From Aurantiochytrium sp. KH105 (Eukaryota > Sar > Bigyra > Thraustochytrida > Thraustochytriidae): a stretch of 64,000 bases of DNA. This document shows positions 1 to 64,000 of this stretch, piece by piece; positions within the stretch are counted from its first letter, which is position 1; every line of letters begins with the position of its first letter. The stretch spans positions 62,001-126,000 of the forward strand of contig BGKB01000008.1 in NCBI GenBank assembly GCA_003116975.1, given 5' to 3'. The translations under genes and the position numbers were made by a program. The notes beneath the pieces were generated by a model that worked only from the letters and a program-made list of their open reading frames with translations, was not told the DNA's origin and ran no database searches.

Positions 1-1
1 G

Positions 2-298
2 CAAGTGCCCGTCTGCCCAGAGCACGGGCCAGATAGCATGCAATTCAAGTGTTCCTTTTGCTGTACACCGGCAAGCTTCTTTTGCTGGGGCACAACGCAT
101 TTTTGTATTGACTGCCACGCCCGACAGATGGCAGGTGAAAGGCTCAATCGACTGCCGCTTTCTGAATTGCCTCAGTGTAGCGGCGCACAGGTTTGCCCCC
201 TGGGTCTCAACCATCCGCCCAACGGTACCCCTCCGTCGCAGAGCGCGCCAATTGTTCTTGGCTGCTCCATGTGCCAAGCTCGCCGCGCTCTTATGTAA
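2..298 (+). CDS. C-terminal tail of a MYCBP2/PHR-type E3 ubiquitin ligase (5' end outside window)
   Basis: The frame is already open at the window edge and ends at TAA 296-298. The visible residues are very rich in Cys and His: an EHG followed by CSFCC, then FFCWGTTHFCIDCH, LPQC, CPLGLNHPP and LGCSMCQA near the end. This order matches the terminal tandem-cysteine domain of MYCBP2/Highwire/RPM-1 proteins (family pattern CxxCC...FCFGTTHFC..CH...CPL..HPP...LGCGVC). In animals that domain performs the relay-type ubiquitin transfer to hydroxyl groups. The rest of the protein, normally several thousand residues, lies upstream, so RCC1 repeats and the PHR domains cannot be checked. The frame is clean and the spacing of all motifs fits, so I am fairly sure of the family. 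Substrate and process in this organism are unknown. Confidence 0.8.
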   Translation, partial: QVPVCPEHGPDSMQFKCSFCCTPASFFCWGTTHFCIDCHARQMAGERLNRLPLSELPQCSGAQVCPLGLNHPPNGTPPSQSAPIVLGCSMCQARRALM

Positions 299-648
299 AT
301 ACATACACTCATCTTATCGCATACCTCACTACACCTTATTTCTATGCTATATCAAGCATGCGCCAAACTTCCTAAGTCTGGGCAGTAAGTTTTTCAAGAG
401 CTAACATCAAGCACAACTACTTTCGTCAACATTTGCAACTTATTTCTGTAGCCTACGGTGTGAAAAGAGGAAATGGGGGCAGTCTTTAAAGTTTTTGTGT
501 GAGGGTTCGCACCGGGCTCGCAGGCAGCAATAGAGAGAAATGTAAGGAAGCCGGCTCAATTCGTGCGAGTGAAAGAAGATGAAGTCATCGAACCGTCCCC
601 TTGCCGTGTTGGTTCTCAGATAAGCGGCCCGTGATATTTTGCTCCTCT
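299..648. other. Convergent 3' spacer
   Basis: This spacer lies between the ends of the E3 gene and the CS-domain gene, which face each other. The first part is AT-richer than the flanking coding DNA. Short open frames here have no recognisable protein character. It presumably holds the two 3' UTRs. Confidence 0.5.
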
Positions 649-1251
649 TTATTTCTTGACCAGCTGGTACCACGACACCTCTGTAACTTTGCGAATCGTG
701 ACCACTACAGAGTCCGATTTACATTTATGCGAGGCGTTGCTAATTTCGCTGTGAAGCACTGGAAGGCACAGCTCGTAGTCCTTGCCGTTCATGTCTTTGA
801 GCTGAAGCGTAAGCGAGGTCTCCGTCCATTCCAGCTCGACGTTGTCGTCGGTCGGCTCTTGACTCGGTAGCAAGTCCTCCGTCGGAACGTAAATCTTCAC
901 AGTCTTCTTTCCGTCGGCCCAGCTGTAGCGCTTGACAACGTTTTTGATCTTCTTTCGGGGAAGGTCGGCATCTTCGGCTTCGGAAGGGTCGATGCGCGGT
1001 GGTTCTCCACCATAGTTCTTTACTGTTTCACGCGAAGACGCGTGCGCATAATAGTACGCATTCTTGCCCTTGCGCCTGATATTCTCTTGGAGCGCGTTTT
1101 GAGCCTCGCCGTTGTCGACCGCGGCGGTCTCGCCTGCTTCGCTCGTTTGGTTGTTGTCGTCGGTTTGCGAGCTGTCTTTGCAGTCCTTCGCGCTGCCCAG
1201 GTCTAGCTCGGACATTCCGGACTCCACGGACTCGCCCTCGACGTCTGCCAT
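649..1251 (-). CDS. CS-domain protein, CacyBP/SIP-like
   Basis: This is a 200-residue protein with an ATG start. Residues 1-60 are acidic, Ser/Thr/Gln-rich and probably disordered. A short basic-aromatic patch, RRKGKNAYYYAHA, sits near 59-71. Residues ~100-195 form a p23/CS beta-sandwich: KRYSWADGKKTVKIYVPTED, then ELEWTETSLTLQLKDMNGKDYEL, then DSVVVTIRKV. The second part resembles calcyclin-binding protein (family pattern VxFTERSFDLLVKNLNGKNY). CS proteins are Hsp90 or ubiquitin-ligase adaptors in cytosol and nucleus. The S100-binding SGS tail of animal CacyBP is absent, because the protein ends just after WYQLVKK. It is divergently arranged with the TMX-like gene and convergent with the E3 gene. 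Confidence 0.8.
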   Translation of the reverse strand: MADVEGESVESGMSELDLGSAKDCKDSSQTDDNNQTSEAGETAAVDNGEAQNALQENIRRKGKNAYYYAHASSRETVKNYGGEPPRIDPSEAEDADLPRKKIKNVVKRYSWADGKKTVKIYVPTEDLLPSQEPTDDNVELEWTETSLTLQLKDMNGKDYELCLPVLHSEISNASHKCKSDSVVVTIRKVTEVSWYQLVKK

Positions 1252-2238
1252 CGTAAGCCCGCGGCCTGCTTGCGTCGCTTGCTACCCGTCACACCTCTCG
1301 CGATCGTAGTCGAGGAGGCGTCGCTCCGCAAAAATTGTCTGCTTTTCGAGAAACTCGACTAAAATTTATACCATTCATGGTCGCAATTCCTTCCGAAAGT
1401 CGAGTACGAGAAAGAGCTGCGCAGACAACTTGAAGAACTATCGAGCTAGCAGGTGGGATCTTCGTCTAGCTGACGAGCCTATCGAATTGCGAGTGCCAGA
1501 TTGTTTTGTCCATGCTGCGTAATGCGGATACTTCGTCTTTTTATTTGCTCTCAACTTGAACAAGAGGTCTCTCTCAAAACTTCGCTACATGTCAACGTCA
1601 CCACCTTCGGCAAACGGCGATAGGAGACCAATAATGGCTATGTTCACCATGTACCTCGAGCACCTAATCCGAGGGAACACAACGATCGTGACTACACGTA
1701 GCGCAGATGTTCGTTGTTATTTGTTGAACTTGCTTATCACACTGTCGATCGCCGGTTGGAGAGAAAAAGATAACAAAAGAGGAATGGCATCGTTCTCCTG
1801 ACAGAGTCAGCCAGTTTCAACCGGGTCATTCGCCTCGATTTCCACCACGCCGGTCACTCATCGCGATACTAGCTGCAGCTCGTCGTTGCGCTGCATTGGT
1901 CGGCGGCACTTTAGAACAAATGAAAACAAGGTTTGTTTTCAACGACCGGTCTTCAAAAAGAATTTCCTTCATGCGTATACAGAACCAAACACGCGCGCCG
2001 AGCCTGGCCGCGGAAAACTGAGCCGCTAGCAGCAGCAGGTCGCAGGCCGCAGCGTGCGGTACGCTCAGAACAGGATAGCTTTCCAGGGCTCTTCAGCAAG
2101 GCTGAGCGAGGTCTGCCAAGGCAACCGGCCGGCAATTCGTCGGCCCAAGCATTCGAGGCAACAGCTTCGCAGGCGCTCTTCCGCTTTGAGCAGCTCGGAG
2201 GAGACGCCTCAACGAGACGCGGCAAGCTTTCTGCGAAG
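1252..2238. promoter_or_regulatory. Shared upstream region of the CS-domain and TMX-like genes
   Basis: About 1 kb separates the two divergent starts. The last ~300 bases (from 1933) are open in the TMX-like frame but contain no in-frame ATG, so they are taken as 5' UTR. No convincing TATA or other known element was seen. Confidence 0.4.
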
Positions 2239-3006
2239 ATGCAGAGGCCCACTCTTCGCAACAAAACTTGTCTGGCAAGGTCAATGCTTGCCTTGGCGCT
2301 TTTCATGATTCTGCAAATGGGAGATCTTCTCGTGGCCGTAGAAGCGCGGAAAAGCGCCAAGTCAGCAGGTCCGAAGCCTGTGGCCACGGGCGAGAGCGCC
2401 GTCGAAACGATCACTCATCGCGAATTCGAGACGAAAGTGGTTCAACCTGATGAGCCATGGCTACTCGAGTTCTATGCGCCTTGGTGCGGACACTGCAAAA
2501 GGCTGGAACCTATTTTCGAGTCCACCGCCACTGCCCTCAAAGGAGATGTTCGCGTGGGGAAAGTGGACGGGCCTGACAATCTTGCCCTCATGCTCCGATT
2601 TGGTGTGTCCGGGTTCCCATCGATCTTTGCCATCCGTGACAAGAAAACGTATGTTTTCAACGGCCACCGCACCCAGGTCATGCTGGAGCGCTTTGCTTTG
2701 AATCCGGCTGAGCATGGCGAAGCAATGTCGACGCTTGCTGATCCGCTCGGCCCTGTAGGTCGCGCTAAAGGCGCTGTAGCCGGCGTCGGCATGCGCGTGA
2801 TGGATGCGCATGACTACGTCCAGCGCGAATTCAAGTTGTCCAATTCGCTTGCTTGGTTTGTGGTCTTTTTTCTAAGCTTTCTGGCCGTCATCGTAGCGAC
2901 AATGATGGCCTCTGGTATCTTCTTCTTTCTCGGCGAGGGTAACAAGTCTGGTCTCCCCTCTGATCCCGCTGCACAGGCGCCCCCCCAGCGGCCTCACCAG
3001 GACTAG
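2239..3006 (+). CDS. TMX-type membrane thioredoxin (PDI family)
   Basis: The product has 255 residues from the first in-frame ATG. A hydrophobic signal peptide (about residues 14-36, ending VAVEA) is followed by one thioredoxin domain, ~55-160. The active site is PWCGHCK (WCGHC 82-86), with the cis-Pro loop GFPS at 125-128. A single membrane span lies at ~204-231, followed by a short Pro-rich cytosolic tail. This is the architecture of TMX-family disulfide isomerases, which act in the ER lumen on client disulfides. Only one thioredoxin domain is visible and there is no KDEL, so membrane anchoring replaces retrieval. The frame is open ~100 codons further upstream without an ATG; a non-AUG extension is possible but would bury the signal peptide, so it is unlikely. 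Confidence 0.85.
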   Translation: MQRPTLRNKTCLARSMLALALFMILQMGDLLVAVEARKSAKSAGPKPVATGESAVETITHREFETKVVQPDEPWLLEFYAPWCGHCKRLEPIFESTATALKGDVRVGKVDGPDNLALMLRFGVSGFPSIFAIRDKKTYVFNGHRTQVMLERFALNPAEHGEAMSTLADPLGPVGRAKGAVAGVGMRVMDAHDYVQREFKLSNSLAWFVVFFLSFLAVIVATMMASGIFFFLGEGNKSGLPSDPAAQAPPQRPHQD

Positions 3007-3250
3007 CAAAGATAGTAAAGAAGAAAACGATCTATCGAAAAAGCAAACGCCCACCGGGTTTTTGAAGAAGATGGGAAAAAATTGGGAAAAACGAAAGAAA
3101 AGGCTCGATGTCTTTTAATCCATGCCCGCCAAAGGCGAATTAATTAAAAGCGCGAAATATTTTTGGTAACTTTCTGTTCTATTTCTTTCTTTTCTTGTGT
3201 GAGGGGAGGAACATGGGAAAAGGAAATGTACAATGGTCAACTCTGAGGTG

Positions 3251-4660
3251 CTAGCACATGAGCACATTTTTATGACGCCTCCAGCGCTTTGGATTTTTCT
3301 TGCTTGCTCTCACATGCTCTTGAAACGCCCGCACCCGCTCCTTGAAGATCGCAACAAGCTTGGGAAACTCAGGCCCAAGCTTGCCAACAAAGGACTCAAA
3401 TTTACTCTTTGCATGCTCGTACACACCGTTCATGTTTTTGGTGAGTCGCTTGATCTTCTCCAGAGCCCAGGCGTGCTCGCCCACAAGATCGCGGGGAGAG
3501 ATTTTAGCCTCTCCTTGATCCTTGCACTTTTCGTAGATCATCGTGTCGATAGACCAACCGAATCGCAGCGCCAAGAGCACAAGAAATTCGTCAAGGTGCT
3601 CTGTGGTGGTGTAGAGCGCGTACGAGTCTGTCAGCTGTTGAATGGCAACGGAGGGCTCTTTCGAAGAAGGCCGCGTGATCGAGTAGCACGACTCGTCGCA
3701 TTTCAATTCCGTACGCGACACCCTTTCTACCCGGTCGAGGAATTGTCTCAGGGTGGCGTTGTGGCGCACCGCGTCGTCGTGACACACAAACTTCATCTCT
3801 CGCAGCAAAGGTGGCTTATCGCCAACTGCTTCCGAGTAGTCGCATGCCCTTAACGGGTACTCCGTAAAGTACTTGCGATTGAACATCCAGGTCGACTTGC
3901 TCACAAAGTGGCTCACGGGCTCGCGAAAAAGAGTGACGAGAGCGGTCCCGGGAAAAATTCTGTCGATAGCACCCGTGTTTTCGCTGTGCTGGAAGAAGAT
4001 CTCCTTGTGGTGGTCGCGTTTGCACGACTTGAGTTTGTCGCACTCGTTCAAATTGTAATGTACAGAAGCATTTTTAAGAGCCAAGGCAACGCTCGTGCCA
4101 CCCACTTTGTGCAGTTTAAGAAGGTACAGACTCGGTGGTTTCTCGGTTTGATTGAACATTGAAAATTCCGGGTCGTTGACACCAAACAGTGCCTTGAGGC
4201 TGGCCTCGCGGAGGCGACCCTCTTCTTCGTTCGAGAAGAGGGGAGGAGGGTCGAGAATTGCATCGGTTCTCTGGCCCTCGTCCTCGAGAAGCTCATCGAA
4301 GTTACTCAAGAGGCCCTCTTCATCAATTTCCTCCTGCTCGAGCGACATGGCCTCCAATTCGTCGTCTGTGACGAGAAAGTTAAAGGGATCGTCCTTGAGT
4401 CGCAGCCTCAGTTGCTCTGCTCTTCCGGGTCGAGGCCCGCCTTGCTCGACGTCGACCTCTGCGTTGAATTCTATTTCAATGCTCCTGAGGCGCTCATTTG
4501 ACGCTGGTTCTCCGCTCAGGCTGTTGTACAGGATACAGATACTAAGCATGATGGCGAAGAATACGTGCATACTCCATTTCATGCTCGCCATCGCGAGCAA
4601 GCTGCCATTTCCGCCACGTGTTTGGCGCTGCCTGAACGTTGGACTCTTGCCGCCCTCCAT
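3251..4660 (-). CDS. Golgi-type carbohydrate sulfotransferase, type II membrane protein
   Basis: The product has 469 residues. A short basic N-terminus precedes one signal-anchor at ~27-48 and then an acidic stem of ~110 residues. The catalytic region begins near 178. LLKLHKVGGTSVALAL (~181-196) is the 5'-phosphosulfate-binding loop, and TLFREPVSHFVS (~243-255) has the RxP...S form of the 3'-phosphate-binding site, both as in Gal-3-O- and uronosyl-type sulfotransferases. It should transfer sulfate from PAPS to a glycan in the Golgi lumen; the acceptor cannot be read from sequence. ATG 4660 was chosen because it is the first Met in frame. Several Cys residues in the second half could form lumenal disulfides. 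It ends 244 bases from the end of the convergent TMX-like gene. Confidence 0.8.
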   Translation of the reverse strand: MEGGKSPTFRQRQTRGGNGSLLAMASMKWSMHVFFAIMLSICILYNSLSGEPASNERLRSIEIEFNAEVDVEQGGPRPGRAEQLRLRLKDDPFNFLVTDDELEAMSLEQEEIDEEGLLSNFDELLEDEGQRTDAILDPPPLFSNEEEGRLREASLKALFGVNDPEFSMFNQTEKPPSLYLLKLHKVGGTSVALALKNASVHYNLNECDKLKSCKRDHHKEIFFQHSENTGAIDRIFPGTALVTLFREPVSHFVSKSTWMFNRKYFTEYPLRACDYSEAVGDKPPLLREMKFVCHDDAVRHNATLRQFLDRVERVSRTELKCDESCYSITRPSSKEPSVAIQQLTDSYALYTTTEHLDEFLVLLALRFGWSIDTMIYEKCKDQGEAKISPRDLVGEHAWALEKIKRLTKNMNGVYEHAKSKFESFVGKLGPEFPKLVAIFKERVRAFQEHVRASKKNPKRWRRHKNVLMC

Positions 4661-4801
4661 TCTGAGCACGTGAAGAGAAGGTAGGAAAAGGGTCTGGATG
4701 CCGGTAAGCGGACCCTCTTTCGCCCACGCGCTACCGAAGACCGACTGTCTGGGAGTATGGACGACTGGACGTCTGCAGACCAGTCCAGTCTTTTCTGCAG
4801 T

Positions 4802-4834
4802 GCCAACGCCGATGCCAATGCCAATGCCAATGCC
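4802..4834. repeat. GCCAAT hexanucleotide array
   Basis: About five tandem copies of GCCAAT, the first ones degenerate. It lies ~150 bases upstream of the sulfotransferase start, probably in its promoter or 5' UTR. Confidence 0.8.
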
Positions 4835-5420
4835 TCAAGACGTCTGTCGATGCACCTTGCTGCACGCGCTGCGCCACAGGATCGACGCCGGTTGCGGAGC
4901 CACGGCGCCGCAGAGAGAGAGGAAGGCACGCTCGTCCTCGCCAGCAGCAGGCCGCGCGAGGCTGGCGACCTCTGCAGAACTGCGCGCCCCGGCGTTGCTT
5001 GTCTGCTTTTGCTTTATGTTTTGTTTGGCGGCGTTCTGCCCTTTGCTTCGCCCCGCTCTCCCAGCTGCTGCTGCTTTTTGACGCAGTGCGTTGGACAACG
5101 CGAGGAGAGAAGGAAGAGAAGCGCTGGCCGCCGCCCCGCCTTCACATCCATCAGTCAGGAGAGGAGAGCGGCCAACTCACAGTCAAGTTGTGTGTCAAGC
5201 AGGGCAAGCAAGTCAGCCCGCTGCCGTCAATCGAGTCGTTTAATGGACTCCGCTTGCTCCGCAAATTACTCTCCCCTGCCATGGGCTGGTGGCTGGAGCG
5301 AGCACAGGAAGTAAGTTAGTCCAATCGATTCTCGTGGATTCCAATAGTACTTGACGACGAGGCGAGAGCAAGACTTCTGGTCCTCATCTATCCGGCTTGC
5401 CAGAGGCGGCTCGCTCGTGG

Positions 5421-5481
5421 ACAAGCAAGCAACCAAGCAACCAAGCAAGCAACTAAGCAAGCAAGCAAGCAAACCAAGCAA
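5421..5481. repeat. AAGC/AACC microsatellite
   Basis: An imperfect tetranucleotide array mixing CAAG, CAAC and CTAA steps. A closely similar array occurs at 63722-63767 at the other end of the window. Confidence 0.8.
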
Positions 5482-7052
5482 CCGACGAACGCACAGCGAC
5501 AGACAGATATACCAAGGTCCACTTCTTTCAGGCTCGCGTCGTCCTGCCGGATCCACTTCTGCGACAGCGACAGCGACAGCGACGGGCGCGGACGAGGGGC
5601 GCACGGCGGCAGTGACTACTGCGAGTGAGCGAGCGAGCGAGCTACTGCGAGGGAGCGACCCCCTCGGCAGCGGGCTGGCGCGATGCGACGTGATGGCCGT
5701 GCCAGCTGTGGCCACTTGAGGTGACCTGGCTGAGGTCGTGGTGTCTTCGTGCCTTGGACTCCGTGCGCGGCCTCGCTGTCGTTGTCGAGTCGCAGCGCAG
5801 GCAGGCAGTCGGCAGGGGGGGCAGATCTTCTTCCGGCAGCTGCAGAACGTTGTGATCGATCGATGCGGTCGGCCTCCGTCCCCTTTACGATGGACGGACC
5901 TGGTCTGAACGGGCGGAGGTGCGTTGTCGGCAGCGGCTGGCAGCTGCTATGGCTCTCACCGCAGTGGCGGCCATTTATTTGTAAGCGCTGAGGTGCTCTC
6001 GGCTGTATGGTGGGCTGGGCTGCCCCGCGCAGGAGGTTGCCGCGCTCAGGCTGAACGGGAAGAAGACCTGTCTGGAGCCGGCCGGGGCCCTCTTCTGCCG
6101 AGGCCGCGCGAGACGAGGCGATGGCCACGGCTGGGTCTGGCTGGCTGGTCACGGCAGACTGATCGCGTACACGTGATATGACATTCACCATGGTCAATCA
6201 GAAACATCATCCTTCCAGCGGCAGCGGCACCACGGCAGCGGCGGGTAAACGATCGATCGCAGCAGCAGCTGCTGCAGGCGATCAATTGTGGCGTAAGCTG
6301 TGGCTGTGGTGAGTTGAGCATGGATTGATGATGATGATCAAAGGCCGCAGCCGCTGCCGACGACGTTGCCAGCAATCGTGGCCGCCGAGCATGATCATTA
6401 ACTTTGTAATATGGGGTATGCCTTCGATCGATTTTATTTGATGCTTTCCGACGCATGGGACCAATCAAAGAAGGCGATCGACTGCGAGGATTGGCCGATT
6501 TCAAGACACCGCCAGGCTATAATAGCACAAAGGAGACAGCATCTGCCATTGTGCATCTCGCCAGCTTGCCTTGAAGTTGTCTCTCTTCCATAAGCTTAAA
6601 CCTGGTGGATTCACCGAAATTTTCTCGGCCCTTTTTCTTCATGGCTGGCAGTGACTGGCTATCTTGGCGCGGAAGTGGGCTCTAGATCGTGGGATGGGAA
6701 GCGCGTTGGTCAGGCCAGTGGTCTTTTCATTTTGCACGCTGAGGCAAAATTCGACCTTGAGCCGATTATTGCTTTGCGCAGCAGCTGGCTCCAACTGCAG
6801 ACATAACGAAGAAGTTTGCACTGTTTTAAAGAGTTCCATCAAGTGGCGGAGCAACTTGAAGGAACAAAAGCCAATCCAGGTAGGGCTAAGTGCACACCTT
6901 TGAGAACGTGAAATTTGGAAGTGAGTGAGAACGAATGTATAAGGGACGCAAGAAATGGACGCAGGAACTGGACTCGCCATTGTCCAGCCAGAAGGACCCA
7001 AGCACTATGATCGCGAAGCTGGACAGTCGAAGGCCGTGCGCTTTGCGGCGCG

Positions 7053-7092
7053 CACCAGGCAGGCAGGCAGGCAGGCAGGCAAACAGGCAGGA
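7053..7092. repeat. GGCA microsatellite
   Basis: Six or more GGCA steps followed by a slightly degenerate copy. It lies just upstream of the preferred start of the LamG gene. If the upstream ATG at 6935 is used it would be translated as GRQAGRQ-type repeats. Confidence 0.8.
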
Positions 7093-7156
7093 GCGGCCGG
7101 CAAAGCGAGAAAGCGAGCCGCACCGAGCGCGTCCACCTTATAGTCGAGGCTACAAC

Positions 7157-9097
7157 ATGAAGCCTTGTCCAACACAAACAACAACAACAACAACAACAAC
7201 AACAAGATCAACACGCGAGAAACGGGCCCAGCGCTCGCGACGACCCCGTCGGTCTCGATCTGGCAGTGAGGAGACCTCCAAGGCGAAGCCGCAGCGAGGC
7301 GCCGGAAGACTTTCGGACGCGCGACGTGCCAAGCTCGAGGGCATTCTCGAACGCGAGCAGAACAAACCACGAGTTTGCGCACACGACCCGTCTCTCAGCT
7401 ATGTTTTGGTCGATGACTCGCTACATGAAGTTCGGCAGCGTAAGACAGAGGATGTGAGAGTGCGAGAATTCACAGAGGAGCGTGAGCACGACCCTACAGC
7501 AGAATCAAACATGTCCATGGACGCTCAAGATATCGCCCTTGAGGCGAATCCCACATGTTGCCCAATTCAGATTTTGCAGAAGACCGCCTTTTTCAACGGA
7601 AGTCGGTTGCTCGTCGAGTCCCAGTTTCATGACTCGGTAGATCGCATCGAGCACAACGAGCCCATGGCGCTTGAACTTTGGCTCCTCCCTGTGCTGGACC
7701 AGGACGCTGACCGACATTTGCGCACCGCGCGGGTTGACCTTGGCTTTCGTAATGCGCTTTTGGCCGTCTCTGCGGAGCAGTCCACTTGGCGTTATGTCTT
7801 TTGTAAAGGACTTGCGACGAACAACGAGCAAGCCGTTCTCCCTGGGACACTTGAGCGTCGAGCGAGTTTGCGCGGGACTTGTCCAGTTGTCGGCCAGCGG
7901 CGCAACTGCACACCCACATTGATGCTCAACAGCGCAACAGGCAGATTACAGGTGCACCTTGCTCTTGCATCGTGGACAGAAGAGCGCTCTCCAGGGGGTG
8001 TGCTCGATTTTAGCACGCAAACGGCGACAGAAAGCTTTAAATCGACTGCACAGCTGCGCCATGGCCGTTGGTCCCACGTCGCCTTGATGCTCACAGGCTC
8101 TCACGCCCTTCTTTACATCAATGGTCAACTAGACGCGAGTTACTCTGCGCGCGATACCCAGCGCATTGCATTCAATAATTACCCTCTCTTTGTCGGCAGT
8201 TCGCCACGAGCGACGAAGGAAGGCTCTGTCGCTGGCGAGCATGGCTTTGTGGGGTTCTTGCATGGCGTAGCCATGCACACGGCCGTACGCGACCCGACTT
8301 CCTTTGTCAATCCCGACATCAGTCGAGACACGCCGCCGTATCCACGACCAGAGAACGAATGGGGCTCAATTCTCTCCTCGTCCATTATGACATCCAACGC
8401 GTCGATTCCTGGACTCGGTCCGGACATCCAAGGCCAGCTTCGGCAAGCAAGAGCACGTCAGAGCCTGCAGCGGTCTTGGCTTGATGAGCAGATACGCGAA
8501 AAGGCTGCCCAGCGTGAAAGTGAGGAAAAGAGAAATGAGGAGCTCGCGCACGAAGTCTTGATTCAAGCTCAAGCGTGGAGGGAAGAACAGCAGGCACGCC
8601 GAGCGCAGAATTCGCGTTTCATCGACAATATCTCGCGTGAGATGCGTACTCACATGCTTGAAGCGATGGAGCAACGGCGTCTAACAGCCCTTCAGGAAAG
8701 GCTGGCGGACGTGAAACTCCTTGGGGCCTTTGAAGATCCTTCGCGTATCGAGACGGCGCGTCGGCAGCGAGTAAACAACGAGTATGCTCAAGAACTTCGC
8801 CGCGAAGCAGATGCGCGTCAAGAAGCCCGTCAACAAGCGCGCGATGCCGAGCTTCAGGCAGAAAAGCTTCGCATTCAGATTCAAATGGAATCTTACCGTG
8901 CCGAGCAGTTGCAAAATCACAGAAGATACCTCCAAAAACAAGAGCGTCTACGACAAGAACTTGCCGACCAAATTCTAGACAAAGCGTGCGCGTCCCAATA
9001 TTCCGCTGCTGGGAATGACAAGTTCATGTCTGCTGAGGAAAGAGCACTCAATGCGCGCGTGCTTGCGATGCTGGCAAGTGTACCCAAGTGCCAGTGA
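7157..9097 (+). CDS. LamG/concanavalin-fold protein with long C-terminal coiled coil
   Basis: The product has 646 residues from the preferred ATG. A poly-Thr/basic N-terminus (ACA/AAC repeat 7172-7203) covers residues 1-70. Residues ~140-380 look like a laminin-G/pentraxin jelly roll: FFNGSRLLVE, then GRWSHVALMLTGSHALLYINGQLD (~303-326), then NYPLFVGSS and GFLHGVAMH. Residues ~430-635 are an Arg/Glu/Gln-rich coiled coil. No signal peptide or membrane span is seen, so it is probably intracellular (cytoskeletal or flagellar scaffold is a guess). An in-frame ATG at 6935 would add 74 residues, translated from a GGCA microsatellite. ATG 7157 has an A at -3 and avoids the repeat, but the longer form cannot be excluded. 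Function unknown. Confidence 0.75.
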   Translation: MKPCPTQTTTTTTTTTRSTREKRAQRSRRPRRSRSGSEETSKAKPQRGAGRLSDARRAKLEGILEREQNKPRVCAHDPSLSYVLVDDSLHEVRQRKTEDVRVREFTEEREHDPTAESNMSMDAQDIALEANPTCCPIQILQKTAFFNGSRLLVESQFHDSVDRIEHNEPMALELWLLPVLDQDADRHLRTARVDLGFRNALLAVSAEQSTWRYVFCKGLATNNEQAVLPGTLERRASLRGTCPVVGQRRNCTPTLMLNSATGRLQVHLALASWTEERSPGGVLDFSTQTATESFKSTAQLRHGRWSHVALMLTGSHALLYINGQLDASYSARDTQRIAFNNYPLFVGSSPRATKEGSVAGEHGFVGFLHGVAMHTAVRDPTSFVNPDISRDTPPYPRPENEWGSILSSSIMTSNASIPGLGPDIQGQLRQARARQSLQRSWLDEQIREKAAQRESEEKRNEELAHEVLIQAQAWREEQQARRAQNSRFIDNISREMRTHMLEAMEQRRLTALQERLADVKLLGAFEDPSRIETARRQRVNNEYAQELRREADARQEARQQARDAELQAEKLRIQIQMESYRAEQLQNHRRYLQKQERLRQELADQILDKACASQYSAAGNDKFMSAEERALNARVLAMLASVPKCQ

Positions 9098-9630
9098 AAG
9101 GAGTTTGTGTCACAGCCATATTTTTCAGAACACATTTTCCCTTTGTTGTTGAGAATGCTAAGCTGGTTTCAAATTTCCATCAAGATACGAATGCGATACC
9201 ATTTCCCAGAAAACGTTCATTCGTGAAGATTTGAGACGGACGTTTAACCCGAGTTGGGTCCAACAACGCTTCACTTAAGGGACAATGAGCATTTTCCGTC
9301 TCGCTCCACCGAAGGCAGTTTTAAGGTATAGATTGAGAAAAGAAACAGAACAGAATCGTTCGGCGGCGCTCAGCCTAAAGTTGTTGTCCTCCTTTCCCTG
9401 CCATTTCCGTGTCATGAAGGTTACCAAAATCTTGCCTGCTAGCTCGAAAACAGCGACGAGTAAGAGACGAACAAGAAACGATCCTTCTTCTCTGGCTTCA
9501 AGTCTAAACATTGTCTCAAAAAGGAAGCAAAGTCCAAGCTGTGACTTGTGCAGTAAACCATTCAAGGAGGAGGAAGGTGGGAAAAGAAGAATTTTGCTCA
9601 AAGTACTCGATGGGGTGCATGAACAGAAAG
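9098..9630. other. Convergent 3' spacer
   Basis: This spacer lies between the ends of the LamG-protein gene and the U-box-like gene. Nothing recognisable was found; short frames on both strands have no family features. Confidence 0.5.
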
Positions 9631-11055
9631 TCAAATTTGACGCGTAGAAAGTTCATTGGCGCGCGAAGAAGAGGATGCAGAAGACGTGGGGGCAGTGCGG
9701 AGCAAAAGGTTGATTTGCGACGAGCTCAAGACGTGCTGCGAATGGGGCGACTGCACAATGGTCTCAAAAACTTGCAGGACTGCTAAAATGAAGTCCCGGA
9801 ATCCACAGCGGTTACGCGTAGCTCGATTCGGAGGACCACGGACAAAGGAAAGGTACTGAGAAAGGCTTTGACGAGCCAGAAGAGCGTCTGCTCGCGCTAA
9901 AATCTCAAAGTTGTGCTGAAAGCTGGGAAGAATTTCAGTGAGGATGACCTGCTCAGCTTCGTTGGTTTCAAGCTCCCCGTCATTAACCCCTTCAATCGTG
10001 CCGAGCACCTCGGCTACTTGCTCTCCTAAGTATCTTTCGAGTCCGAGAAGCGCGTCTCTCTGGCAACGTGCGCTTTTGTAATGGCTCGTGGCCTTAAAGG
10101 CTTGAACGACACTTGCTCGTTGCGTGTTGGCAATCTTCTTTGAGGTCTTCTTTTCGTTAAGTGCTTTCACACTTTCGTCGAGACGTTCCAGATCCTGCAT
10201 AGAGAGTGGAATCCGGGTGAGTGGATCTGTAAAGTCTCCCGACGCAACAATGTAAGCTGCTAGAGAGACTGCATCGAAATGCCCCTCCGTTCCATTTTCT
10301 CTTTTGATGATAAAGAGGTGACGAGGCTGGATTGCTTCGAGAGTGATGGGGTCGATAGAAGGTGGTACGCTGGGAGCTTTTCTCGCCGCAGTAGGAGCTT
10401 TGGCTTTCTTTCGTTTCTTTGTTTCCTTTGCCGTTTCCTTCCTGCTTGAGGATTTGGTCTTCGGGGATCTCCTTTTCATCTTCCTGCTCTTCAGCACCTT
10501 GGCCTCTGCGTCGCTCCCTGAGTCAGAAGTGGAAGTGGGAGAGGGTTCGTTCTCGTTGTCATCGTCAGCACTGCCTTCGTCAGAGCTTGAGTCGATTTCG
10601 GAGCTGGAGTCATCGTCAGCACTATCGTTCTCCTCCTTCGATTTGTCCTCGACTTCAGAGCTCTCCGTTTCGCCACCGCGCTTGAGCTCTCTTGAGCTTG
10701 ACGTCGCTGCCGAGGTCTTCACCTTGGTCCTTTTGCGACGAGCCTTCTGAGGACTTCCGGTTGCGCCGAAGAAAGCGTTGGTCCTCGATTGACTGCTACT
10801 TCTATGGCGAGTGCTTGTTCCAACACGAGAGCGCTTTCGTGACGGTTCGTCAGTACTGGCCCCGGCTTGGAAGGACGAAGAACTTTGTGCATTTTGATCA
10901 TCGCTGCGCCTCGTTCTGCGCGCTGATCGGAGCGGTTGCTCGGCTGCTCGGGTCGACAAAGAAGAAGACGACGACGACGACGACGAGAATGAAGTTGCAG
11001 AAGAAGAAGAAGAAGAAGAAGCAGTGGGGGTAGACACACGCGATCTGCGCGCCAT
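9631..11055 (-). CDS. Probable nuclear protein with modified RING/U-box-like domain
   Basis: The product has 474 residues with an ATG start. Residues 1-225 are low complexity: poly-Ser near 13-34 (encoded by a GAA/GAC-type triplet run), an acidic Ser/Asp/Glu block ~128-185, and several basic clusters (RKRSR, RKMKRR, KKRKK) that could be nuclear localisation signals. Residues ~233-295 contain IDPITLEAI, then GHFDAVSLAAYI, then DFTDPLTRIPLS. This spacing resembles a U-box (DPIT.E.. start, NP.TR-like end) without zinc ligands, so E2 binding and E3 activity are possible but unproven. Residues 300-474 are mostly helical and unfamiliar. It shares a 1.3 kb divergent upstream region with the zinc-protein gene. 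Confidence 0.65.
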   Translation of the reverse strand: MARRSRVSTPTASSSSSSSATSFSSSSSSSSSLSTRAAEQPLRSARRTRRSDDQNAQSSSSFQAGASTDEPSRKRSRVGTSTRHRSSSQSRTNAFFGATGSPQKARRKRTKVKTSAATSSSRELKRGGETESSEVEDKSKEENDSADDDSSSEIDSSSDEGSADDDNENEPSPTSTSDSGSDAEAKVLKSRKMKRRSPKTKSSSRKETAKETKKRKKAKAPTAARKAPSVPPSIDPITLEAIQPRHLFIIKRENGTEGHFDAVSLAAYIVASGDFTDPLTRIPLSMQDLERLDESVKALNEKKTSKKIANTQRASVVQAFKATSHYKSARCQRDALLGLERYLGEQVAEVLGTIEGVNDGELETNEAEQVILTEILPSFQHNFEILARADALLARQSLSQYLSFVRGPPNRATRNRCGFRDFILAVLQVFETIVQSPHSQHVLSSSQINLLLRTAPTSSASSSSRANELSTRQI

Positions 11056-12415
11056 CCTTTCTCAATGTAGAGTCTACCCGCTTGGCACCGTTCTCTGTGA
11101 GAACGTACAAAGGAAGAGCTCTGAGCTCAGAGGATTTAAGCAAGCAACAACACTCTCTTCGGTTGAATAGCTAGCTGCGTTGAATGCCCGGCACACAGCC
11201 ACTGACAAACGAACGTACACAGCGCAGAGTGATGTTCAGGTCGACGTCACGTGCCAATCTTTTTCCAAAGGAAGGCTCAATGATGATGATGAATGACGCT
11301 ATGCTGCCATGCACTTGCGATGTGCTCGACAAGCTGAGACGCGCAGCCGCCTCTTCTTCTAACTCGACGTGGCAAGGGCGAAGTCAAGGGCCCTTTGATA
11401 GGTAGATTTATCTCTCCTCCCCGAAGAGCTTTGAGCGCGCTACAAGTTTTGAATGCGCTTCGTATGTATTTCGTTTCGTAGCGATCTCGCAAGCAAGACT
11501 GGCACTAGCAGCTCTTCTTCCGGAGACCGCGCGTCCAGCAGAGCGCCTGCCCCCGCGCAAGCGCTCGAGGAGGAGGAGAAGGAGCGCGACCGCCTAAGTC
11601 TCGCTCGCTCGTGCAAGCCACACCCTCGCTCAAGCACTCTCGAGCGCGGTCTCGTTACCGCTGGGCTCGGGAGGAGATTCTCGTTTGCTTTCTGTCAAAT
11701 CGCGATTGCTTGCATCTCCACAAGGCTCTCCTCTCCTTGTTGTTGTTGTTCTTCTTCTTCTTTGAGTTCTTCTTCTTCAAATTCAAACTGTTTTGACGCT
11801 CGTCTTCTTCTTCCGTATACCCGCAAGGAATCCGCTGGCAAGTGAAACTTAGCCCGCGGCACAGTCAACCAAAGCCGTCCCGCAAGTGGGGAATACCGTG
11901 GGAAAAAGCCGGGGAGAATGCCGCGGAAAAGGGCTCGCCGTGCGGGCGCAACAGCCCTCTACGGGCCCTCCTCCTGACCTTTCCCAGTCGGCTCAGTCTT
12001 GAACCACAAGCATCTTGCTCTCCCCATGCCCCCGGACATCCACTGTATCTATGTTAGTTACAGGGGGGGTGGAGGGAAGGCAGTTTCGCGGAAGATGCCA
12101 GACCTAGGTCGTATCCTACTTCAATTCCATAAACCTCACCTCAAAGAGGTTCTTCCGAGAGGGTAAAGCAATACCAGTGATGCAAAGTCGATACCTTTTT
12201 TTCCCAAGGCTATTTGGCTGCAGAAACGGTAGATTCTACTATTCTTCCGGTAAATTTCAAGTTGGCCAACCTGGTTTTGGTACTGGTACTAGTATCTGGG
12301 ATTGACCAGCAACAAGCAACTCGAGTTGTCTCGAGGCCACGTGCGCCGGAGCGGTCTTGACGAGCTTCCTTGGTACGGCGACCCGACGGTGACCTCGTAT
12401 AACCCGTGGACGAAG
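11056..12415. promoter_or_regulatory. Divergent upstream region of the U-box-like and zinc-protein genes
   Basis: This is 1.36 kb with CTT/TTC pyrimidine tracts near 11735-11785 and GA/CT-rich stretches. An open frame at 11453-11845 is Ser/Cys-rich owing to these tracts and is not accepted as a gene. Codons 12302-12415 are open in frame with the zinc protein but lack ATG. Confidence 0.4.
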
Positions 12416-12745
12416 ATGAGCGCGCCAGCCGCTGACCAGTCGGGTAGGGCGATACCTAAGGCCGGCGGAGCCGCGGCCAAAAGCACGCAGCAGCTCCTTT
12501 GCCGGAGGTGCAAGCTTCACTTTGACCCTTCACAGAACGATGGCCGCGCCTGCGCATTCCATACCGAGTCTTGGTGCGGAGAGACTGCGCAACGATGGCT
12601 CGAGCCTGGGGATACGAAGGATGCCGGCGTTCAGCACTGGTTCTGGACGTGCTGCGGCGCTCCTGACGCAGACAGCCCCGGGTGTGCCCGTGGTCCTCAC
12701 GCAACATACGACGAAAACCCAGGTGTGCTCGCATCCCAGCAATAA
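12416..12745 (+). CDS. Small CHORD-like zinc-binding protein
   Basis: The product has 109 residues from the first in-frame ATG. The domain spans ~26-100. It has LLCRRCKLHFDPSQN, CAFHTESW, GETAQRWLEPGD, WFWTCCGAPDADSPGC and HATYD, giving a CxxC...C..H...CC...C...H ligand pattern. This matches the small CHORD-related zinc modules found across eukaryotes (CxxC..F.P..N....C..H, then W.CC......PGC....H). In CHORD proteins such modules bind Hsp90 or co-chaperones; single-domain versions have no assigned role. The CDS ends ~750 bases before the convergent DEP-C2 gene. No intron is needed. An upstream intron joining extra N-terminal sequence is possible, because the frame stays open to 12293. Confidence 0.7.
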   Translation: MSAPAADQSGRAIPKAGGAAAKSTQQLLCRRCKLHFDPSQNDGRACAFHTESWCGETAQRWLEPGDTKDAGVQHWFWTCCGAPDADSPGCARGPHATYDENPGVLASQQ

Positions 12746-13490
12746 ATTTCCCTCCTTTATCCTGAACTCAAACGGGTCACGTTTGCTTAGAACATCATGA
12801 GCTCGTGCCATAAAAGGCGGTAGTGCACGTTTGGGATCGTGCTCTGTGGATAACGGGAGGAGCGATATGCCAGAGTAAGCGCATTCTTTGAACAAAAATA
12901 TAAGTTAATTCTGGGCACGGCGGTTCGGTGACGGCTTAACTTCGACTACATGGGCTCTTACAAGGCGCGAGCTAGCTGAGGAGCACTTCAAAACAAAATT
13001 GGCCCCGAGGCACGGAGGGAAAGTTGAGGGCGACGCAGCTTAACAACGGAGGCTTGCGCGGTCGTGCCGCCAGGAGCAGATCGCGGGCCAGCGGAAAAGC
13101 AAGAGCGTCGCCATGGCCCGAGTGTCTCAATGAGAAATACATATTCTGTAAAGTGCCCAGCCCACGATCTGAAGTGCAATTCTCGTGAAAAGCAACTTTG
13201 GCTACCAATATCATAAAGAATACAGCTACCAAGTGCGAGATCATACTGGGAACGAGATTGGCTAGGATACCGGTAGTGTCTGCAGGATTTCGAGTTCTGC
13301 ACTGAAACCAAAAAATCCCTCCTAAAAGCAGCGCTTCTCGAGATTTTGAGATTTGATGCATATTCATCATGTAGTGGGCGACTGGGCCTGTGAGCCCGCA
13401 GCACCAACGCCATGCACCAACGCCATGATAGCAATCAGCCGACCAGGCCTCTTTTGCGTACTTGTTTTCGTAACACGTTCGTGACGATTT
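12746..13490. other. Convergent spacer, no gene recognised
   Basis: Two overlapping minus-strand open frames (12972-13370 and 12988-13434) give Ser/Arg/Leu-rich products without motifs and in mutually exclusive frames. I see no support for either. Confidence 0.45.
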
Positions 13491-14792
13491 TTAGAGTTGA
13501 CTATCATGATAGATGGCGAGGTACTGCATAACGCTACGCGGAAGGGTGCTTGTGGAGCGGTCCCGGTGATGGCCCGAGTCGAGTCTAGAGTGAGTTTCTG
13601 GGTCCACCTTGTCTTGCGGGGAGTGCACTTCCTCTCGCTTTGGACGGCATTCATCGTGAACGGTGGCGCCGGGCGTGTCGACTATATTGGTGATGACCTG
13701 GAACTCGATCTTCAGCTCCCCGCCACGGACCTCGTCTGGTTCGCGAGCCGTCGCAGGCGGGAGCAACGGGTGGCAGAACAGCCATCCCGGCGCGTCTTGC
13801 GCAACTATAGGCGGAATACGGTCGGCGCTGACACGACGCTGCTTAAGAATGCGTTTGGTGGGGACGCAAACAACGCCGAGGGGAAAGGACTCGCCAAGCT
13901 CACGAAAGTCGAAGACCTTGATCCAGACCTCGTCGTGACGCGGGAGCGTGTAGTCGAAGTAAAACGTAAAGGATTCATCCCACCTCGGCTCGCTGGTTTT
14001 TTCGTCGACAGAAGTATTTGCAGTGATGCTGCCAAGGGTGACGCTGGCGAGCGGGGCGATGCGCTTGGGCTACCAACGGCCGAGAATGCGGTTGTGCCGG
14101 GTGTAACGGAGACCGCGGCCCGCTACAAGGCGGACAACGAGCTTGTACTTGGCAAAGGCGCCGACGTTAAAGGTATAGAGCGCGCCCATGCTATACTTTT
14201 GCACGCCGGTCTGGTACCAGTCGAGCTGTTTGCGGCGGCGCCATTCGGCGAGACTAGGCGCCATACTGTGAATGGCGCTGTTCAGCAGCGGCTTGGTGTG
14301 GTCGATGCGCAGAATGATGCGTCGGTACAGGAGGTGGCGCAAGACATTTTTCGCGTCTTCTGGATCCGTACAGACCGAGTTGGACACCAGCCATGAGACG
14401 GCGTCAACGCCGCGGAAGCAGTCCTCGTAGGCGTGGATGAGTCTCCGATGCACCGAGAGATGGAGACGCGCACGCAGCAGAACAGCGAGGCGGTCGAGTT
14501 CCCGACGGTCGACGTCAAAGTTTAGGAGAGCATGCTTGCGCTTTTCGTCGAGGGCACGGATGATGTGCAGGTCGTTCGCCGTGAGATCTCGGATCGAGTT
14601 CTTCATGGCCTCGTCCTTGCCAAGTTTCCGGTCCGAACGCGACCACAAGCGGTGGTGCCTCACGGACCCTGCCAGCGACCCTTCGTCTTCGTGGTAGTGT
14701 TCCTCGTCGCTCGAGAGCCGTGACTCGCCTCGCCCCGTTCGCGCCGCGGCGTCGTCGCCGCTGCCCGTCAAGTTGAGGAAAGACCGCATCAT
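13491..14792 (-). CDS. DEP-C2 domain signalling protein interrupted by one in-frame TAG
   Basis: The frame runs from ATG 14792 to TAA 13491 with a single TAG at 14072-14070. The first part (240 residues) has an acidic N-terminus, a basic-helical stretch ~50-100, and a DEP domain ~103-185 (YEDCFRGVDAVSWLVSN, then RHLLYRRIILRI). A C2 domain starts at ~213 with AKYKLVVRLVAGRGL. It plainly continues after the TAG in the same frame: LASVTLGSI, RWDESFTFYFDY, DEVWIKVFDF, then a ~90-residue tail. The stop therefore falls inside one domain. DEP and C2 domains tether signalling proteins to GPCRs and membranes. Other genes here end in TAG, so TAG is not reassigned. Explanations are read-through, a recent nonsense mutation, or sequencing error. 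A 57-base GT-AG intron (14070-14126) would restore frame but delete the first C2 strand. Confidence 0.7.
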
Positions 14793-14980
14793 GCCGGCCT
14801 CCAGCGGCACACGGGGCCCGCGCGTGGCCGCGCCTCGCGCCTCGCCTCGCCTCGCCTCGCTTGGCGGTCTGCTCTGCTCTGCTCTGCTCGCGTTCGGGTC
14901 CTCGGCTCCGCGCTCAGGCTCACTCACGACGCCCTCCCTCCCTCCCTCCCTTCGCTGCGCCCTCGCGCCTGCGGCTCTGC

Positions 14981-15040
14981 GCGTCTGCGTTCTGCGCGTA
15001 TGCGTTCTGCGCGTATGCGTTCTGCGAGTCTGCGTTCTGG
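14981..15040. repeat. 15-bp tandem repeat, four units
   Basis: Four near-identical 15-base units of the form GCGTCTGCGTTCTGC lie in the 5' region of the DEP-C2 gene. Confidence 0.8.
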
Positions 15041-15235
15041 GCGACTGTTCTGCGAGCGCGTGCGCAGACGCGGCGGCCTTTGGCCTCGGGGTTGAGGGAT
15101 GGTTGCGATGGATGCGATAGACTGAGCGAGTTTGATTGACGCTCGGTCGCATCGAGCTGGACGCAGAGGCAGACGAACACGCCTCGACGCAGGCACGCCG
15201 CGGCACGGCTTGCTTGCTTGCCTTCCTCCCCTTTC

Positions 15236-15277
15236 GTCAGCAGCAGGATGACTTTTGTCAGCAGCAGGCTGACTTTT
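15236..15277. repeat. 21-bp tandem repeat, two units
   Basis: Two 21-base units (starting GTCAGCAGCAGG, ending GACTTTT) differ at one position. Confidence 0.8.
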
Positions 15278-15586
15278 GTCGGCTGCCGGGGTCTAGGAGC
15301 GAGGCATCGGTCAACGACGAGGGAGTTCGAGCCACAGCGGGTAAGGCGGATCGGCAGACCTGCAGTGTAGGCCTACGTACTAATCTTAGTAACCATAAGC
15401 CTGTTGTGCAATGCAAACGAAGTGATATCGAGGCGAGCGACCGCCGGAAGGAAGATCGACTTTGGGCGCTGCAGCTGAGCGGTGAGGAAGGTATAAAGAG
15501 CAACATTTTCTTGAATGGGAATGTAGGTAAGAAGAATACCGACAAAGGTGTAGTATGTGCCATTGTCCTGCGCGTGGAATGACGGA

Positions 15587-16917
15587 TTACGGACAGGCAC
15601 TTTTGATCCGTTCGACCAAATACTTGAGGTTAGACTTTTGCTGAGCGGGAGTGGAGAAATCCACAATGACAGGATCCCCGAGATCAAAATTCAAGGGCCC
15701 CTGCCAAAACCACTTTTCTCCCCCAGGAAGCATCGTGGGCTCGAGAACAACCGGAATAGCCGTCTTACGCATGCTGATGGCGTATTTAAACTCTCTGGCG
15801 GAGTAGGAACCTTCAGAGGAACTTGTCCCATCGGTGCTCGCGCTTGCATCGCTTTGCTCAGTGGCCACGCTGTCGCTGCTTCCTGTGCTGCAAGGACTCC
15901 GAGGAAGTCGTTCAGAACACATGACCTTCAGCATGTATCGCTCAGTGACAAAAACGATGAACACGTGCGACGCATCGATACCTTTAGACATCTGTCTAGA
16001 TTGCTCCAGTTCGTCGTCATCGAACCAGGTCTTCACCTTTTTCTTCTTGAGTCGATCGTTGATTTTTCGAACAAGTTTGTGTGTTTCCTGGTTCATACCC
16101 CAATTGTGTGAAAGAAAGACATCGAATACTTTTTCTGAGAAAGAGTCTTGACGCAGCATCGTCAAACGCCAAAGCGAGCTTCGAATCGAGAACCCGCTAT
16201 GAGACCGTCCATTTGGAGTGGGATGAAAGTGAACTAGCAAAATTTGAATATGATCCGACTCCATCCCAAACCTCTCGAGATCTTCCCTGCCGAGCTCGCG
16301 GCAGCGCTCCGTCGTGCGCACGTCGTGTTCATAGAGACAGACGATTGCATTTCGTGGCAGGGTCGAGCCGATCGCTGCAGCGAGATCTGTTTCTTGGCCA
16401 TTCAAGAAGGTGAGAAAGCTGACAACCTCTTTGCGGCTGTAGTGTTTGGCAAGCTTAAGAGCGTCAAAACCATTCGCTTCGCGCAGATTTGCATCCGCGC
16501 CATTGGCCCAGCAAATTTTGACACACTTGGCCAAGTCCTCTGCTTTGTGATTTTCCTCACACGAAGCAAGCATGAGAGCCGAGTAGCCATTTTTGGTGCG
16601 CATAGAAGGGTCTGCCTCATTCTTCTCGAGGAGGATTACGATCTCGTGCTGACCTGACCGTGCAGCGAGCACGAATGCGCTGAAACCGTCCCTAGACTGG
16701 ATGTTCGTCTTGGCGTGATTGCGAATGAGAAAGTTCGCAGCTTGGGGGTGTGCGTACCGACAGGCGTATACATGAGCGCAGCCCACCCGTCTTCGTCTTG
16801 CGCATTGAGGGTGAGAGGGTCTTGGGCAATGATGATCTCGAGTTCCTGTAGCTCGACGCTTCGTCCGCGGTCCAGCGCGCGCACCAGGGGGGTCTGGGCT
16901 TGATTTGGGCTCGCCAT
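15587..16917 (-). CDS. Ankyrin-repeat/TIR-domain protein, reading frame broken near the 5' end
   Basis: ATG 16917 starts MASPNQAQTPLVRALDRG and reads into a first ankyrin repeat (DEDGWAALMY). Near 16770 the repeat continues (CRYAHPQAANFLIRNHA) only after a two-base shift of frame. From there to TAA 15587 there are three or four ankyrin repeats (to about 130 residues past the shift), a linker, and a TIR domain: VFDVFLSHNWG, RLKKKKVKTWFDDDELE, ASHVFIVFVTERYM, FKYAISMRKTAIPVVLE, DPVIVDF. A Ser-rich insert of ~45 residues interrupts the TIR. The Glu in DDELE aligns by eye with the catalytic Glu of NAD-cleaving TIRs, so NADase activity is possible. Ankyrin spacing is an exact 33 residues once the two extra bases are ignored, which argues against an intron. 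It is either a recent pseudogene or a sequence error. Confidence 0.75.
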
Positions 16918-17481
16918 GGTGCCGCTTTTCTCTCTTTGATCGATCTTACGTGATGCTTACTCGCTTACAGTACGCAGGGTTTTTCCCGCCGCGCTTTAGG
17001 CCTGGCATGCTTAGGGTTGCTTGATCCAGGCTTTCTGCTCCTCCGTTCTGCTCAAGCCAGACGCCCCATCCGACGGCGACCCGCGTGCTCGCGATTGCGA
17101 CGCCTCCTCAGGAAGAGATTTGGCCAGCTGCAGCGAGCGACACATTCTCGATGATGCTCTCAAATGTGCGACATTGGCTGCGCATGCATCAATTTGTGAA
17201 AGATTACTTCGTGATGTAGCAAGTAGCTGACGGTGAGATTAAAGGTAGACATGAAACATTTATGATGGACCCATTATATCTATTTCGGAAGTCACCGGCC
17301 TTGCAATGCCCGCCAAGGGCCTCAGAAGAAACCTGAAGGAAGCGTCCAAATAGGCACAACCGCAAATTAAGCTTCGTAAGTTCAAAAATCCGGTTCAGAA
17401 AAGTTGGTGAAGCCGGCTGGGTTCTCGAATTCACGACGGATTCATCTCGACAGTGGCGAGACATGGGGCCTCGACCACATC
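16918..17481. other. Spacer upstream of ANK-TIR and downstream of the acetylesterase gene
   Basis: No gene was recognised in 564 bases. Short frames on either strand have no family features. It should contain the ANK-TIR promoter. Confidence 0.4.
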
Positions 17482-19473
17482 TCAGTACTTAGAAGCTCTG
17501 CTGAGAACGCACGGAACGAAGGCTGGTGCGAGCGGAAGTCGGTGCTCGCGCGTATATATCCCGCAATTGAGGAAGCATGGGGCTAGGCCGTGCTGATATG
17601 CTGCGTTTGGCACACAGCATGGCGAAGTGCTCCAAGCAACGCGGACAGCGTGAATCTCAACGTCGCGTGGGATTCCGTCCAGCGAGAGAGACGAACGAGA
17701 AGATCCAAGCGATACTTTCTGAACAGTGTGCCACTTGTGATTATCAGCACGAAGTGCGGAGTTGCGAAGTCCATATGGAGAGACGTCGTCGTCACAAGTA
17801 ACGTTGCCGCTGGCAGTCTTGCGCCAGACTTGACAGAGACAAGATGATATTTCGCCTGTGCAAAACTCAATGTTGGCATCCGGAATCACACGGGACGACA
17901 CAGGCTCGATAACAAGCGCATCGTCTTCCGCTAGTTCGCTGAGCACCAACTCAAGGGCCCCGCCCATCGACCTTACGCAACGCTGTGCACGGAGAGATTG
18001 AAGCTGGCCCGTCTCGGAAAAATTGTACGCAACAGAGCCAACAGCAAGCACTGCGCGCGTTGCAAACCGCCGTTTGTTCCGTGGGTGAATGGGCCCTGAG
18101 ACTACCGGTGCCGGGCCATAAAGCCACTCTCCGTCAATGGCTTCGAACCAGTATGATGGAAGCATCTCCTGGGGACGGGAGTTGATGCAGTTGGGGCCAG
18201 GGATAAAATGGTCCATTTGAGAGACAGATGGCGCGCAGCAACCAGCCTTGACGCAGGCATGCTGGTTGGGCCATGGCTCGCCCAGATCGTGTCCGTGCAC
18301 AACGACAACATTGGGAAGAGAGTTTGCGACTTCCATTTGGGCACGACGCGTAGCAGCCATGTTTCCTGGGTTGCCCTCGTCCGTGCCGCCAGCAAGAGCA
18401 TAAATGACAAACGGGAACTCTGCATGAGTTGTGCCGGGGGTGACCACCCAGAGAGACCGCCAAGCACGCACCATCTTGTGCAGAGCGCATGCGTAGCCGC
18501 GCTTTTGCAGAATATTTCCCGCTATTTCTCGCACGTTATTTTCTCCCTGGTACCAGATGACTCCGGTGATGGTTGTATTCACAAACGGGGCAAGAAGGCT
18601 ATTGAAGAGATCAGCATCAGACTCATGGTGCGAGACCTCGGCGCACACATCGAGCGTGCCCCGTGGTGACCAACGTTGTACCTCCGTTCCACCAATGGCG
18701 TTGTGGATGAGACCCACCGGGACGTGACGCGTCTCGTGAACACTTTCAAGTTTTTTCCGAAGCTCCAGTCCAAAATAGACGCAAGTTGCACTTAGATCCT
18801 CAAGCGTCTTCAGCTCGGCATCAATTCGTTGCCACTGCTTGTAGTGCATTTGATTGCGCATAAAATAATCAGGTCGCACCGAGGTGTGGCGAGCTATATG
18901 ATCTGTCGAGCCCGTCACGCCCAAGATGCGGAGCAGGCTGCCATCGAACCCAGCGAGCTTGGGGTTCTGAAGATCGTTGCGCACGGTCCTAAATGAAAAC
19001 GTGTTCTTTATCGAGAGAGCCATGTTAGACTGACCGCTGCAAAGCCAGACGTCACCGAACGCTACATGATTGAGCGAAGCGTTACCTGCCGAAGCCGTAA
19101 TAAAGTCGATACGGAATCCAATCTCGCCGCGCGGCGCGAAGGGTGGTAGGACGTGACGCCAAGCTCGACCCCCTTGCGTAATTTCAGCTTCACCTTCGTG
19201 AAGAAGGACTTCATCTGACTCCCGGACAATTCGAATGTGAGCTCCCTGGGCATCGTTTGGGCTTGCAAGCGGCCCGTACAGCACTGCTTTTTGGGGTGCG
19301 CGCTGTAGCACCATGTCATGCGTGAAGGTCTTCGCAAATCCGGTGGACTCCGGCTGAGGAGTTGCACCCAGGCTTTCCATCGCGGCATCCGGGGAAGGGA
19401 TGTGGCCTATCTTCCCTGAGGACGCGACTGCGAGCAGAAGCCCGATTACAGCGGTCAACTTGGCCACCATCAT
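17482..19473 (-). CDS. Sialate O-acetylesterase-like secreted SGNH esterase
   Basis: The product has 663 residues with an ATG start and an N-terminal signal peptide (hydrophobic ~5-19). The catalytic Ser block is FGDVWLCSGQSNMALS (GQSN 147-150), the hallmark of the SASA/SIAE carbohydrate esterase family. VIWYQGENNV is the second conserved block, and GPIHPRNKRR is the likely catalytic His block (family pattern IHPxxK). An N-terminal beta domain (THDMVLQRAP...AVLYGP) is also typical. SIAE enzymes remove O-acetyl groups from sialic acids or plant and algal glycans in lysosome or outside the cell. Whether this organism has sialic acid is not shown, so another acetylated sugar may be the substrate. 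A Cas1-type O-acetyltransferase, which would make such esters, lies 11 kb away. Confidence 0.88.
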   Translation of the reverse strand: MMVAKLTAVIGLLLAVASSGKIGHIPSPDAAMESLGATPQPESTGFAKTFTHDMVLQRAPQKAVLYGPLASPNDAQGAHIRIVRESDEVLLHEGEAEITQGGRAWRHVLPPFAPRGEIGFRIDFITASAGNASLNHVAFGDVWLCSGQSNMALSIKNTFSFRTVRNDLQNPKLAGFDGSLLRILGVTGSTDHIARHTSVRPDYFMRNQMHYKQWQRIDAELKTLEDLSATCVYFGLELRKKLESVHETRHVPVGLIHNAIGGTEVQRWSPRGTLDVCAEVSHHESDADLFNSLLAPFVNTTITGVIWYQGENNVREIAGNILQKRGYACALHKMVRAWRSLWVVTPGTTHAEFPFVIYALAGGTDEGNPGNMAATRRAQMEVANSLPNVVVVHGHDLGEPWPNQHACVKAGCCAPSVSQMDHFIPGPNCINSRPQEMLPSYWFEAIDGEWLYGPAPVVSGPIHPRNKRRFATRAVLAVGSVAYNFSETGQLQSLRAQRCVRSMGGALELVLSELAEDDALVIEPVSSRVIPDANIEFCTGEISSCLCQVWRKTASGNVTCDDDVSPYGLRNSALRADNHKWHTVQKVSLGSSRSSLSLDGIPRDVEIHAVRVAWSTSPCCVPNAAYQHGLAPCFLNCGIYTREHRLPLAPAFVPCVLSRASKY

Positions 19474-20466
19474 CGTCCGTCAGGCAAAGAGCTCTCGTTT
19501 CAGATCTTTCTTTCGCAAGCCGCTGCCGCTTCTGCCCCCGCCTGCTCGTGTTCGATGTTTGGTGGTCTACAACGCGGCGTCGCGACGTGACGGCAGCCGA
19601 GCTCGAAGAGTTCGTCCGTTAGCCGGGAGAGCGCTCTTGGCTGATCTTGGTTTGCTTTCGGCAGACAGAGAAGCTTCCGCCCAAAGACGGAGTAGGCCTA
19701 GGGCAGAAGCAAGAAATGTGCGTACGCACGGAGTAGTGTCGCTGTGACCTGCAACCAGATTTGAACGATTGTCGCAATTGTAAATTCCTGTAATTTTTTA
19801 ACCACCTTAACTGGGTCAATCTCATCACGGAGTAATTCGCAGAGGAGTAGGGGTACACTAGAGCTCAGCTATGGATGTTGCAAATTGTCACCTTAAAGTG
19901 GTATTTGCTACACAACATGAGTCAGAGACGGATAAAAATGTCCTGAAGTGTGGCATGCTGTTTATTTTCCGGCGTGGCAATAATTTACCCGAATTAGTTA
20001 TTTTTTTTGTTTTTTTGTTTAAATTTTTTAAAAAAAATTATTTATTTTTTAAAAATAAAAATAAAAAAATAACCCTGCGCCTGGCAGGGAGTCATACTGG
20101 CTGGCTGGCTGGCTGTTATACTGTATAGCAGGCGGACCGCGGCACAGGGCACGTTCATCAGTGGACGTGGATAGTCACTGACTGGTCAAGGCCAATAGAG
20201 CTCAGCTTTCAAGGCTCTCCCATTTAGGCCTCTTGCCAACCTGGCAAAGCTATACTCTTTCGAGTAAAGCAACCTGGCAAGTAAAAATGTTTTGAAGGAA
20301 AATACATTCAAAACAAAACAATGCACACGCATAGAAAGCTTGAAAGCAGCCGAACAGAAGCAGACCAGCTTTGCCTGCGCAAGTAGGACTGTGGCCACCG
20401 CTGGGCTCGCGCGTGCCTTCGCTTTTACGTGCTAGCACGAAAGCGCGGCTGAGTGCTCTCTGCAGA
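19474..20466. promoter_or_regulatory. Divergent upstream region of the acetylesterase and GT32 genes
   Basis: About 1 kb between two divergent starts. It holds a TAGGCCTA palindrome (19694), a very AT-rich block (19991-20072), a short TGGC array near 20097-20113 and no gene. Confidence 0.45.
19991..20072. repeat. AT-rich low-complexity block
   Basis: About 80 bases almost entirely A and T, with T-runs followed by A-runs, in otherwise balanced sequence. It could be a nucleosome-free promoter element or replication-origin-like sequence; nothing more specific is visible. Confidence 0.7.
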
Positions 20467-21621
20467 ATGACGAACGGTGTGGAGGAAGTACAGACAAAGT
20501 TTAGAGCTTGTGTTGACCTTCTTTGTCGTGGACATGTTTTGGCGATCGCCGCTTTCGTGGGGCTCATACTTTTTGCTCTTGAAATTTCTGTTCTCCCTCT
20601 CCTAAAAGACCTGCCGGAACTCCGATTCACTTCCATAAAAGATGTACAGGAGCCGTGCTTCAATCCCGAATATCCAATGCAAGATCGCAACAGCTTCGCA
20701 GAGAAACTCGGGATGAATCACGTGCTGGGTCCTCCTGAAGACCTAGGCTTTGACGGCTTTTGCCCGAAGCGGTTTCATTCGAGGCAGTGTAACGCGCCTC
20801 CTTGTGAGGACCCTGTCAATGTCTTCCTGGTTTGGCGCGGTCGTAATTTTCTCCCACTCATGTACGAAGCTGGCCTAATTTCTACAATGAAGATTTTTGG
20901 CGCGGACTATCGTGTTATCATCATTACCGATTCGCTGACCGAGGTCAAGAGCTGGTATCCGACGATTTGGAGAGTTAGTCTCGGAGACTTCGTGGATGAG
21001 CTCAGCAAGATCCCCTCGTTATCGAATCGTTCAGATTGGAATACATTTATTGAGAAGCTAGAGTCAAGTCCCCACATCGGCGCGCATACGGCAGACTTTC
21101 TTCGCATTGCCGTGCTGTTCCTCTGTGGAGGCGTTTATAGTGATTTTGACTCCCTGTGGCTCAAGCAACCCCCAGCAGATTACATGCAAGGAGGCTTTGC
21201 AGTTGGCAAGCGTCAGCATGAGACGCTGTCAAACGGAGTCATGGGCTTTCCGAAGGGCAATAGCATTCTTTTGCGGGTATTGGAACAAGTTCTTGCAAAA
21301 TATAACCCGAATTCCTGGGAGAGTATTGGAGGGCCCCTCCTTTACGCGCGTTTCAAGGAATGTAATGCCATGGATTGTCGCCTAGCCGGATTCTTCTCTC
21401 ATTGGCATATGTACACTCTTTTCCCTGGGCAAGCGTCTCGCTACTTCCACAACCCGACCTCTGCCGATGATGCTTTCTTGCGGCGAATCAAGAATCGGCA
21501 GACTTTACAGTTGCACATGTACGGCGAAATCACCAAGGTAGCCGAGGGAACGCGACCTCAAAACGGGTCACTTTACGACATTGTTTGCAAAGAATACGGC
21601 TACTACGCCCCAGAGCAGTAG
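20467..21621 (+). CDS. GT32-type Golgi glycosyltransferase with DXD motif
   Basis: The product has 384 residues from the first in-frame ATG. One signal-anchor (~20-42, AIAAFVGLILFALEISVLPLL) precedes a lumenal region with paired Cys residues (QCNAPPCEDP). VFLVWRGRNF and a Rossmann-like YRVIIITDSL lead to ADFLRIAVLFLCGGVYSDFDSLWL. The DFD there is the DXD metal/nucleotide-sugar site of the GT32 (Och1/alpha-1,4-GalT-like) family. MGFPKGN and GGPLLYARF follow as in that family. It should add a hexose or HexNAc to a Golgi glycan; donor and linkage are not predictable. It lies divergent to the acetylesterase gene, so the two could share regulation. Confidence 0.85.
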   Translation: MTNGVEEVQTKFRACVDLLCRGHVLAIAAFVGLILFALEISVLPLLKDLPELRFTSIKDVQEPCFNPEYPMQDRNSFAEKLGMNHVLGPPEDLGFDGFCPKRFHSRQCNAPPCEDPVNVFLVWRGRNFLPLMYEAGLISTMKIFGADYRVIIITDSLTEVKSWYPTIWRVSLGDFVDELSKIPSLSNRSDWNTFIEKLESSPHIGAHTADFLRIAVLFLCGGVYSDFDSLWLKQPPADYMQGGFAVGKRQHETLSNGVMGFPKGNSILLRVLEQVLAKYNPNSWESIGGPLLYARFKECNAMDCRLAGFFSHWHMYTLFPGQASRYFHNPTSADDAFLRRIKNRQTLQLHMYGEITKVAEGTRPQNGSLYDIVCKEYGYYAPEQ

Positions 21622-24600
21622 AGTGTGCCTGGACTGCGAATTCTCGAATTTTGCGTGCTTCCATCTTTTGGCAAGCACCAACCTCACCTTTTGAACCAAG
21701 ACAAGTAATAAGAATAATTTTTCTCATTTGGCAAAATTTGTGAAGGTCTCTGGCATGAACAGCATTAAGATCAAAGTTCCCGCTCGTTTTAACATGTCTG
21801 CGATTTGACTCTGGTGCGTATGCTCATTTGTGTCTTTGCACACGTAAGACTACGAGAATAAAGAAGACTTTCCTGGTTCTGGTCGTTCTATGCATTGATA
21901 TTCGGATAGAAGTTCACATTTGCACGACAAGTTATCCAAAGAAGACATCGTTAAAAATTTATGCCGCAGGTCCGAGTGTGCGAACCACGGCCACTGGGCC
22001 GCCGCGCGGCCGCCACGCATCGCGTCCGATTGGGTGTAGGGTTCGGGCAAAGCGCCGCGCTTGCACGCTAGCTAGGATCGGCATCTCTTCTCGTCAACCA
22101 TGTGACAATATCCCTCTAGCCCTCTAGCCAGGTAAAAGGCTACCTCAATGAGTCGACGCATTACTACATCTATCGATTTGTAGCCCAAGCGCGAGCAACG
22201 ATTTTCTTGAGGCTGATGAGGGAAGAGTCAGAGAACCAAGATCAAAGATCCGTTACAAGCGCGAGTCAACCATCACCGTAAGGCCTAACAGGCCAAGCGT
22301 TCTGAAGGTTCCAAGGGCTCGCTTGCCTTACACACATTCGAGCAGCTGGCTCGAGCAGCTGGCTCGTGCGCGGCCTACTCGCGCGGCATGATCGCTGTGC
22401 AGTCAGGCGTGGGGGCCGAACGGCGCGCGGCCTAGCTACGCGCGCGCGCGCGCGCGCCGTACTTACTGTCCGTCTGCGCACCCGCAGACCAGACGAGTAT
22501 AGCCTGCCCAGCGTGGGCATCGTGCCAACGCCATGCTTCATCTATAGAGCAGACCAGCGTAGACGGCCCGCTCGACCGTGCGGCTACGCTATGCGTTAGC
22601 TCGCGCGATCGGCGACTTACCGGGCGGTCCGTCGCCTCGCGAGCCTTGAACGATCTGCCGCCTCGTGCGCCTCCAGCGAGCGGAGTACCGCGCGGCGAGC
22701 CATAGCCAGCAATTCCTAATCCCAACCATCATCGATCTTTTCCACTCCTCGATGGATCAATAGATTTCGCGCTAAGTTTGCACCGTTAGCCAGCCCAGAA
22801 TTCAGAGTCCGGGCCTTGGCCGCGCCATACGCTCGCGCCGGAGCCTTGAGTTCACGATCCAAATAAATTAACATCAACAAAGGGCCTAGATCTAGAGTAA
22901 GGTCTCTGCTAAATCTTGCACACAACAGCACAGGTAGAATCAATTTTGTGGGAGTCTCGATGTCGGTCATTCGCCCTGGACGAGTCACTACGAGGACGGG
23001 TGACCAAATTTTCTCGTTATGCAAATCAGCGCTGTAGGCACAGGCACACTTGCCAGGCCGCAAGATGCGCCTCCGATTTGCAGACCCCACTCATGTCCAG
23101 GGTGAACATGCAAAGGTCCAAAAGCTTGATTCCTCTTGTTCCCTCTTTTCGCTTCACATCTCAATCTGCTCTCCTACTTATTTGGTGCGCGCGGCTCGCT
23201 CAGTTCGTTCAGATCGTTCAGTGTGCTCGACTTGCACAGCTCGCTTCCAACGTTCCGTGCGCTCGGCTCGCCCAATTGTGCTATGCCTTCACACGATCTA
23301 TCTGATTGCTCGGTGCTCTTGATAGCTGAAAATGAATCAGACATCATCAGCCGCATTTTGAGGTGGTCTCGATGCGATAGGCAGCTTGCACGAGTGAGTA
23401 TCGAATTCCGTGGCCTTGTTAAAGGGTTAATTTGCAAAATAGGAGCACTGCCCGACAAATACCTTTTCGACTGGATCCGCAACGACGCAAAGGGCTTTTT
23501 GTTTACAATGCCCTGGCTGTACGGTGCACATGGAGGCCGTGGAGTCTCGCTTAATCCCCAATGCCTATTTGCGACGACACTTTACTTTGCGCAACAACAA
23601 AGTTATTCATAAGTCACGATCAATTTTGTGCCAGACAACTTTTTGCAAGAGATTCTGTATGCTGGAGAGATTTCAGAGGCCAAAGGTGGCCATGCGACAA
23701 ATGTGCAGCTGACACAATAGAACTCTTTGGACCAAAAAAGCAAGGAAGCTTCGCAGCACAGTCTTCATTGTAAGTTCGGCCCGTGTTTTCGCTCGATTGC
23801 TCCGAAAATCTTGCTTCTTGCATGTGCCTACCAAACGGCACAATATACCGTGGAAACAACTATGACATGACTTGACGCCGACGCCACAAAAGTGGTGGAA
23901 TTAATTTGGCACCCACAGGGAGTTCCTTGCAGGCTATTCATGGCTTTACTCGTCCACGTTCTCACCAGCCACTATTTTGTGCGCCCTTCGGTAAGTCTAT
24001 CAAAGCTCGCAGCATGAATTGTTCAGATCATAGAGATCTGTGATGAACCGGATTGCTTCGTTTCTTGAAGTTGGCCAAAAAAACCATTTTCCGCTAGCAA
24101 TATAGCCTGCTTCGATAGATCCGACGGTTTCTTAGCGATCCTTGGTTTCACAGCCCTGCAAGCAGTCCATTTGTCTTATCATCTGCACGGTGAGGTGACG
24201 ATGCCAAACATCCGTGCTCATGCGTTAGTTCACAGTACGCCTCGAAAGTGGCGCGGAATGAGGCCTCACTTTACGCAGCGACAGCAGATCGGATTGGTGC
24301 TGAGGGCAACGAAATAGCTAGACTTTCATTGCACGTACGGATTTGCTGTAATCTTGCAAATCGTGTGACGATCTCTCTCCTCTTTTCGAATCAAGGTCTT
24401 TGGCAGACAATGGAATTGAGGGGAAGTCTGGAGTCGGACCCAGACACGCCTACCTAGGCCCAGCTAAGGCCTGGGGCCTTATTGCAAAAGCACCAAGCAC
24501 TCATGAGTCGAAAGGTTTCGTACTCCATGCCAATTTGCTTCTTTGCTTCCTTCGCAAGATATCTACTTGTGAGTGTCCGGTTGACATCAAGAACGACCTT

Positions 24601-24670
24601 GCAGCCGGCACTGTGGCAAAGAAACAAGGAGCAAAGAAACAAAGAAACAATGAAGCAAAGAAAGAAGCAC
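21622..24670. other. 3 kb spacer with no firm gene
   Basis: This is the longest gene-poor stretch of the first half. It has a CG dinucleotide run at 22439-22456, TCGAGCAGCTGGC direct repeats near 22330-22365 and CTCG/GTTCA-type repeats near 23185-23280. One small frame (23283-23612) is listed separately with low confidence. The rest may be long UTRs or relics. Confidence 0.45.
23283..23612 (+). CDS. Possible small hypothetical protein or gene relic
   Basis: A 109-residue ATG-started frame. Its start, SDIISRILRWSRCDRQLARVSIEFRGL, has the hydrophobic spacing of an F-box (IL..L..CD...LA.VS..FR.L), followed by PDKYLFDWIRNDAKGFLF. No other domain follows and the product is far shorter than usual F-box proteins. 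It may be a truncated relic or chance. No partner gene in the spacer supports it. Confidence 0.2.
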   Translation: MPSHDLSDCSVLLIAENESDIISRILRWSRCDRQLARVSIEFRGLVKGLICKIGALPDKYLFDWIRNDAKGFLFTMPWLYGAHGGRGVSLNPQCLFATTLYFAQQQSYS

Positions 24671-26728
24671 TTACTCGACAGTAACGCTCTTCGCAAGATT
24701 GCGCGGTGTGTCAATTTCGCAGCCTCGATAGTCGGCAATATAGTAGGCCAATAATTGCAGGGGGATCCCAGTGATCATGGCCGAGAAGAACTCGCTCGTG
24801 ATAGGCGTCTCGATAACAACCTCTGCTAACTCGTCAAGATCATGGTTACCCTCATCCGTAATGATTATCACAGAGCCTTTGCGCGCGACTACCTCTTGAA
24901 CGCCGGACTTTACCTTTTCGTAGATGACATCTGACTTGGGCGCCAGGATGACGACGGGCATCATCTCGTCAATAAGCGCAATAGGCCCGTGCTTCATCTC
25001 GGCTGCCGCATAGCCTTCGGCGTGAATATAACTGATCTCCTTGAGCTTCAGTGCACCCTCGAGGGCGACGGGAAAGTTCGTTCCGCGACCCAGATACAAG
25101 AAGTTGTGCGCATAGCGATAAGTGGACGCCATGTTTTGAATCTTGTTGAGCGTGTCTTCGTTGAGCATGCGCGCAATCTTGTCCGGGATCTCATACAGCT
25201 CCAAGCCGAGCCTGTTGGCCTCATCTTGCAAGAGGGCTCCAGTCCGGACGGCCAGCACAAGCGTGAACATGCTCAGCGCCATGACCTGGCCCGTAAACGC
25301 CTTGGTGGACGCGACGCCGATCTCGGGTCCAATGTGGAGATAAATGCCGGCGTCCGTCTCGCGCGCGATGCTTGAGCCAACAACATTGACAATGCCTACA
25401 CAGAGACAGCCATGCTTTTTGGCTACACGAACTGCCTCGAGAGTATCCGCCGTCTCGCCGGACTGGCTAATGACAATCACCACATCGTCCTTGAACAGGA
25501 CTGGGTTGCGGTATCGGAATTCGGACGCGTACTCTACCTCGACTGGGATCTTGGCGAGGGTCTCGATGAGATACTCACCGACAAGAGCAGCGTGCCAAGA
25601 TGTTCCGCAGCCACAGATGATGATGCGACGCGCGATAGCGAGGCGTTCGAGCGCTGGCATGAGGCCTCCGAGCGTGACTTTGCCTGAGTGCGGGTCGAGG
25701 CGGCCTCGCATGCAGTCGCGCAGCACGCGAGGTTGCTCCATGATTTCCTTGAGCATAAAATGCCGGTATCCGCCCTTTTCAATGGTCTGCAGGTTCATCT
25801 TGAGTTCGTGCATCTGGCGAATTACCTCCTCGGAGATTACCTTGTTAGAAAGTGCCATTTGACGCATAATCCGCGAGTCAAGCTTGTGAGGCATCATAGG
25901 ACCCTCGTCTTCGGAGGAAAAAAAACCGTCGCTCTGATCGGCGCCCTCGACGCATCCTGCAGCTGATGTCTCACCAGCTTCGACAAGCAAGCTGTCCCGC
26001 TTCATGCTCGAGACCGAAAATGAGTACTTAGTCTTGCCGGTTTTCTGATCATGCTCTCGTTGGCAGCTGACGATGTCCTCCTCTTCCAAGTACACGACCT
26101 TTGCCGTGAGACCCACGACAGCAGTCGCGTCGGAGGCGAGCACGAGGGAATCGTCGCTAACGCCAAGAATTAGCGGCGAACCACGCCGGGCGCCAACGAG
26201 GACGTTGGGCTTGCTTTCGTCAACAACGGCGATGCCATAGGCGCCTCGAACCTGAGTGAGGGCAAGACTCACCGCGCCAGCGAGCGAGAGGTTGGGCTCG
26301 AGCGACTGCACGTGGCGGATGAGCGCGGCCAGAACCTCGGTGTCGGTGTCCGAGACGAATTCATAGCCCATGGCCGAGAGCTTCTTCTTGAGGCTCGAGT
26401 GGTTCTCAATGATGCCGTTGTGCACGATGGCCAGCTTGCCGTCCGAGGAGGCGTGCGGGTGGGCATTGATTGCCGTCGGCGGGCCGTGGGTAGCCCAGCG
26501 GGTATGGGCAATACCGAGACTGGCATTGCCCTTGAAGTTGCGCCCGGCTACTGCCTGTTCCAGATTTGCGACCTTGCCGGCCTGCTTTTCAATTTCTAGC
26601 TTTGCGCCGTCGCGCGTGATTACGCACATGCCTGACGAGTCATATCCCCGATACTCCATGCGCTTCAGACCCTCGAGGAGGACCGCGACCGTTTCGCCAT
26701 CGCCGAGATACGCGATGATGCCGCACAT
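24671..26728 (-). CDS. GFPT1: Glutamine:fructose-6-phosphate aminotransferase (GFAT)
   Basis: The product has 685 residues with ATG start and no intron. It begins MCGIIAYLGD, exposing Cys2, the nucleophile of the class II glutaminase domain. HTRWATHG, HNGIIENH and DTDTEVLAALI are the other glutaminase blocks (~1-240). A eukaryote-type linker, Ser/acidic around 250-290, carries the region usually regulated by phosphorylation or UDP-GlcNAc. Two SIS sugar-isomerase domains follow (CGTSWHAALV, SQSGETADTLEA, LGRGTNFPVALEGALKLKEISYIHAEGY). The C-terminus is DTPRNLAKSVTVE, as in all GFATs. It makes glucosamine-6-phosphate in the cytosol, the first committed step to UDP-GlcNAc. It is head-to-head with a nucleotide-sugar transporter gene. 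Confidence 0.97.
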   Translation of the reverse strand: MCGIIAYLGDGETVAVLLEGLKRMEYRGYDSSGMCVITRDGAKLEIEKQAGKVANLEQAVAGRNFKGNASLGIAHTRWATHGPPTAINAHPHASSDGKLAIVHNGIIENHSSLKKKLSAMGYEFVSDTDTEVLAALIRHVQSLEPNLSLAGAVSLALTQVRGAYGIAVVDESKPNVLVGARRGSPLILGVSDDSLVLASDATAVVGLTAKVVYLEEEDIVSCQREHDQKTGKTKYSFSVSSMKRDSLLVEAGETSAAGCVEGADQSDGFFSSEDEGPMMPHKLDSRIMRQMALSNKVISEEVIRQMHELKMNLQTIEKGGYRHFMLKEIMEQPRVLRDCMRGRLDPHSGKVTLGGLMPALERLAIARRIIICGCGTSWHAALVGEYLIETLAKIPVEVEYASEFRYRNPVLFKDDVVIVISQSGETADTLEAVRVAKKHGCLCVGIVNVVGSSIARETDAGIYLHIGPEIGVASTKAFTGQVMALSMFTLVLAVRTGALLQDEANRLGLELYEIPDKIARMLNEDTLNKIQNMASTYRYAHNFLYLGRGTNFPVALEGALKLKEISYIHAEGYAAAEMKHGPIALIDEMMPVVILAPKSDVIYEKVKSGVQEVVARKGSVIIITDEGNHDLDELAEVVIETPITSEFFSAMITGIPLQLLAYYIADYRGCEIDTPRNLAKSVTVE

Positions 26729-27647
<919 letters not shown>

Positions 27648-28733
27648 ATGAGCGCCGAGCGAGCCGTGGTGCAGCTGCCCAACGGGCTTGAACTGCAGCT
27701 CAAATACGTTAGTCTGGCCCTGCTCATCATGCAAAATGTGGCGCTTGTTTTGATGATCAAATTGTCAAAGCTTCATCATCCCCCCGACAAACCGTCCTAT
27801 ATCTCATCGACAGCAATTCTCTGCGCAGAAGTGATGAAACTTGTTGCGTCTATTTTGCTAGAGTATCGAAGATTTGCCCGGGAAAACGAAGATGATGCAA
27901 GTTTTCGAGTGCATCTTTCAACGCAACTTGCCAAAGTTGAAACCCTCCAGCTCAGTGTGCCTGGCATTCTATACACAGTACAAAATAATCTACTGTTCAT
28001 GGCCCTAAGCATGTTGTCCGTTGGCGTGTACCAAGTATCCATGCAGCTAAAAATATTGCTCACAGCGGCAATGAGCTACGTAATTTTAGGGAAAAGACTC
28101 TCCCCAGTGCAAATTATATCACTCGTGGTTCTTACTTGTGGCGTCGCTGCAGTCCAACTATCACAAGTCACTAACAAGGAGAAGCCGTCCACTGGACTGC
28201 AAGAAGACAATCTTCAGCAACTTTGGGGCTTCGGTGCGACGGTTCTCGCGTGCAGCATCTCCGCTTTTGCGGGGGTGTATCTCGAGAAGGTTCTCAAGGC
28301 TGGCAGCCTTGTCTCGATCTGGATGCGCAACGTGCAGCTTTCGATATTTGGCATCTTGATTGGTTTTCTCACGGTTGTTGGCAAGGACGGCGACAAAATT
28401 GTAAAATTTGGATTCTGGGGCGGCTACGATTGGACAACGTGGATTGCCATATCCCTCCAAGCCTGGGGTGGTCTCATTGTCGCTGTTGTTATGAAGTATG
28501 CAGACAACATTCTCAAAGGCTTTGCCACAGCGGTCTCAATCCTCTTCATATCTTTCATATCTGCCGCCGTATTCGACACGGAGCTGAGCTTTCTTATGAT
28601 CGCTGGGACCATGGCTGTACTCCTGTCAGTGATCATGTACGCTGCGAACCCGTCACAAGCCGCAGACCCTCGCTCCGACGTTGCGCAGGGCGAAAGTGAT
28701 GATGTCAAGGAAAATCTTACCGCAGAGAAATAG
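27648..28733 (+). CDS. Golgi nucleotide-sugar transporter, SLC35A type
   Basis: The product has 361 residues from ATG 27648, with about ten hydrophobic spans. LKYVSLALLIMQNVALVLMI, STAILCAEVMKL, PGILYTVQNNLLFMAL, YQVSMQLKILLTAAMSY and LVVLTCGVAAVQL match the UDP-Gal/UDP-GlcNAc/CMP-Sia transporter family (pattern P..IYT.QNNL......L....FQV..QLKI). It should exchange a nucleotide sugar for the nucleoside monophosphate across the Golgi membrane. The C-terminal half has GVYLEKVLK, WMRNVQLSIFG and ADNILKGFATAVSI, all conserved. Substrate cannot be fixed by eye; divergence from GFAT makes UDP-GlcNAc attractive. The tail is acidic and cytosolic. Confidence 0.93.
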   Translation: MSAERAVVQLPNGLELQLKYVSLALLIMQNVALVLMIKLSKLHHPPDKPSYISSTAILCAEVMKLVASILLEYRRFARENEDDASFRVHLSTQLAKVETLQLSVPGILYTVQNNLLFMALSMLSVGVYQVSMQLKILLTAAMSYVILGKRLSPVQIISLVVLTCGVAAVQLSQVTNKEKPSTGLQEDNLQQLWGFGATVLACSISAFAGVYLEKVLKAGSLVSIWMRNVQLSIFGILIGFLTVVGKDGDKIVKFGFWGGYDWTTWIAISLQAWGGLIVAVVMKYADNILKGFATAVSILFISFISAAVFDTELSFLMIAGTMAVLLSVIMYAANPSQAADPRSDVAQGESDDVKENLTAEK

Positions 28734-29304
28734 GCTGAGCTTGATGGTCTGCTTCGCGTCAGCTGGCCGTTCTTTCGAGCTTGGCCAAGTTTACAGGCAT
28801 GTGCGCGTTGATGATTAGCAGAAGAGAGAAGAAAGATTGCAGACCTTACGGGAATCTGCGCACAGTTCACCAGTTTATCGATTGATGTATTGTGGAGCGG
28901 CAATTGCGGGTTTCTTACTTGAATTTGCTTCGCTTTGAAGATGTGCCAGTCTATCGTGTATTACTCTTGACTGAATGACTATCATTGGCTAGCCACATCA
29001 GATAGTGGTAGGCCTACCTACTACCGAATATTTAAAGTGCGTTTTTTTTGCACGACTCAGATCGTTATGCCGGGGCGCGCCGTGGTTTGTACCCGTGTTG
29101 GACATATAAGTTGAACAAGCTTCGAGGAACTGCGTCGTATTTTGCTCGGTCACGTCGCCACTTGAGCGCACCGCCAAGTTGATCGCGCCGCCAAGTTGAG
29201 CGCGCCGCCAAGTTCAAGTTCAAGTTGAGCGCATCATGTGTAGACCTTCTCCCGGGCCGTCTTGCGTCTGCGACTAACAAAGGGAGCTGAGCCGAGCAGT
29301 GCGA

Positions 29305-29319
29305 GGGGGGGGGGGGGGG
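29305..29319. repeat. Poly-G tract (15 G)
   Basis: One of five pure G runs of at least 10 bases in the window; the others are at 42371-42383, 47302-47315, 47765-47775 and 47779-47788. Confidence 0.9.
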
Positions 29320-29772
29320 CTGCATTTTGAGCGGGGTTGTTACAAAGTCGCGTCGCTGCTTAATCCAAGCGGCTCTTGCATTCAATGAAGGTTAAGCGGC
29401 CTGTACAACTTGTAAAATTGCTCTACGAACGTGGGGGTAGTAGTGTGGATAAATCAGCGTCATAGTTCTGAAAAAAGATGATTCGTGTGAACGTAAAAGA
29501 AATCTCCCCTCCGCGCGTAGCGCGATGGGGAGGAAGAAGTTGGAGTCTCACGCAGCTACTCGGAGACTGTGGTTGTTTGCCTTGGTTGCAAGGGAGTCTA
29601 ACGATTAGGAAGAGCCCGCTTGCAAATGGCCACCCTGGGAGCGGTTAACTCGAAACTCGCATTGGGTTCGAGTGCTCGGGTGATTCGGGTCTGCTGGCGG
29701 ACGAGAGCGCGCGTGTGCGTGGCTTCGTGCAGCTTAGACTATGATTCATGCTGTGAATAGCATGGTGAAATG

Positions 29773-29934
29773 AAATGCGTGGGCTCGTGTAAAAGCAGCA
29801 TTCAAGGTGGTGGAATAATGTGCTGGGCCTTCGTCAAGGCGACATCATCCAGCAATGCGCTAGGCCTTCGTCAAGGACGGCATTGCTCACTGACGGAATG
29901 ATACGCGGGGCCTCGTTAAGGCGGCATCATTGCA
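29773..29934. repeat. Degenerate ~40-bp tandem repeat, about four units
   Basis: Units begin AATG, contain GGCCTTCGTCAAGG (or a variant) and then GGCATCATT-like sequence. Starts are near 29773, 29817, 29853 and 29897. The second and third are closest (GGCCTTCGTCAAGG identical), while the first is strongly diverged. Confidence 0.6.
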
Positions 29935-30201
29935 GTGGGTGCGATCTCGGATCGCACGCGGAAAGAGTGCGGTTCCCATGGTGTTCGCACACTGGGTGTG
30001 CACTTTGGCTCTGCTTGTGCGTGGATGCTATAGCAGTTTACCACCTGGTGTCAAGGTGATGGGAAGCTCATCGTGGCGGGCATCGTCGATTAGTTAGGTA
30101 TCCGAAGCTCAAATCAAATGGAGGCCGCGGCTTCAAAAGCCATTATCGACCGTGCAAAGGATGCCATAATCAAGGATTGCAATCGCGGCGAGACGTATCC
30201 T

Positions 30202-30463
30202 CGTGGATTTTTTCACTCCCGCTCAGCAAAAGTCTAACCTCAAGTATTTGGTCGGACGGATCAAAAGTGCCTGTCCGTAACCCGCCATTCCACACGCAGG
30301 ACAATGGCACAAACTACACCTTTGTCGGTGTTCTTCTTTCCTACATTCACATTCAAGAAAGTTGATGCTCTTTATACCTTCCTTACCGCTTAGTGCCCAA
30401 AGTCAATCTTCCTACCGGTGGTCGCTCGCCTCGACATCACTTCGTTTGCACTGCAGAACAGGC
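30202..30463 (+). pseudogene. Duplicated 3' end of the ankyrin-TIR gene
   Basis: This stretch is roughly 90% identical by eye to the reverse complement of 15398-15664. It encodes the last 25 TIR residues in frame to the same TAA (VDFFTPAQQKSNLKYLVGRI...; two residues differ from the 15.6 kb copy). It then carries ~190 bases of downstream sequence with scattered substitutions and a small indel near 30390. Nothing of the ankyrin part or TIR core is present, so it is a gene-tail fragment. It lies downstream of and convergent with the Cas1-SGNH gene, whose stop is 130 bases further on. Confidence 0.85.
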
Positions 30464-30594
30464 TAAGTCAAAAGATCGCTTGTCATTCTCGCACCGATCT
30501 CTTGCCAATCGACGTCACTAATCTCCATAAGACTCCCTCCATCTTGGCGCTGAGAAAATCAAGTTCCCAGGTCTTTGCTCTTGTCGTCTTCTAA

Positions 30595-33378
30595 TTAAGG
30601 GTTCTCCGCATCAGTGCTGTGCACAGGCACATACGTGGGTGCTCCAATCGTGCGATGGAGTTCCGAGACTGAGCTCGCGTAGTCCAAGTTTGCATGAGGC
30701 GAGACAACCTTGAGAAAGAACACCGAAAAACCGCCATAAACATCCATGGTGAAAAGCATGACCGCCGCCAGCCCTAAGACAAGAAGTCCTGTGTTGGGCG
30801 AGATGGCAACGCCACCCCCTTGCCCCTTTTTCTGCTGCTTGGACTTCTCAGAAGCAGGTAAAGGAGAGGGAGGGTGCAGTTGCTTTATTGCATAGAATAG
30901 CTGCTGTGCTGCCACCTGATAGACGTCGTCTTCAAAGTGGACACCATCAATGCAGAGTTTCGACGCATTTTCCGTCAACGCATGCATGTTGATGGAAAAT
31001 TCCGCAAGCTTGTCAGCAATGGAGACGAAATCGTCGTTCAGTTTCACCGCCACGTCCGGGTCAATTGAAGCCACAAAAGGTCCAGCCAGCTTCGCTTCGG
31101 ATACATGAATTGGCCCAAGCAGCATGAGACGCTCGCGCCCTACTTGAGAGCTTATGGTTGCGAGTTCGGCGCGATGCGAAAACGGTTTCATATCCCGGAC
31201 CCACGCACCCGCAACAACTATTTCCGCTGCTGCATTGTTGGCTCCCATCGTGGATACAACGCCAGCCATACCCTTGCTTCTTTCTGCGGCCACGAATCGC
31301 ACCTTAGCGGGAGGCGTCGTGGATACCGTCCACGTCGTGTCAAACTTGGGAACAACATCCCCTGACTTCGGGTCAGATGCAAGCCATCGACCATGACTTG
31401 GTTCGAGTAGAGCATGAAAGGCGGCCGCAACGCGAAGCGTATTTGAGTCTCCTACAAAAAGAAAATTGCGTCCCGCCACGACATTGCGGGCCTCCCTCGA
31501 GGTAAAAAATTGAAACTGGCAAGCATTTTCCGCGAGATGATCAGCCCAGGCCCACTTGCGACCATCGCAAAAGAGATTGGGGGGTGCTTTGCAGCGCCCT
31601 TGATCGGAATGGACCCAATCTCCCCGGACAACCTCGTCCAGGCACGCCTCTCGAGAATAATGATGGGCAGGACCGCGCATGGGGCCAGCATTCGGAATCG
31701 CGCCGTGTGGGGCAAGGACGGGAAGAGCTTGTACTGCGGCCACGGCGCAAATGAAACCCAAAGCAAAGGTGAAAATTGCTTGCGGTCTCGAGCTCGCCGT
31801 GCTTTCAGCTTCAGAAACTATGATTCTTGGGGTCGCTAATTTGTGCTCGACGCCAAGAAAGAGCGCGGTGCCAAGCAATACAATGAGAACGAACACTAAC
31901 GGCCAGGTTAGTTGCAGAAACTGTGCCGTCCACGCTACAATAGCTGCACCTGCGAGAAGAAGACCACTTCGACCGAGGAAACACAGTGCCTCCGAAGAAG
32001 AGTCTGGAATGAGCAAGGCGCGCGTGACCATCGTTGTGCGGAAAAGGCGACGCGCCAGTGCAAAGTACACAAAAGTAACGAGGGCCATATTGACCTTGGG
32101 GAGCTCCGGCACAAAGACAAGGACGGTCTTAGCGTTGCTCGTCAGCCAGATGTGGTGCTGCATAAGGTACGTTTCGAGAGTGTACTTGCCAATGTTAGCA
32201 AGTACACCAAGGTGGATTTGGCGTAGCCAGGGCGTCAAATTTCGGAAAAACAGGTAGGTGAGCAGCGGTATCATAAAAGTATACGGGTTCCAGGAGTTGA
32301 AGTGCAGCTTTGGAAGTGGTAAAATTTCTGTGGCCCACCACCAAAATGCGACCAGGAGCACGGCAGCCGTAGAGCCCTTAATGAGCCACATCTGGTGCTT
32401 GGGCAGACCTTCCACAATCCGAATCCACTGCATGGACTGCGGAAAGTTGCATGCAAAGATCATACCGAAAAACGTCGAATAGTGGTCCAGACCGCTGCGG
32501 AAATGCCACTCGTAGCGAATGCCGTACGCGCCAACGGCTGCTCCAGGATGCGGGTCATTCGATATCGGCGAAAAAACAAAATTGAAGACCGATTTGAACT
32601 CCCAGATCATGTATATTAGCACTCCTGCGCAGAGCAACTTTATACGCACCTGATACTGGGTATGATTTATTTCCTTGTAAGCGCGCATGATTACAAAAAC
32701 GAAAAGGAAGTAAAACGTATGCAGAGGGCAAATGTAGTAGAGTACATACATGTTGTTAAGTGTGAGGCAGAGAAAGAGGACGAGAAAGTTAAGACGCCAC
32801 AGCATTTGCGCAAAACGCACAAAACCAAAGTCCTGCTTGATGTAAAAGAAACTGAAATTCCCGAAACCGGTCATCCAAACGTAGCATGAAATCATAACAC
32901 GCACCGAGTTGTACACCTCGGATTCGTGAAAATAGTGATAGAGGAGAAACACGGTTTGCATCCAGCCCTTCCATTCCTCGGTCTGGTCGCGATTCACGAT
33001 GTCGTTACTTTGTGGATCGTGTTGCACGGATCCAATGGCAAAGATGAGCACCGTGAGACAAATGAACCAAAAGAAGTCTGGATTGTGCGTCTTTTGGGCG
33101 TGTGCAAAGGCGGGTCTATTTTCGCACGCCCATGTGAAAAGCATGATGGCTCCAAGTACTGACAATTCGCGTAAGAGGAGCATTATGCTCTGTCGCGTCA
33201 TCTTTAGCGCAGGGATCTTCTTAGACATCAGGCTGGGGTCCACCTCTTCTGGCTCGGCGCACAGCTCGCGCAGCTTGCCGAGCGCGAAGGCCACAATGCA
33301 CGGCCCAAGCAAGAAGACAACGCTCAGAGTTGACGTGGCCACGTCCGGCACCCCGTAGGAAACGCCTCCAAGCTTCAT
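30595..33378 (-). CDS. Cas1-type polysaccharide O-acetyltransferase fused to a C-terminal SGNH (TBL-like) domain
   Basis: The product has 927 residues from ATG 33378. Residues ~20-535 are a polytopic Cas1p/RWA/CASD1 acyltransferase: EEWKGWMQTVFLLYHYFHES and WMTGFGNFSFFY (~135-180), then EWHFRSGLDHYSTFFGM (~290-306), then IGKYTLETYLMQHHIWL (~396-412). Residues ~570-840 are an SGNH esterase-fold domain: GDWVHS, FLFVGDSNTLR (GDS 643-645) and DGVHF (~809-813), giving the Ser and Asp-x-x-His pair of TBL/PC-esterase proteins. A final membrane span lies at ~863-889. Together these move acetyl groups from acetyl-CoA into the Golgi and onto sugars. In animal and fungal CASD1/Cas1p the SGNH domain is N-terminal; here the order is reversed. 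It is divergent from an SGNH-hydrolase gene and near a SIAE-like esterase gene. Confidence 0.9.
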   Translation of the reverse strand: MKLGGVSYGVPDVATSTLSVVFLLGPCIVAFALGKLRELCAEPEEVDPSLMSKKIPALKMTRQSIMLLLRELSVLGAIMLFTWACENRPAFAHAQKTHNPDFFWFICLTVLIFAIGSVQHDPQSNDIVNRDQTEEWKGWMQTVFLLYHYFHESEVYNSVRVMISCYVWMTGFGNFSFFYIKQDFGFVRFAQMLWRLNFLVLFLCLTLNNMYVLYYICPLHTFYFLFVFVIMRAYKEINHTQYQVRIKLLCAGVLIYMIWEFKSVFNFVFSPISNDPHPGAAVGAYGIRYEWHFRSGLDHYSTFFGMIFACNFPQSMQWIRIVEGLPKHQMWLIKGSTAAVLLVAFWWWATEILPLPKLHFNSWNPYTFMIPLLTYLFFRNLTPWLRQIHLGVLANIGKYTLETYLMQHHIWLTSNAKTVLVFVPELPKVNMALVTFVYFALARRLFRTTMVTRALLIPDSSSEALCFLGRSGLLLAGAAIVAWTAQFLQLTWPLVFVLIVLLGTALFLGVEHKLATPRIIVSEAESTASSRPQAIFTFALGFICAVAAVQALPVLAPHGAIPNAGPMRGPAHHYSREACLDEVVRGDWVHSDQGRCKAPPNLFCDGRKWAWADHLAENACQFQFFTSREARNVVAGRNFLFVGDSNTLRVAAAFHALLEPSHGRWLASDPKSGDVVPKFDTTWTVSTTPPAKVRFVAAERSKGMAGVVSTMGANNAAAEIVVAGAWVRDMKPFSHRAELATISSQVGRERLMLLGPIHVSEAKLAGPFVASIDPDVAVKLNDDFVSIADKLAEFSINMHALTENASKLCIDGVHFEDDVYQVAAQQLFYAIKQLHPPSPLPASEKSKQQKKGQGGGVAISPNTGLLVLGLAAVMLFTMDVYGGFSVFFLKVVSPHANLDYASSVSELHRTIGAPTYVPVHSTDAENP

Positions 33379-34084
33379 CTTGCCAAGTAGCCTTTCCGGC
33401 GTGACGCGTATAGGCCCGCTGGCGTTGAGATGAACCTGGCAGGGCTGGTGCAAGCTGCAGCTGGCCGCGGACAGGATTAGTGATCCTCGCTGACGATACT
33501 ACTACCCGTGGTATACCCAGATGAGGTTTGCTGTAGTCCTAGTATAACTGGAAAATGACGCGGCCGTCAATCCCGTAAGGTCCGCCGAAAAAAAAAGCCT
33601 TTTATTGAAGTTCTGAAGTGTGTCTAGAGCTGCCAGACTGGCAGACTGGCAAAGTTATGCCAGACTAGCAAAGCTGTGCAGGCTAGCAGGTTACTAGTAC
33701 TCTCGTACACTCAAGTATTCCAATTTCTCTGCTTGCAGCGAAAGTTCAGATTTGTTTGTTCGTTGAGGTCACGAAACTTTTTCTTTCCTTTATTCGGAGT
33801 TTATTTTCCCTCTGTCTATTTTCCCTCTGTCGAGCATGCTCGTTCTGAACCTTTGTGCAGGAAGGCGCGCAGTACCTCAACCCGCGCGTGCAGCAGAGAG
33901 TGAGAGGCGAGGTGAGGCAAGGCAAGGCAGGCAAACGCGAGGAAGCGCAAGCGCGCACGGTCGCAAGGTCGCTTGATCGGTCGGCCGTGGGCTGCCTGGC
34001 GCACGCTTGATTGGTCGCCCGCACGTTGAAGAGGCCAACTGTCTTGCGAGCGAGAGTTGTGCCAGAAGCATTGGCGTCATCGCT
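33379..34084. promoter_or_regulatory. Divergent upstream region of Cas1-SGNH and SGNH-hydrolase genes
   Basis: About 0.7 kb with degenerate GCCAGACTGGCA/GCCAGACTAGCAAAG repeats (33629-33690), an A-run near 33587-33597 and AGCG/AGGC-rich sequence. No gene was seen. Confidence 0.4.
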
Positions 34085-35746
34085 ATGATGGCTGTAAAGG
34101 CCAAGCTGATAATCTTCCTTGTCCTCGGTCTGGTGGTCGCGTCGCTAACAGTATTCAACTTTCCTGGCATTGTTGATTCTGTTCTTTTCCAAGCAAAGGT
34201 TCGCGCGGACACCATGATCTCGTACCCGTCTGTACATGCAAAGTCAGCCTTGTCGTCGCGTGAAGAAATGGGATCGCCGGCTGTCAATTCGAGCACTCGT
34301 GAGATCAAGCAAAGCTGCTTCGCTCCTGAGCTTTTCCCCATCGACCTAGAAACACGAAAACCAAACTGCAGGTTCTCGCCAGAAAGCATTTCGGAAGGTA
34401 TGTGCCTGAGGAGCATCACCAATAATGGAGACGAATCACGCTTCTTGCCAGTTTTGGAAAAAATCCAATCGAGACAATGCATCACCATACTCGTCTTTGG
34501 TGGGTCTATTTCCAAAGGAAATTGCGCTTCCAATAATCCGGACAAACCACTTGGCAAGTCTGAAGCATGGCTTCCTCGACTGGAGTACATTCTCAACGCG
34601 CGATATCCGTGCAATGGTCAGCACTCCGTCATCAATCATGTAATGAGCAATCGCGGAACTGACCATCACTTCCAGACGATGCGACGTGCAGATACGCAGA
34701 AAGCTCTTGCATCGGCTGACATCGTGATCATGGAAGCCTCTGTCAATGACGTAGCAAGCGCATACCATTTGAATAGATTTGGCAAGGAAATGGGCATTCG
34801 CTCCAACATGTTGCAGTTCTGGACCGAAGCAACTATTCGCCTCTTGCAAGGAAAGTTTTCGCATCTTGCGCTTCTATGGGTCGAGACGTCTACTCGATCC
34901 TGGAAGGGCCAATCCGAAGCTGGGAAATTACGTGCGCCCTATCGATCTGATGCAAGCGCGGATCACCTCGAAGTGCTTCAATATTATGACATTCCCCAAA
35001 TCGATGTCATGCGTGCTCTCGGTGCCGGTGGCTTGCCCTTGGAGCGAGAGTTCAGGACTGAATGCTACTTTTGCGACTTCGTCCACCCGACCCGATACGG
35101 ACATAATATTACTGCTTCGATTGTTGCGTCTGCCTTTGATCGGATGCTGGAGCACCGTCAATCTCGACATATAATGCAACGATACCAGAAAGGAGACACT
35201 CAGGACCTTTCCGATCTTCCTGACCCTCTCACCATGATACAAAAGCTGGATGATGCAATGCGCAAAGCGGATAGTACACGCGTTACGCTTAATACACAGG
35301 AGAGCTTTGATAAGTATGTCGTGGGTGCGGAGTCTCGAGACGGCGTGTCTGGCTGGTCTTTCGACACAGACATGGAGGGCAAAGCGAAGACCGCGATGAC
35401 TACGAGGAACAACTCGTGCGTGACAGTGGAGCTAGGGATCAGCTCGCGCGTTTCGCTCTTATCTTTTGAGCTTTTTCACTCCTACAACAATGTTGGTACA
35501 GCACTTGTCAAGTTACTTGAAAGATGCACCGCCACAAAGGATGCCTTTGTCACCTTGGGCGGCGTCGAGGAACTGAAACTTCGTTGGATTGATCGAGTCT
35601 CCATTGGCGTGGAGCGATTTATCAATTATGACTTTTCCGAATTAGGGCACAATGACTGCGCAAAGTTTGCTTCCGTGTGCGCAAAAGATGACAACGGAAG
35701 TAGCAAAGTCAAACTTTACAGTGTTTTTGCATCGTTAGCTCTTTAG
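34085..35746 (+). CDS. SGNH-hydrolase, type II membrane protein
   Basis: The product has 553 residues from ATG 34085. A signal-anchor spans ~5-26 (AKLIIFLVLGLVVASLTVF). The SGNH blocks are ILVFGGSISKG (139-143 GGSIS, nucleophile Ser), MEASVNDVA (Asn ~221) and CDFVHPTRYGH (Asp ~331, His ~334). The usual GDS is replaced by GGS, as in some SGNH families. The C-terminal ~180 residues form a second, Cys-containing region (SWSFDT..., VELGISSRVSLLSFELFHSYNNVGT) that looks like a beta-sandwich binding module. It likely hydrolyses or transfers acyl groups on Golgi or cell-surface glycans. It pairs divergently with the acetyltransferase gene, which supports a role in acetyl-glycan metabolism. Two hairpin repeats lie just beyond its stop. 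Confidence 0.8.
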   Translation: MMAVKAKLIIFLVLGLVVASLTVFNFPGIVDSVLFQAKVRADTMISYPSVHAKSALSSREEMGSPAVNSSTREIKQSCFAPELFPIDLETRKPNCRFSPESISEGMCLRSITNNGDESRFLPVLEKIQSRQCITILVFGGSISKGNCASNNPDKPLGKSEAWLPRLEYILNARYPCNGQHSVINHVMSNRGTDHHFQTMRRADTQKALASADIVIMEASVNDVASAYHLNRFGKEMGIRSNMLQFWTEATIRLLQGKFSHLALLWVETSTRSWKGQSEAGKLRAPYRSDASADHLEVLQYYDIPQIDVMRALGAGGLPLEREFRTECYFCDFVHPTRYGHNITASIVASAFDRMLEHRQSRHIMQRYQKGDTQDLSDLPDPLTMIQKLDDAMRKADSTRVTLNTQESFDKYVVGAESRDGVSGWSFDTDMEGKAKTAMTTRNNSCVTVELGISSRVSLLSFELFHSYNNVGTALVKLLERCTATKDAFVTLGGVEELKLRWIDRVSIGVERFINYDFSELGHNDCAKFASVCAKDDNGSSKVKLYSVFASLAL

Positions 35747-35785
35747 CGATAAACTTCTAAGAAGCTCGAGTTGAAAGTTTCAATG

Positions 35786-35859
35786 GTGTCGGAAGTGCGT
35801 TTTGGGCACTGATTTATCTAAAGTGTCTGAAGTGCGTTTTGGGCACTGATTTGATGAGT
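35786..35859 (+). repeat. Tandem 37-bp hairpin repeat
   Basis: Two 37-base units each hold the identical 24 bases GAAGTGCG...CACTGATTT (35792-35815 and 35829-35852). Each contains a perfect 5-bp stem AGTGC/GCACT with a 7-base loop. A third copy, with the same stem and a changed loop, is at 37063-37086, overlapping the end of the next frame. Confidence 0.85.
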
Positions 35860-37064
35860 TGCTCGCCACGTGCGTCAATGAGTTCATTTCCCACACTCTT
35901 GATTCCAAAAACCATATTCGGTGGGCTTGCGGTGTTTGCGGTGTGCTCCACGACAGAAACGGAATCGCGGAGATGATTGATGAAGATGACTCTGCGCTTG
36001 ACCCGATTGAATTTCAAGATTCGTCCAACTGCGCGGTTGGCAGTCGTACAACCACGACATTTGAGTCTGGTAGGTGCCTCGTCGTTCACGAGCAGGGCGT
36101 TTCAAATAAACAGGTGCAAGTTTGCGCCGAATGTTGCGCGTGTTTGCGCAAAGGCCGAGCCCCATTGTCGTCCTACCTTTTTATCGATCCGGGTCCGATG
36201 CCAAAGCTTCCCGAAACAACTTTCGCTGAAGACTTGCTGCTCTCAAACTGCCGACTAATCTCGTGGGTGTATCGTGTCAAGGCGGCTTGGCAAAAAGGAA
36301 GCAGCGGCAACCATCTTAATCGCGTCATCACCGGCAACGCTCTCGCCGTGAGTAAAGCTAGCGCCGAAGGCATTTTCGTGAAGGAAGCAAATGGTTCTCT
36401 CATCGCTCAAGGCATCGACTCTTTGGCTGACGTTTTGCGCGTTGTTTTTGTCTCTGAGGTCAGCTCAATCAACGAGGCGAAAAGGCTCGTCTCAAAAAGC
36501 AAAATTTTGAAAGTTCGAGCTGAAGATTTGCGCATGTGGTTTGAATTCTTTCGAAGCCATCGGAATGAGTTCATGAGTGAGTCCTGGAATGATGCGTGGC
36601 TCAAGTCGAAAATTGATGTCGCAAACAGAGCGCACGAAAGCGGCGTTCCTGCAGTCCTTTTGCTCATTATCACTGTCCTGATCGGCCACAGCGGAGACGC
36701 GGCCATTGATGCTCCTCACACAGGCTACGCGGATGGTTCAGGATATACAAATGATCTCACTGGACCTGCGGGAGGGCCTCTCGCTGCTACAACTGCCTTT
36801 GTTAGCGAGGCAGAACATACCAAAGCGGATGGCTTGATGCTGGGTACTGGCGCCCCAGTCAGCGAGTCAAGCGATAGCTTTTACTCTCATGCATTCTCTA
36901 CATTGTTTCCTTGGGGCAAGGGCAAGGCCCCCAAGCGAACGCTTCAAAATGGAAAGAAAATTTCGACGCTGGGCTTGGCAAGGTGGCTCAAGCTTCTCAT
37001 CGGAAGGTGCGACAAGCGATTCGTCTCTCACGCCAGTTTTTTGTTGGTAGCTTTCAATTTCTGA
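35850..37064 (+). mobile_element. Fragment of a Helitron-type transposon protein (cysteine-rich N-terminal domain)
   Basis: The frame is open from 35850 to TGA 37062-37064 (~400 codons), but the first ~40 codons lack ATG. They already hold family Cys residues (WACGVCGVLHD), so the natural start is missing or elsewhere. Conserved-looking blocks are VCAECCACLRKGRAPLSSYL, DPGPMPKLPETTFAEDLLL and VYRVKAA. They resemble the DUF6570-like domain that precedes the Rep/helicase region in Helitron and Pif1-like proteins (C..C...L..G..P....L......P..L..LT..E..LI). No Rep or helicase domain follows. The rest is unfamiliar, with one hydrophobic stretch (AVLLLIITVLIG). The frame is bounded on both sides by the AGTGC hairpin repeat. 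It is an incomplete copy; a domesticated gene is possible but unsupported. Confidence 0.5.
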
Positions 37065-37086
37065 AGTGCGTTTTTAGCACTGATTT
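37060..37086 (+). repeat. Third hairpin repeat at the 3' end of the Helitron-like frame
   Basis: TCTGAAGTGCGTTTTTAGCAC followed by TGATTT. The stem AGTGC/GCACT is kept while two loop bases differ from the 35.8 kb copies. The TGA stop lies inside it. Confidence 0.8.
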
Positions 37087-37675
37087 ATTACTCGGGGGGC
37101 AAACTTGTGCAGACATTTGACAGTTGCGGCGTCTTCCGCACGGCCGCGGCTCCACGAACTCTGGAGCGTTGACACCACAGCATAAGCAGCAGGGAGAGCA
37201 CCGAAAGCAGGCTGTGGAGCGTGCGTTCAACAGCACGAACGCCAGCATGGGAACAGGTATAGTATGGAGAGCGACAGCAACAAAGCCTAAGGGTTGACGC
37301 GCGAATGATCATATCCAGCCTAAGGGTTGAAAGCAGGTTCTAGGGCATGCGCATACCACAGCAGTAACAACAGAGTGGTTGCGAGTGCTCCGCAGTTCAA
37401 CTTCAGTGCGAGTTCGCGGCACGGGGTGATTCGGGCGCTCTCGACAATAGCTAGTGTCACCATGGTCAGTCGTAGTCGAGCCTTGCGCATGCGGCTTGCA
37501 GATGCAGAATCAGCTTTGCCAGTCATTTGCCCCACTGGCAGCCAGCCATTGCGGCAAAGACCCAGGCAGCCTCAATCCATTGAACGGGGCGTCAGCACAA
37601 CACTCAGAGCGCAAGTGCTGCTCTCTACATTTGCAAGTGCGGAACCGCCCATCGCAAGTGCAGAATAAGTCTTTC

Positions 37676-37739
37676 TTGTTGCAAGCCCTGGCTGTATGAG
37701 ACTGCCATTGTTGCAAGCCCTAGCTGTATGAGACTGTCA
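37676..37739. repeat. 32-bp tandem repeat, two units
   Basis: Two 32-base units beginning TTGTTGCAAGCCCT match at 30 of 32 positions. Confidence 0.85.
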
Positions 37740-37802
37740 GAGTGAACAGGGTGCTTTTTCGGCAAGTCCATCTACGATTGGCTATATGCAAGTGCAGATT
37801 TC

Positions 37803-38650
37803 GCCTTGCAAATGAAGAATTCTCTCTGCTAATCGCCACTACAATGGCAGACATGGGAGAACGTGCAGCTCGACTTGCTGCAAATGCAGACTTGTGACTC
37901 GCAAATGCAACATCACAAAAATTATTATGTAGGGTAGCGCATACCTCAAGAGAAATACCAGTGTGGGGCAAGCCAACCACAGCAAAAATAGCAACCAAAG
38001 AGCCTGCAGAGAATAGGCCTAGTGTGGTGCATTTATACTACCACAGCGGCATCAAAGTGCAGCAGGAGCTGATTGCCTACGGCGTTCGTATAACAGCAAC
38101 AACAACAGAATTCGGACTTATCTGCTTTGCGACAACAGCATTAGACTTCGAGCAAAGCACGTGGGGGTCGTCCTACCACTAATTAACAACAGCAAACTTG
38201 CAAGCCTTGCAAACGAAGAACTCGCTTTGTCAGTAGCCACACCAATAGCCAAAGGGGAGTGCGGGGAGATCGACTTGAAATACACAATTGTCCCTCACAA
38301 ATGCAGATTCAAATACATATACTGTTGATCAAAACAGCGCTGGGGCGTACATACCTTTGCAGCAACAACAGTCCGGAGTATGCCAACCACAGCAAAAACA
38401 GCTATCCATGGCCAGAAGCGAATAGTGTGGCGCGCTCACACCACAGCACCATTGATTTTATAAGGACGGCTACTTTCTGCAGGCGTTCGCACTATACAGC
38501 AACTACAATAGAAACAGCATGAAGACCTGCCTGGAAAGCAGGCAAGGGAGCCCGCCTATATCACAGCAGCAACAACAGAATGAACATGAAAGTGCATTAT
38601 GACTTCAAGCGAAGCGTGTGGCATGGGTCGACCTACCACAGCAATCACAA
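37803..38650. repeat. Diverged tandem duplication, ~401-bp period
   Basis: Unit 1 (37803-~38192) and unit 2 (38204-~38650) share GCCTTGCAAA(T/C)GAAGAA, CCAACCACAGCAAAAA(T/C)AGC, AGCGAATAGTGTGG-like and GGCGTTCG blocks. They stay at a constant 401-base offset over the first 300 bases, widening to ~457 at the end. Neither unit codes for protein. Confidence 0.75.
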
Positions 38651-39518
38651 CAGCTCGAATGCAGCACTCTCAGCAAATGAATAGAGAAACAAATGTGCGG
38701 GATGAGCCTTCCGATTGTGACGATGACGCGCCCTTTGTAGCGAAGCGATAAGGCTTTTGTGCAACAGCGGCTGCGGGCGAAACCTGGACTTTACGTCAAA
38801 ATACCTTGCTGGTGCGAAGGCCCCAAGGAGTTCAGGCGTGATCAATGCAAAAGTTAATGTTGGAGGTTCAAGCATAGATACTGTTGAGCTTGCTCTCGTT
38901 CTTGCGTTCATTGCGGTAAAAGACAATCATCGAGAAGGCTGCGCTTACTGGTGTGATTCGACCAAGTCCTATGCTCCCTTAAGCGCGCTTGCTTGATACG
39001 ACCTCGCGCAAACAGCAGGGACAAAGTCAGCGCGACGCAGGGTGAGGTCATAGACGGTGACGGCAGCTCACGGACGACGAAGATGCTTATAGAGACCGCC
39101 GCGACAGGGCCCAACAAGGACAGCCGACGAGACATCAGCTTTTCCCTGCGTCGAGATCTGCACCTGCTTTTTCTACGTGAGACGACTTTCAGCCTCCCCA
39201 ATTCCTTCAAGCAAGCCAGGTTTCCGCCTTTGCTTCCACACCTGAAAGGCCCGCGTCAAAAGTGCAAGTCACAGCCTCTCCTGCCGCCAAATCTGCTCAA
39301 TCTACTCCCAAGTCTTCTTCTTCTACAAGTCATCCTTCGTCAAGACCGGCTCCCTCGGCTACGAATATAATCAAAAGAACAACTCCATCGGAAAAAACGC
39401 ACTTCAGATCGCGGGTGCTTTAGCCCCGCAGGGTATGATTTGCGATGCGATCCGTGATCTGATTTGAACGTTACTGCTTTCATCTGGCTGATGCGATCTC
39501 ATCTGTCACGGTGATGGG

Positions 39519-42110
39519 ATGAATCTTTTTGCACAGGCAAAGGACATTCTGCACGTCACGATTGCGTTGGCCGCGATGGAGGGCGCGCGGCGCGACGGGA
39601 AAGACGGGCTGAGCCAGCGCGGATCGGGTACCAGCGCTGCGACGGCCGGGCGCGGCTTCTCGCCCAGGCAGCTCGCGGAAGACGACGCAACGGCATGGAG
39701 GCAGTGGGCGCCTGGGGCGCCAACGTCGAGGGCCGCGGCCTGGAGCGCGGGGACCGCCGCGGAGGCAGGGCGTGCATACAGCGCGGCGCTTGGGCTCGCG
39801 CCGTCGCTCGTGCGCGGAAGATCCGGAGACCCGCACCGAGCGCGGCTCCACACGGACGGTGTGCCCAGCGAGCACGACGAAGCGTTGCGGCAAACTCGCA
39901 GACCTCGCGCCACGAGCTGGGACCACGCCGTCAAGAAGAAGAAGGCACGGGAAAATGTGCGCTTTCACTTTGATATCCTCACACGCACAAGCTTCCGCTT
40001 TGAGGAGGACAACAAAGTTCACATACCCGACGAAGATGACGACGAAAACGCTCAAGAGGACGACGAACCTAAAAACGGCGCAGACAACGCTACAGCGGAC
40101 GTAGAAGCAGCTCTGCAGCGCACAATGCCTGTAGAGCTTCGACACGAAGGAGCTCTCAGTCCTCGCAGTCCCCAGAGCGCTCGGCCGTCTGCAAGTTTCG
40201 AGCGAGATCGTCATCACAGGCACGGCAAAGAAGCTTCGAACAAGGGTCCTGTGACCACCAAGCAAGGGCTACCAGCGCGCGAGCGGTGGCTCCCGCGGAT
40301 CCCAAGCACAAGCGAAGAGGACGACGAGATTTCAGGTAATGGCACTCCGTTTGTGACGAGCGGACGATCATCTCCTCCACTTTCGGAAATGCACCCTCTT
40401 TTAGCGAAGCAAGTATCTGACGACAGTATAGGAAGCTACGCATATAGTGGCGCGGGTAGTCCGCGATTTCGAAACTCGACGCGCTTCTCCTTTCGCAAAT
40501 TCTGGCTTTATTGTGGTCCTGGATGGCTCATGTCCGTCGCTTACCTTGATCCGGGCAATATTGAATCCGATCTGCAGGCAGGTGCTTTCCATGGGTACCA
40601 GCTCTTATGGGTTCTCACCGTGGCGACACTCTTGGGTTTATTTTATCAGTGTCTCGCTGTTCGCCTTGGCGTTGTCATGAACAAGAATCTTGCGGAAGCA
40701 TGCCGCGAGCACTACGGCCGCTGGGATACGTATGTGCTGTTTGCAATGATGCAGCTCGCGGTAATCGGCTCGGATTGCCAAGAGCTTCTGGGGTCAGCCA
40801 TTGCATTCAGGGTCCTTTTTGGTATTCCTCTTTGGGTAGGCTGTTTGCTCACAGGTCTAGACACCCTTACATTTCTAGGTCTGCATGTGATTGGAGTGCG
40901 TCAGCTCGAGCTCTTCTTTGTGGTCCTCATTGGGCTCATGGTTCTTTGCTTCGTGGGTACCTTTCTCTCCGATCCTGGCGACCCTGTGGAAATAGCGCAT
41001 GGTCTTTTTGTACCGTATGTTCAGAAGGAGGCTTCTGTACAAGCTGTCAGCATCCTCGGTGCAGTGGTGATGCCGCACAACATCTTTCTGCACTCTGCGC
41101 TTGTTCTATCTCGCGACATCGATCGATCTCGTCCCCATCGCGTTGCCGAGGCCAACTACTACTTTTCGATTGAAGCTGGCCTCGCTCTCTTGGTCTCGCT
41201 TTTGATCAACGTTGCTGTTGTTGCCGTCTTTGCGCATGGATTCTACAGTGATACCTGCAGTGCTGTGCAGCACGAACTGAGACTTGAGCCAGGTAACGTT
41301 GCCGTGCAACCGCCGTACGCCTGTGTTCCGTTGGCGCCTGCGTCACATGGCGCGCACTCTTCCATCTCTTGCGTCACCGATGGCGGTGTTCAAGGCTCCT
41401 GTATGCCCATAGGCCTACAAGGCGCAGCATCGGCCCTTGGGGCCTTCGTCGGAGAGGCTGCAGCCGTTGTCTGGAGCATTGGTCTCCTTGCTGCTGGGCA
41501 GAGCTCGACCATGACAGGTACTTATGCAGGACAATTTATCATGGAAGGCTTCTTGGAACTCGAGATTCCAAATTGGGTGCGTGTTGGGATCACGCGCGCC
41601 GTTTCTCTGATTCCCGCACTTGTGGTCGCTGTCTTGGCCAACTCCAATCTGCTGGCCGCAGACAAGCTCGATGAAATGCTCAATGTGCTTCAGAGTCTGC
41701 AGCTTCCCTTTGCTTTGTTCCCTCTGCTTCTATTTACTGGTTCGTCCAAGTACATGGGCTCGTTCGCCAACAGCAAGACTGTGCAGATGATGGGCATTGC
41801 AATTTGCATCGTGGTCATTTGCATCAATGCCTACCTGGTTGTCAATACCGTCGACCTTTTCGAACTTTCAAGTGTTGGCCTTACTGCCACACTCATCTTT
41901 CTCGTAGTTTACGTCGGCTTCGTGTCCCGTCTGGGCCTCGGCATGTGGCGTGCTACTAAAGGTCACGCGACCACACTCGACATCAATGGCCTCGGTCACC
42001 CGGTCCTGTCTGGCTCATCGCATGCACAAACGAATGGGTACGGAGCTGCTGCCAAGCATGCGCTGCCAGAATCCCGAGAGTACTCGCACTCCATACCTAG
42101 CCTAGACTAG
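39519..42110 (+). CDS. Nramp-family divalent metal (Mn/Fe) transporter
   Basis: The product has 863 residues with ATG start. An unusually long hydrophilic N-terminus (~325 residues, acidic and Ser-rich, with dileucine MHPLLAKQ near 291) precedes the membrane domain. DPGNIESDLQAGA (344-356) is the TM1 metal site. AVVMPHNIFLHSALVLSRD is the TM6 site with the Met-Pro-His seen in Mn/Fe Nramps, and GQSSTMTGTYAGQFIMEGF is the family signature. A Cys-rich extracellular loop with two or three Cys pairs lies between spans 7 and 8. It co-transports Mn2+ or Fe2+ with protons, at the plasma membrane or a vacuole. The long N-terminus is likely regulatory. An alternative start at Met20 is possible. Confidence 0.96.
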   Translation: MNLFAQAKDILHVTIALAAMEGARRDGKDGLSQRGSGTSAATAGRGFSPRQLAEDDATAWRQWAPGAPTSRAAAWSAGTAAEAGRAYSAALGLAPSLVRGRSGDPHRARLHTDGVPSEHDEALRQTRRPRATSWDHAVKKKKARENVRFHFDILTRTSFRFEEDNKVHIPDEDDDENAQEDDEPKNGADNATADVEAALQRTMPVELRHEGALSPRSPQSARPSASFERDRHHRHGKEASNKGPVTTKQGLPARERWLPRIPSTSEEDDEISGNGTPFVTSGRSSPPLSEMHPLLAKQVSDDSIGSYAYSGAGSPRFRNSTRFSFRKFWLYCGPGWLMSVAYLDPGNIESDLQAGAFHGYQLLWVLTVATLLGLFYQCLAVRLGVVMNKNLAEACREHYGRWDTYVLFAMMQLAVIGSDCQELLGSAIAFRVLFGIPLWVGCLLTGLDTLTFLGLHVIGVRQLELFFVVLIGLMVLCFVGTFLSDPGDPVEIAHGLFVPYVQKEASVQAVSILGAVVMPHNIFLHSALVLSRDIDRSRPHRVAEANYYFSIEAGLALLVSLLINVAVVAVFAHGFYSDTCSAVQHELRLEPGNVAVQPPYACVPLAPASHGAHSSISCVTDGGVQGSCMPIGLQGAASALGAFVGEAAAVVWSIGLLAAGQSSTMTGTYAGQFIMEGFLELEIPNWVRVGITRAVSLIPALVVAVLANSNLLAADKLDEMLNVLQSLQLPFALFPLLLFTGSSKYMGSFANSKTVQMMGIAICIVVICINAYLVVNTVDLFELSSVGLTATLIFLVVYVGFVSRLGLGMWRATKGHATTLDINGLGHPVLSGSSHAQTNGYGAAAKHALPESREYSHSIPSLD

Positions 42111-43419
42111 TTGTCGCAAAACGTTTACTATACGCGTCATTTTATTTGTAAAGGCAATTGTAGCCCTTTCTAATGTTGTGCAGCAGCAGCAGCAGCAGCA
42201 CTGACTTGTGGCCGGCCTGCAGCTGGCAGGGTAAATGGACCTGGCATCGTCTAATACTAAAAGAGCAAGCTTGGTCCAAAAAAATGTTGCAGAAACTTTG
42301 CCAATTAACGTAATACGAGGGTGATTGCGCTTGTGCATGAGGGGCAGAAAAAGAAAAAATATAACAAATAGGGGGGGGGGGGGTAATGTGGAATAATTTA
42401 TCGGCGTTTTATTTCGTTCACACCTTTCAGTTTCGCCGATACTGTTGAAAATCGTCAGCCATGAGATTGCAATTTTGCATTGCGCATGCAGCCGCAGCAG
42501 ACGTTCTTGCGCAATGTGACGCGCTCCGCCAGGACCTATGCAGAATAAAGATCACTGTTCTCGCTGCTGTAAACAGCAAACATTTAAATTCTGCGATGCA
42601 CATCGGCGATTGTGACGACCCTACAGGACGACCTGGAGTCATACGTGCTGCATGGGGGTGTGCAAGCCAGAGAGCCTAATTTATGCAAGGTTGAAACTGC
42701 CAATTTTTTTTAGCGGAATGCTTCGATGACGCGATTCTAAAAGAAAGATTGTGAATCGAGACAGCGGTGCGCGTGCCAAGGTGAGAGTCGCAGCGATTGA
42801 GAGAGTGTATAGAGGGAAATAGAGGGAGAGAACATGGGGAGAGAAGGAGAAAGGGAGAGAGAGAGCGAGAGAGACTGAGAGAGAGGGAAACCACACAAAT
42901 AGACAACTGAAGAGGAGCGCAGCTGGGAGTAAACTAGGAGTCGCGGAACAAGATGAAAAAATGCAGATTGTTTCATCCGAAAAAATGCGCAGACCAGCTC
43001 TCGGCCACCTGAGCAATTATCATCTGGCGTGCACCTCATACCTGGATTTCGCTGAGACTCTAGTTGATGGCGATCGACGCTACTCCAGACTGTCAACTGC
43101 TATTTGGAGCAAAGCCAAGTCAAAGGGCTGCAGCGTGGACGCCGCGGCTGCGGCAGACAGGGCGCTGCGGCGGCGGCAGCGCGCGAGAGCAGCGACACGG
43201 ACTCTTGACTGTCGACGGCCGGCAAGCGAGACCACAAGGCACATTGGCGCGACAACTTGCATTCGCCGCACGCTTAGGCCTTGTGCGTCTGCACAAAGCC
43301 ATTGCTCGAATTGGCCCGTAGCGCAGCGAGAGACAAGACATACACATTAGATTGCCTCAGAAAGAAACCGCCTACTCGCGCAAGGAGTTCCGTGCGACGC
43401 TGTTACAGCAGAAGCAAGA
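42111..43419. other. Spacer downstream of Nramp and upstream of the type II protein gene
   Basis: 1.3 kb with a (CAG)6 run at 42181-42200, a 13-base G run (42371-42383) and a GA-rich tract (~42785-42895). No gene was recognised. The GA/CT tract may be part of the promoter of the following gene. Confidence 0.45.
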
Positions 43420-45033
43420 ATGCTTGCGCCACGACTTCCAAGCAAGAACACGATCAAGGGATCACTGAGATATGCAAAAAACCACCGCTTTGCGCTTCTT
43501 GGCATTGTCTGCGTGATTGTGCTGCTGTGGAACGTGTTTAGCCAGCGATACGACTTGAAAGAATGGAATCCTCAACCGCAAGGTTGGACGAACCCCGATA
43601 AGGGCTACGTTCTGTCTGGCAAGCGACGCAACGGGGAGCCTCCTTTCCGACCCGACGAGGAGGTTCTCTCAACGCAGCCAAAGTATCGGATGGATCGAGA
43701 CTTTCTTCACCCCCCTCCGGTCGACAAACAAGGCCATCGCATGGGTCCGCCTGGTATTGGGCAATTCCCAGACACGCGCATCAAGGCCGTGGTCTTTGAA
43801 GACGGAGATCAGGGACGCGAACCCTCTGATGGTGACAATTTGATCAACTACCAACCTACTCTCGGTGGCAGCCTTGTGCAGTCTCTTCGCGGCAAGAACA
43901 CGAAACAGCCCCAACGCAGCGAGAAGGAAAGCCTCGTCTTCCTCATCACTGGGCAGCTTTCACGTCTCGAGTTGGAAAGTAAAATTGTCAACGTCTTCGA
44001 GCCACAAATGGAGCGCTACGACGTCGATGTCCTCCTCTTCCTCAAGGTATTTGTCAAGCTCGAGTCCATGAGCCTGCCGCGTTGGCCCAGTCCGTACGAG
44101 ATTACCGACTGGGACGACGCATATCTCAAGTCGTGGGCAAGAGACTCGATTCCTGGCATGATCCCAGAGTCGCTTCGTATTCAGCACGTTTCAGAGCAAC
44201 GCAATGGCGAGCCGTATACTTTTCGCAAGATTATTCATCTGGAGGTGCGCTCGCGCAGCTCGTCTGGGACCATGTCCTGGCAGATTGTGCTCATCAACAA
44301 GGAGAATGACGGATTGGTGGTGTACCCCCCCGAGCTCTCAGACAGCTCGGACTGGAACGCCTGGATGGACGCTCAGCAGGACACCTTTCGAAATTTTCGC
44401 AAAGCGATGATGTTCATTGAGGATATGGAGCTCCAGAGAGGGAAATACTTTGATGTTGTTTTTCGCATGCGCGATGACACCTTTGCATTTGGCCCGTTCT
44501 CAATTCCTCCGGATTTTGACCGCGACTCCTTTGGTACGACCCAGTGTGGGCTTTCCTCATACCCAAATGGCTACTCGGATCACAACTTTATTCTGGGCCG
44601 TAACATCGCAAGCAAGGTTCTCCGCGGCTTCGCTGAGGACTTTTACTTTCGCATCACCGAAATGTACCTTTTTGTGGAGAATTACCTCTTTCGAATTATC
44701 AACTACGTGAAGCCACGCAAGATAATGCGCATTCCGGACTGTTCATGGCCATTCTTCCCTATCCTGTACGCTGATCTCGGCAATGGACAGTGGCGAATGG
44801 AGTTTCGTGAATTCGAGATTAGCCATGTTTGGCGTTTCAGGTGTCCCAAAAAGTGGCATCATTGGCCAAGCAACCCAAAACAGTGTGCGTGGATCCAGCC
44901 TGACTTTTGGCTTCATTCTCGGACGCCTGCTCTTCAGGCTTACCTACCACTTCACATCATGGAGAAGGACCAGGTTCCTGACGATGTGCTCGAAACGCTG
45001 GAGTGGTATGGCCGGAAGTGGCCAATCTCATGA
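43420..45033 (+). CDS. Type II membrane protein, possible Golgi glycosyltransferase
   Basis: The product has 537 residues with ATG start. A basic cytosolic N-terminus (KNTIKGSLRYAKNHR) precedes one span (~25-44, FALLGIVCVIVLLWNVF) and a Pro-rich stem. The lumenal domain starts near 168 with ESLVFLITGQLSRLELESK, followed by VDVLLFLKV. YFDVVFRMRDDTFAFGP carries an acidic pair (RMRDDT) like the metal site of small Golgi glycosyltransferases, and GYSDHNFILGRNIA follows. I do not recognise a named family. Topology, stem and motif order suggest a Golgi glycosyltransferase of a poorly described type. A trailing region rich in Trp and aromatic residues (HVWRFRCPKKWHHW) ends the protein. The neighbouring genes give no operon-like clue. 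Confidence 0.65.
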   Translation: MLAPRLPSKNTIKGSLRYAKNHRFALLGIVCVIVLLWNVFSQRYDLKEWNPQPQGWTNPDKGYVLSGKRRNGEPPFRPDEEVLSTQPKYRMDRDFLHPPPVDKQGHRMGPPGIGQFPDTRIKAVVFEDGDQGREPSDGDNLINYQPTLGGSLVQSLRGKNTKQPQRSEKESLVFLITGQLSRLELESKIVNVFEPQMERYDVDVLLFLKVFVKLESMSLPRWPSPYEITDWDDAYLKSWARDSIPGMIPESLRIQHVSEQRNGEPYTFRKIIHLEVRSRSSSGTMSWQIVLINKENDGLVVYPPELSDSSDWNAWMDAQQDTFRNFRKAMMFIEDMELQRGKYFDVVFRMRDDTFAFGPFSIPPDFDRDSFGTTQCGLSSYPNGYSDHNFILGRNIASKVLRGFAEDFYFRITEMYLFVENYLFRIINYVKPRKIMRIPDCSWPFFPILYADLGNGQWRMEFREFEISHVWRFRCPKKWHHWPSNPKQCAWIQPDFWLHSRTPALQAYLPLHIMEKDQVPDDVLETLEWYGRKWPIS

Positions 45034-45857
45034 ATTACGAGCTCCCACACAATCGCGCACTAGTTTTTCGTCTCAATAGTCACTTTCCCTCGGTGCCAGT
45101 AGGCACTATAACTGAACTCTTTACAATCTTGTCTTTTTGGCGCGCAGCGTGTCCCGCAATTTTAGCAAACTTTGCGGCCCTTGTTACATTTTGTTTTTCA
45201 AGATCGGAAGTGAATGAAGAGCTCGCGCGGGCACAGCATTAAGGTAAAGATTTTCGTGCAGGGCTCTCTCTTCACGCTAGCGTATATTCATTGTTCTGTG
45301 AAAGAGGCGAAATAGATCACTGTGAACCTTGGTGAATGACTCTTACTGCTACTGCGATCCTTCTTGTCTCTGTCTCTGTTGCGTCGTATGCAGAGGGTGC
45401 TAACCACTTTCGATTGCAGCAGTTGTTTGTTGCTCTTTGTGGATCCAGTCAGCCTGGTGGGGGCGCCAGAGCTTCGTATCTAAGCCGCGAGAGGGTGCAG
45501 CGCGGAGTCGAGATCATAGCGTGACAGACGCAAGACACTCCTGAGGACTTGGGCTCGCGGCGCAGCCTAAAAAAGAGCGAGAGAGCGCGCAAGAGAGAGC
45601 GAGAAAAGAGGTCCTGAGGCGACTCGCTGTCGCGCGAGAGAACGAGAATTGCCAGGGGAATTCGAAGGGCACTTACTCGCTGGAGCAGAGCTCGTTTCAA
45701 GGCTGCAAGACTCGCCCGCAGACTCGCGCGGGGAAGCCTCTGCGCGGCCTGCGACAGACCTACGCCGGCTTGGCGGAGAGCAGCGCGGGCGGCGGCAGTG
45801 GGCGCGAGCCCCGGGTGGGAGACTCTCGAGCATAAAATTGGCACGAGGGCGCTGAGC
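45034..45857. other. Spacer, no gene recognised
   Basis: 0.8 kb with GAGA/GAGCG-rich sequence at 45570-45640. A minus-strand frame at 45449-45925 is Leu/Ser/Arg-rich and overlaps the adenosyltransferase relic antisense; it is not accepted. Confidence 0.4.
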
Positions 45858-46280
45858 ATGAAGGTATACACGAAGACGGACGACAAGGGCACGTCGCAGC
45901 TCTTCAACGGCGAGCGACGCAGCAAGGATGATGCCGTGTTTCAGACCCTGGGCGCCGTGGACGAGTGCAACGCGTTGATTGGTCTAGCTTGCGAGTTTGT
46001 GGACGAAAAGAATGCTGACGTCGCCGAGCAGCGTGGCAACATCATAGCGCGCATGTTCGACGTGAGGGCGAGCGTGGTGACGCCGCAGGAGAGCTCGTCA
46101 GCCGCCAAGCTTAAGCGGTCCAGCTTTAAAAATGCAGTTCATGTTGAGACGCTCGAAAAGGCCATTGACGCCATGGACGCCGGCTTACTGCCTTTGAAGA
46201 CAATTATTCTTCCCTCGGGCGACAAGTGCGCTGCGCACTCGCGCACTCACATCCAATCCCAACCACGAAGCAAATTGTAG
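45858..46280 (+). pseudogene. MMAB: Decayed, C-terminally truncated ATP:cob(I)alamin adenosyltransferase
   Basis: ATG 45858 opens a 140-residue frame of the PduO/MMAB type: MKVYTKTDDKGTSQLFNGERRSKDD, LGAVDECNALIGLA, FDVRASVVTP, LPLKTIILPSGDK. MMAB makes adenosylcobalamin for methylmalonyl-CoA mutase in mitochondria. Family glycines are replaced at residue 8 (TGDKG to TDDKG), 70 (FDVGA to FDVRA) and 122 (SGGK to SGDK), each explainable by one G-to-A change. The protein then stops ~10 residues after SGDK, where family members continue ~50 residues with the Arg/Glu ATP- and cobalamin-binding helix (RRAER). No frame downstream supplies that part, and a possible 58-base GT-AG intron does not restore it. 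No mitochondrial targeting sequence is seen. Best read as a pseudogene of a once intact copy. Confidence 0.75.
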
Positions 46281-47022
46281 AAAGCCGTCAGGGTCTGCGT
46301 GCATGTATGTTGTGCTTAGGCTTTGCTTTCATCTTTTGTACAGAGAGCTAAATCCGACGGGTAAATCAGGCTTCGCGATGCGAACTTGGATTGACAAAGA
46401 CTGACCGTGAAGCTAGCTCCTCATGCGCTGCAGCATCGGCAAGCGCCCGGTCAAGCAAAATGCCTGGTAGAAATAGAAGACGAGATACGACGAAGGAGTA
46501 GACAGCTGTGCGCGAGCAAGGCCCGCCGTCGCGTGCGATCATGGACGGAGGTAGAACGGGCTACGATAGTGGCCGTCCTCCTCGTCGCACTGTACAGCGT
46601 GGCGCTGACGGAGATGGCGAGCGCAGCATCAAGCGTGGTGGGCCTCAAACTGTCTCCTGTGCGGGGCGGGGAGCTTGATTCGTCGTGTGCTCTCTTGCGG
46701 CGAGCCCTTCGTGACGATATGCCGCGAAAAAAAGGAAGACGCGGAACAGCGTTCAGAAAGCTTTGCAGGTTCACTTTGTGTGGCGCGCGGCAGAAAGTCG
46801 CACGTGAGGGTCCTCCGAGCGCCTTGCGGCGAAACGATTTGCAAGAGCGGCGCCTTGCGGCGAAAAGTTCTGCAAGAGCGGGATTACCTTGCAAAAGCTC
46901 GCTAAAAGCTCGCTAAGCTAAAGCACGAGGCGCAAGGCGTTTCCGTGCTCATGTGGTGCGCCCATGGGCGCCCCACCAAGCAAATTACTGTTAAATTATT
47001 CACATCGGCTGTGCCAGGATCT
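46281..47022. other. Spacer with 31-bp repeat
   Basis: 0.74 kb. Long frames on both strands (46407-46916 plus; 46451-46894 minus) are Arg/Ser/Ala-rich and mutually antisense, with no family features. They are not accepted. Confidence 0.4.
46819..46880. repeat. 31-bp tandem repeat, two units
   Basis: Two 31-base units beginning GCGCCTTGCGGCGAAA and ending TGCAAGAGCG, with four mismatches or fewer. A partial third (TTGCAAAAGCTCGC) follows. Confidence 0.8.
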
Positions 47023-47592
47023 TCATTCTAAGATGGCGCGCGTCAGCTTGACGCCAACAGGCCAGCCTGCCTTCTCGAGCGCTCTGATTAGGGCAAAGCT
47101 GCGACAATCAAGAGCAATAGCGCCATTGCCAAGGAGTGCCTCGACCTCAGATACCAGGTCTGCGCAGTCATACTCAAATATGGAGGCACCGAGCGCTTGG
47201 CAAGCAGCAAAGTCTCCCTCCTTTCTTGGTGTCGCGCGCAAGCACCGCTTTCTGCGCATTGCGACGGTTGACACCAAAAAATTTGCGCTAGCGTTGGGAA
47301 AGGGGGGGGGGGGGGAGGCGAGCGTCGGACTTGCAGCCGAGTCGCTTGTGCTTCTTCGGCGCAACGAATTTGTGTATAGAGGCCCACCGGAACTCGGTCC
47401 ACCCAAGAACGAAGCCACGGAGACTGCGAGAGAGCAGGGAAAGGCAATGGAGATGGAGTCAGTGCGCGCGCCACACGAAGTGGCCGACACGGACCGATTT
47501 CCCACAGGCGTTGCTCTTTCTCTTGGTCTTGGTGAGATCGGTAAAGCAACGACGGCAGCGCAACGCGTGGTCGCTTTTCGCAAGCATGCCAT
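47023..47592 (-). CDS. Hypothetical protein, coding strand uncertain
   Basis: A minus-strand frame of 189 residues from ATG 47592. Its last ~80 residues look protein-like: DFAACQALGASIFEYDCADL, EVEALLGNGAIALDCRSF, ALIRALEKAGWPVGVKL, alternating helices with acidic and hydrophobic residues. The first ~110 residues are Arg/Ser/Ala/Pro-rich with no acidic residues, which could be a mitochondrial presequence or antisense noise. The opposite strand has an ATG frame 46964-47761 (265 residues) whose middle part (EATETAREQGKAMEMES, VAFRKHAIQSRAAARG) also looks plausible. A 14-base G run at 47302-47315 sits in both. No family was recognised. I favour the minus strand weakly. Confidence 0.3.
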   Translation of the reverse strand: MACLRKATTRCAAVVALPISPRPRERATPVGNRSVSATSCGARTDSISIAFPCSLAVSVASFLGGPSSGGPLYTNSLRRRSTSDSAASPTLASPPPPFPNASANFLVSTVAMRRKRCLRATPRKEGDFAACQALGASIFEYDCADLVSEVEALLGNGAIALDCRSFALIRALEKAGWPVGVKLTRAILE

Positions 47593-47880
47593 CCAAAGCC
47601 GCGCAGCGGCTCGAGGCCTCGATCCACATGAGAAGCAAGCCAAAGCAGTCTCTTTGTCCCAAGCACAATGCCAAGGGTTACATTTTGGATTGGCCGGCGG
47701 CGCGGCCGCTTTGGGTAGATCGCCTTGTGTGGGGATCTGTCTGACGCCGACATGGCTGTGAAAAGGGGGGGGGGGTATGGGGGGGGGGTGAGAAGCAGTT
47801 AATTTTATACTCTAACTTTTTACAAAGGCATGAGACACCTTCCGGGGCTCAGGCCATCATTATACGATGTCAAGGTGAGC

Positions 47881-50646
47881 TTACTTGTGTGATGGGAGAA
47901 ACTGGCGAAGAGGGGGAGTTTTGTCCCAGTCCGAACGCGATCTTGAGACATCATCGCTTGCGAGCGTTGCGCGAGCCTCTGCAATGGCTGCAGTGGTACC
48001 ATGGTACCATTTGCGGTCGGAGCGGCGCCCGTCGACAGAAGCCGTGAATCGGTCGCGAGTAGAACGAACGCCAGCATCCTTTGGCGTGTAGTTCCGCAAA
48101 GGAGCATCTTTCGAATTTGCCACGACGCCAACGCTTGCCGCTAGAATGCGCGGACCCGTGTCGCGCATGCTGCGGGCGTCAGGAATAACGCACCTCCTCT
48201 CGTCCCCATACTCATTCTTCAAAGTGCGTTGATGCTGTGCGCTCATTCCCTCTTCTCCGACAGGGCGCATTGGCGCAAACTTGAGTTTCCTAGTACTTGT
48301 AAAGGTTTTCGCGCAGGTGCTACTTCCCACGCTTTTCGCCATTCGATTCGCTTCTTGCTGCCCTCCATGTGCAGCGTCATCGCCCCGTCGAAACTTAAAC
48401 TCGTGTCGCTTCACGTTGGACTTCGAGGCCAACTTTCCATCTTGACACCGAAAAAGGCCATTGTTGTCCATGTAGTCGAGCCCTGGACTGGTGGAGCTGC
48501 TGTCGCTGCCTTCACTCTTCAATTGCAGAGGGGGGATGAATTGCCGACCTCGACAGCTGCCCCGACTAAGGACACTACTCGAGCTCCTACTACTGAGAGA
48601 GAGCGGATGTCTGTCCACAATTCCCGCGTCGCTAGATTCATATGAATCCTCGAACTGAGACAGATCTTCCACGGGTGATAGGTCGTGATGCAGTGCGAAA
48701 GAGTTCATCGCGTCCTGAACCATTTCAAACGGATCGCTAATAACGCGCACCGTTTGTGGTCTGGACAATAGTTTGCAAGCTCCCCCATTAGTGCAGGAAT
48801 AGCTTTCCCCGCTCTCTCTGCCTGCAGCTTCACACAAATCCTTGCGGAACAAACCGTCTTTGTTCCTCTTATTATTGCTTCGTCGCGTCGCTTTCGATTC
48901 TTGCCCAGTCTGTTTTGTTTTCAAGAGCTTGGGTAGGAGAGCACTGCTCTGAAAGGGCGTTGACGTAGCGGAAGATTGGCGCGCTTGATTTGCATTGCTT
49001 TTTTGCCTTTCCAGAGGGAGCTTGGTGCTTGGCAAAGGTCGCGATTTGTGCTTTGAATTGACCCTTGCCCCGAGTGCAGATGCTGCACTGCCTGCTGCGG
49101 ACTCAATTTGGAAACCAGGTGGTAGATGCAGCTCAACGCGTTCGTCCTCAGCTTCCTGAGAACGAACGCGGCTTAAATCGAGCTTTGCTGGTGCTATTGG
49201 CGAGGGCTTGGAGATTGGAGATGGATCTTGACGGCCCGCAAAACGTGATGTCGAGGACACTGATTTCCTTTCCATATCGTCTTCGCTCGAAGAACTTGAC
49301 GGTGTTCCCGGAGAAAGTTCTTGGTGCTGCACATCAGCATCTTGTTTGATTTGTCCTTTTGGCTTTCGCTGCAGACGGCGCTTCCGCTGTCGCGGAGATC
49401 CCGCTTCCACCCCCGGTGATCCTGAGAAAAAGATGGGCTCGCCAGGGGGCGCATACACAGCTGATCGAGAAGTCGTAAGAGGCGCGAGATTGTCAGTCGC
49501 GCGTGTCCCGCTGACCGCGCGCTCTTTGGCGCGTGCAACAAAAGGAAAGAGCAGGATCGTAGACACGTCGGGCCGATCTTTGGGGTTTTGCTGAAAACAA
49601 GCTTGCAGAAAGTCGCAGCCGTGGGTGGAGAGGCCTGCGGGAATGTCAGGTGTGCTCTGCCCGCAAGCAATATGGTACATTGCAGTAACTGCATTTGAAA
49701 ATTGATGCCATGGTGGTTTACCCGTCAACATCTCCACGACGGTACAGCCGACACTCCACATGTCAGCCTTTTTCCACATGCGCTCTGGCTGGTCTTCTCG
49801 GATAACTTCGGGAGCCATCCACATGGCGGTCCCCTTTATCCCGTATGCGGCACCAGTGTAGCGCGCAGACCGCGATGACGAACTCCAGATACGTTTCGAG
49901 GCGCCAAAGTCTGCTAATTTTATGGTCCCTTCGTGGGTGACCAAAACGTTGCCGCCCTTGATATCACGGTGCGCGACGCCATTGAGATGCAAATACTCCA
50001 ATCCAAGCAAGAGTTGCCGCGTGTAGACGCGAACGACCGACTCTTCAAGCGAGTGAAAGCGTTCGAGCAATCCACATATTGATCCCCCTGACACGTACTC
50101 AAGAAAGATGCTGATGGACGTTTCGCATCTCTCGTATCCGAGGTACTGCACAATATTTTCGTGCTTGCACTGCTGCAGAGTCTTGATTTCATTTTCGAGC
50201 GCCGATAAATCCTGCATTCCAGCAGGGCTATAGTCAAAGTCTTCAATCTGCTTTGCGGCAAAGAGCTTGCCGTTGTCCAGATTGAGAGCTAAATAAACGC
50301 TACCGTACCCGCCTTTGCCAAGTAATTGACCCTTTTTCCAGCGGGAGATGGATCCTTGGACGGTGTGGGGATGATCACGGTTCTCGTTGTGCGCCTGTAA
50401 ACCAAAGTACTTGCTATCATCTGCATCGAGTCCATGAGTTTCACTTCCACCATCCCTCTCGGGAAGCTGGGTTAATGCTCGGCTTGAGGAGAGATCATCG
50501 TCCATACTACGCGCTGAGTCTGTAAAGTTGGCGCTGTCTTGGGACAGACTATCAGCTGCTGGCGAGCGAGGATCCTCTATATCTTCTCTTTTCGAAGCTT
50601 CGCATGTTACAGACGTGCCGTCATCTTTGCATATCGAGTGCTGCAT
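47881..50646 (-). CDS. STE11/MAP3K-type protein kinase
   Basis: The product has 921 residues with ATG start. An acidic Ser-rich N-terminus (~1-95) precedes a kinase domain at ~103-365. The Gly loop is LLGKGGYGSVYLA, the catalytic Lys is in LFAAKQIEDF (~132), the catalytic loop is HRDIKGGNVLV and the Mg loop is LADFGASKRI. The activation segment is GIKGTAMWMAPEVI. The KGGN and GT.MWMAPEV signatures are those of MEKK/STE11 kinases, which phosphorylate MAP2Ks. About 550 residues of C-terminal, Ser/Arg/Lys-rich, mostly disordered sequence follow, with many possible phosphosites and no second domain. Its end is ~120 bases from poly-G tracts. Upstream partner and pathway are unknown. Confidence 0.92.
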   Translation of the reverse strand: MQHSICKDDGTSVTCEASKREDIEDPRSPAADSLSQDSANFTDSARSMDDDLSSSRALTQLPERDGGSETHGLDADDSKYFGLQAHNENRDHPHTVQGSISRWKKGQLLGKGGYGSVYLALNLDNGKLFAAKQIEDFDYSPAGMQDLSALENEIKTLQQCKHENIVQYLGYERCETSISIFLEYVSGGSICGLLERFHSLEESVVRVYTRQLLLGLEYLHLNGVAHRDIKGGNVLVTHEGTIKLADFGASKRIWSSSSRSARYTGAAYGIKGTAMWMAPEVIREDQPERMWKKADMWSVGCTVVEMLTGKPPWHQFSNAVTAMYHIACGQSTPDIPAGLSTHGCDFLQACFQQNPKDRPDVSTILLFPFVARAKERAVSGTRATDNLAPLTTSRSAVYAPPGEPIFFSGSPGVEAGSPRQRKRRLQRKPKGQIKQDADVQHQELSPGTPSSSSSEDDMERKSVSSTSRFAGRQDPSPISKPSPIAPAKLDLSRVRSQEAEDERVELHLPPGFQIESAAGSAASALGARVNSKHKSRPLPSTKLPLERQKSNANQARQSSATSTPFQSSALLPKLLKTKQTGQESKATRRSNNKRNKDGLFRKDLCEAAGRESGESYSCTNGGACKLLSRPQTVRVISDPFEMVQDAMNSFALHHDLSPVEDLSQFEDSYESSDAGIVDRHPLSLSSRSSSSVLSRGSCRGRQFIPPLQLKSEGSDSSSTSPGLDYMDNNGLFRCQDGKLASKSNVKRHEFKFRRGDDAAHGGQQEANRMAKSVGSSTCAKTFTSTRKLKFAPMRPVGEEGMSAQHQRTLKNEYGDERRCVIPDARSMRDTGPRILAASVGVVANSKDAPLRNYTPKDAGVRSTRDRFTASVDGRRSDRKWYHGTTAAIAEARATLASDDVSRSRSDWDKTPPLRQFLPSHK

Positions 50647-51189
50647 TGCATGGGTGTCCTGGGCGGCGGCGAAGGTGTTCCTTTGCTCTCTCCCTCTTGC
50701 TCTTCCTTTGTCAAAGTCCTTTCGGCGACAGTCGCGTCTTGGAAATCACCCGCACTCGCTCGCTCACCTCGCCTGTTCGGAGTCGGTGCTCCGGCACGCA
50801 AGACGGCAGGTCACGTGCGTTTTGATGGGCCTGGCCTAGCCTAGCCTGACCTCCTCAAAGTCCGATGAGCTGACGGAGACGGGCGCGGCCAAATTATACT
50901 GCACCTCGCAATCCCTTTTGGCATAGTATAACTTACAGAGTGCCAGCCTTTGTCCGAGCCCAGCCCTCGTACAGAGAGCCCGGGTCGGTCTTTCCAACGG
51001 TCATTTTTTATTTTATTATTTTATTTCGATTAGGCCTTAACATCCTATTTGGCATACGAAAAAGGAAAAGCGACCATCGATATTATAAATAATTAACGCT
51101 GGTGCTTTCATCGGCCAGTCTTCCCTTATCAAATGGGGGGTTCATGGCGCGTCAGACCGAGCTGACCCTGATTCATCATCCGACTGACG
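50647..51189. promoter_or_regulatory. Divergent upstream region of MAP3K and Popeye-like genes
   Basis: 0.54 kb, including an AT-rich block of TTTTATT steps at 51002-51032 and GCCTGGCCTAGCC repeats at 50826-50846. No gene was seen. Confidence 0.4.
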
Positions 51190-52404
51190 ATGCACCGCGC
51201 TATCGCTGGATCCCTCGCAGCCTATCGCAGGGGCGAGAGCGCTGCAGCAAACAAAATTCCTCTTGTCAGGCGGGAACAAGCTTTCGCGACGACCATGTCA
51301 AGACGAACGACGGGAGTCCCTCCGCGATTCGCAGGGATAATGCATAAACGCGCCGAGGTGGCGCGGCAATGGGTTCGCCTTGCCATTGGGCCTGAAAGAC
51401 TTGCCTGGATTCTTCACGCGGGAAACGTCCTCGCAGTTGGTGCGGCATCGAGCGAAGACATGCTGCAACTTCGAAGCTTTATGGCGTGCGCAAGTGGATG
51501 CAGCATTGGCTTTAACTTGCTTCAAGCGCGACCATTGCTTGCGCCTGCTGCGTGGGGACTTTTCTTTCTTGGACTCCACACATACCATATTAGGCGGATT
51601 CTATTAGAACGTGAGCCTCTGGCACTCTCGCAGGATGAACATGAGCTATATTCTCAGGCATTCATGACGTATGGTTTTACGCCTCGCTCTTTCAAGAAAC
51701 TACTGAAAGGTTCCACCGCTACATGGGAAACGATCAAGCCTGGGGAGCATATTGCAAAAGAAGGCCATAACCAGCCGAGAGCTGCCTATGTGCTCTCGGG
51801 AAGTGTACTCGTGTACGCTGGCGACGTTTTGATGAACCGAGTCGATGTCACGCCAGGCGAAACACATGGCGGTTGGACGACGCATCCGTGGCGATCCGAT
51901 ATCGAGGAACGTGGCATTCGCAAGTGGAAAACATCTGTAGTCGCAGCGTCAAACGTTCGGCTTGTGAGCTTTGACATTCGAAAGTTTTCCACTTTCATTA
52001 AACAGGATCCGCAACTTATGGCCGCTGCAGACCGTCTTCAGATCGATGATTTGCGTGGCAAGCTTCGCGGCTCACACGCGGAAAAGACGAGACAAATAGA
52101 CGATCTCAAGGCCCAGCTGGATGCGCAAGTAGAGGCATCATATTTGGCGATGGTTCGGTTGGCCGTGTCCGACGGCGTGCTCACTCGGCACGAGATCGAG
52201 CGTTGTCGAGAATACCGCGTGCAACACGGCATCACTGATGAACAGCACCAGCGCGTGCTCAGGTCTGTTGGCTGGTGCCACGCTGATTTTGCCCCTAATG
52301 TCTGCATGAGTAATATGCTTCGCGACGCCGTGCGTGCCACGCAGGCCGAGACGGCTCTGCGCACGGATATCAGCAGCCCCACCACCGACACCCCACTCAG
52401 ATGA
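51190..52404 (+). CDS. Popeye-like (POPDC-type) membrane protein with cyclic-nucleotide-binding fold
   Basis: The product has 404 residues with ATG start. A basic N-terminus precedes two or three short hydrophobic spans (~65-135: AWILHAGNVLAVGAASS, ACASGCSIGFNLLQA, APAAWGLFFLGLHTYHI). A cNMP-binding-like barrel follows (~140-270): YGFTPRSFKKLLKG, WETIKPGEHIAKEGH, AAYVLSGSVLVYAGD, NVRLVSFDIRKFSTFI. Span-then-Popeye order matches POPDC proteins, which bind cAMP through a modified cNMP fold. The animal Popeye motif DSPE is not seen, so cAMP binding is uncertain. The C-terminus has a coiled helix (~285-310) and a TerB- or EF-like helix pair (AVSDGVLTRHEIERCREYRVQHGI). Cellular role unknown. Confidence 0.65.
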   Translation: MHRAIAGSLAAYRRGESAAANKIPLVRREQAFATTMSRRTTGVPPRFAGIMHKRAEVARQWVRLAIGPERLAWILHAGNVLAVGAASSEDMLQLRSFMACASGCSIGFNLLQARPLLAPAAWGLFFLGLHTYHIRRILLEREPLALSQDEHELYSQAFMTYGFTPRSFKKLLKGSTATWETIKPGEHIAKEGHNQPRAAYVLSGSVLVYAGDVLMNRVDVTPGETHGGWTTHPWRSDIEERGIRKWKTSVVAASNVRLVSFDIRKFSTFIKQDPQLMAAADRLQIDDLRGKLRGSHAEKTRQIDDLKAQLDAQVEASYLAMVRLAVSDGVLTRHEIERCREYRVQHGITDEQHQRVLRSVGWCHADFAPNVCMSNMLRDAVRATQAETALRTDISSPTTDTPLR

Positions 52405-52668
52405 CCATTCTAGCCCGACTCTAGCCAGCCACCGACCAGGCGACTGGTCCGAGTGTCGCCATGGTGCGTGCCTTCGTTCGAGAAAACTCTCGGTGGCGGG
52501 TCAATGACCGCAGATCTTCGCACCCATCATTTCGATGACGAGTCCCAATGACACCGACACCTTCCAACAGGGACGGACCAAATCGCATTCTCGAAAAAGG
52601 AGGAAGGACGCTGCAAGTCCCGAAGCAAACAAGCAAGCGCTGGCCAGCGCTGGCCAGCTCGTAGCGCC

Positions 52669-53241
52669 ATGGTGCGCGTGGAGCGGGATGCGGGCGGCGG
52701 GCAGTGGAAGGCGTCTCGCACGTGGCCGTCGTCCTCCGCATCGGCAGCGGCGTCTGAACCGCGGGACCTGGCGTCAGAAAGGCGCAATCTGGCGTCAGAA
52801 AGGCGCAATTTGGCGTCAGAAAGGCGCAATCTGGGTCACCAAGTTGGCGGCGACACCCGTCGCGCGAGGACGGGGCTCGTACGGTTCGAGGACGAGGCCG
52901 CGCTCCGAGGTCTGACGACGCTCGCAAAGGCCCATCGGCGTGTCGCAAAGTTCGCAGGACACCTTTGCGCGCTTTCGCCATCGGCCACTGCACTGGAAGC
53001 CACGCGAGGCGGCGGCGCCCTCGTTCCGCAGCCGGGGACTTGGGCATATGCGCGTTGGCTCGAGACGCTCAATACATTTCCAGAAGGCACACGTGGTGGA
53101 CAGGTTCTTGCTGAATGGACAGCATTTTTTCATGCGTCCGGCCCGGCTATTGGCCGCGCGCTGCGGCGGTTTTTGGTTATATCTGCGCACCTCTCGGCGC
53201 CGGTTTACACAACGTCAGTCCAACCAGTTGACGTCTGGTAA
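52669..53241 (+). CDS. Hypothetical 190-residue protein with in-frame 21-bp minisatellite
   Basis: The frame is ATG-started. Residues 34-54 are three copies of LASERRN, encoded by the 21-base repeat. Residues ~70-175 have a folded look: RFEDEAALRGLTTLAKAHRR, FAGHLCALSPSATALE, WAYARWLETLNTFPE, VLAEWTAFFHASGPAIGRALRR. That suggests an alpha-helical protein. No family was recognised. The opposite strand has overlapping frames (to 53190) that are Arg/Ser/Pro-rich and less convincing. Composition and helix pattern favour the plus strand. It is convergent with the TPR-kinase gene, ~250 bases apart. Confidence 0.45.
   Translation: MVRVERDAGGGQWKASRTWPSSSASAAASEPRDLASERRNLASERRNLASERRNLGHQVGGDTRRARTGLVRFEDEAALRGLTTLAKAHRRVAKFAGHLCALSPSATALEATRGGGALVPQPGTWAYARWLETLNTFPEGTRGGQVLAEWTAFFHASGPAIGRALRRFLVISAHLSAPVYTTSVQPVDVW
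52768..52830. repeat. 21-bp minisatellite, three units
   Basis: Three units of 21 bases (CTGGCGTCAGAAAGGCGCAAT; third starts TT). The 21-base length keeps either strand in frame. Confidence 0.9.
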
Positions 53242-53489
53242 ACTTGTCGACGCGCTTTTTACCAAGGGCACGCTGCAGGTATGCGCGCACATTTGTGGCC
53301 GGAAAAAGAAGCGAAGAGCTGATTGATATTCACGCTTTCGCCCTGACGACCTTGTATACACAGAAAACATTTCTATAAATTTGAGTATCTCTTTTCATGC
53401 GTTAATTTCATGACGACGAGGAAAGCATACGGTGGAGCCAACCAAGACGTGGGGTTCATTCGGTGGGCTTTCGTTCGAACGTCATAGAT

Positions 53490-56249
53490 TTACTCTTCTT
53501 CGTCATCGCTGGAGTCCGAGGAAATGTCGGAAAAATGTTGCTTGCCATCGTCTGGGCCAACTTCCACATCTGAATTGGGTTCTTCCTCCTCCAGAGCAAA
53601 CCAGGGAGGCAAGCTTGCTCGCGTATACATATCGCTCACTACATCCGAGGGTTGGACTCTGATCACACGAAGAAGGCCCTGCGCATCATCTGCATCAATA
53701 GAGCCCACATGCGCTGGCGTGCTCGTGAGACGCATCTTGGGTTCCATCTCATTGCGTGGTTTGCGAGACTTGACGATGGCCTCATTCATTGCACCGCTCA
53801 AGACCATTTGCACGCCACTCTCTTGAAACCTGTCCAGAAATCGGTCACAAACCTTACGAGGCATGGCCGGAATTCCTTGCGCTACCGCAGACTCGGCATC
53901 GGCAGCATCGTAAAACCACATGTGGTGCGAGACGACAAGCACATGGCGGGCGCAAAGTTTGCCTTCAAGCACTTGATGCTCCAACCATTCGGCCTGGCGC
54001 GCAGCAGTCCTGGCACTCCTTCCATGGGTGCGGCTACTGCTGCTTTCTGCCTTCTCGCCATCCAGATCTCCTCCCTCCGTGGCGAGCAGTGCGAGCTCAA
54101 AAGAGTCGATGACGAGAATCATGACTCCCTGAACGTAAAGAGAATAGTAGTTGTCGCCAAAGTCTGTCCGATACTCGTCGAGAGGACGCCCATCGGGAAC
54201 GCAGACGACTGCAATGGCCGAGTCTAAACGACAGAGAGCAGGTTTCAGTTCATCAGCCTCTCCCAGTGCACCTCCACAAATAACGAGTCGTGGCGCCGGT
54301 TCCAGACGGTTCACACGGCGCATCGTTGCCTCAATGTTAGCAGTCGTGGCGCCTGCAAGAGAACCGAGGTGCACAAGAAGAAAGGATTCGTGAAATTTGC
54401 CCTCTTCTGGCTCGGAAAGCCCTGCAAATTGATGACGTTCAGCGCGATGGAAGCGAGCAGCTTCGTCGGATTCAAAAAAAAGCTTGAAGATGTTCTGATT
54501 GCGAAGCGCCAAGCGCTGCGCAAGCATACCCATGATGCAGTTGCGAATTCGTGAACCCGCGCGGGAGTTCGAAAAGGTCCCGACGGTACGTGCCCAAGCG
54601 GGCAGCGATTTTTGCTTCGGGAATTCGGGCAGCCGAACGTCGGCCCCGGGCCCCTTGAGCGGCGGTGGCGGACCCGTGAGCACCCGTACAGCGGCTTGTG
54701 CGCAAATCTCAAAAAGTGACGGCACAGGTCTGGTTGGACGCAGCAATATGGCAGCGAAATCAACGCCTTCAAAGGCTGGATGTTGCTTAATGGACGCTAG
54801 ACAGTCTGTGGCGCCAATGCGGTCTTCCGGTGTCTCGACAAAAACTCGCTCAAGGAGGTCCTGCAGAGTTGGTGAAAAGTAGTTTGGCATTTCGTAGTTG
54901 AGAGCCTGCGTTTTGAGAAAGGTCAGGTACGGGCTGTTGCCCTTGAAGGGAATGCGACCACTATGAAGCTGAAAAAGAGTGGTTGCTAGTGCCCAGAGAT
55001 CCAGAGCATAGGTCGGTGCTGCTTTTCCCGCGATGGCCTCGGGACTCATGTACTCGGGTGTGCCAACAAAGTTCGGACCATTCAGGGTCGTGTCGTCAGT
55101 ATCATAAGCCGTGCCGAAATCGATAAGCTTGAGCTGCTCGACTCGGCCCCCATACGCTGGGTCTGCAAAGAGCATCATGTTTTCCGGTTTAATATCGCGG
55201 TGGATAACGTGTTGGGTTTGAAGGTACTCGAGCGCATTGACAATTTGTGCCGCGTAAAAGAGCGCTTCTGAAGGAGGAAGACCCACCAGAGCAGTACGCC
55301 CGTACCTCATTCGGGCCCAAAGTTCGCCGGCTGTCGCCAGCTCGCTCACGTAATAGAGACAGCGAGTGTCCTGCATGGTGAAGAAGAGTTTAACGACGTT
55401 GGGATGATTTAGCCGCAGCAGCAATTTCTTTTCCATGTGAAGCTCGTTGTTCAGATTGGGATGCCTTCTGGACATACGTTTAGCTTTCTCCTTGTCGACG
55501 CTCTTGATTGCAAAGCGCTCACCTGTGCGGGAAAAGACGGCGCTGTGTACCTCGGAGTAATTTCCTTCGCCAAGGAGCTCGTCGACCTCAAACATGCTCA
55601 TGGACAGCTTTGTGGGACAGCCTTTGATACTTTTGTGCTTGGCCACGTAGGCGTCTACCTTGTCCTGAGCCGACTTTGAGCCTGTTTGCTTTTCGAGTGT
55701 TTCGACACGGCGGCGCAGCCACGAGTTGTCTGGCTCGAGATCAGCAGCCACGCAGTACGCGTCGCGTGCCTCTTCAAGAAGACCCAGTTCAGCCAAGGCC
55801 TGTGCCTTTCGGTGGTGTGCCTTGACCCACGCAGGGCGCAAGGCGACGGCCTGCTCGGCATCGCGAAGAGCGGCTTCGAAGTCGCCTAGCTTTGCAAGTG
55901 CTGCCGCACGGTTGCACAGAAGTGCTGGCAAGAGCTCCACGCTTTGCACAACCGTCTGCGACTCCCCGTCCCCTCTGGTTGCCGCTGCGGCCGCGGCTGC
56001 GCGAGCAAATCTCGTCAGCGACGCCGCGGCTGCACCGGCGCGATTTACGAGCGCAAGGCTCTCTTGTTTCGAGTTGTCGTCGTTGTCGTGGTCGTCGTCC
56101 CGTTTGCCAGCGTCATCGCTGGGGCTGCCGACAGCCTCCAACACGGCGGCAATTGCCTCGGCGTAGAGCGCCGCGGCCTCGTCGAACTTGCCCGAGGAGA
56201 ACGCCTCGTTCCCGCGCACCTTGAGCTCTTCGGCGCGCGCCGCTGCCAT
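53490..56249 (-). CDS. TPR - PDK1-like kinase - CPPED1-like pseudophosphatase fusion
   Basis: The product has 919 residues from ATG 56249. Residues ~3-200 carry TPR repeats (AEELKVRGNEAFSSGKFDEA, LCNRAAALAKLGDFEAALRD, AHHRKAQALAELGLLEEARD), the Hsp70/Hsp90-docking type. The kinase domain (~225-510) is PDK1-like: LLGEGNYSEVHSA, FAIKSVDKEKA, HRDIKPENMML, LIDFGTAYD, NFVGTPEYMSPEAI, PFKGNSPYLTFLKT. The T-loop position held by Ser in PDK1 (SFVGT) is Asn here, and no PH domain is present. Residues ~600-880 resemble the metallophosphatase CPPED1 (FGDNYYSLYVQGVMILVIDS, HVLVVSHHMWFYD, KVCDRFLDRFQESGVQMVLSG). Its metal motifs are gone: GD is GG, GNHD is DGRP, GHxH is GAMN. The C-terminus is acidic. No intron interrupts any domain. 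Confidence 0.88.
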   Translation of the reverse strand: MAAARAEELKVRGNEAFSSGKFDEAAALYAEAIAAVLEAVGSPSDDAGKRDDDHDNDDNSKQESLALVNRAGAAAASLTRFARAAAAAAATRGDGESQTVVQSVELLPALLCNRAAALAKLGDFEAALRDAEQAVALRPAWVKAHHRKAQALAELGLLEEARDAYCVAADLEPDNSWLRRRVETLEKQTGSKSAQDKVDAYVAKHKSIKGCPTKLSMSMFEVDELLGEGNYSEVHSAVFSRTGERFAIKSVDKEKAKRMSRRHPNLNNELHMEKKLLLRLNHPNVVKLFFTMQDTRCLYYVSELATAGELWARMRYGRTALVGLPPSEALFYAAQIVNALEYLQTQHVIHRDIKPENMMLFADPAYGGRVEQLKLIDFGTAYDTDDTTLNGPNFVGTPEYMSPEAIAGKAAPTYALDLWALATTLFQLHSGRIPFKGNSPYLTFLKTQALNYEMPNYFSPTLQDLLERVFVETPEDRIGATDCLASIKQHPAFEGVDFAAILLRPTRPVPSLFEICAQAAVRVLTGPPPPLKGPGADVRLPEFPKQKSLPAWARTVGTFSNSRAGSRIRNCIMGMLAQRLALRNQNIFKLFFESDEAARFHRAERHQFAGLSEPEEGKFHESFLLVHLGSLAGATTANIEATMRRVNRLEPAPRLVICGGALGEADELKPALCRLDSAIAVVCVPDGRPLDEYRTDFGDNYYSLYVQGVMILVIDSFELALLATEGGDLDGEKAESSSSRTHGRSARTAARQAEWLEHQVLEGKLCARHVLVVSHHMWFYDAADAESAVAQGIPAMPRKVCDRFLDRFQESGVQMVLSGAMNEAIVKSRKPRNEMEPKMRLTSTPAHVGSIDADDAQGLLRVIRVQPSDVVSDMYTRASLPPWFALEEEEPNSDVEVGPDDGKQHFSDISSDSSDDEEE

Positions 56250-56797
56250 CTTCGCGCTCACGACTTGTTGGCTCGCGGACGAAATGTGACTTTGGTTACC
56301 TGGTCGTCGCAACAGCCAACATCAGCCGTTGACGACAAGACTGAAGAAATGACGATCGAATGTTCCGTTCTTTTCATTTCGGAGCTTTCATCCAGGATGC
56401 CGACCACGTAAGGTCATCCATCGTCCCCAGCCCCACTCGCGCCATCCTCACGACTTCTAAAAGCCGAGTAAGCCTATAGGCCTACACGCAGATCGATGCC
56501 TTATCGCTCATGCCATTGGGTCCCAGAGTCAAAGTCCTGCTATAACCGCCTCTTGTTGTAGAGTCAACTTGTACTAGGCTTGTAACTAGGCCTACTACAT
56601 CGGAGAGCAAGAGAGCGAGCGAGCGACCGCGACGCAGAGTGCCATCTTCGCCTCGGCGTGGTGCAGGGCCGCTGCTGCTGCTGCTGCTGCTGCTACGGCG
56701 GCGGCGGCTGTGGCTGCTGCTGCTGCTGCTGCTGCTCCTGCTGCTGGAAAAGTGCGTGGGTTCTCTGTGCTAATCGAACTTGCCTGCCTGCCAAAAG
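56250..56797. promoter_or_regulatory. Divergent upstream region of the TPR-kinase and TPT-pyruvyltransferase genes
   Basis: 0.55 kb with two TAGGCCTA palindromes (56477, 56587), GAGAGCGAGCGA near 56605-56625 and a CTG/CGG tract next to the fusion gene. Confidence 0.5.
56671..56746. repeat. CTG/CGG trinucleotide tract
   Basis: Blocks of (CTG)7-8 on either side of a (CGG)4 block, in the probable 5' UTR of the TPT-pyruvyltransferase gene, ending ~50 bases before its ATG. Confidence 0.9.
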
Positions 56798-59242
56798 ATG
56801 CCGATGACACCCGCCAAACCCGAGCCCGGTGCGCGTGGCTTTGGTGGCGAGAGTGCGTCTGACTTTGCGGTGGACAACAACGGCAAAAGCATCGTACCGG
56901 GCGCCGCAAATCGCGATGCTGCAAGTGTTGTCATAATGGGTGAGCCCAGGGCGGAACTCGAAGCACAAGATGGGCAAGGTGTTGCTCGAGACGCTACTCC
57001 CGCAATTGCGAGTCGGGATTCGCGCGTTGTCCTCAAGGTGGCTGCCCTCACTGCCATATGGTGGGCGACAAGTGCGCTTTTCTCAGCCAACTCCAAGAAA
57101 GTGCTGCGTGGATCAGTAACAGAAGGAGTAGACCCCTTTTTGGCATCTGCCATGGTGACTTCTCTTCAATTGCTTGGTTCGGCAATCCTCGCTTTGGCTA
57201 TGGCAGCGGCGCGCGGCGAACTTTCGTTCTTGTGCAGCGTTTGCAGAGCCGCGCCCCGAATTGGGAGCTTGCATGGTCTGGGTAACAATGCTACTAATTT
57301 ACTGGTCGTTTTCTCAGGCGTCTCCGGGGCCCTGACGTACAAGGCTTTGGAACCCTTATTCGTGATTCTGGCCCTCCGCGTGCTCGACCGGCAACGGTAC
57401 ATGAAGGAAGTGACGTGGATAGGCTTATTCTGGATCTCTTTCGTTTGCGTGGGCGTTGGCATCGCGAGCTACCATCCTCCGTTTCTCCCTGCTGTCCTGA
57501 TCTCTGCAATGGTGTGCAATGCAATGTTTGGCTCCCGCACGGTGCTCATAAAAAAGTTTCGCCAGGCTTCGGAGAAAGGCACCAAGGACGCGGAGATGCT
57601 CAACATCTTTCTTTCGACGTGCGTCGTTGGCTTTGCTGTGGTTGGGTGTTCGACGCTTATCGTGACAGCAGTGCATAGTCCTGATGAGGTTGTTCTGGCG
57701 TTCCAGCTAGCCTGGTGCTCTGCCACGTTTTTGTCATCGATCTACTACTTTTCATACAATCTGGTATCTTTCTTGGCTCTAGAATACGTAACAGCGCCAT
57801 CACATGCATTGTTGAAGGCTGGCAAAGGCCTCACTGTGCTTGTCTCGGCCGGTCTCTTTCTCGATGAGGACTATTCTACGCTGCAGTGGTTTGGGCTATT
57901 CCTTGCGATGCTCGGGGTGACTTTGTTTTCGCACAGTAAGGAATACACATCCGAAAAGGTGGGGACCTCAATGCAATATTGGTTATCTGCCGCGCAGCGT
58001 GCGAGTGGGACGTCTCTGTTGGCAGGTTTTTTCTTTCTGGCCTTTCACGGGCTTCGCGACGGTGGCATGGATGTTGTAGCGAGTCAGGTGTCGACTGCGG
58101 GTATTTGGTCTACGTCTTCTGAAAGCCAGCTGGGATTCTCAGACCAAGACCCATGGTTTACATGTCTTTCATCTGTGCGAGACCAGCAGTACGCGTCTCT
58201 GGAGGAAGTTTTTGCACGCGGCGACATCCTTGATTCAGGCATCCTCGTAGCAGACTCTATTCCCGATCGCGATTATGAAAGTCTAGCTGCAGAACAGGGT
58301 TTTTGGAGTCTTGTGAGGGATCTTGGCAAGTCCTCGAGGAGCGTCGCCAGGTGCCAAGTGGTCGAGGCCGCGACTGCAAAATTCCCAACGTGTGACGAGA
58401 CGGTATTCTCAAGGCACAAGCTCCTCCTTTCGCTTGGAGGCGAAGATGCGACTGATCGAAGGCGCCGAGGATCCCTGCATGGCCAGCTTAAGCTCGTAGA
58501 GTTCGCACTGCGTCATAACATGACGTTTCTCGCGATGCCCAGGAGCTTGGTGAAGACGAAAAAGGATAGGATGCGAAGGGACGCCGTTCTTCTTCGTGAA
58601 ATTATCACAAGTACGATTGGTCTTGAAAAGTCTGGGCGCAAGATTATATTCACATGGCGCTCCCGTGCGAGCCTCGAGCTGGCTGTGCAACACTTTCACT
58701 TTGTCGACAATCGTTTTGTGCCAGACACAACACTGCACTTGGCGCCTCTTGTGCCGAGCAAGACATTTGCAAGCGCGTCTCTGGGGCCCGTCGACCTCGT
58801 TTTCTTGTGGCAGGTCGGCGCTCGGGATGGGCTGTCTTCCGAGAGGAGCTTCACCGAGGAATGGATCCAGGAACACCTGAATGCTTTGCCCGACGGTCGT
58901 GGTCAAGGAGTATCTTTCCGTCTTCTTGACCGGGAATCCATGGCTTCCTTGGACAGCAAGATCACATTGACCATTGACGCTGAGCTTGCGTTGGCACAGG
59001 CGGCGGCCGTAATTGCCTCTGGCAAAGTTATTGTTTCGGATCGTCTGGAATGGTCGCTCTTGGCATTACTCGCGCGCAAGCCGCACGTCATCGTTGGCGA
59101 TGGAACAAGGGATGTCCTGGCAGCGCGAGCTTCTGCGTTAGAAATGTGCGAAGCGAGCCAGGAAACGCTCGCATATCGCATCGCTCTCGAACCTTACAGT
59201 GCCTTGTCACAGGCTGTGGAGATGCTCAGATCTCGACCGTAG
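56798..59242 (+). CDS. TPT/PEP-translocator-like transporter fused to a polysaccharide pyruvyltransferase domain
   Basis: The product has 814 residues from ATG 56798. Residues ~75-390 form a ten-span triose-phosphate-translocator-family carrier: ALTAIWWATSALFSANSKKVL, GVSGALTYKALEPLFVILAL (KALEP is the TPT signature KAxEP), YYFSYNLVSFLALEYVTAPSHALLKAGK. An extra span (~405-425, TSLLAGFFFLAFHGL) then places the rest on the opposite membrane side. Residues ~480-814 resemble polysaccharide pyruvyltransferases: HKLLLSLGGED, NRFVPDTTLHLAPLVP, VDLVFLWQVGARDG, ASGKVIVSDRLEWSLLALLARKPHVIVGD (family end VI.TDRLHG.I.A.L...PHV). These enzymes move the enolpyruvyl group of PEP onto sugars. TPT relatives include PEP/phosphate antiporters, so the fusion suggests PEP import coupled to lumenal pyruvylation. 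The family His of DRLHG is Glu here (DRLEW). Confidence 0.85.
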   Translation: MPMTPAKPEPGARGFGGESASDFAVDNNGKSIVPGAANRDAASVVIMGEPRAELEAQDGQGVARDATPAIASRDSRVVLKVAALTAIWWATSALFSANSKKVLRGSVTEGVDPFLASAMVTSLQLLGSAILALAMAAARGELSFLCSVCRAAPRIGSLHGLGNNATNLLVVFSGVSGALTYKALEPLFVILALRVLDRQRYMKEVTWIGLFWISFVCVGVGIASYHPPFLPAVLISAMVCNAMFGSRTVLIKKFRQASEKGTKDAEMLNIFLSTCVVGFAVVGCSTLIVTAVHSPDEVVLAFQLAWCSATFLSSIYYFSYNLVSFLALEYVTAPSHALLKAGKGLTVLVSAGLFLDEDYSTLQWFGLFLAMLGVTLFSHSKEYTSEKVGTSMQYWLSAAQRASGTSLLAGFFFLAFHGLRDGGMDVVASQVSTAGIWSTSSESQLGFSDQDPWFTCLSSVRDQQYASLEEVFARGDILDSGILVADSIPDRDYESLAAEQGFWSLVRDLGKSSRSVARCQVVEAATAKFPTCDETVFSRHKLLLSLGGEDATDRRRRGSLHGQLKLVEFALRHNMTFLAMPRSLVKTKKDRMRRDAVLLREIITSTIGLEKSGRKIIFTWRSRASLELAVQHFHFVDNRFVPDTTLHLAPLVPSKTFASASLGPVDLVFLWQVGARDGLSSERSFTEEWIQEHLNALPDGRGQGVSFRLLDRESMASLDSKITLTIDAELALAQAAAVIASGKVIVSDRLEWSLLALLARKPHVIVGDGTRDVLAARASALEMCEASQETLAYRIALEPYSALSQAVEMLRSRP

Positions 59243-60595
59243 TTAGTCGAGGAGGCAGTCTCTTATCATCGTGCCCCATTCCGCGGCGACTCGGACATCA
59301 TGACTCGGTTATATATTAATTTCCTGAAATGCATTGACTCTTTTGCTCAAGTTCCTCGTGCGCTTGCCTCTCGCCATGTTCGCCCCTGTCTGTTTCAGGC
59401 ATCCTTGCAGCTGGCAGCAGAGCAAGCTCCAACGCGAACCACCTGGATCATTGGGTAGGAACGCATGCTGCATTTCTAATTTTTTTTTCCAACATTCCGG
59501 TCCGTGGCCGAACGCGATGAACGAACCCGCGAATTCACAAGTTTTTCCTCTATGTTATTAGAGGGCTATTGACCTAGGCCTTGCCAGTGCTACTCTCCTT
59601 CTTGCAACCAGCCGTGCTGCTGCCGCTGCCGCTGCCACTGCCGCCGGCCCGCGCCTGCGTCTGCGTCTGTGCATCGTCGTCTGCACTACACAGCGTGGCG
59701 TGCGCAGCCTCGATCGAGGTTATGGCGTCGTCATCTGATCCGGAAGACGTCTGTCTCTTCCTTCGTCCGCGAGCGCGCACTGCTAAAACACTGGCTGCTG
59801 CTACTGTGAAAGTTTTTTGCGAGGACTCTCCCGTGAACGATCGATCATCCCATCATCAATCAACACCATCACTCATCCTGATCCCCGTCAACACGACCGC
59901 GGCAGCGCGCGGGGGATAGCCCTAGGTTCATCCTTCAACTTGGGCTTCTGGCAGGCCAGCAGTCATGACGCTTATTATCCATCGCCTACTAGCAAGCAGA
60001 CTCTCGGAGCCAGGCTAGCTAGGCTAGGCCTAGGCTCTACTCGTAGCAAGCAGTAGCTGCACGCTGGCTGGTGCGGGTCTGGCGTCGTCATCGCTGGCCG
60101 CGATGCGCCGCGATGGCGCCTGCGCGTGCGATGCGATGAGATGAGATGAGACGAGATATGAGATGAGACGAGGTGGGCTGAGTTGAGGTATGCGCGGTTG
60201 CCGGGCCGCCTGTAGCTGCAGCTGACGCTTTCTGCCTCCCAATAGACGGGCTCCTCCATGACCACGCATTCATGGCATATCCATGCGGCGCTGGTCCTCG
60301 GCCCGGAGCCCCCAATCCCGCTGCAGGCCCCAAATTGGCTTCTGTTCTCAAAAAGAGCTGCGCTGAGTTTGAAGCTAGCTGCAGCTGCGAGAGAGACCGA
60401 GAGATAGATGGCCTGCCTGGCAGGCAGAGAGAGAGAGAGAGATAGATCCAGTACGCTTCCCGGGCGGCGATCGCGGGTTAGGCGAGCGAGCGGGCGGAGG
60501 AGCGCGTGCGAGCGGGCGAGCGGCGTGCGAGCGAGCGGGCGGAGGAGCGCGGCGGGACGAGGTCGGTCTTGTGCGCGTGGCAGGGCCGGGCGAAG
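59243..60595. other. Spacer upstream of DLST
   Basis: 1.35 kb with GCTGCC repeats (59620-59640), a TAGGCCTA inside CTAGGCTAGGCCTAGGCT (60018-60036), GATGAGAC repeats (60132-60172), a GA run (60427-60442) and a CG-rich end. No gene was recognised; frames are Arg/Pro/Ser-rich. Confidence 0.45.
60482..60553. repeat. 25-bp direct repeat in a CG-rich 5' region
   Basis: GCGAGCGAGCGGGCGGAGGA and its continuation GCGCG occur at 60482-60506 and 60529-60553, immediately upstream of DLST. Confidence 0.8.
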
Positions 60596-61978
60596 ATGGC
60601 GGCGCCGGGCATGATGAGGCTCGCGGCGGCGAGAATGCTTTCGCGGCGCGCGCTGGCGCAGGCGCAGGTGGGCGCGGGCGCAGGCGCAGGCGCGGGCGCA
60701 GGCGTCCTCGCGGGCGCGCGCGGGGGGCGCGGTGGGGTCTTTGCGGCGCCTTCGGCGCTCGCGATGCGCGCGGGAGCGCCCATGGCCGCACAGCGGCGGT
60801 GGTTTTCCGCGGGTGACGACGAGTGGATCATGAACGTGCCGCCCCTGGGAGATTCCATCACCAAGGGTGAGGTCGTCGAGTGGACCAAGAGCGTCGGAGA
60901 CTACTGCTTCGAGGACGACGAAATCGCCATCATGGAGACTGACAAGGTCACCTTCCCTGTGCGCGTCGAAAAGCCCGGCGAGATCGTCGAGATCTTTGTC
61001 GAGGTTGACTCCGAGGTCAAGGTCGGCGAGCCCCTCGTCAAGTTCAAAAAGGCGGATGCCCCCGGCGGTGGAAAACCCCCTGCCAAGGAGGAGGAGGCCG
61101 CGCCTGCCTCGGAGCCCTCCAAGGCAGAGCCCTCCAAGGCAGAGTCGGCGCCTGCACCTTCGGCGCCATCGTCTTCTTCGTCCAAGCCTTCGTCGTCCCC
61201 CGCACCCAAGCAGTCCAGCGGCCAGTCTAGCGGTAGCCCGGCCTCCAACCCTGTTCCGGGCACCACCAAGCAGTCTTCCCGCACGGAAAAACGCGTCAAG
61301 ATCTCGCCCATGCGTCGCAAGATCGCCGAGCGCCTTGTCGAGGCTCAGGGCACCGCCGCGCTACTCACTACCTTTAACGAGGTCGATATGAGTGGGCTCA
61401 TGAAGATGCGCAAGACCTACAAGGATCAGTTCGAAAAGGTGCATGGAGTCAAGCTCGGCTTCATGTCGGCATTCGTGGCCGCCTCCACCAAGGCTCTTTT
61501 GGAGATCCCTGCCGTGAACGGCGTCATTGACGACAAGGAGATCGTCTACCGTGACTACGTCGACATTTCCGTGGCCGTCTCGGCACCGCGCGGTCTTGTG
61601 GTCCCGGTCCTTCGCAACTGCCAGGACATGAACTTTGCTGACATCGAGCGCACTATTGGCGAGTTCGCCGCCAAGGCTCGCGAGGACAAGCTCACAATGG
61701 AAGAGATGGCTGGCGGCACCTTCACCATCACCAACGGTGGAGTCTTTGGCTCGCTCTTTTCTACCCCCATGCTCAACATGCCGCAGTCTGCCATTCTTGG
61801 CATGCACGGCGTCAAGGAGCGCCCTGTTACCGTCAACGGCGAAATCGTGTCCCGCCCGATGATGTACATCGCCCTCACTTACGACCACCGTCTCATCGAT
61901 GGCCGCGAAAGCGTCACCTTCCTCAAGTCTATCAAGGAGAAGATCGAGGACCCCGAGCGTCTCTTGCTCGGCCTTTAG
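60596..61978 (+). CDS. DLST: Dihydrolipoamide succinyltransferase, E2 of 2-oxoglutarate dehydrogenase
   Basis: The product has 460 residues from ATG 60596. Residues 1-70 are an Ala/Arg/Gly mitochondrial presequence (RRWFSAG likely cleavage area). The lipoyl domain is ~75-150 with [12 protein letters not shown], Lys117 being the lipoylated residue. An Ala/Pro/Ser/Lys linker follows (~155-225) with no clear E1/E3-binding domain, as in other DLSTs. The catalytic domain is ~228-460: [54 protein letters not shown], and [10 protein letters not shown] near 431-435 with the catalytic His and Asp. It transfers succinyl groups to CoA in the TCA cycle in the mitochondrial matrix. Codon use is strongly C/G-ending compared with neighbours, as expected of a highly expressed gene. 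Confidence 0.97.
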
Positions 61979-62379
61979 GTGCACTTGATCGATTTCTATA
62001 AACAGAGAAAACGTTGCGTCCAGGCACGCGTGCACAGAGTTTTACTAAATTGTTGTCCAGCTACTGCGCCCGCTAAAGATAACTTGATTGGCTTCTAGTG
62101 AATCCTCGAACAATGGTGGAAACAGGAAGTCATGGCGAAAGCTGGCCTTCGTTTTGCAGACACAAAATTCTCCTTGGCCGTATATTTCCCCTCTACTCTG
62201 CTCGGCTCTGCTTTACTCGACGCGACGCAAATCTATCCTTTTCTGCTATTGCTGCTCCTCCTATTGCTTTTCTCTCCTGCTTACGTCCCGTTTCGTGCTG
62301 CGCTTATTTTAAAATTGTGTGCGATCTGCACTTCTTGCTTGTCACCGTCCTTGCTAGCTTGCCACAGCTAGCTAGCTCG
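61979..62379. other. Convergent 3' spacer
   Basis: 0.4 kb between the ends of DLST and the hydroxylase-family gene. CT-rich, no gene seen. Confidence 0.5.
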
Positions 62380-63372
62380 TCACACAGGTTTAATCTTGTA
62401 CGTGCCAAAGAGGCGATCCCATAGTGTGAATCGCTTTGAAAAGTTGCATGCCATTCCTGGAAAGGAGTGATGGAGATCATGGTCGTAAGTTCGCAGCTCA
62501 ATGCCCAGAGCCTGAGGCAGTGGCGCGCACTGGGGGAAGGAGGTTGCCGTGCTCTCAACTCCAGCATGTCCCGCAATCTCTACAAAAACCTTATAGCACA
62601 TGAGCAGCGTATAATCGAAGCCGCCAAATGTTAATCCCAACACATTTCGTAAAAGGAGGACCGCCGTAACATTCGGGATCAAATTCGTAAACACAATATC
62701 ATAAGGGTGCTGCTGGTACGTGGCGAGCGGATTTGGATGCAAAAATTTGTGATGGCTTCGATGAAAGCGGTACAAGCGCGGGAACTCGTGTGATAGACGA
62801 TGACCCCAATAGTGGAAAAAGTCAAAAATCACCTCAAAAATGAATGACTTGAGCACAAAGACCAGCCACCATCGAAGAGCCTGCGCAAGAGCCGGTAGGT
62901 ATCCGTCGACGCCTCGTGCAAAGCTTGTATTTATATCAGCAATGCCATTCTGGTTGTCGGCGAGAAAGGGCGCCACCACCGCCAATTCCCCGGCCTCGAA
63001 TACACAGGCAGCCAAGGCATATCCAATCAGTCGCAGGTTATCCGCCCGAGAGGGCTCCTTCGTGCGTCGCGGGCCCAGAATTTTGGGCTTGTGTGCGGCA
63101 CTCGTCGTAATAAGAACCACGAACGCTGCCGTCTTGACCAGCGACGATGCGTACAGGCGAAGCCAGTCGCCGGCGCCGAGCTTGCGCATGTCCCCCCTCG
63201 CTGCCACTGCCATGGCCGGCGATGCCACCGCATGCGCCACAGCTCCCACGGCGATCACTGTAGCATTCACGCGCGCAAAGGCCTTCGCATGCCTTGCGTT
63301 GATGCCCATGCTCTCTCCCTCCGCGCCGCCCCACCCCCGCCGGACTTGGCTTCTGTTTGCCGCGTCTGCCAT
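62380..63372 (-). CDS. Fatty-acid-hydroxylase/sterol-desaturase family membrane enzyme
   Basis: The product has 330 residues with ATG start. Four or five hydrophobic spans are visible (~40-60, 75-92, 110-135, 165-185, 225-250). The diiron His boxes are HYWGHRLSH, HRSHHKFLHPNP and YDHDLHHSFPG, plus an isolated GHAG between the second and third, as in the ERG3/C4-methyl oxidase/CH25H superfamily. It should use O2 to hydroxylate or desaturate a sterol or lipid in the ER. Which substrate cannot be told; length fits C-5 sterol desaturase or cholesterol-hydroxylase-like members. No KKxx retrieval signal is seen (ends TYKIKPV). It is convergent with DLST. Confidence 0.9.
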   Translation of the reverse strand: MADAANRSQVRRGWGGAEGESMGINARHAKAFARVNATVIAVGAVAHAVASPAMAVAARGDMRKLGAGDWLRLYASSLVKTAAFVVLITTSAAHKPKILGPRRTKEPSRADNLRLIGYALAACVFEAGELAVVAPFLADNQNGIADINTSFARGVDGYLPALAQALRWWLVFVLKSFIFEVIFDFFHYWGHRLSHEFPRLYRFHRSHHKFLHPNPLATYQQHPYDIVFTNLIPNVTAVLLLRNVLGLTFGGFDYTLLMCYKVFVEIAGHAGVESTATSFPQCAPLPQALGIELRTYDHDLHHSFPGMACNFSKRFTLWDRLFGTYKIKPV

Positions 63373-64000
63373 TCCTGTTTGCTTGCCGTCGAGCCTGGGT
63401 TGAAGTCAGACTTTGGCGACGTCGTAGGCGTGCCAAGGCCGGGCTCTGCTACGTTGCCTCTCACAGAACGATGAGGTTCTTCTTCGGTTCGAGAGCTACC
63501 GCTCAGCCAGCTCGGATGTGAAGGGTGCAGTACGGTGTCATGCCGTCGAGGAGAGCAATCCATCTTGGCATGATCATGATGAGGGTATGGTGTTGTCCAA
63601 AGTAGTTCTCATTCGTTGTCCGATCCGCAACAACGAGATTTTTCGGATTGATTGTATGAGCTGGAGGGAGGAGTTGCAAAATACAAGGAAGAGACTCTTG
63701 CTCGGTTGCAGACCATTATAAAAGCAAGCAACTAAGCAAGCAACCACGCAAGCAAGAAAGCAAGCACAACTCAGCCACCTTGGGAACGAGCGTGCCAAAC
63801 TAAAATGATCAAGATCCCTTTCTTCGAAATTCTCACAAGCCGTTCTTCAAAGGCCCGCCTTTTCACGGACAAAACAAAACGTGCGCCCTGATCAAGTTTA
63901 CCAATCTCCGATCCTTGCTCATGAGCCTAGTATCTCTTTTATCGAAAAAGGAAGGAGGGGGAGGGACACAGGCAACCTAGGCCAGAATAAGACCCGAGGA
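63373..64000. other. Window-end spacer
   Basis: 0.6 kb containing an AAGC-type microsatellite and no recognisable gene. It probably holds the promoter of the hydroxylase-family gene. Confidence 0.4.
63722..63767. repeat. AAGC microsatellite
   Basis: Imperfect AAGC/AACT/AACC steps, very similar to the array at 5421-5481. Confidence 0.8.

Follow-up and report, generated by a model that had tools for sequence, protein, structure and literature searches.

The window, a stretch of 64,000 nucleotides, contains a gene that joins a TPT/DMT-family carrier to a Pvg1-like domain in one polypeptide; that this fusion is real is confirmed (Table 1). The protein is probably a self-feeding Golgi transferase that arose from PEP import and pyruvylation, and its present donor is uncertain. 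To our knowledge, donor import and lumenal glycan modification are usually the work of separate proteins. The earlier note on this DNA, which proposed a PEP carrier delivering its cargo directly to a lumenal pyruvyltransferase, is partly supported as a whole.

Table 1. Position of the fusion gene in the window and of the domains and residues discussed in the text.
Feature	Position	Strand	Basis or remark
CDS, carrier-transferase fusion	56798..59242	+	Single open frame, 814 aa; paralog L008:1443-3854 (strand -) has the same layout
TPT/DMT carrier half, residues 80-378	57035..57931	+	PF03151 E=3e-19; 5Y78; dN/dS 0.127
KALEP motif	57341..57355	+	Lys182 aligned with Lys of VVKSAEP in 5Y78
Lys343-Gly344	57824..57829	+	5Y78 has Lys-Arg there (NTIKRVII); paralog also Lys-Gly
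Extra span, residues 403-419	58004..58054	+	Hydropathy; would make the C-terminal domain lumenal
C-terminal domain, Pvg1-like PF04230 lineage, residues 461-814	58178..59239	+	Profile, hhalign, tree, dN/dS
Cys519	58352..58354	+	34 before the D106 equivalent (Pvg1 C68: 38 before)
Asp553	58454..58456	+	Aligned with Asp of GGGNFGD; Pvg1 D106 position inferred via bacterial relatives, gapped region
Arg621	58658..58660	+	Aligned with Pvg1 R217 / CsaB R148 (PEP contact), kept
Arg749	59042..59044	+	Aligned with Pvg1 R337, kept; paralog and a Rhizobium relative have His
Glu751	59048..59050	+	Replaces family His (Pvg1 H339 / CsaB H308)
Cys784	59147..59149	+	33 after the H339 equivalent (Pvg1 C373: 34 after)

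The open reading frame starts at an ATG and runs through 814 codons without interruption, with an in-frame stop upstream of the ATG at 56771-56773. This single frame, the PF03151 match and the PF04230 match of the paralog bear out the claim that a TPT-family carrier and a pyruvyltransferase-like domain share one chain. The paralog has the same order in one frame of 804 codons and is 65% identical over the aligned residues. Between the two genes dS is 0.9-1.3, and dN/dS is 0.127 (95% bootstrap 0.086-0.188) for the carrier and 0.213 (0.142-0.302) for the C-terminal half, with slight overlap of the two intervals; both halves are under purifying selection. A third copy (C132), which we regard as the other allele, is broken up into three frames; three indels, situated in the leader or the carrier half, shift its reading frame. 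The window protein has no match in PHROGs. In open PMC text no report was found of a polysaccharide pyruvyl transferase fused to a triose-phosphate transporter, nor of a PF04230 and PF03151 pairing; queries there for pyruvyltransferase with thraustochytrid and for fused nucleotide-sugar-transporter/glycosyltransferase proteins returned nothing and nothing related, respectively.

The carrier half is a member of the TPT family, since PF03151 covers nearly its whole model (positions 2-291 of 291) with 69.9 bits, above the curated cut-off of 30. Its top sequence match in the PDB is the Galdieria translocator 5Y78 (E=1.4e-4). The TPT signature that had been read from the sequence is in place, with the Lys of the K[AS]xEP motif, part of the TPT substrate site, aligned to its counterpart in 5Y78 (KALEP and VVKSAEP); in the TPT family this Lys has a role in phosphate binding. 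Plastid-type phosphate/PEP translocators carry a Lys-Arg pair at a second phosphate site, and Lys-Gly at this site is found in nucleotide-sugar members of the carrier family. The window protein and the paralog both have Lys-Gly. The tpt model TIGR00817, with its cut-off of 317.9, gives the carrier 51.8 bits. The earlier suggestion that the carrier is a PEP/phosphate antiporter finds no support in this score or in the Lys-Gly pair, where 5Y78 has Lys-Arg. No mention of the phosphate-site residues was found in PMC6981301.

The block VIVSDRLEWSLLALL..PHV, previously described as pyruvyltransferase-like, is present in the window protein. With PF04230, however, this protein reaches 12.6 bits as a whole and 14.7 bits for its C-terminal half, where the cut-off is 25.3, and tblastn of the C-terminal half against plasmids gives four matches at chance level; taken alone it is too weak as evidence for the family, and we set it aside as such. 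The assignment becomes convincing only through relatives in the same genome, above all the paralog, whose C-terminal half scores 26.8 bits and whose whole 804-aa protein scores just below the cut-off (24.2); a six-frame search of the genome with PF04230 reaches 26.6 bits (cut-off 25.3). Of the HMM check suggested in the earlier note, the PF03151 part is positive, and the PF04230 part is negative for the window protein and positive for the C-terminal half of the paralog. The note had staked its reading on a PF04230 match in the C-terminal half; the match is missing if the window protein is considered alone, but not if the paralog is.

With a profile of the three fusion copies, a PDB search admitting matches up to E=10 finds yeast Pvg1 alone (5AX7, E=0.0052), and hhalign of the domain against seven bacterial proteins called Pvg1-like gives E=6.4e-4 at a probability of only 28%. 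In a tree that contains bacterial rows called Pvg1-like from their motifs and is built without Pvg1 itself, the domain falls on a long branch (2.4) into a 14-row set with these enzymes (support 96/89). Searched by tblastn against 72,556 plasmids, the paralog matches 25 records, 24 of them from Rhizobium (best E 0.05), and 16 of the 20 matches listed are annotated as polysaccharide pyruvyl transferase family protein. The paralog and the profile identify the C-terminal domain, at the level of sequence, as Pvg1-like. The domain in the window protein has one N-glycosylation sequon, which is not in the paralog.

Wider searches added no relatives. Profile A1 of the C-terminal domain gave 64 pattern matches in viral contigs and 91 in genome contigs, none confirmed in either set; it was searched by two short patterns, which distant kin may escape. 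Two weak A1 matches (E 0.005 and 0.006) among 299 genomes of one bacterial phylum cover columns 52-137, before both motifs, and are attributed to chance. The bacterial Pvg1-like alignment gave 70 pattern matches in viral contigs, again none confirmed. An AlphaFold2 model of the domain with seven Rhizobium relatives has a mean pLDDT of 33.8 and is unusable for fold comparison.

The Arg that contacts PEP (R217 in Pvg1, R148 in CsaB) is kept in all three fusion copies and in 29/29 bacterial rows, which represent one phylum only. At the position of the PEP-contacting His (H339 in Pvg1, H308 in CsaB) all 29 of these rows have His, the window gene and the paralog, both intact, have Glu, and the frameshifted allele has Gly; the Glu for the family His seen in the earlier note is real. 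The D106 and R217 equivalents are common to both intact copies, and at the R337 equivalent the paralog has His, which it shares with 1 of the 29 rows. The Lys of the DNSYGK motif is lost and the R266 equivalent is Gln; a Rhizobium relative shares both changes. Canonical pyruvylation is doubtful because the enzyme half has neither the PEP-contacting His nor this Lys. All four cysteines of the domain are conserved in the paralog, and two of them have a spacing close to that of the Pvg1 disulfide, given as C68-C373 in the accessible part of PMC4872226.

In the reading that we favour, a secretory-pathway carrier of the TPT/DMT type would take the place of the membrane anchor, a single span, that a Pvg1-like GT-B transferase has. 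A phosphorylated donor would enter the Golgi lumen from the cytosol through the carrier and be used there for glycan modification by the lumenal domain tethered to it, so that one protein would both import and use the donor. We infer the Golgi location, the lumenal side of the domain and the hand-over of the donor. PEP is the most likely ancestral donor. The donor of the window copy is uncertain because two residues have changed, the PEP-contacting His of the enzyme to Glu and the Arg in the carrier's Lys-Arg pair to Gly.

These two changes, together with the loss of the DNSYGK Lys, weigh on the earlier note's own reading, in which a functional PEP/phosphate antiporter supplies an active ketal-pyruvyltransferase in the lumen and which we consider rather unlikely; the Glu is acidic and is found at the PEP-contacting position in both intact copies. 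The R217 equivalent in all three copies and the acceptor Asp are nevertheless kept, as an active enzyme would have them, and CsaB tolerates some changes of its His: the available text of PMC10435577 gives H308A and H308R as dead and H308K and H308S as partly active. A precedent in separate proteins is Pet1p/Pet2p with Pvg1p in S. pombe (accessible parts of PMC10435577 and PMC4872226). The domain could also be a catalytically dead remnant, kept for carrier binding, dimerization or targeting. The loss of a His found in every bacterial row, the His at the R337 equivalent of the paralog, the faster evolution of the C-terminal half and the broken allele all fit a remnant, but the purifying selection on this half extends to the motif region (residues 618-767; dN/dS 0.195, 0.088-0.312), the Asp106 and Arg217 equivalents are kept, and the Glu is identical in both intact copies despite a dS of about 1.2. 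On balance we hold a dead domain to be unlikely.

The same genome contains a second fusion (C16/C41), in which a carrier-like half, a PF04230 domain and a glycosyltransferase-like tail form one frame of 1262 codons on both contigs. It resembles the window fusion in having a multi-span half, an extra span and a PF04230 domain in the same order. Unlike the window fusion, it has an additional C-terminal region; its PF04230 domain comes from another lineage and retains both the catalytic Arg and the His, and its carrier half is very divergent and in the alignment lacks the second-site Lys. Its PF04230 region shows 16 synonymous and no non-synonymous differences between the two copies; in hmmscan it scores 22.0 and 23.7 bits with PF04230, below the cut-off. 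The carrier half has no match in Pfam and none in hmmsearch with the TPT profile; profile-profile comparison by hhalign is the only method that detects it (E=8e-4, probability 25%). A phmmer search of the PDB with the PF04230-glycosyltransferase protein L007 found nothing relevant. A more speculative proposal, which we hold to be unlikely, is that both halves of the window fusion switched donor together, the carrier by losing the Arg of the Lys-Arg pair and the Pvg1-like domain by losing its PEP-contacting His. The fused pair would now import and use not PEP but another donor, probably a nucleotide sugar, and the genome would have kept the second, separately built fusion with an intact PEP site.

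The hand-over of an imported donor depends on the added span between the halves. The hydrophobic stretch claimed there exists, but it is short and only weakly hydrophobic: over its 17 residues the Kyte-Doolittle mean is 1.37, and its counterpart in the paralog has 1.21. Were these 13-17 residues not to cross the membrane, the C-terminal domain would be cytosolic and would receive no imported donor, and the sequon not shared with the paralog would agree with such a placement. We think this improbable: the hydropathy of the span falls among the values of the carrier's weaker peaks, the corresponding extra span of the second fusion, which has the same order, is strong (mean 2.14 over 19 residues), and the four conserved cysteines, two with Pvg1-like spacing, argue for the lumen. 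It is highly improbable that an assembly artefact or a pair of neighbouring genes has been read as one gene, although the three frames of the C132 copy could be quoted for it. Neither the window gene nor the paralog, at a dS of about 1.2, has a break in its frame, and the aligned linker is constrained between them (dN/dS 0.288, 0.11-0.536); on the strength of this constraint we reject the reading as two genes.

A carrier fused to the enzyme that would use its cargo is a natural test of direct donor hand-over. Two fusions of the same kinds of module, with different PF04230 lineages, in one genome suggest that the pairing is favoured. The fusions also add pyruvyltransferase-like candidates in a further eukaryote, along with a naturally occurring variant of the PEP-contacting His.

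The plastid TPT family, represented by 5Y78, shares with the carrier half the near end-to-end PF03151 match, the KALEP-type Lys and the Lys of the second site, but differs in the Arg that follows the latter and in belonging to a group for which the carrier lies far below the TIGR00817 cut-off. CsaB of Paenibacillus alvei and the bacterial PF04230 enzymes share the Arg148 equivalent with the fusion, which is without the equivalents of their His308 and of the DNSYGK Lys, taken as Lys328/K361. According to the accessible parts of PMC4872226, PMC10435577 and PMC6801904, Pvg1p is the sole characterized eukaryotic ketal-pyruvyltransferase, and Pet1p and Pet2p supply it with PEP in the S. pombe Golgi as separate proteins, so that the entry of PEP into the Golgi, which the fusion had been thought to solve, already has a reported solution. 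Pet1p and Pet2p are likened to the carrier half by this reported function only; they do the job proposed for it, but are not fused to the enzyme. Pvg1p (5AX7) has a single N-terminal membrane span (PMC4872226, accessible part) and His339, where the window fusion has a whole carrier as anchor and Glu, and it shares with the window copy the D106, R217 and R337 positions and the two-cysteine spacing of C68-C373.

The window, part of contig C8 in a 76-Mb assembly whose size and gene content point to a eukaryote, holds the carrier–transferase fusion as one open frame (see table), with an in-frame stop at 56771, a short distance upstream of the ATG. Both the coordinates and the single frame proposed in the earlier note are thus confirmed, as is the TPT-family N-terminal half: in a Pfam scan PF03151 matches residues 80–378 over nearly the whole model (positions 2–291 of 291, E = 3e-19). 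PF04230 reaches only 12.6 bits (residues 618–767, E = 0.13), below its cut-off of 25.3, so that the pyruvyltransferase half of the claim is not established from the window sequence alone. The C-terminal half of the paralog, however, scores 26.8 bits, above that cut-off (24.2 for the whole length).

Coordinates of the fusion genes, the PF04230-glycosyltransferase gene and other genes of the window (positions without a locus prefix are those of the window unless a contig is named)
Feature	Position	Strand	Remarks
sialate acetylesterase-like (SASA)	17485-19473	-	Pfam
GFAT-like (SIS+GATase)	24674-26728	-	Pfam
nucleotide-sugar transporter PF04142	27582-28733	+	E=1.6e-94
Cas1p-type acyltransferase	30598-33453	-	Pfam
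TPR repeats then protein kinase domain	53490-56312	-	long C-terminal part without Pfam match at E<1e-5
fusion CDS	56798-59242	+	ATG at 56798, 814 codons open, stop ends 59242
window-gene copy with frameshifts	L033:2041-4461	-	C132; 94.6% nucleotide identity to window gene
second fusion	L005:1399-5184	+	G000 C16, 1262-codon frame
second fusion	L006:1891-5676	-	G000 C41, 1262-codon frame
PF04230-glycosyltransferase protein (L007)	L007:1694-4333	-	G000 C308

The PF04230 profile finds four places in the whole assembly. A search of it for the C-terminal half itself brought up three copies and no more; two further matches (E about 3) were discarded as chance. The paralog, an 804-codon frame on contig C132, has a layout identical to that of the window gene, and over aligned residues the proteins are 65% identical (82% in the carrier, 53% in the linker and 62% in the C-terminal half). 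Between the two genes, dN/dS (Nei–Gojobori, 95% intervals by bootstrap) is 0.127 (0.086–0.188; dS 0.89) for the carrier, 0.213 (0.142–0.302; dS 1.33) for the C-terminal half and 0.288 (0.11–0.536; dS 1.33) for the linker (residues 379–460); residues 1–79 are unconserved, with 23% identity and saturated synonymous sites. The one-frame fusion has outlasted a long divergence, both halves being constrained and the junction constrained more loosely.

The third copy, L033, lies on C132 with the intact diverged paralog about 5 kb upstream; a second copy of that paralog was not found in the assembly. We infer that L033 is the other-haplotype allele of the window gene, because identity is 93.1–97.4% across eleven compared locus pairs of the assembly, ten of which came out of the carrier search and one out of that for PF04230, a range that includes the value for L033. 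Relative to the window gene, three indels (+1, -1 and -8, the largest 8 bases) shift its frame in the carrier half or leader; either the gene is truly broken or the region is mis-assembled. Glycan-related genes of the window lie near one another at 17485–33453. Among them is a dispersed repeat of about 0.6 kb (29471–30093), which has at least 48 genome matches, not all of them full-length. Two copies of this repeat, inverted, stand between the paralog and L033 on C132, with a 455-codon frame that has no Pfam match enclosed by them.

The three C-terminal copies were combined into a profile, whose sole match at E up to 10 among all PDB sequences is Schizosaccharomyces pombe Pvg1 (5AX7, E = 0.0052); both the Arg of RDxxS type and the DRLH-type motif are aligned. 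An hhalign comparison with seven bacterial proteins bearing Pvg1-like motifs spans 170 columns at E = 6.4e-4 and is colinear across both motifs, at a probability of only 28%. The paralog C-terminal half finds 25 records among 72,556 plasmids by tblastn (24 Rhizobium, best E 0.05); of the 20 listed, 16 are annotated there as polysaccharide pyruvyl transferase family protein, three have no feature there and one record is unannotated. The window half gives four plasmid matches, all at chance level, and no near relatives were found in the scanned viral or prokaryote contigs. A tree of 34 PF04230 rows was built by maximum likelihood, from which Pvg1 itself was left out and in which every row is placed, related or not. 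In it the fusion copies group together (100/100) and, with the bacterial rows of Pvg1-like type, fall into a set of 14 rows (96/89); their branch is long (2.4). Individually each is weak; the PDB match, the Rhizobium match and the tree concur in suggesting a Pvg1-like identity.

Active-site positions were compared with 29 bacterial rows from one phylum (43 matches listed from 28 of 120 genomes, 32 with loci; the long frames L064, L071 and L074 were left out). The PEP-contact Arg is present in 29/29 bacterial rows and 3/3 fusion copies. At the PEP-contact His position all 29 bacterial rows have His whereas the window gene and the paralog have Glu, as the earlier note had observed for the former, and the frameshifted copy has Gly (position 751). 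The R337 position, variable among the bacterial rows (24 Arg, 2 Ser, 1 His, 1 Ala, 1 Lys), is occupied by Arg in the window gene but by His in the paralog. D106 appears retained, less certainly, since the region is gapped. In the alignment Gln occupies the R266 position and the Lys of DNSYGK is missing, two traits shared by a Rhizobium relative. For Pvg1, PMC4872226 proposes D106, R217 and R337 as catalytic; for CsaB, PMC10435577 reports H308A, H308R and both R148 changes as inactive, and H308K and H308S as partly active. With Arg and D106 kept but His replaced, the site seems only partly retained, a residue kept by all sampled relatives being swapped identically in both intact genes. The dullest reading is that the domain may be catalytically dead.

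The best PDB sequence match of the carrier is 5Y78 (E = 1.4e-4), deposited as a putative hexose phosphate translocator of Galdieria, which we take to be its TPT; TIGR00817 scores 51.8 bits, short of its cut-off of 317.9. The Lys of KALEP aligns with that of VVKSAEP in 5Y78, and a Lys-Gly pair with the Lys-Arg of NTIKRVII. In plastid translocators Lys-Arg binds phosphate, and members of nucleotide-sugar type are recognised by a Lys with Val, Ala or Gly after it. The gene pair of the same genome that best matches the TPT model (L009/L010) has Arg-Arg at this second site. In the GDP-mannose transporter Vrg4 a conserved TM9 Lys is described as binding phosphate (PMC6789118). With the His lost and a Lys-Gly pair present, the donor of the window gene need not be PEP; on the boldest reading of these residues, both halves may have shifted together to another donor.

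A short hydrophobic segment (residues 403–419) sits between the carrier and the domain; its hydropathy is weak in window gene and paralog alike, yet comparable to that of the carrier's weaker peaks. Golgi carriers have cytosolic ends; if 403–419 crosses the membrane, the domain would sit opposite them, in the lumen for a Golgi carrier. The type II anchor of Pvg1p also places its domain lumenally (PMC4872226). All four cysteines of the domain are conserved in the paralog (4/4); two of them lie 34 residues before the D106 equivalent and 33 after the H339 equivalent, compared with 38 and 34 for the Pvg1 C68–C373 disulphide. This favours, without proving, an oxidising compartment.

The best evidence that the carrier–PF04230 pairing is meaningful is a second fusion, whose C16 and C41 copies (proteins 98.6% identical) are taken as haplotypes. 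A multi-span half is followed by a strong extra span (486–504), the PF04230 domain and a C-terminal region; residues 546–1161, glycosyltransferase-like tail included, match L007 at 34%. L007 itself has one N-terminal span, PF04230 at 43.4 bits, clearly above 25.3, and at its end the glycosyltransferase region PF04488, presumably GT32-like. Frames at C36:518948-520810 and C17:433735-435600 match the same part at 33% identity, the carrier half being unmatched. In hmmscan the second-fusion PF04230 scores 22.0 (whole) and 23.7 bits (part), both below cut-off, and reaches 26.8 in the genome search only together with neighbouring matches. Tail and multi-span half have no Pfam match, and hmmsearch with the TPT profile misses the latter; against 19 TPT frames of the same genome, hhalign gives E = 8e-4 over 274 columns (probability 25%). 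It has KLVEP in place of KALEP and lacks the second-site Lys; we take it, with moderate confidence, for a divergent carrier that belongs to the same superfamily. In the tree the PF04230 domain joins L007 and a single row from bacteria (100/97) and stands apart from the Pvg1-like set. Most simply, two PF04230 lineages would have been joined separately to carriers; a single fusion event with a later domain swap is a less simple alternative. The domain retains Arg, Arg and His, and C16 and C41 differ at 16 synonymous and 0 non-synonymous sites in the PF04230 region (carrier half 24 and 2). This protein is a better candidate than the window protein for an import-and-pyruvylate enzyme.

Most likely, the carrier would bring a phosphorylated donor into the lumen, and the tethered domain would then use it on glycans. 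No description of a covalent carrier–pyruvyltransferase fusion was found in open PMC text. The earlier note held that the fusion would solve how PEP reaches the Golgi; that route had already been reported in S. pombe, where two separate proteins, Pet1p and Pet2p, supply PEP to Pvg1p (PMC4872226, PMC10435577 and PMC6801904). The question of the route is therefore already answered, and the fusion joins two functionally paired parts. The modules are known, and so is the job, as two proteins; what appears to be new is their covalent union.
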